A model generated the notes under the pieces. That model was not told the DNA's origin. It saw only the letters and a program-made list of their open reading frames with translations, and made no database searches. Of a stretch of 53,835 nucleotides of DNA, positions 1-53,835 are shown in pieces; position 1 is the stretch's first letter; each line of letters begins with the position of its first letter. This stretch comes from Fragilaria crotonensis. Lineage: Eukaryota > Bacillariophyta > Fragilariophyceae > Fragilariales > Fragilariaceae. Location: the NCBI GenBank assembly GCA_022925895.1, contig JAKSYS010000424.1:1-53835 (forward strand), written 5' to 3'. Position numbers and translations under genes: made by a program.

Positions 1-2
1 TC

Positions 3-414
3 TGTCACTGCATTACATATCACATTGCATGTCCGAAACGTCCGAGCATACTATGCTGTGTTGTACTAGCGACACGACAGTAATAAAGTGCCGGCAGTTG
101 TTTAGCTAGTCTAATCGGAGTACCTTATGTACTCCGCACAACTTCTATTATAGCCTTTATTTGCCTCATCTGCATCTTTGCCGGTCGCCGACGATCGTAA
201 GGGTACTGAGGCTCCAGGCTTCTATATAGATACAAAGAGCGACGATACTAGCGACATACTCCAAGACAAGAGAGATCCGACCGAACGGTATTGCAGTTCC
301 ATCCGATTACACCATCGTGGTTTCACCCGTTTTGTCTTGTGAATCCTTGTGATTCGCACGAACTCACGTTGCTACTTCTGTGTGCGAATCGCGCTCGCTA
401 GCCCTGTCGCGGCA
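3..414 (+). repeat. 5' LTR of the Copia element
   Basis: Direct repeat of 6770-7183 with the canonical TG..CA ends. TATATA at 223-228 (inside CTTCTATATAGA) is a reasonable TATA box for the transcript start. An AATAAA lies at 82-87, upstream of that box. Confidence 0.95.
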
Positions 415-426
415 GGTTATGAGCCC
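415..426 (+). other. Primer-binding site for a half-molecule of initiator tRNA-Met
   Basis: GGTTATGAGCCC directly abuts the LTR end. Its reverse complement, GGGCTCATAACC, is the anticodon stem-loop of eukaryotic initiator tRNA-Met (CAU anticodon), not the usual tRNA 3' end. Drosophila copia is primed by a 5' half of initiator tRNA-Met cleaved in this region, and the same mechanism is inferred here. The tRNA match is from memory. Confidence 0.75.
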
Positions 427-487
427 AAGTACAACGAGTACTAATCCTAGTGGCTGATCAGATTATCCTTAACGGAGATAAATCAGC

Positions 488-1030
488 ATGTCGGTCTTTG
501 AGGAGTCTAATCACGACGACGACTTCGTGATTCTCACGGTGGACATTGACGATTGCCCTATTGCCGAATTACCACTCACAGAGATCTACGATGTCACATC
601 ATCCCTCCTAAAGGACGACTATCTCGATACTCTGCGTGCGTATATTACGCAACAACTCGAGGATACCACATGGCTCGAGGACCAATCGGTATCGCCCCTT
701 TTTGACGCTGGATTCGCGACATTCCACCGTCGAGCAAACGGAGATATCCTATCTCTCCGGAAACCCGCGCTCCTACGCTTGATCAGGCAGACCTTACGTA
801 GTCGCCCAAACACGTTAGAGCCCGTATCGATCCCCATTCTCATCCGATTCATGGTACCAGAATCCGGTCTACCAAATCGAGAGAACCGATCAACCACGGT
901 ACCTTCCATGGTTGGGGGACGAATCGAAAGTACGAGTGGAGCCGAGTCCGCGGTCGGACTCTCAGAGACCCGCTCCCAGGGGGCGACAGAGACCGTTGTC
1001 CCCAGGTCCACGCCATCGGCGCGACGACTC
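488..1030 (+). pseudogene. gag: Copia gag, N-terminal part (first reading frame)
   Basis: The frame opens at ATG 488, 62 nt after the primer site, and gives an acidic N-terminal Gag segment. The start is supported because it is the first ATG after the LTR and the protein has sensible composition. The frame stays open to 1753, but beyond roughly 1000 it becomes Cys/Met/Pro-rich and looks non-coding, while the frame that carries the rest of Gag (open from 802) takes over. One -1 (or +2) shift between about 950 and 1060 would join them. A GGGGG run at 979-983 is a candidate slip site. Whether this is a mutation or programmed frameshifting cannot be told from one copy. Mutation is more likely, since Copia elements usually use a single frame. 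Confidence 0.7.
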
Positions 1031-1134
1031 TACAATTCGGAGGATCCCTTGCACCCCTTCTCGATGATCCCGGTGATGTCAATGTTGAGACCCCAACACC
1101 GACAGCACCCGTCGACGGGACATACTTCAGAGGA

Positions 1135-4100
1135 TTGCCAGTTCAACTGGCACCCGACGGCTCCCAAGATAGCAACAACCGTCGTGAACCTCAACGTCGA
1201 CATGTCCGTGTGCACGATGATTCCCCGGAACAACGCATGTTGTTCCAAGACCGCAACAATGGTGGCACACCTCGTACCCAAACAACCAATGTCTCCGGCC
1301 GCACCGCAGCATCTGCCACAACTATCCTTCGTTACGGATCCGAGTCTTTTGAGGAATACATGCAGCAATTTATGTCATCGGAAGTACGTTACAAAGACTT
1401 CCGGAAAGCATCATTCCAGCGTTTTGATTCCAGTCGACAAGACTCGTTCATCCACTGGTACAAATTGTTTTGTGCCACTTGTTTGCAATGGGGAATCTGG
1501 TGCCCCCCTTACGAGTCGGTACAAGAGGATCATGTGCACGGTTCTTGGTGGACTCTCCCGGTGTCCGTGCGAAACCAAGAGGCCTTCATGTCCTCGCTCC
1601 TCTATGGTGTCTTGTCGGACGAAATGGTATTCCCGAACGGCAGTCGTGAGCACAGTGCGGTGCAAGGATGTTCCGCGAATGCCGGATATGATGCCATATA
1701 TTCCCTCCTCCGACTCCACCACCCCCGCCTACAATCGGTCATCTACACCGTAAACGAGATTCCTCGCCAACGACGTTCAGAGACTTTCAGTGTCTACCTT
1801 CGCCGCCTGCATGATTTCTTGGCACGGGAACGTATAGCTGGTCGAAACTATACTGAGACCGAAGCTTTGGATTTGAGTGTGCGGAATCTGAGTACCGAGT
1901 GGCGTTCCGAATTCCGCCGACTCGTCGAGCGTGATCGCCGCACCGGCCGACATGAAGGTGTTTTGCCGTTCCATCTGTCCATGTCACAACTTGCTACATC
2001 TTTCATGCAATATGCGACTGAGATCGGACGCGATGTGACGACACCGTCCAACACAGCACGCGATCGATTCCCCAATTCTACTCCAACCATCCGTCGTATC
2101 GAAACCGTTCCCCCCACGGACGAGTTCCTCCACGGTACCGAAATCACGTTGGGTGAGAATGAGATTAATCTCCTCGTGCACGCCATGTCTACGAATCAAG
2201 CAAACTCGGCGGTCTGTCTCGGTTGCCAACAGCCCGGACATACCCTGACGGATTGTAATCGATTCGTCGACTACATCGTGGCTGAAAGTTTGGCTCAACG
2301 CCACCCTCAATTGCGTGCCCAGGTCGCATCGGCGCACTCACAGTTTCGTAGTCGCATTAATAATGGTCGCGACGCCCGCCCACGTCCCAGCACAGTTCGC
2401 AGCCTGACGTCCTCATCGGATCATCGCGATACCCCTGACGACTCTGCCGAAAATGCGCTTGTGGCCTCAGAGCATGGTCACGATGATCCCGCGGCTCCAC
2501 ATGGTTATCAAGTTAATGCGGTCCGCGGTTCGCACATCGAAACCGATGATGATGACTTTGAGACCTGTTTCTTCGACGACGACATGCGTACGTGTTCCAT
2601 TCCCTTCCTAGAGTCGCCAATGTTTGATTCTGTCGACGCACCAGACCTTCAGGTTGCCGAGGACTCTCCATTTGCTGAACATACGTTCGCTAATCATGAC
2701 GACTTCCTCCTGCGTCGTTTGGTTGGCACGTATGATTCCGAGGCCCGCGCCGTCTATGCTCATGCAGACAGTGGGTCCATGGCGTGCACCACAAGTGATG
2801 CTACCCTACTCTACGCATATCGGCCCCTTTCGCCTCATCAAACACGCATCCGCCTGTTCGATGCTGGTAGTCATCCCCATCATCCTCGTGGTGTTGGGTA
2901 CCTCCGCGTTCCCGCCTACCGTCTGCCATCTCTCCCGTCCACGTCGTCCTCGGATGTTGTGCCGACTCCCTGCTGCCTCTTCGTTCGCACTTATCATACC
3001 GAAACTATCCCTGGTGTGATCATCAGTCATTGCGCCATCGCGAAGCAGTTGGCCGCCGTGAGCTATAGCATGACCAGCTCCGATACCGACAACGGTTTCA
3101 TTCGCTTCCCGCACCGAAACCCAACCGGTCTCACGTTCGATACGTTCATCTATCTTCAGCCCACACATCTCCGTGGTGGCTTGACCTTCACACCGGCGTT
3201 ATACATCCCAACCATCGCCGAACAATCGGAAGCTCTCCCACGTTCTGCCGATCGATACGTCGCGAGTGTCATCTCCACAACGTCCCTCACTCCGTTGTCC
3301 ATCACGTTTCCGACACCTGTTGCTTCCTTGTCTCTGCTTCATTCTCTTGATCGATACCCAGAGTTCTCTTCGGTTTCCCATGACCTCCTTGTCGGTAGCC
3401 TCAGCCGCCCTGCTCTTACGCTGCTCTGGCACCAACGCCTTGGTCACCTCAACTTCCGTCGTCTATCCGAACTCCATCGCCATACTCGAGGACTGCCAGC
3501 GCTCCCCATGCCCGGTATCACCGAAACTTGTGCCGTTTGTATTGCTGTCAAACTCCGCAAAGCCCCTCGTGGCTCTACATCCATCATGGTTGCCACCACG
3601 TGCCTCCAGGGTCTCTCTATCGATTTCGCGTTCATGGTCCAGAAGAGTTCTGATTCGGTACGGTTCGCCAACCTCGTGGGCCTCAACGGTGAGACCTGCT
3701 ACGTTCTAGTCACTGATCATTTCAGTGGGCGTATCTATGGTCGTGCTTTCGCCACCAAAGCCCCCCCGGTTGATTGGTTAAATCGCTGGCTTGCAAACAA
3801 CACTCCGGATTGTCTCGACAAATACGTTCGCATGGATGGTGGCGGTGAACTCGGCAAGTGTCATGAAATCCGCGACACGTTTGCTAATTTCGGCTACCAA
3901 GTTCAGCTCACTGGTCCGGATTCCTCCCATCAAAATGGGCCGGGTGAACGTCCCCATCAAACCATTGGCAATGCACTCCGTGCTATGTTATCTGGCGCTG
4001 CTCTTCGTCCCGCTTTCTGGCCGTACGCATTTTACCACTATATCCGCCTGTATAATTTCGTTCCACGCGGATCACGACCTTTGAGTCCCCACGAGATGTG

Positions 4101-6870
4101 CGGTGGTGAACTCCCAGATTTATCCAAACTTCGTACGTTTGGATGCCGTGTCCACGTTCGCCCTACAACAGCTCGCTACGGTCGTGTCGTTCCGAATTCG
4201 CGTCTCGGGATTTTTCTGGGGTATTCTCGCACTCTGAAAGTTTTATATTACTACGATTTGCAGAGTGCTGTTGTCAAGACTGCCACCCATGCACGTTTTG
4301 ATGAAGGGATGAATGACCTTCACACGGACGCTCCGCCGGACGTACTCGCACTTCGCAACCTCTCACTTGATGGTTCCGTCCCTGCCGAACGCCCTGTGTT
4401 GTCCCCCTTGAATCTCGACATCACCGATGATCCCTTCAATCGACTGGATACTGTCACCCAGCTCATTAAATGTGATCATCCCTCCCTTGGTTTTGACATC
4501 GCGGAATGTCACATCCGAAAACGCGGCTACGTTTCCGGCATCGTCGCCAGCACCACGGCTGCTCGCATTCGCAACATCCGTCGCAAGTATATTGGTGCTT
4601 TCGTCGTCTCCGTCAATGGTACTTCCGTTTTCACTTGTGCCTCGATTATTGCTGCGTTGGCGTCCGCGGCCGCCTCTGATGATCCGTCGTTCACCATTGT
4701 GTTTGCTCCCGATCGTTACATCCCTGTCCACGATCGCCCACGCGACAACCCGATCCACCTATCGGTCGATCAGCTATCTGTCATCAACTCTTTGCGATCG
4801 CTCACTTTCGCCGGTCTTCCTCTTGATGTCCCACGCACAGCAGCACCGGAGCCCGGGTACGCCACCATCCATGAGCCTCTGACACATGACCAGATACTCA
4901 TCATGATGCGTTCTCTTAATACTACTGTCTTTGGAACCACGGAAGAGCAGGCCCTTGGCGGATTCACCCGGCGCAAACTCAAGCGACTCTCCAACTGGAA
5001 AGACTGGCTCCAAGCGGAATCCAAACAACTCAATTCCATGGCGAAGCAAGAAATGTACGGTTCTCCGGTACCTCCCCCTCCTGGAGCCATCATCCTCCGA
5101 CAACATTGGAATTACTCCATCAAGTCCGATGGAACAAGGAAGGCTCGCAACTGTTGTGACGGATCCCCTCGCGCAGCACCCGAATTGAAATTAGCCAACA
5201 CATATTCGTCCTGCATTGAACAACCGATTATGCGTCTCTTTTTCGCCCTATGCGCCAACGAAGGCTACCTCATCATCAAGGTCGATGCTACGAACGCCTA
5301 CGCCAACTCGCCGCCGCCGGAACAACCTACTTTTGTTTACATCGATGAACAATACGCCGACTGGTACGCGATTACGTATGGAATTGACATTTCTCGCGAC
5401 CACGTGCTCCCGGTTCAACACGCCTTACAAGGTCACCCTGAGTCCGGCTCGTTATGGGAACGTTTTGTCAACAAGGTTCTATCGCGACACGGATTCGTTT
5501 CAACGACACACGAACGCAGCATCTACACCGGTAGTTTCGATGGTTTCAAGATGCTCATTTCTCGGCAAGTGGATGATCTTGCCATAGGTTGTGTCAACGC
5601 CGACTCCATACGAAAACTGGTGGCGATCATCTGTTCTGAAGACAAGATTGATCTCCGCGATGAAGGGATACTCGATTCGTTCAATGGCATCGACGTTAAA
5701 CAAACTCGTCAATACGTTCAGATCACGTGTGAATCATACATCGATAAATTCCTCGCGCACTATGGATGGTCATCTGCAGCATCCAACGAATCCAGTGAGA
5801 AGCCCATTGAACCCCTCTCACTCTCGACGATTCCACAACTCTTCTCAGACTACGAGGCTAACGCGAATGCTGACGCGAATGCTTTACAGGAATTTGAGAA
5901 TGCCGCCGGATTCGCCTATCGTAGTGTCCTCGGAGCTGTCATATACATTTACGTCGTGGCCCGGATTGATATTGGATTTGCTGTCACTCTGCTCGCACGT
6001 TTCTCGGACCACCCTGGTAAGATTCATTTTGATTCCCTTCGACGCCTCGCTCGGTATCTTCGAATGACAAAAGATTGGGGTCTCTTGTATTGGCGACCGG
6101 CGCCTATCCTTTCTCTACCTATGGGTACCTTCGTCGCTCTGCTCCCAGACCCTGACCTGCCGAGTTTCCCGCAACCGCTTTTGCCCACCACTCTCGCCGG
6201 ATATGTCGACGCCGCCCATGCCACCGACTTGACGACTCGCCGATCCATAACTGGTTTGGTGTTCATGCTGTGTGGCGGACCCATTGCGTATAAGTCGAAG
6301 GTCCAGTCGACTGTGTCCACCAGTTCTACCGAAGCTGAGTTCATTGCTGCCGTTCATGCTGCCAAGATTGCAAAGTATCTCCGCTCTATCCTACAGGAAC
6401 TCGGTTACACGCAACCTGCGCCCACGGTTTTATACGAAGATAACGAAGCTGCCATCCTCATGATTAACGCCAGCCGTCCGACGCCTCGAGCTCGTCACAT
6501 CGACATCCAACACTTTGCTATTCAAGAATGGAAGTCGAACGGTGACATCATCCTCTGCCATATTCCCGGTATTATCAATCCTGCGGATGCCCTCACTAAA
6601 TCTTTTGGGGTCAACGCTCCACTATCGCCACGTCCGCCGCATGATGGGACACTACAAAGTTCCCTGGTACCCACACGACAACGATGCCTAAAGTCGTCGT
6701 CCTGTAATATGCGAATGCACTCCTGTGTACTCATTGTTTGCCTTTGTGGATGCTTACAATGGGGGAGTGTGTCACTGCATTACATATCACATTGCATGTC
6801 CGAAACGTCCGAGCATACTATGCTGTGTTGTACTAGCGACAACGACAGTAATAAAAGTGCCGGCAGTTGA
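1135..6870 (+). CDS. gag-pol: Copia Gag-Pol polyprotein: gag C-terminus, protease, integrase, RT, RNase H
   Basis: The frame is open from 802; no ATG marks a start because the N-terminus lies in another frame. Residues are counted from 1135. Gag helical region about 70-290. CCHC knuckle C-X2-C-X4-H-X4-C at 361-374. Aspartic protease ADSGSM with Asp at 545. Integrase zinc region LWHQRLGHLNF..CAVC near 765-805. Integrase core D830, D901, E938 (36 residues between the last two). RT motif A VDATNAYAN near 1383 and catalytic QVDDLAIG near 1479. RNase H from about 1689 (YVDAAHATD, STSSTEAEFIA, EDNEAAI, HIDIQHFAI). Integrase before RT defines Copia. A PDZ-like stretch lies between integrase and RT (about 1117-1192). 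The frame runs through the polypurine tract and stops 101 nt into the 3' LTR. No internal stop is present. Confidence 0.93.
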   Translation: MPVQLAPDGSQDSNNRREPQRRHVRVHDDSPEQRMLFQDRNNGGTPRTQTTNVSGRTAASATTILRYGSESFEEYMQQFMSSEVRYKDFRKASFQRFDSSRQDSFIHWYKLFCATCLQWGIWCPPYESVQEDHVHGSWWTLPVSVRNQEAFMSSLLYGVLSDEMVFPNGSREHSAVQGCSANAGYDAIYSLLRLHHPRLQSVIYTVNEIPRQRRSETFSVYLRRLHDFLARERIAGRNYTETEALDLSVRNLSTEWRSEFRRLVERDRRTGRHEGVLPFHLSMSQLATSFMQYATEIGRDVTTPSNTARDRFPNSTPTIRRIETVPPTDEFLHGTEITLGENEINLLVHAMSTNQANSAVCLGCQQPGHTLTDCNRFVDYIVAESLAQRHPQLRAQVASAHSQFRSRINNGRDARPRPSTVRSLTSSSDHRDTPDDSAENALVASEHGHDDPAAPHGYQVNAVRGSHIETDDDDFETCFFDDDMRTCSIPFLESPMFDSVDAPDLQVAEDSPFAEHTFANHDDFLLRRLVGTYDSEARAVYAHADSGSMACTTSDATLLYAYRPLSPHQTRIRLFDAGSHPHHPRGVGYLRVPAYRLPSLPSTSSSDVVPTPCCLFVRTYHTETIPGVIISHCAIAKQLAAVSYSMTSSDTDNGFIRFPHRNPTGLTFDTFIYLQPTHLRGGLTFTPALYIPTIAEQSEALPRSADRYVASVISTTSLTPLSITFPTPVASLSLLHSLDRYPEFSSVSHDLLVGSLSRPALTLLWHQRLGHLNFRRLSELHRHTRGLPALPMPGITETCAVCIAVKLRKAPRGSTSIMVATTCLQGLSIDFAFMVQKSSDSVRFANLVGLNGETCYVLVTDHFSGRIYGRAFATKAPPVDWLNRWLANNTPDCLDKYVRMDGGGELGKCHEIRDTFANFGYQVQLTGPDSSHQNGPGERPHQTIGNALRAMLSGAALRPAFWPYAFYHYIRLYNFVPRGSRPLSPHEMCGGELPDLSKLRTFGCRVHVRPTTARYGRVVPNSRLGIFLGYSRTLKVLYYYDLQSAVVKTATHARFDEGMNDLHTDAPPDVLALRNLSLDGSVPAERPVLSPLNLDITDDPFNRLDTVTQLIKCDHPSLGFDIAECHIRKRGYVSGIVASTTAARIRNIRRKYIGAFVVSVNGTSVFTCASIIAALASAAASDDPSFTIVFAPDRYIPVHDRPRDNPIHLSVDQLSVINSLRSLTFAGLPLDVPRTAAPEPGYATIHEPLTHDQILIMMRSLNTTVFGTTEEQALGGFTRRKLKRLSNWKDWLQAESKQLNSMAKQEMYGSPVPPPPGAIILRQHWNYSIKSDGTRKARNCCDGSPRAAPELKLANTYSSCIEQPIMRLFFALCANEGYLIIKVDATNAYANSPPPEQPTFVYIDEQYADWYAITYGIDISRDHVLPVQHALQGHPESGSLWERFVNKVLSRHGFVSTTHERSIYTGSFDGFKMLISRQVDDLAIGCVNADSIRKLVAIICSEDKIDLRDEGILDSFNGIDVKQTRQYVQITCESYIDKFLAHYGWSSAASNESSEKPIEPLSLSTIPQLFSDYEANANADANALQEFENAAGFAYRSVLGAVIYIYVVARIDIGFAVTLLARFSDHPGKIHFDSLRRLARYLRMTKDWGLLYWRPAPILSLPMGTFVALLPDPDLPSFPQPLLPTTLAGYVDAAHATDLTTRRSITGLVFMLCGGPIAYKSKVQSTVSTSSTEAEFIAAVHAAKIAKYLRSILQELGYTQPAPTVLYEDNEAAILMINASRPTPRARHIDIQHFAIQEWKSNGDIILCHIPGIINPADALTKSFGVNAPLSPRPPHDGTLQSSLVPTRQRCLKSSSCNMRMHSCVLIVCLCGCLQWGSVSLHYISHCMSETSEHTMLCCTSDNDSNKSAGS
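6761..6769 (+). other. Polypurine tract of the Copia element
   Basis: GGGGGAGTG immediately precedes the TGTCAC start of the 3' LTR, the expected place for the plus-strand primer. Confidence 0.75.
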
Positions 6871-7183
6871 TTAGCTAGTCTAATCGGAGTACTTCATGTA
6901 CTCCACACAACTTCTATTATAGCCTTTATTTGCCTCATCTGCATCTTTGCCGGTCGCCGACGATCGTAAGGGTACTGAGGCTCCAGGCTTCTATATAGAT
7001 AACAAGAGCGACGATACTAGCGACATACTCCAAGACAAGAGAGATCCGACCGAACGGTATTGCAGTTCCATCCGATTACACCATCGTGGTTTCACCCGTT
7101 TTGTCTTGTGAATCCTTGTGATTCGCACGAACTCACGTTGCTACTCCCGTGTGCGAATCGCGCTCGCTAGCCCTGTCGCGGCA
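6770..7183 (+). repeat. 3' LTR of the Copia element
   Basis: Direct repeat of 3-414. It carries one extra A in the GACAACGAC stretch and one in the AATAAAAG run, plus about eight substitutions. Ends GCGGCA and is followed by GAATC, the right-hand copy of the target duplication. Confidence 0.95.
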
Positions 7184-7187
7184 GAAT

Positions 7188-8416
7188 CATGCGAGCGGAG
7201 GCTTTAAAGAAATTGGCTGAAAAAATTCGGAAACTTCCGATCTCCAAACACACGACAAGGTATTACACGAATCGAAATCCCGACCCACCCTCATGAGGAT
7301 CCAAAATCCTGCACTGACTGGCAAATTATAGATGTTCCTAGCGAGATTGTCACTCACTTGCAGAACAGAAATCGATCCCATTTCGGCCAAGCTCACGGAA
7401 CACCCTTCACTGTGCCACCATTAAGCGACATGTTGAGTTTCTCAGGTGAAGGCGAGCACGCAGACAATATTCTCAGGAACGGAAGCAACGATTACCCAAA
7501 TCTAGAGGAAAATGTCAAATTATTGTTAGATCATTTACGGATATCAGAGGAAATGGCGGACCAGCAATCATTCCCAACAATCTCGGAGGAAGAGTTTATC
7601 GGAAAGCTGAAAGTTTGGAAAGAAACAACAACCACATCGCCGTCGGGAGTCCATCTAGGACACTACAAAGCACTTATTGCATCTCACGAGTACTCGCATA
7701 TTAGCGACGACGATGATTGCACGGAGAACGGTATCAAACGCACCGAGTTACGAGATGAGTTAAACAGCATGCAAACAGCGATGAGAGTATTGCATCTACA
7801 AGTAATAAATTACGCTTTGGAGAGAGGCTTCACATACCATCGGTGGCAAACAGTTGCAAATACAATGCTATTCAAAGAAAAGAACAATATCAGGATACAT
7901 CGGACACGAGTAATCCACATATACGAGGCTGATTATAACCTGATGTTAGGATTAAAATGGCGAATGGCGTTGTATCAATCGGAAGCTTTGCACCAACTCA
8001 ACGCTGGACAATACGGCTCAAGACCTCGACGGAACGCAATCGACCCGGTAATGCTGGAAGAATTACAATTTGAAATCTCTCGGATGTCCAGAAAGTCTTT
8101 TATCCAAACAAATTACGACGCAACGGCATGTTACGATCGGATTATACCAAATCTTGCAACTCTCGCAAGTCGTCGGTTCGGAGTCGATAAAAATGTCGCG
8201 CTAACGAATGCGAGGACACTCGAACAAGCACGGTATTTCATCCGCACGGAAATGGGACTATCCAACACAAATTATACTCATTCTGATTCATTTCCAATTT
8301 ACGGAACCGGACAAGGCAGCGGAAACTCACCTATGATTTGGTGCTTCGTGTCAAGTCTACTCTTTCAATGCTATGAAACGCGAGCAAAACCGGCAGCATA
8401 TTGTAATCCCGATCGA
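7188..8416 (+). pseudogene. LINE-A reverse transcriptase, fingers/palm up to motif B
   Basis: Reverse transcriptase of an APE-type LINE. Visible: SPSGVHLGHYK, IRIHRTRVIHIYEADYNL, GQYGSRPRRNAIDP, motif A YDATACYDRI (two Asp) and motif B YGTGQGSGNSPMIW. The main frame runs from 7358, but homology to LINE-D begins near 7188 in another frame (AEALKKLAEKIRKLP) and joins through a shift near 7250. The frame runs into LINE-B at 8417; its continuation with motif C is at 10334. Removing LINE-B plus one copy of the duplication restores the frame (AAYCNPD into GFVDD). Confidence 0.88.
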
Positions 8417-10219
8417 TCCCGACACGCCCATCAGTCCCCTATGGCCTCGTCAATCTGAACCAAGCAACACCCAACGACGACTCTGGAAGAGATTCATTTC
8501 ATCCTCTTATCTTCGGTACGTCCCATATTGGAAACAAAAGCCAACAACCAACCCAACTCCACAACACAAACCACCAACAGACGAACAAACTCCCACCACA
8601 ACACTATCGCTACCAGCCTGTATACGGCAACTTCCACGATCTCAACGCAGACTACTGGACTCCCTCACACAGGTGGCCACCGACAAATCCATCTGGGAGG
8701 CTTTTCGCTCAAGAAAAAGGATAAACATTGCTTCCGACGGAGGCCTCAGCAGCAACAAAGTTGGTACGTTCGGATGGACCATTGCCACCAACAAAGAGAC
8801 TCTCTACACATGCTCAGGGCCAGTCGACGGACCACGTGACACATCATCTTCCACCAGAAGCGAACTCTGCGGCTACGCATCGGCCCTATTGCTGCTCACA
8901 AACCTCGCAAAGACATGGAAAACACGCCATCGTTGCAAATTTCGAAGGATCGTTGACAGCAAGGCCGCCATCCAACGAGTCCTACGCCATACACGAGGCA
9001 ACAAACGAAACAGAAAACAACCGGACGACCTCGACTTCATGACCATCATCATCGCGTGCACAAGTGAACTCAAACGGAACATAAAAAATCTCATGGACGA
9101 AAGGCCACCAAGACGACCAATGCTCATATGAAAAACTCCCACTTAGAGCACGGCTCAACGTCGACGCTGATCGGCTCGCCACCCTCCACCGGCTACGAGG
9201 AAAACTGAAATCAACCGAACACACTGACCACACGAACGAACAAAACATCTCAATATCAATCAACGGCGTCAGAATTCAAAGCCAGGTGGATTCATGCATC
9301 CGCTTCCATGTCAATGGATACCACCTGCGACACTTTATGCAATCCAAAAATAAATGGTCAAACGCAGTCTGGAAGGAGATCGATTTCGAAATGTTCGGAT
9401 CCCACTTTCGCTCTCTACCTCCACATCAGCAAATCTCCCACATGAAACACGTACACGATCAACAACCACTCGGGAAAAGACGCAACCGACAGGCGCCCAT
9501 CCCTGACCCCATTCTCGAAAAGTGCCCATGCTGCAACCACCCAACAGAGGACAAGCAACATCTTCTCACATGTACCAAAAATCCCGAGGCCGAAGCCGCC
9601 ATGGACACACTAAGGAAAACAATTCTCGCACAACACGACATACACCCCATCCGGTTTTTGCTGATCGAAGGGATCAAACACTGGATTGAACACCCTGACC
9701 GACCTTTCCGTCCGAACGTTGAGCATTTCCCCCCGCACCTCCACGACTCTATCCACCAAGCAATCTCCTCCCAGGAACGGATTGGTTGGAAGCACCTACT
9801 CAATGGTTTCCTCAGCACGGCCTGGCGCTCTCTCGCTCATCTGGATATGCTATCCGCCACAAAATCAGATCAACCCAAAGGACTCCAGAGACTCCGCACG
9901 AGCATTTCCGCCATCCACATCTTCACACGCACTCTCTGGCTTGCTCGCAACTCAGTCCTACACGAAGAGACACAGACCAAAAATCTCAACACCGCTCGCA
10001 CCGCAGAACAAGTCGAAGTATCCTACTACCACCAACGCCCCCCAGCTACTACGCTTCGACGATCGACATCTATGCAATAGAAGCTTGAACAAACTCTTAT
10101 CAGGGTCATCCTCAACACGACGCAGATGGCTACGACTCATCAAATCCTCCGTGCAACTCCATGCAATCGACGGCAAACGTCAGACAACCATACAAAGTTT
10201 TTTCCCCACAGTACGGTAA
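8417..10219 (+). pseudogene. LINE-B ORF2 C-terminal region: RNase H plus CCHC-like knuckle
   Basis: Three frames make one diverged protein matching LINE-C along its length. First part to about 9085: QRRLWKRF, RNase H IASDGGL..GTFGWTIA, SSTRSELCGYASALL, RIVDSKAAI. A shift at the A-run near 9081-9086 moves to the frame with KGHQDD and LNVDADRLAT (last RNase H Asp). Then 9286 onward: zinc knuckle CPCC..H..C (C-X2-C-X8-H-X3-C) and a basic tail. A second shift near 10030-10050 leads to LRFDDRHLC..SFFPTVR and the stop at 10219. RNase H acidic residues are all present. RT and endonuclease are absent through 5' truncation. Confidence 0.85.
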
Positions 10220-10245
10220 CCAACCACAGCAGTAGTAATTAAGTT

Positions 10246-10333
10246 CTCGCGTGCTAACGCACGCCGGAACGGGGTACACTCTGGGAACCTCACGGTTCCT
10301 AGACGGTGCTAACCCTCTATAATTAGGTTTTAT
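10246..10333 (+). other. Structured 3' UTR end of LINE-B
   Basis: Hairpin 1 at 10249-10264: GCGTGC-TAAC-GCACGC. Hairpin 2 at 10281-10302: CTGGGAACC-TCAC-GGTTCCTAG, enclosed by GGGT/ACCC and CAC/GTG pairings (10272-10315). The end is ATAATTAGGTTT. The same architecture with different stem sequences ends LINE-C. Such 3' structures are typically bound by the element's own RT. Confidence 0.7.
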
Positions 10334-10352
10334 ATATTGTAATCCCGATCGA
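10334..10352 (+). repeat. Target-site duplication of LINE-B (right copy; left copy 8398-8416)
   Basis: ATATTGTAATCCCGATCGA in both places, identical. Coding sequence of the LINE-A RT. Confidence 0.95.
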
Positions 10353-11807
10353 ACGAACCAGAGTTGTTGGTATATGATTGGCTTCGTCGACGACATGAAT
10401 GGGCAGGCCAATGATTTCTTCACCACCGAGCACCGAGATTCGCTACAGACGATCCATCAACGCACACAGGAAAACGCCACAATTTGGGCTCAACTTTTAG
10501 GAGTGTCCGGAGGCCTACTGGAATTGCAAAAGTGTTCGTATCATGTGATGTCATGGAAGTTCACTGTTCATGGAGCACCTATCCTTGCATCGTGTTCACA
10601 AGAATATCGACACATCGAGGTTACTAATCCAGTTGACGGGCAAAAACCAAGTTCTCACGTATCTTCCTCCTCACACAGCGCATAAAACATTGGGACACTA
10701 TAAAGAACCAGCTGGGACACAGACTGAGCAATATCGGCAACTTTACAGAAAGAGCGATTCCATCACAAATTTTCTATGGTCAGCCTCCTTATCTCGCGTA
10801 GAAACGTTGATGTTCTACAATGCATGTTATTTGCCATCTATTTGTTACCCGCTAACTTGTTCCCACTTTACTCGCCAGCAACTGGAAAAATTCAAAGAAG
10901 AGCTATGTCCATCATCACGGCCAGGAGCGGTTACAATCGGAATACTAAGAAGGAAATCTTATATGGACCCATCGAATTTGGAGGCGCCAGGTTTCATCAT
11001 CTGTATGACAGACAAGGTATACAACAAGTAGCATACTTCCTACGACACTGGAGGGCGCAGACAGAAGTCGGAAAAATGTTAAAATGCGCCATTGCATGGG
11101 CGCAGCTGAACGTCGGAGTGTCGTACCCGATCTTGGCTCACACATCGACTACACTTCCCCACTTCGAATCTAAATGGATTAAGTCCCTACGACTGTATTT
11201 GGCCTGCATTCAAGCAAGTATAGAGCTAGACGAACCAAGTATACCTCAGACTCAGCGTCGGAGAGACTCATATATCATGGATCATGTCTTGGAATCCAGG
11301 AAATTTAGCCCGACGGAAATACGACACATCAATTATTGCCGCTTGTACTTACAAGCCATTACTGTTTCGGATATGGCAACGACAGAGGGAACCCATCTGG
11401 ATAACAGCAAACTTCACGGGGGTGTGTCATTATTAAGCTGTCGAACGACATGGCTTGAAGTGCACCAGGAGAAACCATCAGACAAAGCATGGAGAACATG
11501 GCGAAGAGCGAATCTCTTATGGAGTTATTCAGACGGACGCCTCAAAGTCCCACTACAAGAGTGGCTTCATCCGACACCGCTTCTTAGAAATCGGTACGCA
11601 GCATACTCTTACCGGTCCCGAGTATGGATTCGAGTCGCAGCGACGGATCAGTACTTGGAATATCGAGTGAGCACATTGATAAAGAGCGACTCCCAACCAC
11701 TGAGGGAAATGTCCTTCGCACAATTACCACGCAAAGCGACCCCCGGCGGAGCTGAAGTACACCACCTCCGGAGTTTGGAAGGTATCGGAAAAAGTCGCGC
11801 TATATAA
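10353..11807 (+). pseudogene. LINE-A reverse transcriptase motif C, thumb and connection region
   Basis: Continues the RT split at 8416. GFVDDMNGQAND at about 10377 carries the catalytic DD pair (FVDD rather than the common YADD/FADD). KCSYHVMSW and HKTLGHYKEPAGTQ follow and are shared with LINE-D. Frames change near 10640-10690 (10374-10685 into 10570-11031) and again near 10850-10900 (into 10776-11807), with RSGYNRNTKKEILYGPIEFGGA matching LINE-D. A further shift near 11760 joins this segment to the RNase H frame at 11851, because the sequence just upstream of 11851 is open and reads sensibly. Confidence 0.85.
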
Positions 11808-11850
11808 AGCTCCAACGCCAACGCCTCCGTCAACCGTAGCGACGTTCGAC

Positions 11851-13515
11851 ATGTATGTTGATACACTAGAGCCATGGGAAAAAGACTTGCTACAACATCA
11901 TACTTTATTTGCGGACGCCTTCACTATATGCTGGACAGCGCAAGTCAATCTACGAGTGGTAAGCGATGGATCGGCACATCCACCGTCAAAGGCATCGTTT
12001 GGCTGGATGATGAGTAATCGAGAAGGTGAGCGAACAGCACAGGGGATGGGACCGGTTCGGGGACGATCCTTGCATTCCTATCGAGCAGAAGCAACAGGAA
12101 TGCTATCCGCACTTCGTTTTCTCATCAGGCTACGAGAGTTCTGTCAAATGCATGAACGATGGTCAGGTATCATCGCAACCGATAGCCAAAGCTTGCTCGA
12201 TACGTTGGCGGGCGATACTGCACTTGACGACAACAGAAATATACCAGTTGATTTAGACTTCAATCGCGTGGTCTTAGATGTCTTATCACCGGAATGGGAT
12301 ATCCTGATCGAGATCCAACGATCCCTGCAAAAACTTCCAGGCATGAGATTGGAGTATGTTGAAGGACATCAAGATCGTGACATGTCTTACGAGAGTTTAT
12401 CCTTATTGGCACAGCTAAACGTCGATGCCGATAGACTCGCAAGCGAGTACAATGACACCTTTTCCATGCGCTTCCCATTCGCAATTATGTCTCCAAATGT
12501 CAAAGCGCAACTAGCCTTTCGGGATGGTACGGTTACATCGAAATACGACGAGGCCATCGAGATGGAGGCGACGGGACCCCCGTTGAAAGAGTACCTTCAA
12601 TCACGAAATAAGTGGTCCATTTCAACATTCGATACCATTGATTGGAAAGTCCACGGAGCCATCTTAAAGCGCATGAAAAAGCGGCGCAGCCATTTCATCA
12701 AGTTTGTTCACGATATACTTCCAACAACCGGTCGGCTGAATCGTTTCGATGGAGGTCGACGAACGTGTCCCCTGTGTGATTGTACAGAGGAAGATAGAGA
12801 TCATATCATGCGTTGCAGACACCCCTCGCGAAGAACATGGCGTCAAGGATGCATCAAAAAAGCGAAGGAGTATTGTCACAAGACGAAGACATATCCGCAC
12901 CTAACACGGCTGTTCATCGAAGGTCTAGAACGTTGGTTTGATGGGGACGACAATCCGGAGATTTCCCTCGACAGCTATCCATCTGATCTGCATGCCCTCA
13001 TACGACAACAAAACAATGTTGGATGGAAGCATATAATGCTCGGCCGCTTCGTGAATGAGTGGAGACGAATTCAGGGCCGTTATTCAGACACGAATATACA
13101 ACCCACGAGATTCGATGACAGTGCCGTCCAGTATAAACGGACACCGGAGCTCTGGTTGAAAGGTCTTATATCGGTAATGTGGGACCAGTGGTACGTACTC
13201 TGGGAGGATAGGAATCAGGATCTTCATGGTCGAGATGCACAGACAAGAAAATCTAAGCTACGACAGGATGTCCAACGACAGCTAGGTGAAATTTACTCGC
13301 AGCAACAGTTCATGGATCCGAAAGTTAGATCTCTGCTGTTACGGGACCCGGACGCCCATACTAAGCAGTCGCTACATGTCACCGTGAATTGGTTGAGAAC
13401 TAACGCACCAATTTTTAAGGAAAACATCAAGAAAGTTCGGCGTATGGCATTGCAAGGGGTTCGTTCAATTCGCACATATTTTCGCCCCGTGAGCAACTCG
13501 GACACGACACCGTAA
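11851..13515 (+). CDS. LINE-A RNase H and zinc-knuckle C-terminal segment
   Basis: A 554-codon uninterrupted frame. RNase H: VVSDGSAHPP..ASFGW (first Asp), SYRAEATGML (Glu), IIATDSQSLLDTL (Asp), YVEGHQD..LNVDADRLA (His and last Asp), so all catalytic residues are present. A zinc knuckle CPLCDCTEEDRDHIMRC (C-X2-C-X8-H-X3-C) and a Trp-rich region (WKHIMLGRFVNEW) follow. The conserved end RMALQGVRSIRTYF matches LINE-D and LINE-E. The true protein continues upstream in another frame (shift near 11760), so the ATG at 11851 is internal. RNase H removes the RNA template after first-strand synthesis. Confidence 0.85.
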   Translation: MYVDTLEPWEKDLLQHHTLFADAFTICWTAQVNLRVVSDGSAHPPSKASFGWMMSNREGERTAQGMGPVRGRSLHSYRAEATGMLSALRFLIRLREFCQMHERWSGIIATDSQSLLDTLAGDTALDDNRNIPVDLDFNRVVLDVLSPEWDILIEIQRSLQKLPGMRLEYVEGHQDRDMSYESLSLLAQLNVDADRLASEYNDTFSMRFPFAIMSPNVKAQLAFRDGTVTSKYDEAIEMEATGPPLKEYLQSRNKWSISTFDTIDWKVHGAILKRMKKRRSHFIKFVHDILPTTGRLNRFDGGRRTCPLCDCTEEDRDHIMRCRHPSRRTWRQGCIKKAKEYCHKTKTYPHLTRLFIEGLERWFDGDDNPEISLDSYPSDLHALIRQQNNVGWKHIMLGRFVNEWRRIQGRYSDTNIQPTRFDDSAVQYKRTPELWLKGLISVMWDQWYVLWEDRNQDLHGRDAQTRKSKLRQDVQRQLGEIYSQQQFMDPKVRSLLLRDPDAHTKQSLHVTVNWLRTNAPIFKENIKKVRRMALQGVRSIRTYFRPVSNSDTTP

Positions 13516-13660
13516 GCGGGATCCTAGTGTTGGTAATTTACGGTGGCTGCCACCCAATCCCGGGTGCTGGTCATCCGTGCGAGTCGAGTCACCACATCTA
13601 TTGGTTACAGCGGCAGCACGTTAAACTAGGTTTTCGGTTTTTTTTTGTTTGTTTTTTGTT
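13516..13660 (+). other. LINE-A 3' UTR and T-rich tail
   Basis: Ends CGGCAGCACGTTAAACTAGG, then TTTTCGG and T-rich sequence broken by a few G. LINE-D and LINE-E end with the same GCAGCACGT..TAG..TTT box followed by T10-11 and T7. Local hairpins are possible (GGTGGCTGCCACC near 13541; GTGCTG/CAGCAC). No poly(A) tail is seen. Confidence 0.75.
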
Positions 13661-14065
13661 GTCGATGCCTTGCGTTGTTCTCTTCGGAAAGGCGAGCCTC
13701 GCAAGCCTCCCAAGAGGAGGAAGAAGCGGAGGAAAAGCCGAAAAAAGGGGCGGCAGGAGGTGGCCGGTGATGCCGTGGTATCGGTTGATGGAGGTCGCAA
13801 CTTGGTGCCACAAGAACCTGTGGACGAGTCGTCGTTTGTACGGGAGGAACGTCAACAGTGTGACGACCGTACATCTGGTGCCAACATGCGGAAGGAAGCC
13901 AATGGTGGTAACGAGCGAAAACAAGTCACTTCGGTGAATGCCAAACGCTTGACCTCAATTGTGGGTGCCTGGCGTGTGGAGCGAGGGGACTTGGACGTTG
14001 GAGGGAGGTACAAGATACCAAGGAAACGGAAGTGGGATATGGGTTTGGATATACGCTCATTATAA
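13649..14065 (+). CDS. Fragment of an unrecognised basic protein, cut by the LINE-A 3' end
   Basis: A 138-codon frame; the first 5-6 codons fall in the LINE-A tail. It has a strongly basic Lys/Arg cluster (PPKRRKKRRKSRKKGRQ) followed by a Gly/Asn/Glu-rich part ending KWDMGLDIRSL. The nuclear-localisation-like cluster and converging position, only 37 bp from the stop of the Plavaka-like transposase, suggest either an accessory gene of that transposon or a host gene hit by LINE-A. I do not recognise the family. The upstream part, if any, would lie left of the window. It could also be a chance frame. Confidence 0.4.
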   Translation: MFFVVDALRCSLRKGEPRKPPKRRKKRRKSRKKGRQEVAGDAVVSVDGGRNLVPQEPVDESSFVREERQQCDDRTSGANMRKEANGGNERKQVTSVNAKRLTSIVGAWRVERGDLDVGGRYKIPRKRKWDMGLDIRSL

Positions 14066-14102
14066 TACTATTTGTTGACAACGACACCGAACTGCCTACC
14101 TT

Positions 14103-16924
14103 TTACTTCTCTTCCTGGGGGGGACGCTTCAATTGCCCCACTGACTGACCTGACTTCGCATGAGCTACCACCGAAGCATCCTGGACGGTTTCATCGGTGT
14201 CAATGGCGGCGGCGGTCTTCTTCTTCTTGCTCGCGTCCTTTGTCTTCTTCTCCGTCTCCTTCCTCTCCTTTGCTGCGAGCGCTGCGGCGACCTCTCTGGC
14301 AAAATCATCGGCACTCTTAACAGTGATCCCTTCGCTACCATCGGCCATGACGACGACTTTCTCGTAATCACCCTCGAAGGCAGTGTCGTCCGTTTCATTG
14401 GGAGAACGACAACTGTCGATCATGGAATCCCAAGCCTGTGGCCAAGATTGTTTGCGACGTATCAGGAACAAGTGGTGCCGCTCACGCCTTGGAAGTTTGA
14501 CTCCACCAAACGGGACGTCTGCAATTCCAACCACTGGCAATTGGATTGCGTTGATGTCCACCAGAAACAGGGTGGGCCTTACGTCATCGGAATGGAAGTG
14601 CGGTGTGAAATGCCCTACCAGTGTGTTCGGTGATTTGAGGTCATCCTCGTCCACCGGATCAAATGAATGGATAAGGGCGTACAATCCGGCTTCAATTCTG
14701 CCTTGCCCATTTGCCACTATCCTGATTGCTTTCCCTTTCGGAAGTTCGCGAAGATCAACAAAGGTGTGGATGAAGGCTGGAAAGGGAGTGGAGAAGCCTT
14801 TCCACTTGACCATTGCGTAATCATTCCACACTTTACCGTCATAACTGGGATGGGCACGATACCGCTCGCCATTCGCGTCGATGAACGATGTGAAGCACGA
14901 GACCTTGCCGTTGGGCATCCAGGGCATGCAGTTATCGGCCAGAAACTTTTTGGCTCGACATGGAAGGCGGGCAATCTCCGGATCATCGGATGATCGCGGG
15001 CGCTGCCACTTGAATGTTGCCGATTCGTCACCAGTAGCCCATGTTAGGTGGAAGTCACGGCCGGACTTACCGTCAGAAAATGGGATCTCCGGTGCTGGTG
15101 CTGTTGTGGTACTTAGCCCAGCAACGACATTGTTGTCGTTGTTCACGTCTGCCGAAGCGAGTGACACCACTAGATTCTCAACATAACGGTGGGCAGCTTG
15201 CTTCGTGAATGAAACCGCCCGTTTCTGTGTGTTGCGAGACGTTATTTTTGCAAGTGTAATGTGAGCGGACTCGGCGTAAGCACTGTTCACATTGTCTGGA
15301 ACACCATGATCGAGGATGTCCTCGCAAAGATGGAGGACCAAGTGTCTTTTGATGGTATTGTTTGTCATTCCACCAATGCGAGGTGCAACTGTGGCAATGA
15401 ATCGCATCAGCCACTGCACTGCAGCGTGCGAACCCTTGACCTGCCTCTTGGAAATGGTTGGTTGTTTCATCCACTGGTACCAGGTTAAGAGTGATGAAAC
15501 GACAAGAATCCAGTCGGTGACATGCTTTTCGTTGCGGAGCCTTTGCTCATCTTCAGCTTTCCGTTTCTTTCCAATGGCAAAGATGCCACGAAAATAAGTT
15601 GTGTGCATGGCAAATAACTTGACCAACAAACAACCGGCCATCTCGTGTCCCATCAGATTGGAAGCGGAAGAGAACCCCTTCGTGAAGTTTATTCGAGGGA
15701 TGTCGCGGTCACTCTGTCTGGACAATCTGATGCCAAGATTGGCACACAGCATGTCGTATTGCTTCAATGCCAACGATTTGGGACCAGCTTGGGCAGAGAA
15801 GGCTTCCAGACAGTACTTGAACCAGCCGAGGGAAATTAAGTGAAGCATTTCACCTGGACATGCACCGAAAATGCCACGCCGATTGTGCAAACCGAATTGA
15901 ATCTCATCGAAACCATTCTTAAGATAGTTCTGTGACAACATCTTGAGCTGGTCAGTCTTGCCCATCCTGACAAGTTCATTGATACCATGCGGAGAACGAT
16001 GGGGAAACTTGGATTTCGAATGACCAGTCAAGTTTGTGGGGCATTCACAGATGCGACAAAGTTGTTGGATCTTCGAAAAGCGTGCGGTATAGTGACCACA
16101 AAGACGGTCGTGACCCTCGGTGTCACCAATGATGAATGGTACGAAGGGGTGGAACACAACTGGATGGATCTTCTCATTGTAGTGTAGATTCCATCGAAAG
16201 CCATGTTTCTGCAATCGCAAAAAACCCGACTCTTCAAGGATGAATCGGATCTGCATATGAGCCTCGTTCAAAAGATAGGTTGGCCACGTTACATTTGGAT
16301 CACGCTGCAGTGGGTCTTTGACAAGCACTGTCCCTTTTGGCAAGCCTACGGGTGCATTCAATTCGGCATCTTGCTCTGATGGTGAGGGGGCGTGGGGAGG
16401 TGTGCTGTGATTGATATAGCCAAGAATGCGCATCGCAATCGGGAGGCGTCGCACTGCGTGCTTCAGAAGACCATGTGACAGTGTTATTGGCTCCATCTGG
16501 AGCCGACCTGCCATGTCAATGTGGGTCTTGTCCATAGCCATAACACATGGTAGAAGTACGTCAACACCGATATCCTTTACCAATGCCTTGTATGTCTTTC
16601 TGTAACAGCGACCACTGTTGATATCAGAAATATGTGATGATGTCCCCGAAGGTGCAACAAATGGGTCCTTGGAGTCATCAAATAAGTAATTCTCATCTTG
16701 ATTGAGTGTAGGACATGAGAGAAGCGATGCAAACACTTCGCTGGCATCAAAGAATACTACGGAAACTGTCCTCTGCGAATAAGGCAGGTACAATTGCTTC
16801 TCTTTTGGAATCAATCCATTCATGTTGTACCTTTCGTTCAAATTCTTCATCACCTTTTCACGAGTTGGTTGGCAACCCATCTGGAATACATGACCACTTG
16901 CGTTTGATTTTGCTGCCCAGTTCA
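14103..16924 (-). pseudogene. Plavaka-like (CACTA-related) DDE transposase, C-terminal part
   Basis: About 940 codons open on the minus strand. The first 41 codons of the frame (17048-16925) are LINE-D 3' UTR read in frame; the real gene begins at the 18-bp duplication encoding LNWAAK. Catalytic-type features: MAMDKTHIDMAGR (first Asp), VVFHPFVPFIIGDTEGHD and QLCRICECPT (Cys cluster), RRGIFGACPGEMLHLISLGWFK, and ESAHITLAK. The order 'DKT..HYTARF..C-x-x-C' resembles Plavaka/CACTA transposases. The C-terminus is Lys/Glu-rich. The missing N-terminal exon is at 25145-25730, 8.2 kb away. The gene is disrupted but otherwise has no stop. The family call is from motif memory. Confidence 0.65.
16907..16924 (+). 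repeat. Target-site duplication of LINE-D (left copy)
   Basis: ATTTTGCTGCCCAGTTCA, identical to 25145-25162. The bases just outside differ (G versus T), which fixes the length at 18 bp (one A may belong to the tail). Confidence 0.93.
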
Positions 16925-17054
16925 AAAAAAAAAACCAAACCTCTATTTTACGTGCTGCCGCTTCTTTCTTGCATAAAAGTTCGACCCACACGACTGAACA
17001 TACCTCGCTCGAGAAGCACGTCCAGTAGCCTTTCTCATTACTCCACAATGATCC
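16925..17054 (-). other. LINE-D 3' UTR and oligo(T) tail
   Basis: Read on the minus strand it ends GGCAGCACGTAAAATAGAGG, TTTGG, then T10-11 directly against the target duplication. The terminal box is shared with LINE-A and LINE-E, whereas the rest of the UTR is diverged. Confidence 0.8.
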
Positions 17055-19763
17055 CTACCGTTGAGGCGCGAAGTATGTCCTTATCGATCGTACGCCAGCG
17101 ATGGCCGTATTTTTAACACGCTTCATACTTTCTTTAAAAACCGGTGCGTTCACCGTCAGCCAATTCTGTGTGACCCAAGTCGGCCGCTGCAGCTGATCCT
17201 GTATATCTCGGCATAATAATTCCTGCACCCTTGGCTCGTAGTGATTTCGGTTATCATATGCCGCGCGAAGTTCCCGTTCAACCTCTTTTCTTTTTGCCAA
17301 ATTTTGAGCGGCTTGATCGCATCCATGTAGCTCTTCGTTTCGTACTTTCCACAATTGCATCCATTTTTTCCATATGTGTGATATCATCTTCGTTTGCCAC
17401 TTTTCGCCACTACGTTTATCGTTCTTCCCGTGCTGACTCCTCTCTCTTGCATAGTAATCATCTTGCACTCTACTCCATTCAGTCCCGAACCTCCCGTTGA
17501 ATAGCTGCCTCCAACCTATAGCATTCTGTTGTTGGATCACCGTACGTACGTCGGGATGAAATTCGTTTGCATTGAGGACCAAATCATCGTCTTCGGTCAG
17601 CATCCATTCTCCGATTGCCTCTCTCAATAAATGTCTTAGCGGTCGATACGTATCAACTTTTGTGTGAAAACCCTCGATCGAGGACATAAATTTCGCTCTC
17701 CAGAGCTCTCGACTTTCTGCTGTGCATCGAATTATGTGATCTCGGTCTTCTCGTGTGGACCTTTGACACCCAGGACATAGTCGTCTCCCGTTGTCCTGGC
17801 GATTGAGATTCTTAAGAGTTGGCAGGCACTCGTGGACCATTTTTGTGAGTTGAAGTCGATGTTTAATATGTTTGCGCATTGATTTACCGTGAGCACTCCA
17901 GTTGATCATCTGCATGGTGCTTTCGTCGAAATTGTTCTTCGTTTGGATGTATTGTTTCAATGGTTCACTTGTTGCTCGTCGACGGATATCGGGTCCATAT
18001 TTCGCCGTTCTCGTTCCTTCTGGATAAACTAGATAAGCTCCGGTGTGCTTAGTCATCAAAGCATATGGTCGAGCCTGACCGTATTTCTCCTGATACTCTC
18101 GTGCCATATCATCCGCGTCCACGTTGAGTTGAGCATACAAATCGAGTCGGCTATAATGGCGTTCGCGATCTTGATGGCCTTTCACGTACATTAACTTGAC
18201 CATTGGTAATTGGAGAAGTGATTCTCTAATCTCTTTCAAGAGGTCCCATTCTGGAATCATCGGATTTAGCGGTGTGATATCGGTGGGGAGAGTGGTCGGA
18301 GTAGCAGCTGCTGGACCGCTGTTTTTATCTCGACCAAAGAGCGTGTCGAGCATACTCTGACTATCTGTCGCAATCGTCCCTGTCCATGGACCGTCCATCG
18401 CTGTAAACTCTGCAAGCCTGATAAGGAACCTCAGTATCGACAACATTCCACTGCACTCAGCCCGGTACGAATCCATTACACTTCCTCGCGATGGACCCAT
18501 TCCTTTTGCCGCTCTTTCCCCGTTAGTGTTGCTCAATGTCCATCCGAATGCTCCGTCTGTGCCGAACTTTTCTGACCCATCGCTCCCTGCAGCAAAGGAT
18601 TCTTGTAGTTCGAGGCATATAGTATACGGGTCCACCAAAAGTTCTGTGTGTTCTAACAGATCGATTTCCCACGCTTCCAGAGTGTGAATATAATCCTTGA
18701 ATGTTGCAATTGGTTGCTGCTGGCGTTGTATAATGGCCGTCCGATGAACTAAACGCCAGTGCGCGTTGCCGCTCGCCTCGATTTCTACCGGAACCGCGTT
18801 GGCAGGAATGTCCTGTAACTTGATCGTTCTCCTCCCTAACTCAAAAATCTGCGATCGACCTTTACGGTATCTGTGGTATTCTCCAGCTTGCGTTCGCACG
18901 TATAACTTGTCAGAAGTTGCGTATGAGAAATGTTCCAGGCGACTTCTCGAATGGGGAAGTTTCCAGCGCCCTAAAGGCTGGAGGAGGATGCCATTTTCAT
19001 GACTCCATAATTTATTTGCTCTTAACCATAACCGCCACTCAGCTTTTTCCGGTCTTTCTTGATGTGCCGTCAACCACTTAGTCTTAATACTCATGAGAGA
19101 AGTTGTTCCTTGCAATTTGGCATTATCGAGACGGTCGCCTGCCGATGTTGCCAAATCCGCAATTGTCAGCGCGCCGAGATACAACCGGCAATAGTTCAGC
19201 TTGCGAATCTCTGCCTCCGTGAATTGCTTCGAAGCGATAACGTGATCCATTATGTATGAGTCGTGCTCTCGTTCCATTGGTGCTAGCCCTGTACTGTCGA
19301 CCTGGATTCTTGCGTCGATGTGTGACAAATATTTCCGAAGGGATAACAACCACCGAGATTCAAGATGCGTCAACTTTGTATGGACGTCTTCTAAGATAGG
19401 AGTCGATATTCCTGCGCAGTATTGGGCCCACGCCACAGCGCATCGCAGAAGTTGTCCTGCTTGTGTCCGAAGTCTCCAATGGTAGAGGAAAAGGTGTATT
19501 TGTCCTATTCCTTGTTGGTCATACAGACGACGAAAATTTGCTCCGCCTAACTCGATCGGCCCGAATAAGATTTCTCTCTTTGTATTCCGATTGTAACCGC
19601 ATTTTGCAAAGATAATTGCCATGGCTTTCCTCTGGATGTTCGTGAGTTGGGCTTCGGTAAAATGTGAGTTCGCTAACGGATATCCGATGCTTGGCAGATA
19701 GCATGCGTAGTAGTAAGTCCACGCTTCTTCTCTTGTGAGCGTGCATGTACGCATGAATTCCAC
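17055..19763 (-). CDS. LINE-D ORF2 C-terminal segment: connection, RNase H, zinc knuckle
   Basis: 902 open codons. N-terminal part: YYYACYLPSIGYPLA and CGYNRNTKREILFGPIELGGA (same region as LINE-A). RNase H: AAGSDGSEKF..GAFGW (Asp), DSYRAECSGML (Glu), TIATDSQSMLDTL (Asp), YVKGHQDRE..LNVDADDMA (His, Asp). Zinc knuckle CPGC..DRDHIIRC (C-X2-C-X9-H-X3-C). It ends TAIAGVRSIRTYFAPQR, conserved among A, D and E. RNase H residues are complete. It is one protein with the RT at 19843-21387, separated by a frameshift between about 19763 and 19980, so the Met at 19763 is internal. Confidence 0.87.
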   Translation of the reverse strand: MEFMRTCTLTREEAWTYYYACYLPSIGYPLANSHFTEAQLTNIQRKAMAIIFAKCGYNRNTKREILFGPIELGGANFRRLYDQQGIGQIHLFLYHWRLRTQAGQLLRCAVAWAQYCAGISTPILEDVHTKLTHLESRWLLSLRKYLSHIDARIQVDSTGLAPMEREHDSYIMDHVIASKQFTEAEIRKLNYCRLYLGALTIADLATSAGDRLDNAKLQGTTSLMSIKTKWLTAHQERPEKAEWRLWLRANKLWSHENGILLQPLGRWKLPHSRSRLEHFSYATSDKLYVRTQAGEYHRYRKGRSQIFELGRRTIKLQDIPANAVPVEIEASGNAHWRLVHRTAIIQRQQQPIATFKDYIHTLEAWEIDLLEHTELLVDPYTICLELQESFAAGSDGSEKFGTDGAFGWTLSNTNGERAAKGMGPSRGSVMDSYRAECSGMLSILRFLIRLAEFTAMDGPWTGTIATDSQSMLDTLFGRDKNSGPAAATPTTLPTDITPLNPMIPEWDLLKEIRESLLQLPMVKLMYVKGHQDRERHYSRLDLYAQLNVDADDMAREYQEKYGQARPYALMTKHTGAYLVYPEGTRTAKYGPDIRRRATSEPLKQYIQTKNNFDESTMQMINWSAHGKSMRKHIKHRLQLTKMVHECLPTLKNLNRQDNGRRLCPGCQRSTREDRDHIIRCTAESRELWRAKFMSSIEGFHTKVDTYRPLRHLLREAIGEWMLTEDDDLVLNANEFHPDVRTVIQQQNAIGWRQLFNGRFGTEWSRVQDDYYARERSQHGKNDKRSGEKWQTKMISHIWKKWMQLWKVRNEELHGCDQAAQNLAKRKEVERELRAAYDNRNHYEPRVQELLCRDIQDQLQRPTWVTQNWLTVNAPVFKESMKRVKNTAIAGVRSIRTYFAPQR

Positions 19764-19842
19764 TGATTCGTCGCTCTTTCTCTTCAGCTGTCTGTATTGC
19801 TCCTTTTGTGTCCCAGCTGGCTCTTTGTAATGTCCGAGTGTT

Positions 19843-21387
19843 TTATGAGATGCGTACGGCGATAAGTACTTGAGTCGTTGTTCTTCGCCGTGGATAGAAT
19901 CTGTGACCGTGACTCCTGCATATTTTATCGGTTCTGTAATGAGAACTGGAGAACCTTGTCCTGAATTGCCATGCCATTACATGATAAGAACATTTGCTCA
20001 ATTCCAATGCACCCCCCGTGGAGCTCAGTAGATCGGACCAAAGTTGTGCATTTGCTTGCATCTGATGTAACATAGCTTGTCGTGACTGTTCGGTTTCTTC
20101 AGCTAAAAACTGATTCGTTTGTCCATTGGAATCGTCGACGAATCCCACCATTCCTAAATTTGCGTGTTCGGATGTATCCGGTGAATAATATTCTGCTTTG
20201 AAAGCTTTGGCATCATAACAATCGTACAGGATGCTCGATAAGAAACACCAGATAACTGGTGAATTTCCGCTTCCTTGCCCTGTTCCGTAAATGGGATTAG
20301 AATGACAATGACTGTAGCTCTCTTCTGCAAGTCCCAAATCTGTTCGTATCCGGTATTGGGCTTGTTGCAACGTATTTGCGTTTACCGATGTGACCGTTGC
20401 TGGAACTCCGAATGTTCTGCTTGTCACCATTGCGAGATTTGGTACTATCCTATCGTAGCACGCAGTCGCGTCGTAATTGGTCTGAATCAGTGTTTTCCTT
20501 GTTAGCCGCGAAATTTCCATTTGTAGCTCTTCTATAAATACCGGATCGAACGCGTTTCGATTGGGGCGTGATCCATACTGACCGTCGTTCAGCATTCTTT
20601 TCTTCTCTGCTCCGTAGAGTGCTGATCGCCATTTCAGACCCATGGCGAGGTTGTAATCAGCCTCGTATAAATGGATTACTCGTGTGCGATGGATTCGGAT
20701 ATTTCCCGGTTCTTTGAAAATAATTGTATTTGCAACTTGATGCCATCGAGTGAAAGAATATCCGCGTAATAACGCGTAATTGATAAGTTTCAGATGAACG
20801 TCTACCAATTCTGCTTGCATTTGATCCAATTCTTCGCGTTGTCGTTTGTGGTTATCATCCTCCTCCTCTGGTATAAACGAGTAAGCGTGTTTCGCTATCA
20901 GTGTTTTATAGTGTCCGAGGTGAAGGCCTGATGGGGATGTCGTCGTCGTTTCCCTCCAGATGCGTAATTTTGCTTTGAATTCTTCCTCATCGATCTTCGG
21001 GCACGTATGTGCTGATGCTACTGCTTCCGTTTGTTTGAGATGTTGCAAAAGAATCCCCACGTTATCGTCCAACTCGTCGCGCGAGTATTCGCCTCGAAGA
21101 ATTGCTTCAGTTGAGCTGCTTTGTCCCGTGAATCCTAGGTCGTCACTGAGCGGTGGGACAGTGAATGGTGTGCCATGCGCTTGTCCGAAGTGACGTCTGT
21201 TACGTTCTCGTAGATGATGCACAATCTCTGTTGGCACATCGATTTGTCGCCAATCTGTGCACTGATTTGGATCATCTTCTGTGCTAGCTGGTATCTCGAG
21301 GCGTGTGACACCTGTCTTTTCCTTGGTGAGTCGGAGGCGTTTAAGCTTTTCGAATAGGTTTCTGATAGCTTCTCCTTTTGCAAACAT
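19843..21387 (-). CDS. LINE-D ORF2 reverse transcriptase segment
   Basis: 514 codons. SPSGLHLGHYK (151-161), IRIHRTRVIHLYEADYNL (230-247), GQYGSRPNRNAFDP (269-282), motif A YDATACYDRI with D306 and D312, motif B YGTGQGSGNSP (367-377), motif C GFVDDSNGQ with D418/D419, then KCSYHVMAWQF. After that the frame is lost (shift near 19980). The catalytic triad is intact. The upstream endonuclease frame ends at 21414 and a frame change joins the two near 21390-21410. Element RNA is copied at the nicked target by this domain. Confidence 0.88.
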   Translation of the reverse strand: MFAKGEAIRNLFEKLKRLRLTKEKTGVTRLEIPASTEDDPNQCTDWRQIDVPTEIVHHLRERNRRHFGQAHGTPFTVPPLSDDLGFTGQSSSTEAILRGEYSRDELDDNVGILLQHLKQTEAVASAHTCPKIDEEEFKAKLRIWRETTTTSPSGLHLGHYKTLIAKHAYSFIPEEEDDNHKRQREELDQMQAELVDVHLKLINYALLRGYSFTRWHQVANTIIFKEPGNIRIHRTRVIHLYEADYNLAMGLKWRSALYGAEKKRMLNDGQYGSRPNRNAFDPVFIEELQMEISRLTRKTLIQTNYDATACYDRIVPNLAMVTSRTFGVPATVTSVNANTLQQAQYRIRTDLGLAEESYSHCHSNPIYGTGQGSGNSPVIWCFLSSILYDCYDAKAFKAEYYSPDTSEHANLGMVGFVDDSNGQTNQFLAEETEQSRQAMLHQMQANAQLWSDLLSSTGGALELSKCSYHVMAWQFRTRFSSSHYRTDKICRSHGHRFYPRRRTTTQVLIAVRIS

Positions 21388-21413
21388 CTAAGGCGCTTCC
21401 GTTGCATCGGCTT

Positions 21414-22994
21414 TCAGTGTTGAAGCTCTAACATTTCGATTCGTTTTCGTCTCTCACGGTCGCGTCTCTGATAACTCTCTTGAACAATCGCTTTGACTTC
21501 TCTTTTTGCCTCTCTTAACATAACTGAACACTCATGTATTGTCTGCGGTAGCTCGTCGACCGAAGTGATGTTTCCCCATTCTTGGTTGATTGTTTCTGTA
21601 TTCAGTATTCCAGTACGTTTCGAAGATATCCACTTTTGCAATACTTGTACTTTTTTTCTCGCCTTGGCCAATTCTGCTGACCAGTGTGGTGCATCGAACC
21701 GTGGAATAACTTTTTCTGCTGCGAGGCTTGCGGCAGTTACATCTTTGTCAATCCGTTCTGCAAAAACGTGGCGATTTCCGGGTCGGTCAAGTTGTTGTAT
21801 ACGCTCGAAGACGTTGTGATCTTCCAGAAATTTGTGTTTAGCTTTGATGTAAGCGGTTACTTGTTGCAGGTTATTGGATTTTAGAACTCGTGGTTCAAAC
21901 TTTGCCAACGGTTGAATTTGAACTCCAAACAATTGGTCAATTGCGAAGTCGACGTAATAAGCCCGATGATCTGTTGGAAATTTTGCGTTGAACGCTTCGT
22001 AACCTGCATTGACCACCGACTGTATTATGCCCGGAGTTGCGAATGCGTAATCGAGACATTTGTGTCCTCTTGAGTATGTCGCAGGTAGCGGACCTGAGTG
22101 TTTATTGCTCATTACATTCGTGAGTTCATTGTCATCCAGTATTTTTTGCATTGCGTCGGGATCTGAACCTATGCACTCGTTAAAATCTCCGAGTAGAAAG
22201 ATTTCCTCGTTTCCTTCGCGGCATTGCTTTAGATAATTTCCCAAATCTCTGCGGAAAGCCACCCTCGGGGCGGTGATGTTGTCTTGTGCTTGAATGAGAA
22301 GACTTTGTTGTTGCGATGCGGCTGTTATCAATCCTTTGCCTGGGAAATCTGTTACTACTTGGTATGCCGAGATAATTGAAATTATTCGTCCTGTCCGTCC
22401 TTGGAGTTTGTGGCAAACCCATCGTCCCCATCCGTCTTGGTATACTGTTCTTACGCGTCCTGTTATATCTCCTACTGTCATCATAAACGTTCCGCCCGGT
22501 TTGTAGTGATTTTTGAATGCTACCGGTGTATTGGAAAAATTTATTCTTGATCTCTTCCAATGCTGTTTTGTTGTGTCGTATAAGATACTTCGAACAGTCG
22601 ACTGAACAGTGTCCAAATTGTGTTCTTGTCCGCATATAATGTCCGCTTGAACTTCTCTCATTGCTGCGCAATAATGATCGAATTGTCCTCCGCGTCGATC
22701 GAGTGTGAAACCGTTAACGTTCCCTGAGTAAACTCGCAACGTGCCTGCCTCCTTTGATTGTAACTCGTCTCCCCAGTATGTGTTCGTTCTTTGATTTGCT
22801 CTTGATATGTGTATTTCCCGGTGTGTTCTCTGAGACTCCGTACTGTTTTCTGTTCGCTGCGTAAAAATTCTCCTCCACTCCGTTTGTGCGATTGTTAATT
22901 GTTCTGTGTTCGTGTGTCGCCTTGTTGTTTCCGTTGGTGTGCTCTGTCTTCCGAGAAGTTGTGTTTCTCTTACGTCTTCCTGATTTTCAATCAT
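21414..22994 (-). CDS. LINE-D ORF2 N-terminal AP-endonuclease segment
   Basis: 526 codons. AP-endonuclease (EEP fold) signature: SGNVNGF (N94), CGQEHNLD (E124), LLGDFNECIG (D270, N272), KCLDYAFA (D315), FPTDHRAYYVDF (D342, H343). All expected catalytic residues are present, so the domain should be able to nick target DNA. The start ATG at 22994 overlaps the ORF1 stop as ATGA, which supports this start and suggests termination-reinitiation. The frame stops with TGA at 21414-21416 just before the RT domain, where a functional element would read on; this is probably a lesion. The C-terminal 100 residues are Lys/Arg/Glu-rich. Confidence 0.87.
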   Translation of the reverse strand: MIENQEDVRETQLLGRQSTPTETTRRHTNTEQLTIAQTEWRRIFTQRTENSTESQRTHREIHISRANQRTNTYWGDELQSKEAGTLRVYSGNVNGFTLDRRGGQFDHYCAAMREVQADIICGQEHNLDTVQSTVRSILYDTTKQHWKRSRINFSNTPVAFKNHYKPGGTFMMTVGDITGRVRTVYQDGWGRWVCHKLQGRTGRIISIISAYQVVTDFPGKGLITAASQQQSLLIQAQDNITAPRVAFRRDLGNYLKQCREGNEEIFLLGDFNECIGSDPDAMQKILDDNELTNVMSNKHSGPLPATYSRGHKCLDYAFATPGIIQSVVNAGYEAFNAKFPTDHRAYYVDFAIDQLFGVQIQPLAKFEPRVLKSNNLQQVTAYIKAKHKFLEDHNVFERIQQLDRPGNRHVFAERIDKDVTAASLAAEKVIPRFDAPHWSAELAKARKKVQVLQKWISSKRTGILNTETINQEWGNITSVDELPQTIHECSVMLREAKREVKAIVQESYQRRDRERRKRIEMLELQH

Positions 22995-25058
22995 TTTGTC
23001 CTAGTATGTGCCTCGAGTTCCATAATATGGGCCAAGGACTTGTTGGTGCTCTCAATTCTAGAGCCTTGCTTGTTAATGTCGTCGTCTTCTGACTCCGACA
23101 TCTGATTTTTGTCTCCCTGTTCCTTTAGGGCCGACTCGTTCGTAAACTTTTCTTCTGTAGGTGGTGGACTTCTAGTCGACCACTCAGATTGCGAAGCAAT
23201 CTCCTCGAGGTAGTCAGGTGTATTCCACATTCCGCTACTTTCGGTCAGTTCTTTTGTTGGGGTTTTTGTTGGTGTTTTTTTGTTGTCTCGTCGTTTGATG
23301 GAGTCGTCACCTCGAAATGTCTCATGAGCGTCTTCTCCCTCGGTTGTTGCATCTTGAATCTGGGTAGCCGATCTCTTTCCTAGGCTTTGGTCGTGGTGTT
23401 GTGTGGACATCATTTGAGCAAACATAGTGGTCATTTGTTGTGTGAAAGTCGAGAATTGCTCTTGTAGAGCTAGTGCCACTTGTTGTTTAACCTTCTCGTC
23501 AATTGCTTCACGTTCTCTTTCCACTTGTTCCTTAACCTTCTCCTCGATGCGTGCTTGTTCTTGAGTTCTGATTTCTTCAATTTTGCCAATCTCTTTGAGT
23601 TGCGCCACCTCTTCGCGGCTGATTTCTAAATCCTTCTTCAACGTCCTCTGAATGTCCGATTCTTCCGATGACTTGAAATCAGTTGATGAATGTGCTCGAG
23701 AGCCGCGTGCAGTTTCTGCCCAAGATCTTCCGTTGAGTGATGACATGGCTTGGCTTCCTCCGAATGTCGAGTTATCCGTCGAGCTTTGTTGTTGTTTTGG
23801 ATAAACGAAGATTGGTGGGCTGTCGGTTGACAAATTGGATCCGATGGACATTGCTGTGTTGATGCTAATGGTTAAGTATGATTGATCGCCTTGCGAGTCG
23901 CCGTCTGATTCGATGGGTGAAACTTCTGGAGGTCCGGGTATCTATGCTCTGGGGCTTTGGCGTCTGGTTCAACAAACTCGTCGTACCATTTGGGAATGAC
24001 ATCCTTGAGATGGTCTCGGACTTTGTGATAGTTCTTTTGATGAACGAGGACTTTGTATCTGCCATCTTCGTTGACTGATGCGCATGGCAATAGAGACAAG
24101 ATTCCTGGAATGGCGAAATTCGATCAGACAAGTAATGCATTGCGTCTGGACCGATATGATTCAAGATGATTACATAATTTGTAGCAATCATCTGAGTTTG
24201 TGCTTTGATAAATCTTTCGAAAGCTTCGGGGTGACGTGTGCGCATCTTATATTGCACAAAAGTGCCATCCTCCTTGTAAGCTGTTTTCAGATGCTTGGTT
24301 AATTCCTCGCGGTCTGCTCGCATCGTCTTGATAGCATATGCTTTTGTTCGCACAATACGGCCGTTTCCTTTTCTCATTTTTGGGGAGCAATAGACCAACT
24401 TGAATTTGGGTACTTTTGTTCGCGGAAAACTCTGCTGAATGGTTTTTGTCACTTTAATTGTGGCTTGATCAATATCATGAAACTGTGGATCGATTCCGTA
24501 TAGAAAGCCCAATTGTGTTGTTTCCCAGTCTGCTTCGCTCCAGCGGTGTTCGTTTACGTAGAAATCATGATCTTTCATAAGCTTAATCACGTTTGCTGCT
24601 TCTTTGAGTTCTCCTAACGATACTGATGTCTGAATCCGGTGAACTATGTAACTGGTGACATGGGGATGATTCGAATTCTCTTTGCGGTCTCTAGAGCGGT
24701 GTTGCGTTGTGTGGCGGTCGAAATGAAGCTGGAATTGCAAGGTGTGCTCCTCCGGGTTGGTCCTGAGGGGATCTACTTTGCCAACAATGCGGTTTCGATT
24801 GTCGAAGAATTTCACATCTTCTCCGAAAGCTTTGGTTACTTCGTGCATCCAATGTGCGTGTAGAATGGCGGGATGAACTCCGTCTTTGTCTCTGGGAGGT
24901 ACAAAACGGAATTTGATAGTCTTTTCAATCTTCAGTCCATTGTTCGACCTCGTTTTTTCTCCTCGCGTTGGAGTGATGACTGTGTCATCGTCTGCGGTTG
25001 GATTCATTCGTCCAGATGGATTCCCATCCTCAGCGAGATGAACGGAAGGGTTCATCAT
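22991..25058 (-). pseudogene. LINE-D ORF1 (nucleic-acid-binding/coiled-coil protein)
   Basis: Three frames form one protein. 25058 (ATG, MMNPSVHL) to about 24130: mixed alpha/beta region with basic patches (KIEKTIKFRFVPPRDKDGVH). Then about 24120-23920 in a second frame (GRYKVLVHQKNYHKVRDHL). Then from about 23920 to the stop at 22991 in a third (VSPIESDGDSQGDQSYL, SIGSNLSTDSPP). The last part has a strong Glu/Lys/Gln coiled coil (about 23640-23480) and an acidic Ser/Glu tail. There is no CCHC knuckle. ORF1 proteins of LINEs coat the RNA and often trimerise through coiled coils. The stop overlaps the ORF2 ATG. ATG 25058 is preferred because it is the first ATG after the 5' UTR hairpin. Confidence 0.75.
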
Positions 25059-25144
25059 TGTCAAACGACGTAGGTACAAAACCTACGGTAGATTCACGTA
25101 GAAAAACCTAGTAAGCTTACTATTTTCTCTTAAGTGAAAATTCT
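25059..25144 (-). promoter_or_regulatory. LINE-D 5' UTR with two inverted repeats
   Basis: A 14-bp perfect palindrome TAGTAAGCTTACTA lies at 25109-25122. A 7-bp stem with 5-nt loop (CGTAGGT-TTTGT-ACCTACG on the element strand) lies at 25069-25087, ten bases before the ORF1 ATG. LINEs carry internal promoters in the 5' UTR. Whether these structures act in transcription or translation is unknown. Confidence 0.45.
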
Positions 25145-25162
25145 ATTTTGCTGCCCAGTTCA
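25145..25162 (+). repeat. Target-site duplication of LINE-D (right copy)
   Basis: Identical to 16907-16924 and part of the Plavaka-like transposase coding sequence (LNWAAK). Confidence 0.93.
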
Positions 25163-25730
25163 GTACCAGGGTAAATGCTTTGACAGGACAGTTCAGATCG
25201 CGTAAGAGTTGCAACAACTCAATTTGGACCTTCTCCTCCCGAGAAAAACGTTCGAGACCAAGTGGGTTGGACCGTAGCTTAAAGAGTTTCTCATACAAAT
25301 CAAAGACACTGTGGTCTGCTTGACATTTCTCCTCTTCACTTTCCAAAACATCCTGATCATCAACGCGACCGTAGTTGGAAGCGTCGTCGTTGTCAACGAC
25401 AAAGTCATCCTCCTCGGATTCATGTCCATCTTTGACACCTAGCTTTTTGTGCACCTCTCTGCCACTCTCTTTGACACCACGAGATGAAAATGAGCTCAAA
25501 TTAAGGCGCCTGTGAGGAGTGCCTTCTTGCAACACCTCATGACTGGTATTCACGTGACTATTGTTTGAGATGTTGTTGGATGTTGTTGTTGCTGAGTTGT
25601 CGTGCGTAGAGTAATGCGATGCACACCATGCATTTTGAGCAAGGTGGGTGCCAAGCCTCTTGAAAGGCTTCTCGCAACCAACACAAACATCTGATGTCGA
25701 CATGAAAGGTGAAAGACAATGAATGCACAA
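25145..25730 (-). pseudogene. Plavaka-like transposase, N-terminal part
   Basis: 195 codons ending LVLNWAAK at the LINE-D junction. After removal of LINE-D and one duplication copy the frame continues directly into 16924-14103 (NWAAKSNASGHVFQ). N-terminus: C-X2-C-X9-H-X6-C finger (CVGCEKPFKRLGTHLAQNAWC from residue 16), a DNA-binding or BED-like candidate. Then comes a Ser/Asn-rich linker and an acidic stretch (DGHESEEDDFVVDNDD). ATG 25730 or the internal MSTSDVC at 25703 could be the start. Confidence 0.7.
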
Positions 25731-26231
25731 TGACTAGAAGACAACACAATTATTTAGTGAAGAGAAAACATTTTTACGAAGAGAAACACAGCTTGCTGTA
25801 ACAGCATAAAGTTGTCGCTGTGTACAAAACAAAATCAGAGTGGCACCAAATCAAACACAAAAAAAGTTTATCATAACATAAAATGGTTAATTGATCGACA
25901 GAAAATGATGTTGTTGGGTTGTTACTATCATTACATATGGGAGGAATCAAACAAAACTTATTCTTTTCATCCAATTAAAGATATTGTTTGTCATAAACAA
26001 AACAGTTGCAAATGAGACATTGCTAAGAACACTCCATTATAGTTGCCGATCAAATGTCTATAGACAGATATGTTTAGAGTGTTCTAGCATATATGTTGAA
26101 CAATGACATATCAAGTTGTACATAAGACACTTTGTCCTCGTACATGCAAATTTAAAGTAAGAATTGACCATAAAATAATACAAAGTCAACATATATGGTA
26201 TAATCACCACAAAATACTTAACATATTATGA
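25731..26231. other. AT-rich non-coding segment
   Basis: No plausible gene. It holds 9-bp inverted repeats AGAACACTC (26026-26034) and GAGTGTTCT (26077-26085) around a 12-bp palindrome TGTCTATAGACA (26055-26066). It may contain the 5' end of the Plavaka-like element, but no matching partner was found on the other side. Confidence 0.5.
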
Positions 26232-26273
26232 CATACTTACCAAAACCCACCTTCTGATGGAGTAATCGCATCC

Positions 26274-28619
26274 ATGCTACAAAAAATGCACGTGAGCAGC
26301 AAAATACCAACTGCAATACGACACGGTCCAAAGGCTCTTGGTGGACTAGACATTTATGACCTTCGAACTGAAATCGGAATCGAACAATTAAAGTTCCTCA
26401 GGGATGCCTTGTTTTCAAACTCATCCGCCGGAAAACTGATCATGATTAATTTACACATGATGCAACAAGAGGCAGGAGTAGATTTCCCTCTTCTCGAGCA
26501 TCCATCGGAACCTGTTCCATACATCACAACCACATGGCTCTCATCTGTCCGGGACTTTATGGCAGATCACAATATCAAAATCACCATCACCGATCAGCCC
26601 GGTCTCACACCTCAAAGCACAAATGATGAATTTATCATGCAACGTCAACATCTTAGCCGATACACCACCGAACAACAACGAGATATCAATTTGGTCCGTC
26701 TGTATCTCCAAGCGACGACTTTGGCAGATCTTACCGACTTATCACGACCAGAGGCAATATCACGATACTCACTCGATGGACTGCGAAAGCCTGATGCCAC
26801 ATATGGAAATAAATGGCCTCGTCAAGAAGAACCATCTCGGCCACAAAAACGCCTGTGGCAACGATACATAAAGTCATGTTTCCTTCGGTATGTACCGATG
26901 TGGAAAAAACCACCACTCACTGCTCGAGAAGTTCAAGAAAATCCAACAACACACGGAGTGCCTCAAATCCCCACCGTGCAAACAGATGACCCAACAAGTT
27001 TTCCGACTCTCATGACATACATTAAGAGTCTCCCTCGAACTCAACGCAGGATGATATCAGACGTCAAACAGGTTGCTACCGACCTTCAGATCTGGAGGGC
27101 TTTCCGATCTCGCGAGGAGCGTCTCACAATTGCGTCCGACGGTGGTTTAGACGGACAACACGGGACCTTTGGATGGGTACTCGCCACAAAAAAATTGACT
27201 CTTTTCGAATGCGGGGGCCCAGTAGATGGACCCTTCGATACGATATCCTCAACACGCAGCGAATTGTGTGGCTACGCATCGGCCTTGCTATTGATCACGG
27301 CAGTGGCACGGAACTGGGGTTTACGTCACCGTTGTACCTTCCGCTGGATCACCGACAGCAAATCTGCCCTATCCAGAGCTATTCGCATGGTCCGTATAAG
27401 GTCACGCTTAACCCGACTGCCACCAGACTCAGACTTATTGACAATGATCAGCAGCCTTATGTGGGAACTTCGACGCTCGATTATAATGAAATGGGTGAAG
27501 GGTCATCAGGACAAACTCACAGCGTATGACACTCTTTCAACCGACGCAAAATTGAACATGACAGCTGACTTCCTTGCCACGCGGTATAGACTCCGAGGCA
27601 GGATTAAACCGACATCACATTTGGATCATCCATCAACGCAGCGCATATCCATCGTTCTGAACGGCACCCGGTTAACTAGCCAAATTGATGAATGTATCCG
27701 GTATCATATAAACGGATATCAAATGCGTCTTCATATGCAAAGCAAGCGACACTGGAGCAACAGCACCTGGGATCAAGTCGATTTCGATCTTTTTGGAAAA
27801 CATCACCAACGCATGTCATCTCCTATGCAAGTCTTCAAAACTAAACTATCCCATGATCAGCTTCCACTCGGCAAAACAAGATTACACCGATCGGCGGTAC
27901 ATGACCAAAACATTTCTATATGCCCTTGTTGTGGCACGCACTCCGAAGACGTCAATCACTTCTTTCGATGCCCATCAAACAACGCCATCACCAGCGGATT
28001 GCAAGCCATATTGAAAGACAGCAAATTTCCTGACAGCCATCCTATCAGACGCGTACTCCACGATGGTATAAGACATTGGATAACGGATCAAAAAGTGGCT
28101 TTTCAACCTTCAATTGATGGGTATCCACCAGAAACGCAAGCTTCGATTCGCCTCGCGATACAATCGCAATCTTCTATAGGATGGGACAATGCAATTCGTG
28201 GATTCCTAAGTAAGGAATGGACAGATTTGGCTTCGAGAACTCTCCTTGCACCGAGAAAGCTGGATCTACAAAATGGACGTCGCAGAATGCAATCCATCAT
28301 CAATAGCCTTTTCGAGTACGCTCGCCGTACGTGGGTATTCCGAAACGAATGTCTTCATGGTAGAGACGAGCAGAAAAAACGAGAAACCCTCACGGCCGAA
28401 GAAGCAGAAATCAGACAGTATTATACCAACCAAAAAATGCTACATTTTGACGATCGATACCTCTGTGATAAGAACCTGGACACTCTACTGAACTCATCGT
28501 CTTCCAACAAACGAAGATGGTTACGACGAGCCAGAATTTCTAAAACAAGACAAGATACAGACGGCCAGCGGCAATGTGTGATAACAAGCTTCTTCCAGCG
28601 TACCACAACAGAAAAATAA
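26274..28619 (+). CDS. LINE-C ORF2 C-terminal region: RNase H and zinc knuckle
   Basis: 781 codons without a stop; the ATG is internal to the ancestral ORF. The N-terminal third matches the post-RT region (GPKALGGLDIYDL). RNase H: IASDGGLDGQHGTFGW, SSTRSELCGYASALL, RWITDSKSAL, KWVKGHQDK..KLNMTADFLAT, complete. Zinc knuckle CPCC..VNHFFRC (C-X2-C-X8-H-X3-C). The C-terminal Trp/Arg-rich region ends CVITSFFQRTTTEK. Compared with LINE-B, this copy shows the intact frame. Without RT or endonuclease it cannot move by itself. The open frame despite an imperfect target duplication is mildly surprising. Confidence 0.85.
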   Translation: MLQKMHVSSKIPTAIRHGPKALGGLDIYDLRTEIGIEQLKFLRDALFSNSSAGKLIMINLHMMQQEAGVDFPLLEHPSEPVPYITTTWLSSVRDFMADHNIKITITDQPGLTPQSTNDEFIMQRQHLSRYTTEQQRDINLVRLYLQATTLADLTDLSRPEAISRYSLDGLRKPDATYGNKWPRQEEPSRPQKRLWQRYIKSCFLRYVPMWKKPPLTAREVQENPTTHGVPQIPTVQTDDPTSFPTLMTYIKSLPRTQRRMISDVKQVATDLQIWRAFRSREERLTIASDGGLDGQHGTFGWVLATKKLTLFECGGPVDGPFDTISSTRSELCGYASALLLITAVARNWGLRHRCTFRWITDSKSALSRAIRMVRIRSRLTRLPPDSDLLTMISSLMWELRRSIIMKWVKGHQDKLTAYDTLSTDAKLNMTADFLATRYRLRGRIKPTSHLDHPSTQRISIVLNGTRLTSQIDECIRYHINGYQMRLHMQSKRHWSNSTWDQVDFDLFGKHHQRMSSPMQVFKTKLSHDQLPLGKTRLHRSAVHDQNISICPCCGTHSEDVNHFFRCPSNNAITSGLQAILKDSKFPDSHPIRRVLHDGIRHWITDQKVAFQPSIDGYPPETQASIRLAIQSQSSIGWDNAIRGFLSKEWTDLASRTLLAPRKLDLQNGRRRMQSIINSLFEYARRTWVFRNECLHGRDEQKKRETLTAEEAEIRQYYTNQKMLHFDDRYLCDKNLDTLLNSSSSNKRRWLRRARISKTRQDTDGQRQCVITSFFQRTTTEK

Positions 28620-28773
28620 GGTATCGCCACGCAACGCAGTAAACGGTACTACTGCACATTCATATGTACAGTCACATCATAACTCTCGCGAGCATAGCTC
28701 GCCGGAGTGGGGTACACAGTGCAGCCCGTACGGTCCGCACACGGTGCTAACCCGATAATTAGGTTTATTTTAT
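28620..28773 (+). other. Structured 3' UTR of LINE-C
   Basis: Hairpin GCGAGC-ATA-GCTCGC at 28688-28702, then GGGGTACAC, a GTGC/GCAC stem (about 28719-28740), CGGTGCTAACCC and ATAATTAGGTTT. The single-stranded-looking blocks are identical to LINE-B while the stems differ with compensating changes. Confidence 0.7.
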
Positions 28774-28787
28774 TTAACATGTTTTGA

Positions 28788-29250
28788 ATCGACATGAGTT
28801 TTGATTCCAGCCGTGTAGTGTCGCACTGGTTACTGGAGCATCGATGTATTGTTTTACTGTGCACTCGGGCGTCAGTAATTAGGGATAGGGATAATATAAA
28901 AATATGTAGGGCGATACGGAATGTTTAACAATCACCGGCCTTTATAGATCAAAAATCAAAACCGCGGACAGTTTTACGAAAGCCCAAAATAATAACCTAT
29001 TGAAATCAAAACTGATCCTCGGTTTTACTTTTTTGGAAAAAAAGTAAAAATGTCGTCTTGAAAGAGAGATTCCCTCTTGACTACGTCGATCACTTGTGAT
29101 TATTCCTGTTGGAGCCGTGCATGTACTATGGACGCCTATGGATGCAGTATTGACCGTAGGTCAAATCTTCGTAGGAGCGTAGTGGTACACTGTCATCGGA
29201 AGTCGGACGCGAAAAAAATTGACGATGGGGTTGAAATGCTATTGTACGAC
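28788..29250. other. Gap between LINE-C and LINE-E, no gene seen
   Basis: Mixed sequence with a 12-bp inverted repeat TTTTACTTTTTT-GG-AAAAAAAGTAAAA (29023-29049). Small frames only, none convincing. Confidence 0.5.
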
Positions 29251-29383
29251 AAAAAAACCTTAAAATCTATTTTACGTGCTGTTGCGTTGTCCGAAGAAAA
29301 AATAATCAACCCGCACGGCTCGACGGAGTCTTGAACAGACGACGTCAAACGAACAGCTTTCCTCCCGCAGGTATCTCTCGCCC

Positions 29384-31140
29384 TTACGTTATGGGAGCAA
29401 AAAAACTTCGGATGGATCTAGTACCTCTGATAGCCAAATCCTTCGCTCTTTTAATACTCTCGCGCATTGTTGGACCGTGGATTCGGAGCCAATTCCTGTT
29501 GATGCTATTTGATTGCGATAACTGTTCTCCAACATCTCGGGGTAATAGTTCCTGGACTCTCGGTTCCATTTGATCTCGGGCGTCATGGAGTTCGCGAATT
29601 TCTCTTGCGATAGTTGCAGTTTCGATTTGTCTCCGGGACTGGGCGTCGGCGCCATGAACGTCTTGGTTCCGAGTTGACCAAAGGAGAAACCATTGATTCC
29701 AAATCACATTTATGAGATTTGTCTGCCATCGTTTGCCTGTCATCGCTTTCAACCTACTGGTCGTATCAGTCCTCGAATAATAACGTTCTTGGTACATACT
29801 CCAAGCTGTGCCAAAGCGCCCGTTGAAAATTTGTCGCCATCCTATGTGGGATTGTTGCTCAATGACCGGTCGTATGTCATCTGGAAATTGTACTATGTCG
29901 ATCGTCGTCGTTGTGGGTTGATCCTCCTGAAACCAATGAGTAATTGTATACAATAGCGCTTGTTGTAAATTTGGGCACGTGTTGCTTTTCTCGCAAAATT
30001 GTTTCACTTCGTTTAGAAATTGGATGATTGCAGCGGATGATATGGTCCCTATCCTCAGCCTGTTCGCATAAGGGACATTTTTGTTTGACTGGTGCTTGAC
30101 GATAAATTTGAACGTTTGTGGGCAGAATGTCGTGTACCAATTTAACATAATGGACGTGCCGATGCCGATTTGCACGCAAGGCTGAACCGTGCGCATCCCA
30201 GTTAATGGACTCGAAGATCGCTCTTGTCCAACTGTTTTTTCTTCGGATATATGCTATCAATGGTGGGCCGCTGGCAGCTGAGTGGAGTGCTGCGATGTGA
30301 TGGGCAGTGACGGTGCCTTGTGGTAGACTGAGTGTTGCACCAACAATTGTGCGCATTAAAGTTTCTGTGCTCGGTCGACCAAATGTACGCTGAAATGACG
30401 AGGCCTTGTGATCTGCGTCCACGTTCAATTGAGCCAAAAGGGTGAGCTCATCGTATGGTTTGTGTTTATCTTGATGTCCTTGGATGTGTTGTATATCAAT
30501 GAGTGGGAGCCTTCTCATACGTTCTTGAATCATGATGAGCACGTCCCATTCTGGGATCATCACGTCTAGTTCCACTAGTTGTGTGCATTTTAACGATGAA
30601 CGGCTTTGTGCGTTGGATACGTTCTTGAATCATGATGAGCACGTCCCATTCTGGGATCATCACGTCTAGTTCCACTAGTTGTGTGCATTTTAACGATGAA
30701 CGGCTTTGTGCGTTGGCTTTGAGGCCGATGAGGGTGTCGAGTAAACTTTGACTATCCGTTGCTAAATGACCTTCCCAAGCATCCGTTTGGTGAGTGTATT
30801 CTGCGAGTCGTATGAGGAAGCATAGTAGAGACAATAATCCATGGGCCTCCGATCTATAAGACGTATGCCTTGCGCCTCTCACCAATCCCATGCCCGTGGC
30901 GACTCGTTCTCCAAATGTAGTACTCATCGCCCAGCCGAAGGCGCCTTGCGTTTGTGACCATTCCGACCCATCAAGTCTGTGTGCTCCAGAAGTTCGGCCT
31001 CCCATGGTTCCAATTTTTCGAAGAACGATTTCAATGACGAGGGGCGTCCGAGGGTCCTAGTTTTGCTTGGAGGTACGGACACAAAGGGTGGAGGAACATG
31101 CCATCTTCCAGGTGTTGCCGCTCGGCCTGAAAATCGAATA
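29384..31140 (-). pseudogene. LINE-E ORF2 remnant: RNase H and zinc knuckle
   Basis: Several frames combine. 31140-31005: region before RNase H. 31005-30720: LDGSEWSQTQGAFGWAMS, SYRSEAHGLLSLL, HLATDSQSLLDTL, with a short internal deletion between HTDL and LDGSEW. Then comes a 100-bp tandem duplication that shifts frame. 30575-30000: IQGHQDKHK, LNVDADHKA, knuckle CPLCEQAEDRDHIIRC (C-X2-C-X7-H-X3-C). Then 30000-29384: FNGRFGTAWSMYQERYY, WNQWFLLWSTRNQDVHG, ending IRGTRSIRSFFAPIT. RNase H acidic residues are mostly present, but the gene is clearly dead. Confidence 0.83.
30517..30716 (+). repeat. Perfect 100-bp tandem duplication inside LINE-E
   Basis: 30517-30616 is repeated without any mismatch at 30617-30716, starting ATACGTTCTTGAATCATGAT. 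100 is not a multiple of three, so it shifts the RNase H frame. Perfect identity suggests a recent event or an assembly artefact. Confidence 0.95.
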
Positions 31141-31148
31141 ACGTCGAG

Positions 31149-31382
31149 TTACCTAACTAACTCCGTGCGAAACCAAAGCGGACGTTTATTCAAGATCACG
31201 AGTCGCGACGTTTGGCAAGTGTTCCTTGACCACGCGAAGGAGGCGCCCGAGGGGGTGGCACTCCTGGCAAATCCGGGGGTGCTTACCTAACTAACTCCGT
31301 GCGAAACCCAAGCGGACGTTTATTCAAGATCACGAGTCGAGACGTTTGGCAAGTGTTCCTTGACCAGGCGAAGGAGGCGCCC
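31149..31382 (+). repeat. Partial 134-bp-period duplication at the DIRS 5' side
   Basis: TTACCTAACTAACTCCGTGC starts at 31149 and again at 31283. About 100 bp of each copy match with a few differences, encoding SGRLFKITSRDVWQVFLD twice. The first copy then has 34 bp of different sequence. Only the second continues into the long ORF. Confidence 0.9.
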
Positions 31383-32987
31383 GTGCCCAACCTCTGCTGC
31401 CGATATCACTTGAACGGCGTTTGCAACGAATCTTGCTTCTTCCGGGCGTCGCATGTAGCCTTGACCGGAGAGCAGACGACGGCGCTCGGCAAATGGATCG
31501 AGTCCTGCAGGACGCGCATGCCCAGTCGGCAGCCGGCGGACGCAGCAAAGAAACCCAAACTAGTAGGCCAATCTGATAACGCGTACAGTTTTCTTCCCGC
31601 CGCTGTACCGGGGAATTCCCCGGACCCGATCATAGACGTGGCCAACAGCCTCCTTGCACGCTCTGCAGCCGCACGGCTGTACGCTTCGACGCGGGATCCG
31701 AGCGCACCCACGCTCGTCTATCCTCGTCACGTCGCGCGGGCCGCTCGCTTTCCGACGGACCCTTCGCTCGCTTCGCTCGCCCCGCCCGCTATCACGAGTG
31801 CTCGCCCCCCGCCACCACGTTTCCTCGATCGATCGCACTCGCTGTTGTCCGTTTCGCGGACGCCCCCTCGGTCGGCGACGATTCCGACGCGCACTCTCTC
31901 GGTGTCGACGCAGGAGCCTTCGGCTGCAACCCCCCAACGTAAGTCATTCGTCCCCCTCCCTCGTTTGCCCCGCGGCGCAGTTTTTCCGTCGTTGCCTCGA
32001 TCGCTTCTCCCGGACGTTTTTCATGCAATCCTCGACGCCACACAACCACGCACGCACCCCACCGCCTTCGTTTTCGGGTGGACGCCTGCCGCCGCAGCAA
32101 ATAACCTCGCCGTTCTCCGACGCTATGCGGGGGATCTCCGCGTCACTCTCGTTGCACAACCTTTCTCGACGCTGTCGCCCGGTTCGGAATTCCGGTCGGC
32201 CCACATACTGGCGCCGCTGCTTTCGCGCCATCCTCTGTGGCCGGCCTTCGCCGAGCGCATTACCGATGGGGCAGAGTTCCCCCTTCTCGACATTCCTGAC
32301 GATGACCGTCGTGCGGACGTCGCCGCCAGCTTGGCCCGCGGCAATCATAAATCGGCCCGGGGCCACGAGGTCAAGCTGCTGGAAATGCTTAAAGACGAGG
32401 TTAAACGGGGATGGCAACTTCCGCTGCCAAAGGAGGCGGCGCTCGAACTGCCTCACTGCGAGGTGGCGCCACTGGGAGTGGTGTCGCAGACGACCTTAGG
32501 AGCTGATGGGACAAAGGAGACGAAGCTCAGACTCACGCATGATCAGTCGTTCAATGCGACTCGGGGAATGAGAAGGAGCGTCAATGATAGGGTGGACGTG
32601 GACAGGCTGACGCCAGCACGATTCGGACAAGCGTTGCTACGATTCCTTCACTACACATGTAAGCTGAGGAGGAAGTTCCCAAGCGATCGGCTGCTGATCA
32701 CGAAGGTGGACTTCAAGTCAGCTTATTGGCGGGTTCATCTCAAAGCCAAGACGGCTCTGAAGTCAAGCACTTGCATTGCGGGAATGTTGTTAGTCGCCTT
32801 GCGTATGACATTTGGGGGGGCTCCAAACCCGTCGCAGTGGAGCGATCTCGGAGGTGATTGCCGACCTCGCGAACGATCTCGTGAGGAGAGACGATTGGGA
32901 CCCCTTGGCGTGGAGCGCTCCCCAACAAGGAGTCCTGCGGACGAGCAGAGCGGTGGACAACGACGAAGGGCATGTTCATCCAAGTGA
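31299..32987 (+). pseudogene. DIRS-like ORF1 plus reverse transcriptase N-terminal part
   Basis: 562 codons. N-terminus RNPSGRLFKITSRDVWQVFLD, then a CCCH-like cluster CRYHLNGVCNESCFFRASH (C-X7-C-X3-C-X5-H), a long Pro/Ser/Arg-rich linker, then RT: EVKRGWQLPLPKEAA, TKLRLTHDQSFN, motif A ITKVDFKSAYWRVHL, and LRMTFGGAPNPSQWS. Just after SQWS the frame is lost by an apparent 2-bp loss (AGCGCGATC reduced to AGCGATC near 32845). RT continues in the frame of 32812-33603. Gag and RT are probably one fused protein or overlapping frames in the active element. Confidence 0.83.
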
Positions 32988-33603
32988 CGAATTCGGGAAG
33001 GCTTTCGCTATGTCGGTCAATGATCCAGTGGACGACGGTCTGGCAAAATTTGAGTGCTACCTGGACGACCTGCTGTTCGGCGTCTTTCGAGACCAAGACA
33101 TAGACAAAGCGGAGGCGGCGCTACCTCTCGCTCTGCACCTGGTTGGACGTCCCGTTGACGAGCGAGCGCCTGAATCGTTTCCAAGAGACGACCTTCTGGC
33201 GGCGTCGAAGTTCCTCGCGGAAGCGAAGGCGTCGGAGCGAAAAACGATCCTCGGCTGGGATGTCAACACGCGGTCGTTTAAGGTCTCACTCCCGGGGGAC
33301 AAACGACTAGCCTGGGTGAACGAGCTCCGACGGTTGAGGTCACTGCCGGGACGAAGGGCCCACGCAAAAGAGTTGGAGACGACGATTGGTCGGTTAAACC
33401 ACGCAGCCTACGTGGTCCCGAACTCGCGACCGTTCCTTGGGCGCCTTTATCGAGCCAGCGAACGAGCCCAAGCTTGCGGATCAGTTAGGCTCTCTGCATC
33501 CCAGGTCGACGATCTTGAGTTGTGGGAGGTTTTCTTGGACGCCGCGGCTAAAGGGATTTCAATCAATTGCCTTGTTTTCCGCTGGCCGACTCGGATAGTA
33601 TGA
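32812..33603 (+). pseudogene. DIRS-like reverse transcriptase, C-terminal part
   Basis: Meaningful from about 32843 (AISEVIADLANDLV). Motif C ECYLDDLLFGVF carries the catalytic DD. KTILGWDVNTRSFKVSLP, ELETTIGRLNHAAYVVPNSRPFLGRLY and LELWEVFLDAAAKGI are typical of DIRS/Ty3-like connection regions. A TGA at 33601-33603 sits inside what should be the RNase H start (TRIV-stop-VDACPQGMGGYG), so it is a nonsense mutation. Confidence 0.85.
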
Positions 33604-34501
33604 GTAGACGCTTGCCCCCAGGGAATGGGAGGCTATGGCCTCCAGAGCGGAATATGGCCTCCAGAGCGGAATCGCTTGGCGCCTGCTTCTGCCGCCCGAC
33701 TGGATCGGTCGCGGATCCTTGAACTTCCTAGAGTTCCTAGCGGCGCTGGTGGGCGTTTGGGTGGAGCATCAGGTCGGAGGGCCGTGGGCCGAGGACGACG
33801 TCCTTCTTTGTCAAGGGGACAGTTCCTCAGCTACCGGGTGGATCGCCCGCTCCAGCTTCGGGGACGATTGCCCCCTCCATTTAGCCATAGCTCGGACGAT
33901 GGCGCGGTACATGATTGACCATGAGATGACGCATTATTTGCAATGGTTCCCCGGCAAGGAGAACTCGGTCGCCGACGTGCTGTCTCGGGATTTCGACTTA
34001 GAGGACGCCGAGGTTGTCGAATTGATTAAAAGGAAGTTATCTCACCACATGCCACAGGATTTTTGTCTTGTTCCTCTCCCGCAGGCAATCGTTACGGACG
34101 TTGGCTCGTTGCTGCAGCTGCTGCCCAGGACTCAGCTTTTACCATCGAAACCCGCGCCCAGCGTGATCGCAGCTGGGGAAGGTTCCAGAGTTTCCTCCAT
34201 GCGATTGGGAACAGGAACGACCCTTTCCTCATCCGCCTCCAGCCCGAGGAGCGAGTCGAAGTCCTCACATGCTTCGCAGCAGCGATCCGGGAAGTATGGA
34301 CAGGAGGTACTGACGACGGGCGGGATGCCAGAAGGACTGCGACGAGTGCCGGAGAACCTCTTGGAGCTTGCATTGAACGGAAGGTGGGCACAGTTCGTGC
34401 CGCCATCGACGGCGTGGTACAGACCTATCGGGCTAACAAACTTAGCAGCCCAGCACATGACTCACGAGGACGACTCGAACCCCTTTTGGCCGCGCAATTG
34501 A
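33604..34501 (+). pseudogene. DIRS-like RNase H domain
   Basis: VDACPQGMGGYG (first Asp), then a 19-bp tandem duplication (ATGGCCTCCAGAGCGGAAT twice, about 33634-33671) shifts the frame. Then GIAWRLLLPPDW, LNFLEFLAALVGVW (Glu), LLCQGDSSSATGW (Asp), LQWFPGKENSVADVLSRDF (last Asp). The frame continues with LLQLLPRTQLLPSKPAPSV and overlaps the recombinase frame. Confidence 0.83.
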
Positions 34502-35319
34502 GGGGCTATGCACTTGACGACCCAGAGCCCAGCCAACGGCAAGCGCTGCCGGCGGCTGTGGTGGAGGTGGTGGCCCGTGTGAAGACGACCGAGACGCATC
34601 GAGCTATTGGCCAGCTTGTGACGGGAGCGTTCTTTTTCGCTATGCGTTCTTGCGAGTACTCCGAGGCGAGCGGATCTCGGAGGACTAAGACAGTGCAGAT
34701 AGGCAACATCACCTTCCGACGCGGGGGCGATACAATCGAGAGCTCCAATGAATCGGTTCTAGCGACGGCAGACACGGTCTCAATCACATATCGGACGCAA
34801 AAGAACGGAGACCGCGGGGTAACCGTGACGCAGCATCGAACGAGGGCGGAACCTGGGACCGGGCTGTGCCCAGTCCGAGCCTTAGCTGGACTTGTTTCGA
34901 GGATATCAGCTTACAAGCTTGACGCCACTAAGTGGAAAGAAGTCGCGACGCGCCCGATGAACCTGGTGGTAACTTCCGGATCGGGCGCGCAAGTTACGAC
35001 GATTACAGCAGGGGAGGTGTTACAGCACCTGCGAGCGGCCGCCATTCAGTATGGAGAAACGCGCCTAGGTTTCCCCGCTAGCAGAATCGGGACGCATTCA
35101 CTCAGGTCGGGCGCAGCGATGGCGATGTTCCTTGCAGGTGTACCGGTGGAGACGATTCAACTGATCGGGCGCTGGCGGAGTCAGACGTTCATGCGATATA
35201 TTCGAATGCAGGTGCAACAGATGACGAGAGGGGTCGCCGACGAGATGACGACGAACCCCAGCTTCTTCACGATCGTCATGGGAAAAGACCGAGGACCCGA
35301 CACTCGAGAGACGCCCTAG
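34063..35319 (+). CDS. DIRS-like tyrosine recombinase
   Basis: 418 codons, open. Core-binding-like helical N-terminus from about residue 26 (TIETRAQRDRSWGRFQSFLHAIG). Catalytic domain: FFAMRSCEY (R195), THSLRSGAAMAMFLAG (H345, R348), IGRWRSQTFMRYI (W371, nucleophile Y379). The R..HxxR..W..Y set is complete, so the enzyme could be functional. It integrates circular element DNA by site-specific strand exchange, which explains the absence of target duplications. The frame overlaps the RNase H frame by more than 400 nt; the biological start is uncertain, and the first protein-like residues are near 34120. Confidence 0.92.
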   Translation: MSCSSPAGNRYGRWLVAAAAAQDSAFTIETRAQRDRSWGRFQSFLHAIGNRNDPFLIRLQPEERVEVLTCFAAAIREVWTGGTDDGRDARRTATSAGEPLGACIERKVGTVRAAIDGVVQTYRANKLSSPAHDSRGRLEPLLAAQLRGYALDDPEPSQRQALPAAVVEVVARVKTTETHRAIGQLVTGAFFFAMRSCEYSEASGSRRTKTVQIGNITFRRGGDTIESSNESVLATADTVSITYRTQKNGDRGVTVTQHRTRAEPGTGLCPVRALAGLVSRISAYKLDATKWKEVATRPMNLVVTSGSGAQVTTITAGEVLQHLRAAAIQYGETRLGFPASRIGTHSLRSGAAMAMFLAGVPVETIQLIGRWRSQTFMRYIRMQVQQMTRGVADEMTTNPSFFTIVMGKDRGPDTRETP

Positions 35320-35326
35320 GTTCATC

Positions 35327-35390
35327 GGTGGCCGCCCGGAGCCCTGGTTACCTCCTGGACAGCCCGGAGCTGTGGGCCACCAAAACCAGG
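35327..35390 (+). other. Potential H-type pseudoknot after the recombinase ORF
   Basis: Stem 1 is GGTGGCC (35327-35333) with GGCCACC (35375-35381). Inside its loop CCTGGTT (35343-35349) pairs with AACCAGG (35384-35390) beyond stem 1. The interleaved arms form a pseudoknot topology. Function unknown; it may be chance. Confidence 0.35.
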
Positions 35391-35418
35391 TCGACGAGGA
35401 AAGAGTGGTGAAAGTGGC

Positions 35419-35572
35419 GCCCCAGTACTGAGGGAGAGGGAGGCGTCAGCGGGGAGAGGAGTGTTTCCTAGGACTTGATTCCGACGCCATAGCTAACGTT
35501 ACAACCTACAATAGGAAGCTATCGCGGAAGGAGCACGACACGAACGAACAGAACTCGAAGGCAGAGCCTTCG
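35419..35572 (+). repeat. DIRS split direct repeat B1
   Basis: 154 bp, 152 identical to 35712-35865 (G/A and C/G differences near the end). Starts GCCCCAGTACTGAGGG and ends GCAGAGCCTTCG. Confidence 0.92.
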
Positions 35573-35711
35573 TGGGATGTACGCGAGGAAGGACGACTGA
35601 CAGACGGAGGCTCAACGTCAGGAGTTGAGGCAGCGATCACAATCGCAACGAAAAGGAACGACGAAGACGAAGACTAGCTCTAGTAATTAAATTCCCACCC
35701 ACCCGCCCTTA
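35573..35711 (+). repeat. DIRS segment A2 between the B repeats
   Basis: 139 bp lying between B1 and B2, where PAT-like elements keep a copy of their 5' terminal A repeat. The expected A1 partner is not present at 31149. Confidence 0.6.
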
Positions 35712-35865
35712 GCCCCAGTACTGAGGGAGAGGGAGGCGTCAGCGGGGAGAGGAGTGTTTCCTAGGACTTGATTCCGACGCCATAGCTAACGTTACAACCT
35801 ACAATAGGAAGCTATCACGGAAGGAGGACGACACGAACGAACAGAACTCGAAGGCAGAGCCTTCG
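35712..35865 (+). repeat. DIRS split direct repeat B2 (3' terminus)
   Basis: Second copy of B1. The element ends at ...GCAGAGCCTTCG; the following ATGCCTAAAAAATC is flank. Confidence 0.92.
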
Positions 35866-38264
35866 ATGCCTAAAAAATCAGCATTGTGTTGTGGTGGCCT
35901 ACGCTGGCAATTTTGGTTCAGTTTGTCTGAACGTTTGGTAGCGTGGGGGTTGATTTCCCATTCGTCACAGGATCGCATATGTAGAATTTGTACCAACCTT
36001 AAAGTAGGTTGATTAGAACCTGCAGTACATAACGGAGTGTGAAGTGTGAAGTACTGTGCCGGTATCTTGATTTTGTGCTCATATTTTTGCCACCGAGTAG
36101 GCGTAGTATTAAATGTACATGTCGCAGAATTAAGTACGAAGTGTACGTTACTAGTCACTTCCTCGTCTGACAGTAGTTTTTAATTTTTGGGGTGCAAACG
36201 AACAACAGTGCGACAGCAAATACACGTACATGTAGCCACACATTGACCTGGTACAAGTAATGTAGATATGACGCTACTACGGTTGGTACCTAGTACTCGG
36301 ACTACTTGTACCAGTTACCTGGGCTACGAAGTACTTGTACTCGGACACAGTGATCGTACCCCAGGTACGCTGTATCATACAAGGTATTGGAGTAAACTCC
36401 AGACTAAGTCCAGACTAAAGTCCAATTTTGTTGATTTCTTTGAAAAATCAATTTCAACAGGCATCTGACTTCATGACAACTACTCCAGTTCTCAGTACTG
36501 TATAACTTGTCCTCAAGATCATGTGAATGAAAGTTATGATAGCTTTCAGCTTCTGTAGTACTTGAAATCTTGCATTTCTTAGTGCCACTCCTCAGAAGCT
36601 TGGCCCACGTACCACTTATCATCCTTAGTAGTACAGGATAGGCCTGTGCTTAATACTAGGGTGCAAATATTTTCTGAGTGTCAGCACTCACACACTTTGT
36701 GCACTATTAGTAGTAAACTGGAACCCACAGGAATTCTTGTCAGTGGTATGGGTTTCGTGACATGTGGAAGGCTTTTCAACAACCCCTCATGCTCTGCTGC
36801 TATGAAAGAAGAAATAGCAATAAGCATATCCAAGGAACTGGAAGTTATTGTATCAGAGTTGGAGTCCCGCCTGGACATTGGACACCATGTGACAAGAAGG
36901 CAAACAACAAAAATCATCATCAAGTGATCAAAGTGATTGATCCAGTTCTTGAGGACTGTTGACATGCTGATCTTGTAATCACATGCCATTGTCATGCTAC
37001 TAAGATATGAGGCCTTTAAAAGAACCAACCTTCCTTTGCTTCCTCTACTGAAGTCTGTGCAGTTATGCTTCTTTGCAGCTCCAATATGGAGACAGCAAAC
37101 GAAACCAGCAGCAGGCACGGCAAGCAACTAGTATGTTGCTCACTCAATGGTCTAGAAAATTTTCAAGGCATCCTCAACTTAGTCCAGTTTATATCTCATT
37201 CTCTTAATTGAATTTACTAAAGTGACCTTTCAATTATTACTTCTTGTTTATGTCACATAACAAGTCATGCTGATACCCATGCATATCCATCAGCCAGCAC
37301 CTTGCTTATCATTGATTCATGGGCATGCTCTGCTGAAGGAAGAACATGCTCAAGTTGCTAGCTGATGATGTGGTTTTATGCTTGAAATCTTTGATATGTG
37401 CATGCATTGCATGCTGGGACAGGATTGCTTGGACATCAGCATGCATTCTTGGACAGAACAACTACACCAGTCAACATGCATGATGGTATCTATCACTGTT
37501 GCCTGTTGCAAACTTAGTAGTCACAAAGACTGGGATGCCTGCCATCTTGCCACATTGTTTTGAGAACAGTAGAAAGCCCAATAGAAGCACAACACATGTC
37601 ATATATATTGATGGCAACTTGTGCTTTATCTTCAGAACCTGGATTGGGCACTCTATATGCTGTCACACACAACCATGATTGCATCAAGTCATCATGGAGT
37701 GATTCATAGAAGTTGCTTTGTTTTGCAAAGTCAACTTTGTCTGAATCCTTGACATTTTCTATGTTGTCCTTGAGGTCATGAAGCAAACAAGATACTGGCA
37801 GTAGATCTTTTTCTTAGTGCAGCAAAGACAGAGAGGAGGTTGCATGTAAGATGTAACAGATATTTGTAAAAATCCAATTTACTTGCACTGTTATGTTTTC
37901 AACATAACACTCAGCATGTAGAGATTTGTTAGTACTGCTGGCAACAGTATGTTACTGTCATCATCTGTAGTACTTCTAGCACGCTGACGACTCCACTGGC
38001 CGCCGTAATTATTCCGCACGCTACTTGTTATACTGTACTACCTCACTCTACTACTCTACTACTCTACTAGCAGCAGAGAGGGCAAAAATCGAGTGCAATG
38101 ACTCGGTGGCAAAACGACAATACTGAGAGTCGCAGCCGCACCGGTGGGTGGCAAAACGAATATACTGTGTAATGTAGGGGCATGACCAGCAATGTCTTCT
38201 GGGACTGCGCAATGCATTGCGTACTGCACACCCCATTTTTTTTGCATCGGAGTCCCGTATTCGC
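35866..38264. other. AT-rich region without a recognisable gene
   Basis: Only short frames. A minus-strand frame at 36681-37127 has a weak HTH-like pattern (TDFSRGSKGRLVLLKA), and 37514-37786 reads like protein (ESLHDDLMQSWLCVTAYRV) but has no partner; both may be transposon debris. Around 36085-36125 TTTTTGCCACCGAGTAGGCG and TAGTATTAA resemble 38508-38555. A short 8-bp-period array (CTACTACT) sits at about 38046-38070. TGGCAAAA words occur at 38107 and 38152. Confidence 0.5.
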
Positions 38265-38497
38265 GATCGACTAATTCGAGTGGCAAAAACACGGATCGAG
38301 TGGCAAATCAACGCACTGTTCACGTAAACAATTTGCCACCCTACGTGCCACCAGGGTGGCAAAAATAACTGGAAAATTTTTGAACGATACTGTAACCAGA
38401 GGCACCGTATCTACAAGTGTCTACAGACCCATCACGTACACACATACTGACCAGAATGGAAAATACCACTTCGGTGGCAAAAAGCAATAAATGTGCC
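38265..38497. repeat. Copy 1 of a diverged ~230-bp repeat carrying TGGCAAA words
   Basis: Aligns in the same orientation with 41247-41470 (shared GACTAATTCGAG, CACGGAT, CCCTACGTGC, CACATAC, AAATAC.ACTTCGG). The word TGGCAAA, or its complement, occurs at 38281, 38301, 38332, 38357 and 38475, with the variants GTGCCAC and TGGAAAA. In copy 2 all of these read with T in place of the second base. Confidence 0.8.
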
Positions 38498-40997
38498 CGT
38501 ACCCATTTTTTTTGCAACCGGTTGTGCAACCCCGTAGGCCTAGTATTAATCGTACAAAACGTAGCCAGATGTACCAAGTCCACGCTACTGGATCAATTCC
38601 TAGAGTATGCATCACCCCGAGCGCACATTTACCGTACTGAAGGAGAATATCAAAAAATTAGACCTCTTGCTTCCTGAATAACACCTGCTGTCTTGGTACT
38701 TGGTACTCGGTACTCCGTGTACGTAGTACATCACTACACATCTCATGCTCTACACGTCTGCTGTAGTTGTGTACCATACATCACGTTATATGAAAACTAC
38801 TCCAGTACAGACCTACCGGCATGTTGACTTTATTGTCGTGGTACAGTAGTATGTACCAGGATAACTATACTGAACGCAAATGCAATAAAACAGTACCAGG
38901 TACTCGAGTACCTGGTAATACAGTATTATTTATACTCTGCTTTTTCTTTGTTTGTTTCTCTGTAGGATTGTGAGCTTATTTGTTGTTTGTCAACACTCCA
39001 TTATAAGTCATAAATCAATCAAAGATAAGAACCAGTAAGTCTTTCAAAAATGATAATCTAAGTAAATTACACTGCAAACATAATCATAACAGCCTGACCC
39101 CAGATTACTTTCCTTGGTGTAGATCTTACACAATGTAGTCTTCATTTCTCAAAAGACATGTATGCCTTTTTGGATCTCTCAGTAGAGTTGTGCATGCCAG
39201 GAAGTTTATCCTGGTCTTCCATTCTTGGTTTTTCAAAGCAACACCAGCAGCATATATTCTAGAGCTACGGTCATGGCTTATCTACTATCTTTAAATTCCC
39301 ACCACAGTAAGACTGGCTGCATCAACAGAAGTACTTGAGGTCTTGGCAAGTACCAAGCTCCAAGGCACAAATGCACAAAAGAATTGGCTCATTGTACCAT
39401 GGCATCAATAACAGATGCATTACAAGCAGCATCACACCCCTTCAAGTCTTTGTGTTTGAGTCTTCCTCCCACTTGCACCACTCTCAAGAACCAGTGTTCA
39501 CACATCTGATACCAGAATCAATCACACCCACCAGCCACAAGTACATAACATTTCTGGTGAGGGTTTCCTACATGGTCATATGGCCCACCCTCCACTAATC
39601 TCTTGATTAGCTTCTGTGTGAGAGAAGCTGATCCATAGTACTGTCCACAAGATAGCAGAGACCCTTGAAACAACCCTTCTTGTGAGCTGGCTCTAGTGAT
39701 GCTGGTTCATGGTTCCACTACATAGAAAAAGAGGGTGTTGTGTACCTTGTTGTTCTCTCTGTTAAGAAGCAGGGGGACAGACAAAAGTCTGTATAAATAC
39801 AGCATTGAAGCTTGAAAATCATGATTTCCACAAGACTAATGTATGTGACAGCCAGGTTCAGTCATTGTTGACAATTTTATGCAAAAGGTCATACAGGAGG
39901 GTTGAACTGGAAATTGGAAGTAGTTAGCTAGTATTCCTGAGGTGGTGTTGTGACAGTCAGAGCTGAATGTAGGATAAGAAAATTATTTGGAGTACAGTAC
40001 TTTATTACTCCAAGAACTCCAGCAGTACAAGCATTGACAGAGTATCTGGACAAATCAAACTACCACAGTACCTGGACAGATTGAGAAATTGGTGATTTGA
40101 TTGTATTCATTCAGGAAGATTTATGTAGTGACTACCCAGCATATTGTAGTACACCCTAAAACACATGGTGTTACTGTACTAGTAGCTTGTTTTTGGTGAG
40201 GAGTGACCGTTCACAAGTTAGAACACATTAAATTTGGGATTTTTCCTGCTCTTGAGAATTTTATCTTTGTAGTTTAATTGCTGACTACTGTAACAACAAG
40301 TACATGAAATCACAGTGTTAAAGTAGTCAGACTGATGTTCCAGCAAGCTAGTGAAGGTGTGAGGATCCACTACATACGTTTTGCCAAGTCTAACGTCACC
40401 AGCAAGAAACAACTCAACAGGCATGGTCACAGTCACAGTCACTTTTGAAAATAAATTTTGTTGACAACTCATTTTATCCTATGGCACATTCCAAAGAACT
40501 ACCAGCACTGGCTACTAATTTAATTGAACCAGTGTCAGTTGCAAAAGCATGAGTTTCACCACAAACTCCAAGATATTCCTGTTGTTCAGATCACCAGCAA
40601 TTCGAATGTGTTCCTTTCTGAGGACTCAAGAACCACTTCCACAACAGCAGACTCATAACAACACATACATTTGACATGAATGTGTAACATGCAAAAAGTC
40701 ATACCCACTTGATTTTGTAAATTGGACTCAATTTGAGTGACTCACCTGTCCTGATGCCATGTTAAGGAAAACTCAAAGAATGAAGACTTGACAAATCATA
40801 TCATCTTCATGATTTTCCATCACAATAGCTGCATAGCATACCCATCATCTATCTATTTGTTCAACCTTAAAGAAAACTGTCAACAAGTGTGCCTTTAAGG
40901 CAAAAGAATTCTAATCCAGACACCATGTTTATATGCTTGTTCTTCCTTTGCTGGTTGACGCTGTACAGGAGTAGTAGTGAGGAACGGACCGGAGCAC
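38498..40997. other. AT-rich, gene-poor stretch
   Basis: No convincing coding sequence on either strand. It is full of GTAC-containing words (GTACTTGGTACTCGG and similar). It also holds TTGCAACCGGTTGTGCAACC at 38512-38531 and a perfect 24-bp palindrome at 38894-38917. Confidence 0.55.
38894..38917. repeat. Perfect 24-bp palindrome
   Basis: TACCAGGTACTC followed directly by its reverse complement GAGTACCTGGTA, with no spacer. The context is rich in GTAC words, so it may arise from that local composition. Confidence 0.9.
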
Positions 40998-41147
40998 TGG
41001 AGTAGTGGAGTAGTGGAGTAGTGGAGTAGTGGAGTAGTGGAGTAGTGGAGAAGTGGAGTAGTGGAGTAGTGGAGTAGTGGAGTAGTGGAGTAGTGGAGTA
41101 GTGGAGTAGTGGAGTAGTGGAGTAGTGGAGTAGTGGAGTAGTGGAGT
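40998..41147. repeat. 8-bp minisatellite (GAGTAGTG)n, about 18-19 units
   Basis: Near-perfect 8-bp array with one variant unit (GAGAAGTG). It ends about 100 bp before the second copy of the ~230-bp repeat. A related CTACTACT array lies about 200 bp before the first copy (38046-38070), on the opposite strand sense. Confidence 0.95.
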
Positions 41148-41246
41148 ACGGTAGTACTTGGCTAGAGTACCCGGTATCTGAGAACTCGTGAAAAACAGGG
41201 TTACCCCAATGCACCCTTACTTTGGTACTGTACCTGGTACTGCTGT

Positions 41247-41470
41247 GATTGACTAATTCGAGTTGCAAAAAACACGGATTGGGTTGCAAACCTACGCCGT
41301 TCTCTCGTAGAAATTTTGCAACCCTACGTGCAACTGGGTTGCAAAAGATCCTGATGTTCCGCACTGCGTTTTTGTCACAGTACCTGCAAGTTCTACAGGT
41401 CCCTGTCGTATACACATACCGGAGGGAGTTGAAAATACTACTTCGGTTGCAAAACACCGGAAATGTACCA
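41247..41470. repeat. Copy 2 of the ~230-bp repeat carrying TTGCAAA words
   Basis: Counterpart of 38265-38497. TTGCAAA or its complement at 41273, 41284, 41315, 41339 and 41447, with GTGCAAC at 41328 and TTGAAAA near 41429. Confidence 0.8.
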
Positions 41471-41658
41471 GGTAGAACTAAAAAACTCTACGTTTGACAG
41501 CGTTGATCACGCCGTGTACTTCCACTCGTCCAGAGGTACTACTGGGTTTAAGATGGTAATTGTACTACGGTAGTACAAGTACTCGTACAAAGGCACAGCT
41601 CAGTTTCTGTCGTGAACTGTAGTCGCGTAAAAAGGTGTTCGAGGTCCATGATACAAAT

Positions 41659-42748
41659 GAGAATGCCTAATGCACTAACAATTAAGGCGCTAACTAATCG
41701 CTAACCCAATCAAAATCCGCGGAGACGTCATCATTTCGAGTCTCGTCGTCACAGATTTTTTGCACCCCCGTCTTTAAGTGAATCAAGAAGTCATTGTTGT
41801 GTGAAGAAGAATCATACCGATGTGAATACAAATAAAACTTTACGCACATGTAAGATCATGTCATATCACATGGAAAAAAATCGGCAGTTGATGCCTTATG
41901 CATATGACATGTGAAGGATACATATACTCGTATACATATCCTCGCGATACCTGTAGAATTTATGCTATGTATCGGTACATACGGAGTACACATTCCTCTA
42001 CAAGACGAAACGACGACCACGCCGTTGATGACAAACCTACATCATTTTTATACTGCAAGTCTACGAGCCCAAAGCAACGAATAACGGCGTGGTCCAAGAA
42101 CTTGTACGAACCCAAGAAACGTTCTCATGCACAGTTGCGACATACTGTAATCCATACTGGAGTAGGATGGCTTTACGCGTACCTGCTACTGGACTCGATT
42201 TAAAAACAGTACGCCGATACCGGTATGATACTAGGTAGAGCACTACGGTGTTGTTGTTGTCATCATCCTGCATCAGAAATGCTTGGAATGTTGATCAAAA
42301 CCAGAAAGCTTCACCCCATTGTCACAAATACTGACTACAATTGCTACATGCACTACAGACACAGATTGCAAGCAAAGATGAAAGGATGAACTACAGAGAT
42401 ATTTCATGCAGATTGTCTGCAGTTGAGGGTCCATGGTCCATGGTCCCAGAAGTAACTTTTTGTGAGCAGTGAGCAATATCAAAAGTGTGCGAACGTGTCA
42501 ACCGTAGTACTCCAGTACTTATATGATTCAAATTCTACGCACCGTTAATTTTGTTCCCAAAAAATGCGGGTCAGATTTATACTATTATCCATATCCTTTG
42601 ATTGTTCATCGGATTTGAATCTAATTGATATTTTTTGAAGAGGTCGATGACCCTTTTGGGGTTTGGCAACCCCACCCCAAATCTGGAAGATTTTGATTGG
42701 GTTAGTACTTTAGTTAGCGCCTTAATTGTTAGTGCATTAGGCATTCTC
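41659..42748. mobile_element. Non-autonomous Mutator-like (MULE) element with ~60-bp TIRs and 9-bp target duplication
   Basis: Left TIR 41659-41717 starts GAGAATGCCTAATGCACTAA. Its complement forms the right TIR 42689-42748. The first 39 bp match perfectly, then a 3- versus 4-nt mismatch, then 17 more matching bases. Both ends are flanked by GATACAAAT (41650-41658 and 42749-42757), a perfect 9-bp target duplication typical of Mutator-like elements. The 970-bp interior has no transposase, so it would need one supplied in trans. It lies 160 bp upstream of the gene at 42911. Confidence 0.93.
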
Positions 42749-42757
42749 GATACAAAT

Positions 42758-42910
42758 ACACCTTTGCAAGTCCGTCGAACATGCGGCTATCCTGAGTATA
42801 CCTCTCTTTCTTGATGCTGATTACCCGTTGCGTTCGTCCCTTTGTAGCCAGTTCGCTCGTTGGAAGTACACCTTAAGGCATCAAGTTCGTAATAACGATA
42901 CAAACAGGCA
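42758..42910 (+). promoter_or_regulatory. Remaining upstream region of the glycosyltransferase-like gene
   Basis: Only 153 bp separate the MULE from the ATG, so core promoter and 5' UTR must lie here or start inside the transposon. No clear TATA box was identified. Confidence 0.35.
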
Positions 42911-44128
42911 ATGAGACCAAAGAATCATCTTCTCGTTCCATTCATTTTCAATGTGATTCTTTCGCTGGTGTATTCATTATACGTCAGTGAAAATATATGG
43001 AGCGCCTCTCGTCAAACGGACTCCGGTTTTGCCGCGTCCGAAAATGTGCCTCCTGCAGGACAAACCATTATGCTCAAGACTGCAAATGTAAGAGAAATGG
43101 AGACGAGAAAGGCCAATCAGCCACAAGCGTCAATCACGCAGCAGACACTTACTTCAGATGTACCTTTCGATAAAATCCTTGTTGTTTATTCGGGACCGAC
43201 CGACCTCATGGACCTGAACATCAGGCCTGAAGAAATCTCAGATGCTCACAAGAAGATGGAATTGTATCGGCTTAACTTCGAATTCTTCTTACGAAGCGGC
43301 ATTCATTGCCAAACCCATGATACATTGATTGTTGTGACGTATGTTGTCAAGTCCAAATATCAAACGCAAATTGACGAATTGCATGACAAATGCCGTGCCA
43401 ACTACGGAAACTACGTTAGGTTGATAACACGCAACAATACCTGTTTGGATCTGGACTCAGTACGCGTCGCAATTGAATACACAGGTCAAGGTAACCGTCC
43501 CGCAGTAGTGACTAATCGCAGTACGACGTCCACCAAGATCGATGCTACTTCTGCGTACTACGACTATTTCGTATACATCAATTGCGGTGTCACGGGGCCA
43601 TCGTCGCAATGGGCCAACCGGCCCTGGACTAGCGTCTTTCTGGAAAAACTCCGCGATGGAGTCAAAATGGTCGGCTTAACCATCAACTGTTATTTTCAAG
43701 AAAATCCTCATGCTCAGTCAATGATGTATGCCTTGGACCGAGAAGGACTCCAGGTCGTTGTGGACGGTGGTGCTATATACGATTGTACGAAACGACCAGG
43801 ATATTTTGGCATCGATGTTGAGGCGTTACAGGACAAGATTGTATCCGGATACGAGCTGGAGTTGAGTAAACTGATTTTGCAAGCCGGATACGGGATCTCT
43901 TCTGTCGTGCGACCCATAACCCTGTTTCGGCACAATCAAACGCAATGTTTGAATAAGTATGGCAATGATACTCTCAATGATGTATGGTTGGGCGAAACAC
44001 TTGTCGAGTATTTTGGAAGAGTCCCATCCTTGGACGAGGTGATTTTTTTCAAGACATCCAGGATCTTGACTCCCGAGACCGCCGATATCATTAACTTTAC
44101 GCTGGAAGTGGATTGGAATTGGATTTAA
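42911..44128 (+). CDS. Type II membrane protein, glycosyltransferase-like (putative)
   Basis: 405 codons, single exon, no damage. One hydrophobic segment at residues 6-25 (LLVPFIFNVILSLVYSLYV) with a basic N-terminus suggests a signal anchor and a Golgi/secretory lumenal domain. A Ser/Gln/Thr-rich stem runs to about 85. The catalytic-like domain follows: FDKILVVYSGPTDL, DTLIVVTYVVKSKY, YYDYFVYINCGVTGP (residues about 215-230), WTSVFLEKLRDGVKMVGLTINC and HAQSMMYALDREGL. The pattern 'YDYF.yIN..v.GP...W...F....K.vG..I....H.QSm..a.D' resembles lipopolysaccharide/rhamnan-type glycosyltransferases. Several N-glycosylation sequons (NNT, NRS, NQT, NDT, NFT). The start is the first in-frame ATG. Family assignment is tentative. 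Confidence 0.75.
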   Translation: MRPKNHLLVPFIFNVILSLVYSLYVSENIWSASRQTDSGFAASENVPPAGQTIMLKTANVREMETRKANQPQASITQQTLTSDVPFDKILVVYSGPTDLMDLNIRPEEISDAHKKMELYRLNFEFFLRSGIHCQTHDTLIVVTYVVKSKYQTQIDELHDKCRANYGNYVRLITRNNTCLDLDSVRVAIEYTGQGNRPAVVTNRSTTSTKIDATSAYYDYFVYINCGVTGPSSQWANRPWTSVFLEKLRDGVKMVGLTINCYFQENPHAQSMMYALDREGLQVVVDGGAIYDCTKRPGYFGIDVEALQDKIVSGYELELSKLILQAGYGISSVVRPITLFRHNQTQCLNKYGNDTLNDVWLGETLVEYFGRVPSLDEVIFFKTSRILTPETADIINFTLEVDWNWI

Positions 44129-44484
44129 CGTTTTGATGGCAGATAACTATGCGTATCATGGATTGTTGGCCTTGTTTGTGAGCTTTAGCTTTTCCTATGC
44201 ACTTACGAGGGGGAAGCATCAAGCCAAAATGTTGATCTAGAGGAAACGCTTCACTATCGTTGTTGTTAGCCCGAGTCACCTTCTTCGAGTACGTGATTGA
44301 CGAAACTCGGGCAGGGCAATAATTTTAGACCCTTCACGTCAAACAAAAAAAATCAAGCCTTGTCATTTTATATAATAACTCAAACCTTTTTGAACAAGAG
44401 TATGGCACCTCTTCACTATTGATGAAACAAATCGCTTATAGCATCAAGCACTCCCCATTGGTTTTGATCAAACAATCCTCCACC
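44129..44484. other. 3' flank of the glycosyltransferase-like gene
   Basis: No gene. GCCCGAGT (44269-44276) and ACTCGGGC (about 44306-44313) form an 8-bp inverted repeat, perhaps a 3' UTR hairpin. Confidence 0.4.
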
Positions 44485-45736
44485 ATGGAAGGTTATCGTA
44501 GCCGGAGTGATTGTAAAAGCGACAGCAGCAATGCAATGGAGTGGAGTGACAATGATTTTGACACGATGGCTGTTGCCGTTGTATTACTCATCAACAACAA
44601 CATTGCCATGGCGAATTCAATTGCCGAAAAAATCACACCCAGATGATCAATGACATGGTGGCTCCAAATCAAGACTACAGGCATGAAGGAAGAAGGCCGA
44701 AGGCTTTATTTTGTCACCATGAAGCTCTTCGTTGCATTCGGAGGGATAACTATGGCATTCTCGGTAACCTGACAACGCCAATTTTTAAGGACAGAAATTT
44801 TGAGATGATGTTTTGATTGTCACGGACTCGTGTCCAGAAGATTTTTGAAGATGTCATGCACAGCAACAATGCCTTTTATCTCTCAGAATGTGATGCTACT
44901 GGAGCTAAAGGAGCATCACTGGAAGCAAAGATATTGCTACCCTTGAAGACAATGGCGTTTGGAACTGCATCAACTTTCAGATGTTTAAGCCTCTAGCGGT
45001 ACAATGTTGCGATGAATATGCTCTGATGATCAAGGATTTGTATTCTTCAGAATACCTTTGCGTTCCAGATAAATACGACCTGAAAGGCATATGCAGACTT
45101 CATTGTGCTCTTCTTGGAGTCAATGGTATGATCGCCTTGTTGTATTGCATGCATACACATTGGAAAAACTGTCCAGAAGCCTGGCAGGCTTTGTTTAAGT
45201 CAGGCAATGAGGCAGAGTGGCGGTCTGACCGTTGTCTTTGAAGCAATGTCTGACTACCACATATGCTTCTGGCATGCTTCCATTGGGTATGCAGGTTCCT
45301 TGAATGACTTGAATATTTGCAGCTTCAAGGCATTTGAAGGGGCTGCAGGTGCTGTCCCAGCATTCGAGGTTGGTGGGGAGAATTTTCATGCATTGTTTGT
45401 TCTTGTTGACGGGATCTTCCCAGATACTCTCGATTTGTGAAGGGGATTCCAATGCCGCTGACCGTGCAGAAGATTGCATTTTCTGATTAATGGCAGGAAT
45501 CATCTCGAAAGGATATTGAGAGAGCCTTCGGTGTTGCAGTGTTGTTTTCAAACCATGGCACAACCTTTTCTCATCAAAATGAGCAATACAGTGTCGGCCT
45601 GCCTCATCACGCATAACATGAGCGTTTTGGACAGAGTCATGGATGGAAATGTTCATGCAGTGTATGATCCCGGTGAAGTTGTCTTTAATGATGGACTATT
45701 AGAAGACGTACTGGTGATGACATTTTTGTTGTAGTT
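44485..45736 (+). pseudogene. PIF/Harbinger-type DDE transposase, decayed
   Basis: Fragments in several frames follow the PIF/Harbinger order. From 44485: MEGYRSRSD, NDFDTMAVAVVLLINN. From 44641: APNQDYRHEGRRPK, LTTPIFKDRNFEMMF. A TGA follows at 44815. Then LSRTRVQKIFEDVMHSN, KGASLEAKILLPLKTMAFG. From 44965: LHCALLGVNGMIALLYCMHTHWKNCP. From 45205: LTVVFEAMSDYHICFWHASIGY, GSLNDLNI. Then ALFVLVDGIFPDTL, an in-frame TAA at about 45478, and SSRKDIERAFGV. At least five lesions. The Asp expected just before CMHTHW is Tyr here (LLYCMHTHW), so the first catalytic residue is also lost. The Asp of GSLND and Glu of DIERAFG remain. Confidence 0.85.
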
Positions 45737-46560
45737 ATGTTTTTCCACAAAGACGGGGTCTTTCCATAAAACAAGGCGAAGCGAATTGGAATGATAACCA
45801 TTGATTGTGTTGGAATAAGAGTAATGGATGGTGAAATAAAGGATCTGACTTCTTCAGGTGTCATTTGTGAGATGGAGTTGAAATGATCAGAATCGTCATG
45901 GCCCCACTTATACAGCAAACCGTCGTTGTCACTTGCTTTGATGAGTTTTGGAGACTAAAATTGACTTTCCAGCGATTGGTTATTCGGTGAGTGCCATCAT
46001 TGAGAGGAACATCAAGATGTTGGATGAGGGCTGACACCTTGTCGATGGACGCCGTTTGAGACGAGGTGTCATTGACGAAATCTTTAGCAGTCAGTTTTTG
46101 CACGACCAACTTTGGTCCATGGGGTGGAGATTGACTGGGCTAGTGTGAGTGCTTTCTATGTTGTGCCATGAGTGTTCACAGAGAGAACTGGTGCTGCATG
46201 AATGGCAAGATACGCTTGAGATCCCTTAGTGGCCCACGAATCGAGCTTTTCTGGAATGTCCATGTTTCGATCAACGTGAAACTGTTGTACCAGCCAGATC
46301 AAACAGTGTGCTCTGAGGGGATCAACCTCAAATTCCGTCCAGATTGTATCGAATGTGTCACCGTCAACTGCGTATCTTCCCAGTGTGCAGTAGCGGTACC
46401 AAGATGTAGGGGTAGAGGTTTGTCAGTATGTATTATCCATTGAAGTCCGAGTGCTACGATCTTTCTCGGTTTCTTCGTTGGTCGAGACGATGTTTCCAGG
46501 GTTGATCCATTTCTTGGTGAGAAAACCGAAGACGGGGTCCCCATCTGGTGGGAGCTAGGC
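45691..46560 (-). pseudogene. Decayed gene of unknown function, convergent to the Harbinger remnant
   Basis: On the minus strand, consecutive frames read as protein. From 46560: DGDPVFGFLTKKWINPGNIV. Then RYCTLGRYAVDGDTFDTIW, VDPLRAHCLIWLVQQFHVDR, NMDIPEKLDSWATKGSQAY. After a stop: VVQKLTAKDFVNDTSSQTAS, VSALIQHLDVPLNDGTHRIT. After a shift: LYKWGHDDSDHFNSISQMTP, EEVRSFISPSITLIPTQSMV. I do not recognise the family. It may be the second gene of the Harbinger element or part of another transposon. Several stops and shifts mean it is not expressed as one product. Confidence 0.5.
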
Positions 46561-46689
46561 CATGGTGGGAGGAGGGAGAGCAGCCGCTCCTTCAGACATG
46601 GTGATTTTTCACGAGGGGTTTCGTTTCAGATATACTGAGAAACGGTTGACGAACAGAAAGGTCGTGTTACGGAACTTGGGACAGAAAAG

Positions 46690-46943
46690 TTGTGTGGGGG
46701 TGGAATTCAGCACTTTCACATGATCCGAACAGCACCAAGTCTTCATGGCAACAAGCGCAGCAGCAAAACCCAAGGCAAAATGAGCAACCAAGACACCTTC
46801 CAGTGGATCCAATGGTGCGTTGTGCAGACAAGATTGCATTTCAAAACAATGGACAGTTTTATGACCAACACCACCAGCCACCTGTAGCAGGGGTCCAAAG
46901 AGGCCAGAAGAATACGAATGCTGGAAATGTGGGCTTCATCTAA
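46690..46943 (+). pseudogene. Gln/Asn-rich C-terminal protein fragment cut by the 46937 element
   Basis: The frame SSWQQAQQQNPRQNEQPRH, DPMVRCADKIAFQNNGQFYD, NTNAGNVGFI stops at TAA inside the left terminal inverted repeat of the downstream element, so the natural end is missing. No family recognised. It may be debris of another transposon. Confidence 0.4.
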
Positions 46944-46955
46944 GGGTGCCAAAAC

Positions 46956-47160
46956 TAAGTACCATAGTTGATACAAGAATTTTTTATCATATTTATTGGA
47001 AAAATTTCAGGATTCCCATATTTAGTTCAGGATTCCTGAAGTTTTTTTCTGGTTTATTTATTTAGTTCAGGATTCCGACATTTGCTGTTTCCTCATTTTT
47101 ATGAAGAATTTTTTTTGCTCCTGAACTACTGCAGTATTATTCCTGAGCTTTTTTCTTCAT
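46956..47160. other. Left subterminal region with repeated TTCAGGATTCC words
   Basis: TTCAGGATTCC at 47006, 47026 and 47066. The second extends into the palindrome TTCAGGATTCCTGAA. Reverse-orientation relatives occur near 47119 (CTCCTGAACT) and 47139 (ATTCCTGAGC). The right end has six TTCAGGAA-type words. Candidate transposase-binding sites. Confidence 0.6.
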
Positions 47161-47820
47161 TATTTCGATGCACATAAAACACCGAGTACTGTACGTGTTT
47201 TGTACGAAATACTGGAGTAGCATGGTGTATCGTGGGTGGACTATTGGTTGTGCCGTACAGTGTACAGTATACAGCGGTTTTTACAGTGCTGTCAGCTGGG
47301 GGATACTACCGTCGTACTAGCGCAATGGTTCGTTGTTGGTTATACGCTGTACATTGTACGTTGTACAAGTAGCTATGGGCGTGTCTGGTGCATGGTGCAT
47401 GGTGTTCGGTGCCTGCTACAGTACGTTTAGTATGGTGCGGTGGTGTACAGTATGGTAGCTACGGCGTGGTCTGTGTGTATGGTAGTGTGGTACTGTGTAC
47501 GGTACTTTCATTACTATAGCGCTGTGTTTTGTGTACTACGGTATGGTGGTAGCGTATAATTTTTAGTACAGTATTGTATCATGCGAGTACTCCTATGACA
47601 CTATGCTACGTACTACGTGATCTTGTGTTTTCAACAACAAACCGTAGAATTGTAGGCGATAGTATGTACTGATTAATTCTTTGGCACCAATACCAGTGCA
47701 TGCTGTATATTTCTACAAGGAATTAATTCTTTTTCAGCCACAGTATTGTCTTTAGTAGAATCGTACGTGATTTTTTTGCGGAAGTGTCACATCTCACACT
47801 TCGTTCGTTGAGCACTCCAC
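47161..47820. other. T/G-rich spacer with GTAC words
   Basis: No gene seen. Many CAGTAC/GTACGT words and repeated GGTGCATGGTG. Looks like satellite-type or decayed repeat DNA. Confidence 0.45.
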
Positions 47821-48780
47821 CACTTGGTGTCATGCCCGACACCACATTGATGCTCCATTATTTGGCATCTTCGCCCTTCTTCGTCCTTTCCCACCATTAG
47901 ACATTGCAGTCTTAAGTGGTAAGACTGCAAATGTGCTTTTTTCGTGTTGATTGTTGTGTTGATTGAATGTTTCCATCATGGTGATGGTCGAATGAGTTTT
48001 GAGGTACTCCTGTTGTGCCAGTACCGTTGTCTACGTACGGTGCTCAGGGTGCAGTCAAGTACTGGGACGAGTTCGCACGACAGTACCTTGAGGTTACGGT
48101 GATACACTACGTCGCGCCTGTACAGTCGTCTACCTACCGTACTTAGGGTGCTGCCAAGTACTGGGAGTACGACAGTACCTTGAGGCTACGGTAATACACT
48201 ACGTCGCGCCTGTACCGTGGTCTACACCGTACTTATGGTACTGCCAAGTACTGGGAATACGACAGTACCTTGAGGCTACGGTACAACACTACCTTGTGCA
48301 TGTACTGTTGTCTACGCACTGTACTCATGTTGCTATCAAGTACTGGGAGTATGACAGTACCTTGGTGGACGCCACGGTTTATTACAATACTACCTTGTGC
48401 CTGCTGTACGGTTGTCGATGTCACAACTTGGTGTCATGCCCAACACCGCATTGAATGTTTCATTCTGTGCTTGTCCCCTTGCCCTTTGCTTCTTCTTCCT
48501 TTCCACTAACAAGGGCACTTAACTGTCGTTCTTGTTCGTGAGTTTTTGATTGTTTTGTCCTATCAACACAAGAATGTTGTGTTGAATCGTGCTTTCCATC
48601 ATTGTGAGCAACTGATTGATTTGTTGAGGTACTCCTGTTGTGCCTGTACCATTGTCTACGTACTGTACTCATGGTACTGTCAAGTACTGGGACGAGTTCG
48701 CACCACGACAGTACCTTGGAGGCTTCCGTACAACATTGTGCTGGTACTGTACTCCAGTCTTTCTTGTTGACGTTGTGTCA
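47821..48780. repeat. Higher-order tandem repeat: ~90-100-bp units within a ~604-625-bp period
   Basis: CAAGTACTGGGA..GACAGTACCTTG recurs: AGTACTGGGA at 48058, 48157, 48247 and 48339, then at 48683. A longer module (ACTTGGTGTCATGCCC) starts at 47822 and again at 48426, followed each time by TTTCCATCAT and GAGGTACTCCTGTTGTGCC. A third, more decayed module may follow 48765. Non-coding. Confidence 0.85.
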
Positions 48781-49118
48781 TTGCACATGATTGTATTTTC
48801 CAGCTTTCAATCTCACATCCTCCTCTTCTTCTCCTTTCATAATTAGGATCCTTGTCGACAAGTGTTGTGCTTCTCATTTTGTTGTTAATTGAGGGAATAA
48901 GTACTTCGTCTTGTGTGCGTGCTTCGATTGAGTTTGTAAGGCAATCTGTCATCTAGAATCCAATATTCGGTCATCTGCGAGAGATTCTCATTGATTTGAG
49001 TGAATCAAACCAGATTGATCTACCGGTATTGGTTCTTTTTGTCAGTTGTCTGTTCGCATGCTCAAGAGTTGTATACACGCACACCAGTTGGAGGATTATT
49101 CATATTTCAACCAACAAA
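48781..49118. other. Decayed third repeat module and 5' flank of the next gene
   Basis: No coding evidence apart from short frames. Immediately precedes the ATG at 49119. Confidence 0.4.
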
Positions 49119-50083
49119 ATGGCAGAGGTTCCATCACTGTCCCCTGTCTCTCAGCAAGGAGGAGTCCCTATGGATAAGGCGTACCTGTTCCGTGATGGTA
49201 TGGATGAATTCACACCACCTCCAGGAACAAAGGTCAATAAACAATTCAGATCGCAAGTTCGAGTCTTTTTATCATCACCCGCTCGTGCTGTTTCAGAGTT
49301 TCCACTACACATGTTCAGCTCTTGGTTTCAAGACCTCCCGTTGTCCAAGATTATGACTCAGAACGAAAGAGAGGACTCCAATGAAATTTGGCAATTCAAG
49401 GTAGTTACGTTGTACCACACGTGTCCAAACAAACAAAGCTGAGGCGACAAGGTTTAAGTGGGCGACAGAAGCTGCAAGGCAATTCTACAGCACATCATTC
49501 AATTCTACAGAAGCTGATTTGAGCTCTATCGATCGTGCTGTGAATTCTGATCCATCAATAATGATTGTGGGACGTCCTCTTGAAAAGAAGATGACCCCTT
49601 CAAGAAATCTGTCATAGGGTGCCAAGACTCTGTTGTTATTGCATGCATTACATTTCAAGTGGAATTGGAGATGAAGTTGGTGCGTCGTTGGTGCTTTGGC
49701 TGTTGATTGCAGAATCTGAATCACGGAAGCCATCCGGTCTTACATCCTGGAGACGGCAAGGGTTTGGACGTCTGATGTTAGTAATGCTCATCAAGCATTC
49801 AACTTTTTTATTATTGTCTCACCGTGAGCTGTCACAATGTCAGGAGAGCCTACATGGTGTGGACATCTACTTGCAGTGTCCCCATGACGAGCCAAAGGAA
49901 TTCTACCAAGCCTGTGGGTTCCGTCAAATCAATCTCCAAGACACAACTGGCATTGAGTTTCTTCCCAAGACAATTGCCGACACCTTAATGGACGAGACCA
50001 CAGGTGGATTTGCATGGATTGTACCAGAGTCTGAGGAGCACTGCATTATCCCTCTGATGAAACTTTCTTCCGGTTCCCTTTGA
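49119..50083 (+). pseudogene. GNAT-like N-acetyltransferase in the large element, frameshifted
   Basis: ATG at 49119 in a good context (AAAATGG): MAEVPSLSPVSQQGGVP, KAYLFRDGMDEFTPPP, FPLHMFSSWFQDLPLSKI. Near 49400 the frame changes (possible intron GTAGTTACG..AAAG or a shift) to ATRFKWATEAARQFYSTSF. Then KKSVIGCQDSVVIACITFQ (a beta strand as in GNATs), another shift near 49670, then TSWRRQGFGRLMLVMLIKHS with the acetyl-CoA loop R-x-x-G-x-G, and VDIYLQCP..KEFYQACGFRQIN with the GNAT-typical Y..CGF. Stop at 50081-50083. The GNAT assignment rests on these motifs. At least two lesions. The substrate is unknown. Confidence 0.6.
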
Positions 50084-50245
50084 ACAGTGCTGCTAACAGT
50101 GCTGCTGTCGAGGTTGTTGAAAGCAACAGTGATGTGATCAGTGCAACAAGAAATGATGGTTCCCGCGTGCTGTTGTTGAGTCAGAGGAAGAAAGCAAGAT
50201 CAATATAGTCGCAAAATCGAGTGGTGGTTCCCTTCCTCGTGAGCA

Positions 50246-51229
50246 GTGATGTTTTGGAGATTGTGCAGAGCAACAATGAGACAGTCAGTGCACGGAATGA
50301 TGGTAGCAACACCAGAAAACATTTGTATGGTGCCAATACCTTCATCAACAATCGATCTCCAAGATGATGTTGCAAGTGGAGCATTGCTGACAAATGCAGA
50401 TCTGGAAGAGGCATTTACCGGTCTGGACTATTTGAACAACCTTCTTCCACCACCATTTGGTGACCTGGTTCTGCCTGACCAGTTGCGTGGTTTTGGAGAA
50501 ATGGGATCACAGGAAAGGCTTGATCATAGCAAAAGTGGTGGAAAACTTGATGGCCACCCGTGAGCTGCAAATGATGACTTCACTCCTCATGAGGGATGGC
50601 AGGTATCACACATCAGTTGCAATCCTGTCTTTTGACGACATGCAGGTAATTAAGGTTGCTTTGGACGCCTTCAACGTCATCTATCTGCAAAGAAGTACGA
50701 AACGACTTGATGGTAGCCAATGGAGCCGATCATGCAGAATGTCTTGCCCTTTGAAAAGGTATGGAAGTTCTAAGGAAGAACTTACCAGAAGTATGATGAC
50801 CAAATGAATCGTGTTGTGAAGGAAGTCCTGTTGTTCTATCCAGGGCTTCTGCAGAAAAGGTTGATTGTGTTTCCTACTAATCTCAGCAACGATCATTGGG
50901 GGCAACATTTGTTTTCAATGCTGGAGACGTGGCTGCCACGGATGATGTATCATGCCTCCGGACATGTTTTTTTCGCTATTGCAGTCTTCATCCCTCCGGC
51001 ACGAGAAAAATTCCAAACAATGTCGGTGTTGTCTGGTTCCTGAACCTTGCCTTCAGTTACCAGGAGCAAAGGAAAAACAGTGCAAATGATAGCAGCACTC
51101 CAAACAAGATGAAGTGGCTCAGTCCGTTCGGACGAACCTTTTTTGGGCAAATGAAGGGCACCAATACATTCCTCTTGTTACTTGTGCATGTGATATTCCC
51201 ATCCTCATGAAGACGGCGACGGTGTGAAG
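50246..51229 (+). pseudogene. Possible Ulp1/C48-like cysteine protease in the large element, decayed
   Basis: Frames in sequence. 50246-50500: TIDLQDDVASGALLTNADLE, DYLNNLLPPPFGDLVLPDQL. 50490-50750: EKWDHRKGLIIAKVVENLMA, YHTSVAILSFDDMQVIKVAL. About 50720: PIMQNVLPFEKVWKF. 50804 onward: FYPGLLQKRLIVFPTNLSND, HWGATFVFNAGDV, NVGVVWFLNLAFSYQEQRKN, and finally WANEGHQYIPLVTCACDIPI with a stop at 51229. 'IvFPtN....HW...fvf' resembles the His region of Ulp1/C48 proteases, which are common in large DNA transposons. The Cys is uncertain. It could instead be a different family. Confidence 0.45.
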
Positions 51230-51768
51230 CAGAAGCCCCATGTGTTGCTGCATGGTGTGATTTCTTCACAATGAAATTATAACACCCGATGTTTCTATCA
51301 ATATGCTGTGTATATGCTGCTTGATTGGAAAAGGGTTTCTTGTTGAAATTCAGGCAGAAGGGGTTTTGACAGAAGAGCAGGGGTGCCTTTGAGGAAGCAG
51401 ACGACAACATTTTGAAGAGAAGGTTTTGAAGAAAGGGTTTTGAAGAGGACGAGTGAAGTGAAAATGAGGTGTTGAAATTGACAGGACACAGATTCACTAA
51501 ACAGAAGTTCGGGAAAGCGTGCATTCAAATTGTACATTTACTTTCGGTACATTTTTGGTGTATGTAAAGAATGAAGGGGGGTGTGGTATGAATTCAAAAT
51601 TTGAAAACCCTGCATGAATGTGTAGAACCTACATACCAACTCGGTACTTGGTATGAAATTCAAATGGTGGCAAAAAAGACTATCCCACAAACAGGATTTT
51701 CAGTGTTCAAAATTTGGCGCACAATCGGAAAGTTTTTCACACAACAAGGAAGCACCACAAATACAACC
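51230..51768. other. Spacer before the third gene of the large element
   Basis: No convincing gene. GAAGAGAAGG/GAAGAAAGGG-type purine repeats at 51412-51450. TACCAACTCGGTACTTGGTA near 51634 is an imperfect palindrome. Confidence 0.4.
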
Positions 51769-53275
51769 ATGGCATCAATGGCACACCAAACAGCAGCAGG
51801 CATGACTGCCTTAAAGCCCAGCTCTAGGAAACAAAGGAGAGACTTCATAAGAGGCGTGAAACGAGTGACCACAGATCCCAATGATCTGATTCAAAGTGAC
51901 AACGAGGAGGAGGAGGAGGAAGAAGTGCCACGGAAAATGGATGCAAAACTAGGACAGAAGCATGCATACGGAAATCCACCATCCCTACCTTCAACTATTA
52001 AAGTCGGGAAATCAAGTGACAGCCAACTAACATCATCGGTTCCAGGGCTAAGCAGCATAGTGGACATGAGCATGACGGAAAATACAGAAGAGAATCAAAT
52101 CAGTGTGATCAAGACTTGCATCAAAAACACGTGTTCTCTATTTGGAAGTTCTATCAAAAGACTATCATTCTCATTTCAGTGAAGATGAGAAAACACTTTG
52201 TGGCTTTATCATGAAGCACACAAACATTCGAGGAACCGAAAACTGGTGGCTTGGGATGCGGAGAATAGTTGTAAAACACACACTGATCTTCGAACAATGC
52301 AATAAAAAACATGCAAACGAAATTCAAAGGTGAGGAATTGAAGTGAGTGTACTTTGCCAAAGCCCGAGCATACTCACACTCACTTGCATTCAACATCAAA
52401 CACCTTGCATCCAGAGGGATTCACTTCCAATTTAGGAACGTATGAACACAGCCTATACAGTGGAAGCGAGGAAGAAACCAGTTACCTCCTCAAGATGAGG
52501 GATAATATCTGCTACTATGCCCAAATCATAGACACCTATGCCCCATGCATTGTCGGCAGCAGCAAGTGGAATAACACTATCAACATGGAGAACCACTGTG
52601 CAACAACTGACAGAAAAGTATGGAGCAAGAAAATCCTGTCCATAAGTGATGAAGCATTCATTTTGCTGTGCCTGATCAACTATGGGAAGAGGTGGTTCAT
52701 GGAATTAGTTAAGACAGAGAAAATGGTAAGTTTATCCGAATGGTTTGTCACAGAACAAACAACAAGAAACTGACTTGTTTTGTTATCACTTGTTGGAAAC
52801 AGCGAATTGGTACATGGACTGATGAGGACAACAACAACCTACCCGTAAGTTACACTATGATACTAAATGAAATGAAAAAACCACATCCTAACTTCTGACC
52901 AATCTTTGCAATACCATGTTCGGCAGCCACCACTTTACACATTCTCCAGGAACAAGGGTGCTCATGATAATGGGGGAGGCTGTGGTTGGTCACAGGTGGG
53001 AATGAGGAAATACGATGAATTATACATGGCCATCAAGAATGATAGAAAGAAATCAACCACCCCAACATTCAACCAGGAACTACTTAAAATGTTTCTGTCC
53101 AGAAGGAAAAAGGAGTCTGGCCGGGGGGTCAGGAAACAATTTGATGACAAGGGTAAGAAAACCACACAAGTGCATTGATGTATTTGACGAGGACTCTGAT
53201 GAGGAGGATGATAACTACTCCAGTCATCTTGCTCCTGAACTTGTCTACAGTGAATTGAAAGTGGAGGCAGTTTAG
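51769..53275 (+). pseudogene. Intron-containing gene of an unnamed protein family in the large element
   Basis: ATG at 51769 (ACCATGG): MASMAHQTAAGMTALKPSS, RRDFIRGVKRVTTDPNDLIQ, an acidic run, then IKTCIKNT. Two shifts near 52125-52180 lead to HFSEDEKTLCGFIMKH, ENWWLGMRRIVVKHTLIFEQ. A likely intron starts at GTGAGG 52331 and ends at ..CAG near 52411. Then NICYYAQIIDTYAPCIVGSS, LSISDEAFILLCLINYGKRW. Intron 52726-52802 (GTAAGT..ACAG, 77 bp), exon RIGTWTDEDNNNLP, intron 52845-52926 (GTAAGT..GCAG, 82 bp), then PPLYTFSRNKG, GWSQVGMRKYDELYMAIKND. One shift before the acidic end FDEDSDEEDDNYS. The pattern SDEAF.LL.L.N...RW ... GWS..G..+Y.EL resembles a multi-copy family I recall from diatom genomes. 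Function unknown. Confidence 0.6.
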
Positions 53276-53834
53276 AATAGATCAGACACTTAGTAATGAA
53301 TAGTAGAATGGTTCATCAAAGCCACACGAATAGGCACAATTAAAACTAATCTCCAACAAAAGTTAAAATGAGCGACAATAACATCTATTATATGAACAAT
53401 GTCAGCTCAGAACTACTGAGGTGATTACTTCATACACACTACACAGCAAACTTCTTCTTTTCGAATATCTAATTCAGGAATTGAAATTCATGATCACAAA
53501 TGAAGAAGTGGTATAGTTCATATATTTAGAGTCCAAGAGTTCAGGAATCCCACCCGAGTGTTAGTAAAATGAGTCAGTGAAATTCAGGAATTGAAATTTT
53601 GGAGCTCAGGAATGCAAAGTATGAGCTCCTATGCAAGAGATGAAAAGTTCAGGAAACATAAATTTCAGAGTTCAGGAATACGAGGAAACCCGCTTCATAC
53701 ACATGATGTACAAGCTCTTTAGTCCTAAGTTTTTACCTATATTTTAGGTAAAAATTATGAACAAAAAATTCTCATATCAAAGATAATTGGTTTTTCATAT
53801 CCAAGAGCCGACTTGGTTTTGGCACCCTTAGATG
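53276..53834. repeat. Right subterminal region with six TTCAGGAA words and right TIR
   Basis: TTCAGGAAT or a close variant at 53473, 53540, 53583, 53605 (CTCAGGAAT), 53648 (TTCAGGAAA) and 53671, all in one orientation. The TIR complement occupies about 53811-53834. No gene in this stretch. Confidence 0.75.
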
Positions 53835-53835
53835 T

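Follow-up and report, generated by a model that had tools for sequence, protein, structure and literature searches.

The En/Spm (CACTA) transposons carry arrays of short words near their termini, to which the TNPA protein binds, and give rise to internal deletion derivatives, such arrays and an internal deletion also being present in the unit described here, whilst their accessory genes differ from those of this unit. Their transposase is similar to that of the Plavaka elements, whereas EnSpm ends are of the form CAC..GTG with 3-bp target duplications (PMC12730594). Plavaka elements are described in the same source as generating target duplications of 2 or 3 bp, and its fungal PlavakaB group, in which TET/JBP genes can be present, as having CATCA..TGATG ends and 2-bp duplications. 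Large elements with accessory genes are known from the KDZ group (Kyakuja, Dileera, Zisupton) (PMC12477816), and an element-encoded C48 (Ulp1) peptidase has been described in a stramenopile lineage, the oomycete Cryptons (PMC3212892).

Here we describe a transposon located in a window of 53,835 nucleotides from the diatom Fragilaria crotonensis (contig JAKSYS010000424.1), this window being the whole stretch of DNA that was analysed. An initial sequence-only reading had proposed a diatom DNA transposon lineage with its own gene set; the mobility and the gene set were borne out, but the lineage belongs to a known superfamily and has a Plavaka transposase. Taking all lines of evidence jointly, the unit is very probably a Plavaka (CMC/CACTA-related) cut-and-paste transposon in a non-autonomous form with an internal deletion.

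Comparison with Plavaka and other superfamilies

Comparison with Plavaka, which the sequence-only reading had suggested, revealed matches to the transposase profile PF18759 above its cut-off, and similar ends and 2-bp duplications. The likeness is closest to PlavakaB, with a Plavaka-type transposase, CA..TG ends beginning CATC and 2-bp duplications, although the ends here are CATCT..AGATG, the host is a diatom rather than a fungus, and the accessory genes are a GNAT-peptidase gene and an orphan gene (gene 3) (PMC12730594). The termini of PlavakaA, in contrast, are TGT..ACA. The C(2)C and H(3-4)H motifs expected of Plavaka transposases between the second D and the last E were inspected by eye in a transposase alignment (A4): C-x2-C occurs only in L030, L029 and L016 have S or H at the first C(2)C place, and the invariant pair of histidines is H(2)H.

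Other superfamilies were rejected on the length of the target duplication, which is 2 bp of varied sequence here, compared with 8 bp in KDZ (Zisupton) and, according to PMC12477816, a 3-bp TNA in PIF/Harbinger. The oomycete Cryptons differ in having a tyrosine recombinase and other ends, and the portions of their description drawn upon here mention no GNAT fusion (PMC3212892). No comparable description of young Plavaka elements in a diatom genome was found in the literature searched; the present data place such elements in a diatom genome and define their ends, their duplications and an empty site.

The element in the window and its copies

The unit (Table 1) is a real DNA transposon copy, and mobile. 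Its two terminal arms of 24 nt are 96% complementary, as the sequence-only reading had noticed, and the inner 15-mer of the repeat, allowing up to two mismatches, occurs in the window only at these two sites, against 0.02 expected.

Table 1. Features of the transposon copy, in window coordinates
Feature	Position	Strand	Basis or remarks
Complete transposon copy	46937..53834	+	6,898 bp; derived from 11.8-kb element by internal deletion
Left terminal inverted repeat, CATCTAAGGGTGCCAAAACTAAGT	46937..46960	+	Arm comparison; genome-wide pattern counts
Left subterminal TTCAGGATT word array, candidate binding sites	47006..47074	+	Word counts
Fused accessory gene, front half (GNAT and Ulp1-like region)	49119..51172	+	Frame-broken here, truncated by deletion; start codon by inspection
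GNAT domain, C-terminal half, with R-x-x-G-x-G and Y..CGF motifs	49649..50083	+	97% identical to L018 ORF
Ulp1/C48-like region, His-Trp part only	50545..51077	+	Counterpart segment in L018; limits in window set by inspection
Internal deletion junction	51171..51172	.	2-bp microhomology CC; about 4.9 kb missing
N-terminal Plavaka transposase remnant	51173..51524	-	Corresponds to start of 765-aa L016 ORF
Gene 3, orphan	51769..53275	+	Exons roughly 51769-52329, 52405-52726, 52802-52840, 52920-53275; introns predicted by eye
Right subterminal TTCAGGAA/T word array	53473..53679	+	Word counts
Right terminal inverted repeat	53811..53834	-	Arm comparison; genome-wide pattern counts

Genome-wide, the 19-bp end of the repeat was found at 121 places, and patterns for the left and right ends at 56 and 64 places, respectively, with no hits for the reversed controls in any case. 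One of the right-end places begins TGTCT. Pairing of ends by position, restricted to those lying 3-16 kb apart, yielded 45 convergent pairs, some of which may join neighbouring units, and left 11 of the 56 left ends unpaired; 16 pairs span 6.6-6.9 kb and 15 span 11.7-12.0 kb, with gene content read in five of the latter. Such pairs do enclose the genes found in the window, and other units with the same ends were found to hold the same genes flanked by short duplications.

Identical 2-bp flanks of varied sequence were present in 12 of the 14 copies read, the flanks of the other two (L004 and L010) not matching. An empty site was identified at two places, identical over 198/198 bp. For the window copy itself the duplication is not fully readable, as the contig ends one base beyond the right terminus. 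Duplications of 2 bp were also recognised by eye in 5/5 copies of two further families, whilst for C140 and C872 only a single end was read. The termini CATCT..AGATG are shared by the window copy, 14 other units (selected by this very end pattern) and the five copies of the two further families, for which both ends were read.

Repeated words just inside both ends, likewise noticed at the outset, were confirmed by counting: there are 10 copies of TTCAGGA in the terminal 400 bp of both sides taken together, as against two in the remaining 6,098 bp. When one mismatch is tolerated in the looser word TTCAGGAAT, enrichment over the entire window is only mild (25 occurrences against 16.35 expected; none of 100 shuffles reached 25). 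In a further control, in which the window ends were shuffled in 200 sets, one set contained an 8-mer nine times, above the observed seven, whilst the shuffle maxima for copies L014 and L018 were five and four. The array was not found in the other Plavaka families of this genome. The transposase or the gene 3 protein may bind these TTCAGGA arrays.

Internal deletion and loss of the transposase gene

Relative to five 11.8-kb copies, the left 4.2 kb of the window copy is 98.4-98.7% identical and the right 2.7 kb 98.7-99.3% identical, whilst the intervening 4.9 kb, present in all five of these copies, is missing. The deletion junction was found once in the genome, and its 2-bp microhomology suggests that the deletion may have arisen by interrupted repair after excision.

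The minus strand of the 4.9-kb middle encodes a Plavaka transposase, an ORF of 765 aa in L016 that matches PF18759 (E 3.2e-10, 40.2 bits), as do its counterparts in L030 (E 6.1e-9, 36.0 bits) and L029 (E 9.2e-12, 45.3 bits), all three above the cut-off of 26.3 bits. In the window copy, the remnant of this gene includes a zinc-finger-like C-x4-C...H...C motif, recognised by eye. None of the four ORFs of the unit that were scanned in the window matches a transposase profile, in keeping with the initial view that no known transposase is visible. This is true of the window, since this copy has lost the gene by deletion, but not of the lineage, and the accompanying suggestion that an unrecognised window protein might be the real transposase fails, because the window retains only the N-terminal end of a gene that sat in the lost 4.9 kb. 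The window copy would thus be expected to depend on transposase from another copy for its movement.

A search of the PDB with a single transposase sequence returned one chance match only, and transposase searches of prokaryote genomes were unproductive or negative. A viral contig (L031) encoding a 49% identical transposase was not used, as by eye it turns phage-like inside the gene and looks chimeric.

A probable fused gene with GNAT and peptidase-like regions

The sequence-only reading had listed three decayed genes on one strand. Gene 3 and the GNAT/Ulp1-like region do lie on the plus strand, but its 'acetyltransferase' and 'protease' are the front half of one gene, the minus-strand transposase remnant was overlooked, and the decay is doubtful (see below). 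Two separate genes were rejected on the finding that both regions occupy one open frame in relatives, namely C449 (1,414 aa), C874 (1,132 aa) and, by eye, C872 (1,145 aa). The fused gene was delineated from matches at C364:48981-49652 and 49649-50083 and from the close copy L018, which is included in alignments A1 and A2. Its predicted order is a GNAT acetyltransferase domain, an Ulp1-like region and a second cysteine-peptidase-like region, the last found in the longer copies. In C449 the peptidase-like and GNAT parts are in different frames, hence a single polypeptide for the entire gene is only putative.

The acetyl-CoA motif of GNAT enzymes is R/Q-x-x-G-x-G/A. The motifs RRQGFGR and YQACGF reported in the sequence-only reading are indeed encoded by the window ORF 49595-50083, and they agree with conserved columns of alignment A1. 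This alignment comprises L018, from the family of the window copy, and four sequences of other families, the window copy itself not being among them; R-x-x-G-x-G is invariant therein. Acetyltransf_10 was matched in the divergent relative L028 (24.5 and 27.5 bits; cut-off 23.6), whilst the GNAT scores of family A itself and of C449 fell below Pfam cut-offs, and NCBIfam gave a single weak acetyltransferase match (E 0.062). A profile of A1 retrieved NAA50 structures from the PDB (E 5e-4), the nearest solved relatives being N-terminal acetyltransferases. An AlphaFold model of the window GNAT fragment, computed without an alignment, was uninformative (mean pLDDT 41.6).

Peptidases of the Ulp1/C48 type have a His-Asp-Cys triad. 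In the Ulp1-like region (alignment A2), His and Cys candidates are visible with no clear catalytic Asp, and the Cys part is lost from the window copy. Peptidase_C48 was matched weakly (E 0.011) in one of the five members of A2, and the Ulp1-like profile had no matches in the PDB. The second peptidase-like region had no Pfam match and one chance match only in the PDB. Searches of viral contigs with the GNAT, peptidase and Ulp1-like profiles were unproductive or negative.

Co-occurrence and selection across divergent families

Gene 3 corresponds to the intron-containing gene of the sequence-only reading. A Pfam scan of its window exons gave no matches, and that of its relatives nothing better than E 0.07. 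It adjoins 19 of 21 divergent GNAT loci, and a Plavaka transposase adjoins 20 of them, on the opposite strand (16 and 4 in two rounds), although the 21 loci are not 21 independent events, as fewer families (at least four shown) are involved. Only C314 had no transposase in the stretches read, thus these genes were not seen as ordinary host loci, the outcome that would have spoken against a transposon.

Among divergent families and copies, dN/dS was 0.075-0.174 for the transposase (8 of 10 pairs computable), 0.103-0.456 for the fused gene (15 of 22) and 0.097-0.453 for the gene 3 exons (13 of 19). The corresponding ranges for comparisons between families were 0.08-0.10, 0.10-0.26 and 0.10-0.20. 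Alignment windows below 35% identity, 6 of 28 fused-gene pairs and family A, in which frames are broken, were excluded, and dS approaches or exceeds saturation in many pairs, those with saturated dS being given no ratio. Judged by these substitution ratios, all three genes are shown to be under purifying selection in divergent Plavaka families of this genome.

Possible roles of the accessory genes

The long form of 11.8 kb comprises the fused accessory gene, convergent to a Plavaka transposase gene on the opposite strand, with gene 3 near the right end. Our leading guess, a tentative one, is that the GNAT-peptidase protein acts on chromatin proteins and SUMO-like marks, acetylating the former and removing the latter, such that copies escape silencing. 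It is conceivable, with similar reservation, that this Plavaka lineage evolved its own counter-measure to host silencing, an acetyltransferase joined to one or two peptidases, one of them SUMO-protease-like, co-inherited with the transposase and a candidate DNA-binding partner, gene 3. If true, this would parallel, through acetylation, the TET/JBP and SET enzymes that have been reported from other transposons.

Just as plausible as our leading guess is that the protein works in the transposition reaction rather than on chromatin, for instance by processing or modifying the transposase or the gene 3 protein. The fused gene accompanies the transposase gene in a convergent orientation, and C48 peptidases are also described in some oomycete Cryptons, a different transposon class (PMC3212892), but the substrates of the nearest solved GNAT relatives say little on role and the main text on fungal Plavaka, which describes TET/JBP, contains none of the words 'protease', 'peptidase' and 'Ulp1' (PMC12730594).

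It is rather unlikely that the GNAT-peptidase gene and gene 3 are captured host genes, passengers of no help to the element. In the giant DNA transposons of Ectocarpus, the function of most accessory genes is described as unknown (PMC12477816). Subfamily B multiplied although its copies match the start of the GNAT gene only poorly and with stops, which argues that this gene is dispensable in cis; however, the same companion genes in divergent families, with between-family dN/dS of 0.10-0.26, would not be expected of passengers. That the unit represents a novel superfamily whose transposase is one of the window proteins, as first proposed from the profile-negative window ORFs and the orphan gene 3, is scarcely credible and was rejected, given the Plavaka transposase in the deleted part, carried by 11.8-kb copies with the same ends, and the Plavaka-like ends and 2-bp duplications.

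As the GNAT-peptidase and orphan genes are found under purifying selection next to the transposase in divergent families, an element-encoded acetyltransferase becomes testable as an anti-silencing or transposition factor.

Apparent decay

Ten pairs of long copies (approximately 11.8 kb) differ by 18-46 substitutions but 59-90 gaps, and most 1-bp gaps fall where the same base occurs at least twice in succession, the pattern that indel error in repeats would produce. Much of the apparent decay therefore looks like assembly indel error, as judged from the repeat copies alone, and a frameshift seen in a young repeat may not signify decay in this assembly.

Termini, copy number and insertion sites

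The sequence-only reading had described an inverted repeat at both extremes of the 6,898-bp unit and repeated words just inside them, and both features were borne out. The inverted ends span 24 bp and are 96% complementary, and within the window their core word (up to two mismatches) occurred only at the unit's two ends, against 0.02 occurrences expected. Of the TTCAGGA words in the window copy, 10 fell within the outermost 2 x 400 bp and two in the 6,098 bp between, a terminal bias common to the counted copies of family A (that of the window) and subfamily B (L014, L018, L001, L003 and L008) and absent from the divergent loci C449, C728, C131 and C147. Terminal words act as binding sites in En/Spm, and by this analogy we read TTCAGGA as a putative binding site.

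A search with the unit's ends, as that reading had proposed, was conducted in the genome holding the window (G000; 62.1 Mb, 881 contigs). The 19-bp end was found at at least 121 places (up to two mismatches) and the reversed 19-bp pattern, used as a control, at none. The left-end version had at least 56 places and the right-end version at least 64. By position, at least 45 convergent pairs were formed genome-wide, with 16 of 6.6-6.9 kb (window unit included), 15 of 11.7-12.0 kb and 14 of other sizes. Target duplications were scored in 14 further units, each read with both flanks; 12 had matching 2-bp flanks, variously TG, TA, TT, GA, CA, AT or CG, the exceptions being L004 and L010. When the flanks of L007, a subfamily B unit, were joined with a single GA copy, the resulting 198-bp query matched two other places in the genome at full length with 100% identity and three more with 99%. 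This constitutes a clean empty site, the target being a repeat. L004 and L007 are inserted at nearly one site of a single repeat, which also exists empty; by eye, the joined flank resembles part of another transposase gene.

Internal deletion of the window unit

Relative to five 11.8-kb copies, approximately 4.9 kb is absent from the window unit, the left 4.2 kb being 98.4-98.7% identical and the right 2.7 kb 98.7-99.3%. The deletion junction has a 2-bp overlap (CC) and was detected once genome-wide. The absent part comprises most of a minus-strand gene, of which the window retains the N-terminal end alone (table); its 765-aa ORF in the family A copy L016 matched the Pfam Plavaka profile (E 3.2e-10, 40.2 bits; cut-off 26.3). 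L001-L009, the nine short copies examined, belong to a different subfamily; they show about 91% identity at the right end and have another middle, and we therefore take their similar length to be a coincidence. The subfamily B units L001-L007 (6.7-6.8 kb) are non-autonomous and multiplied recently, with L002-L007 each 98.8-99.5% identical to L001. At the divergent loci C869 and C589, the fused gene is interrupted internally and abuts the inner part of a transposase match, which itself reaches the limit of the retrieved sequence. This arrangement suggests independent internal deletions resembling that of the window unit.

Ten pairs of long copies differed by 18-46 substitutions versus 59-90 gaps per ~11.8 kb, and in four short-copy pairs the corresponding numbers were 2-10 and 21-31. 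In these comparisons of element copies, 1-bp gaps fell mostly within homopolymer stretches (at least two equal bases). This pattern suggests that assembly indels, in repeats that polishing could not resolve, probably account for many of the frame breaks. The copies are probably young, long copies being 0.15-0.4% substitutions apart.

The fused gene and the three-gene set

The GNAT part forms a single frame of 368 aa in the family A copy L018, and a genome search with this frame retrieved, besides the copies of family A and subfamily B, 21 divergent loci (27-31% identity). Open frames in which an Ulp1-like region follows a GNAT domain were found at C449 (1,414 aa), C874 (1,132 aa) and, by eye, C872 (1,145 aa). 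A second peptidase-like region, its putative name taken from a motif only, lies downstream on the same strand, in a frame different from the preceding one in C449 and C728. The predicted GNAT identity is supported by Acetyltransf_10 in sequence L028 (whole ORF 24.5 bits, GNAT part 27.5 bits; cut-off 23.6), by a match of the GNAT profile to NAA50 structures (E 5e-4) and by an R-x-x-G-x-G invariant in the alignment; family A and C449, searched alone against GNAT profiles, scored under the cut-offs. The tentative Ulp1 reading rests on one weak profile match (E 0.011, one of five members) together with two motifs, H-W and Q-x-D-G-x-N-C-G, that visual inspection showed in most alignment rows; some rows lack them.

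At 16 of the 21 divergent GNAT loci, the opposite strand carried a transposase match at a distance of 3-5.2 kb, and four more (C874, C2, C869 and C589) also had a match; at C314 it was absent from the stretches read. Gene 3 matches were located 2-3.5 kb from 19 of the 21 loci, the exceptions being C872 and C314. C449 and C728 (11,633 and 11,643 bp) represent a further family with ends of the same kind, CATCTAAGGGGGCA, and flanks of CA/CA and GA/GA, respectively. C131, C147 and C874 form another, showing by eye CATCTAA ends and flanks of TA, TA and CA; C140 and C872 likewise carry CATCTAAGG within their right end. Relative to the GNAT gene, gene 3 lies upstream and on the opposite strand in C449 and C131, whereas the window family has it at the right end, with both genes sharing a strand; it has thus moved.

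Ratios of dN/dS (Nei-Gojobori) were calculated among the divergent elements, excluding family A and alignment windows under 35% identity. With many dS values near saturation, they ranged from 0.075 to 0.174 for the transposase (8 of 10 pairs yielding values), 0.103 to 0.456 for the fused gene (15 of 22) and 0.097 to 0.453 for the gene 3 exons (13 of 19), the top values coming from pairs of closely similar copies. Between families, the ranges were 0.08-0.10, 0.10-0.26 and 0.10-0.20, respectively.

Comparison with published elements

PlavakaA is described with 2-bp duplications and TGT..ACA ends, and PlavakaB with CATCA..TGATG ends and duplications of 2 or 3 bp; Plavaka transposases resemble EnSpm, and some Plavaka carry TET/JBP genes (PMC12730594). 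Giant elements carrying accessory genes are described in Ectocarpus (PMC12477816), and C48 peptidases in oomycete Cryptons (PMC3212892). In a literature search that left Repbase and most subscription papers outside, no Plavaka with Ulp1 was found; among the matches listed, those for Plavaka with diatoms each held a single mention of Plavaka, stramenopiles gave one match, and the one match for Plavaka with an acetyltransferase concerned fungal secretomes. Given this coverage, the novelty of the element is provisional.

Other elements in and beyond the window

The 1,090-bp element is Mutator-like in form; its end was found at 16 places in the genome, 10 of these forming five convergent pairs. 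A non-LTR-like element may have inserted between the second transposase and its candidate N-terminal end. The two inverted gene sets are the likely source of the window's long imperfect inverted repeats. The L031 transposase, on a metagenomic 'viral' contig, follows a PiggyBac-like ORF and continues into phage-like sequence (labels by eye), and the contig looks like a chimeric assembly.

Features located in the window and in other sequences read
Sequence	Positions	Strand	Feature
Window	802-6870	+	Copia-type retrotransposon; 2,022-aa open frame (RVT_2, gag_pre-integrs)
Window	7208-13515	+	Gene set, reverse-transcriptase-like by eye
Window	14103-17054	-	Second Plavaka-type transposase, highly divergent (23-24% identity to others); PF18759 E 4.3e-7
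Window	17055-25082	-	Related, inverted gene set, reverse-transcriptase-like by eye
Window	21414-23000		Exo_endo_phos match in the 17055-25082 set
Window	25152-25388		Possible N-terminal end of the second transposase
Window	41659-42748		1,090-bp element; perfect 39-bp inverted ends (GAGAATGCCTAATGC...); 9-bp flanking duplication GATACAAAT
Window	51173-51524	-	Transposase N-terminal end, zinc-finger-like motif
C869	280201-281801		Interrupted fused gene
C589	13559-15500		Interrupted fused gene
L031	5756-7915		Plavaka transposase (49% identical)
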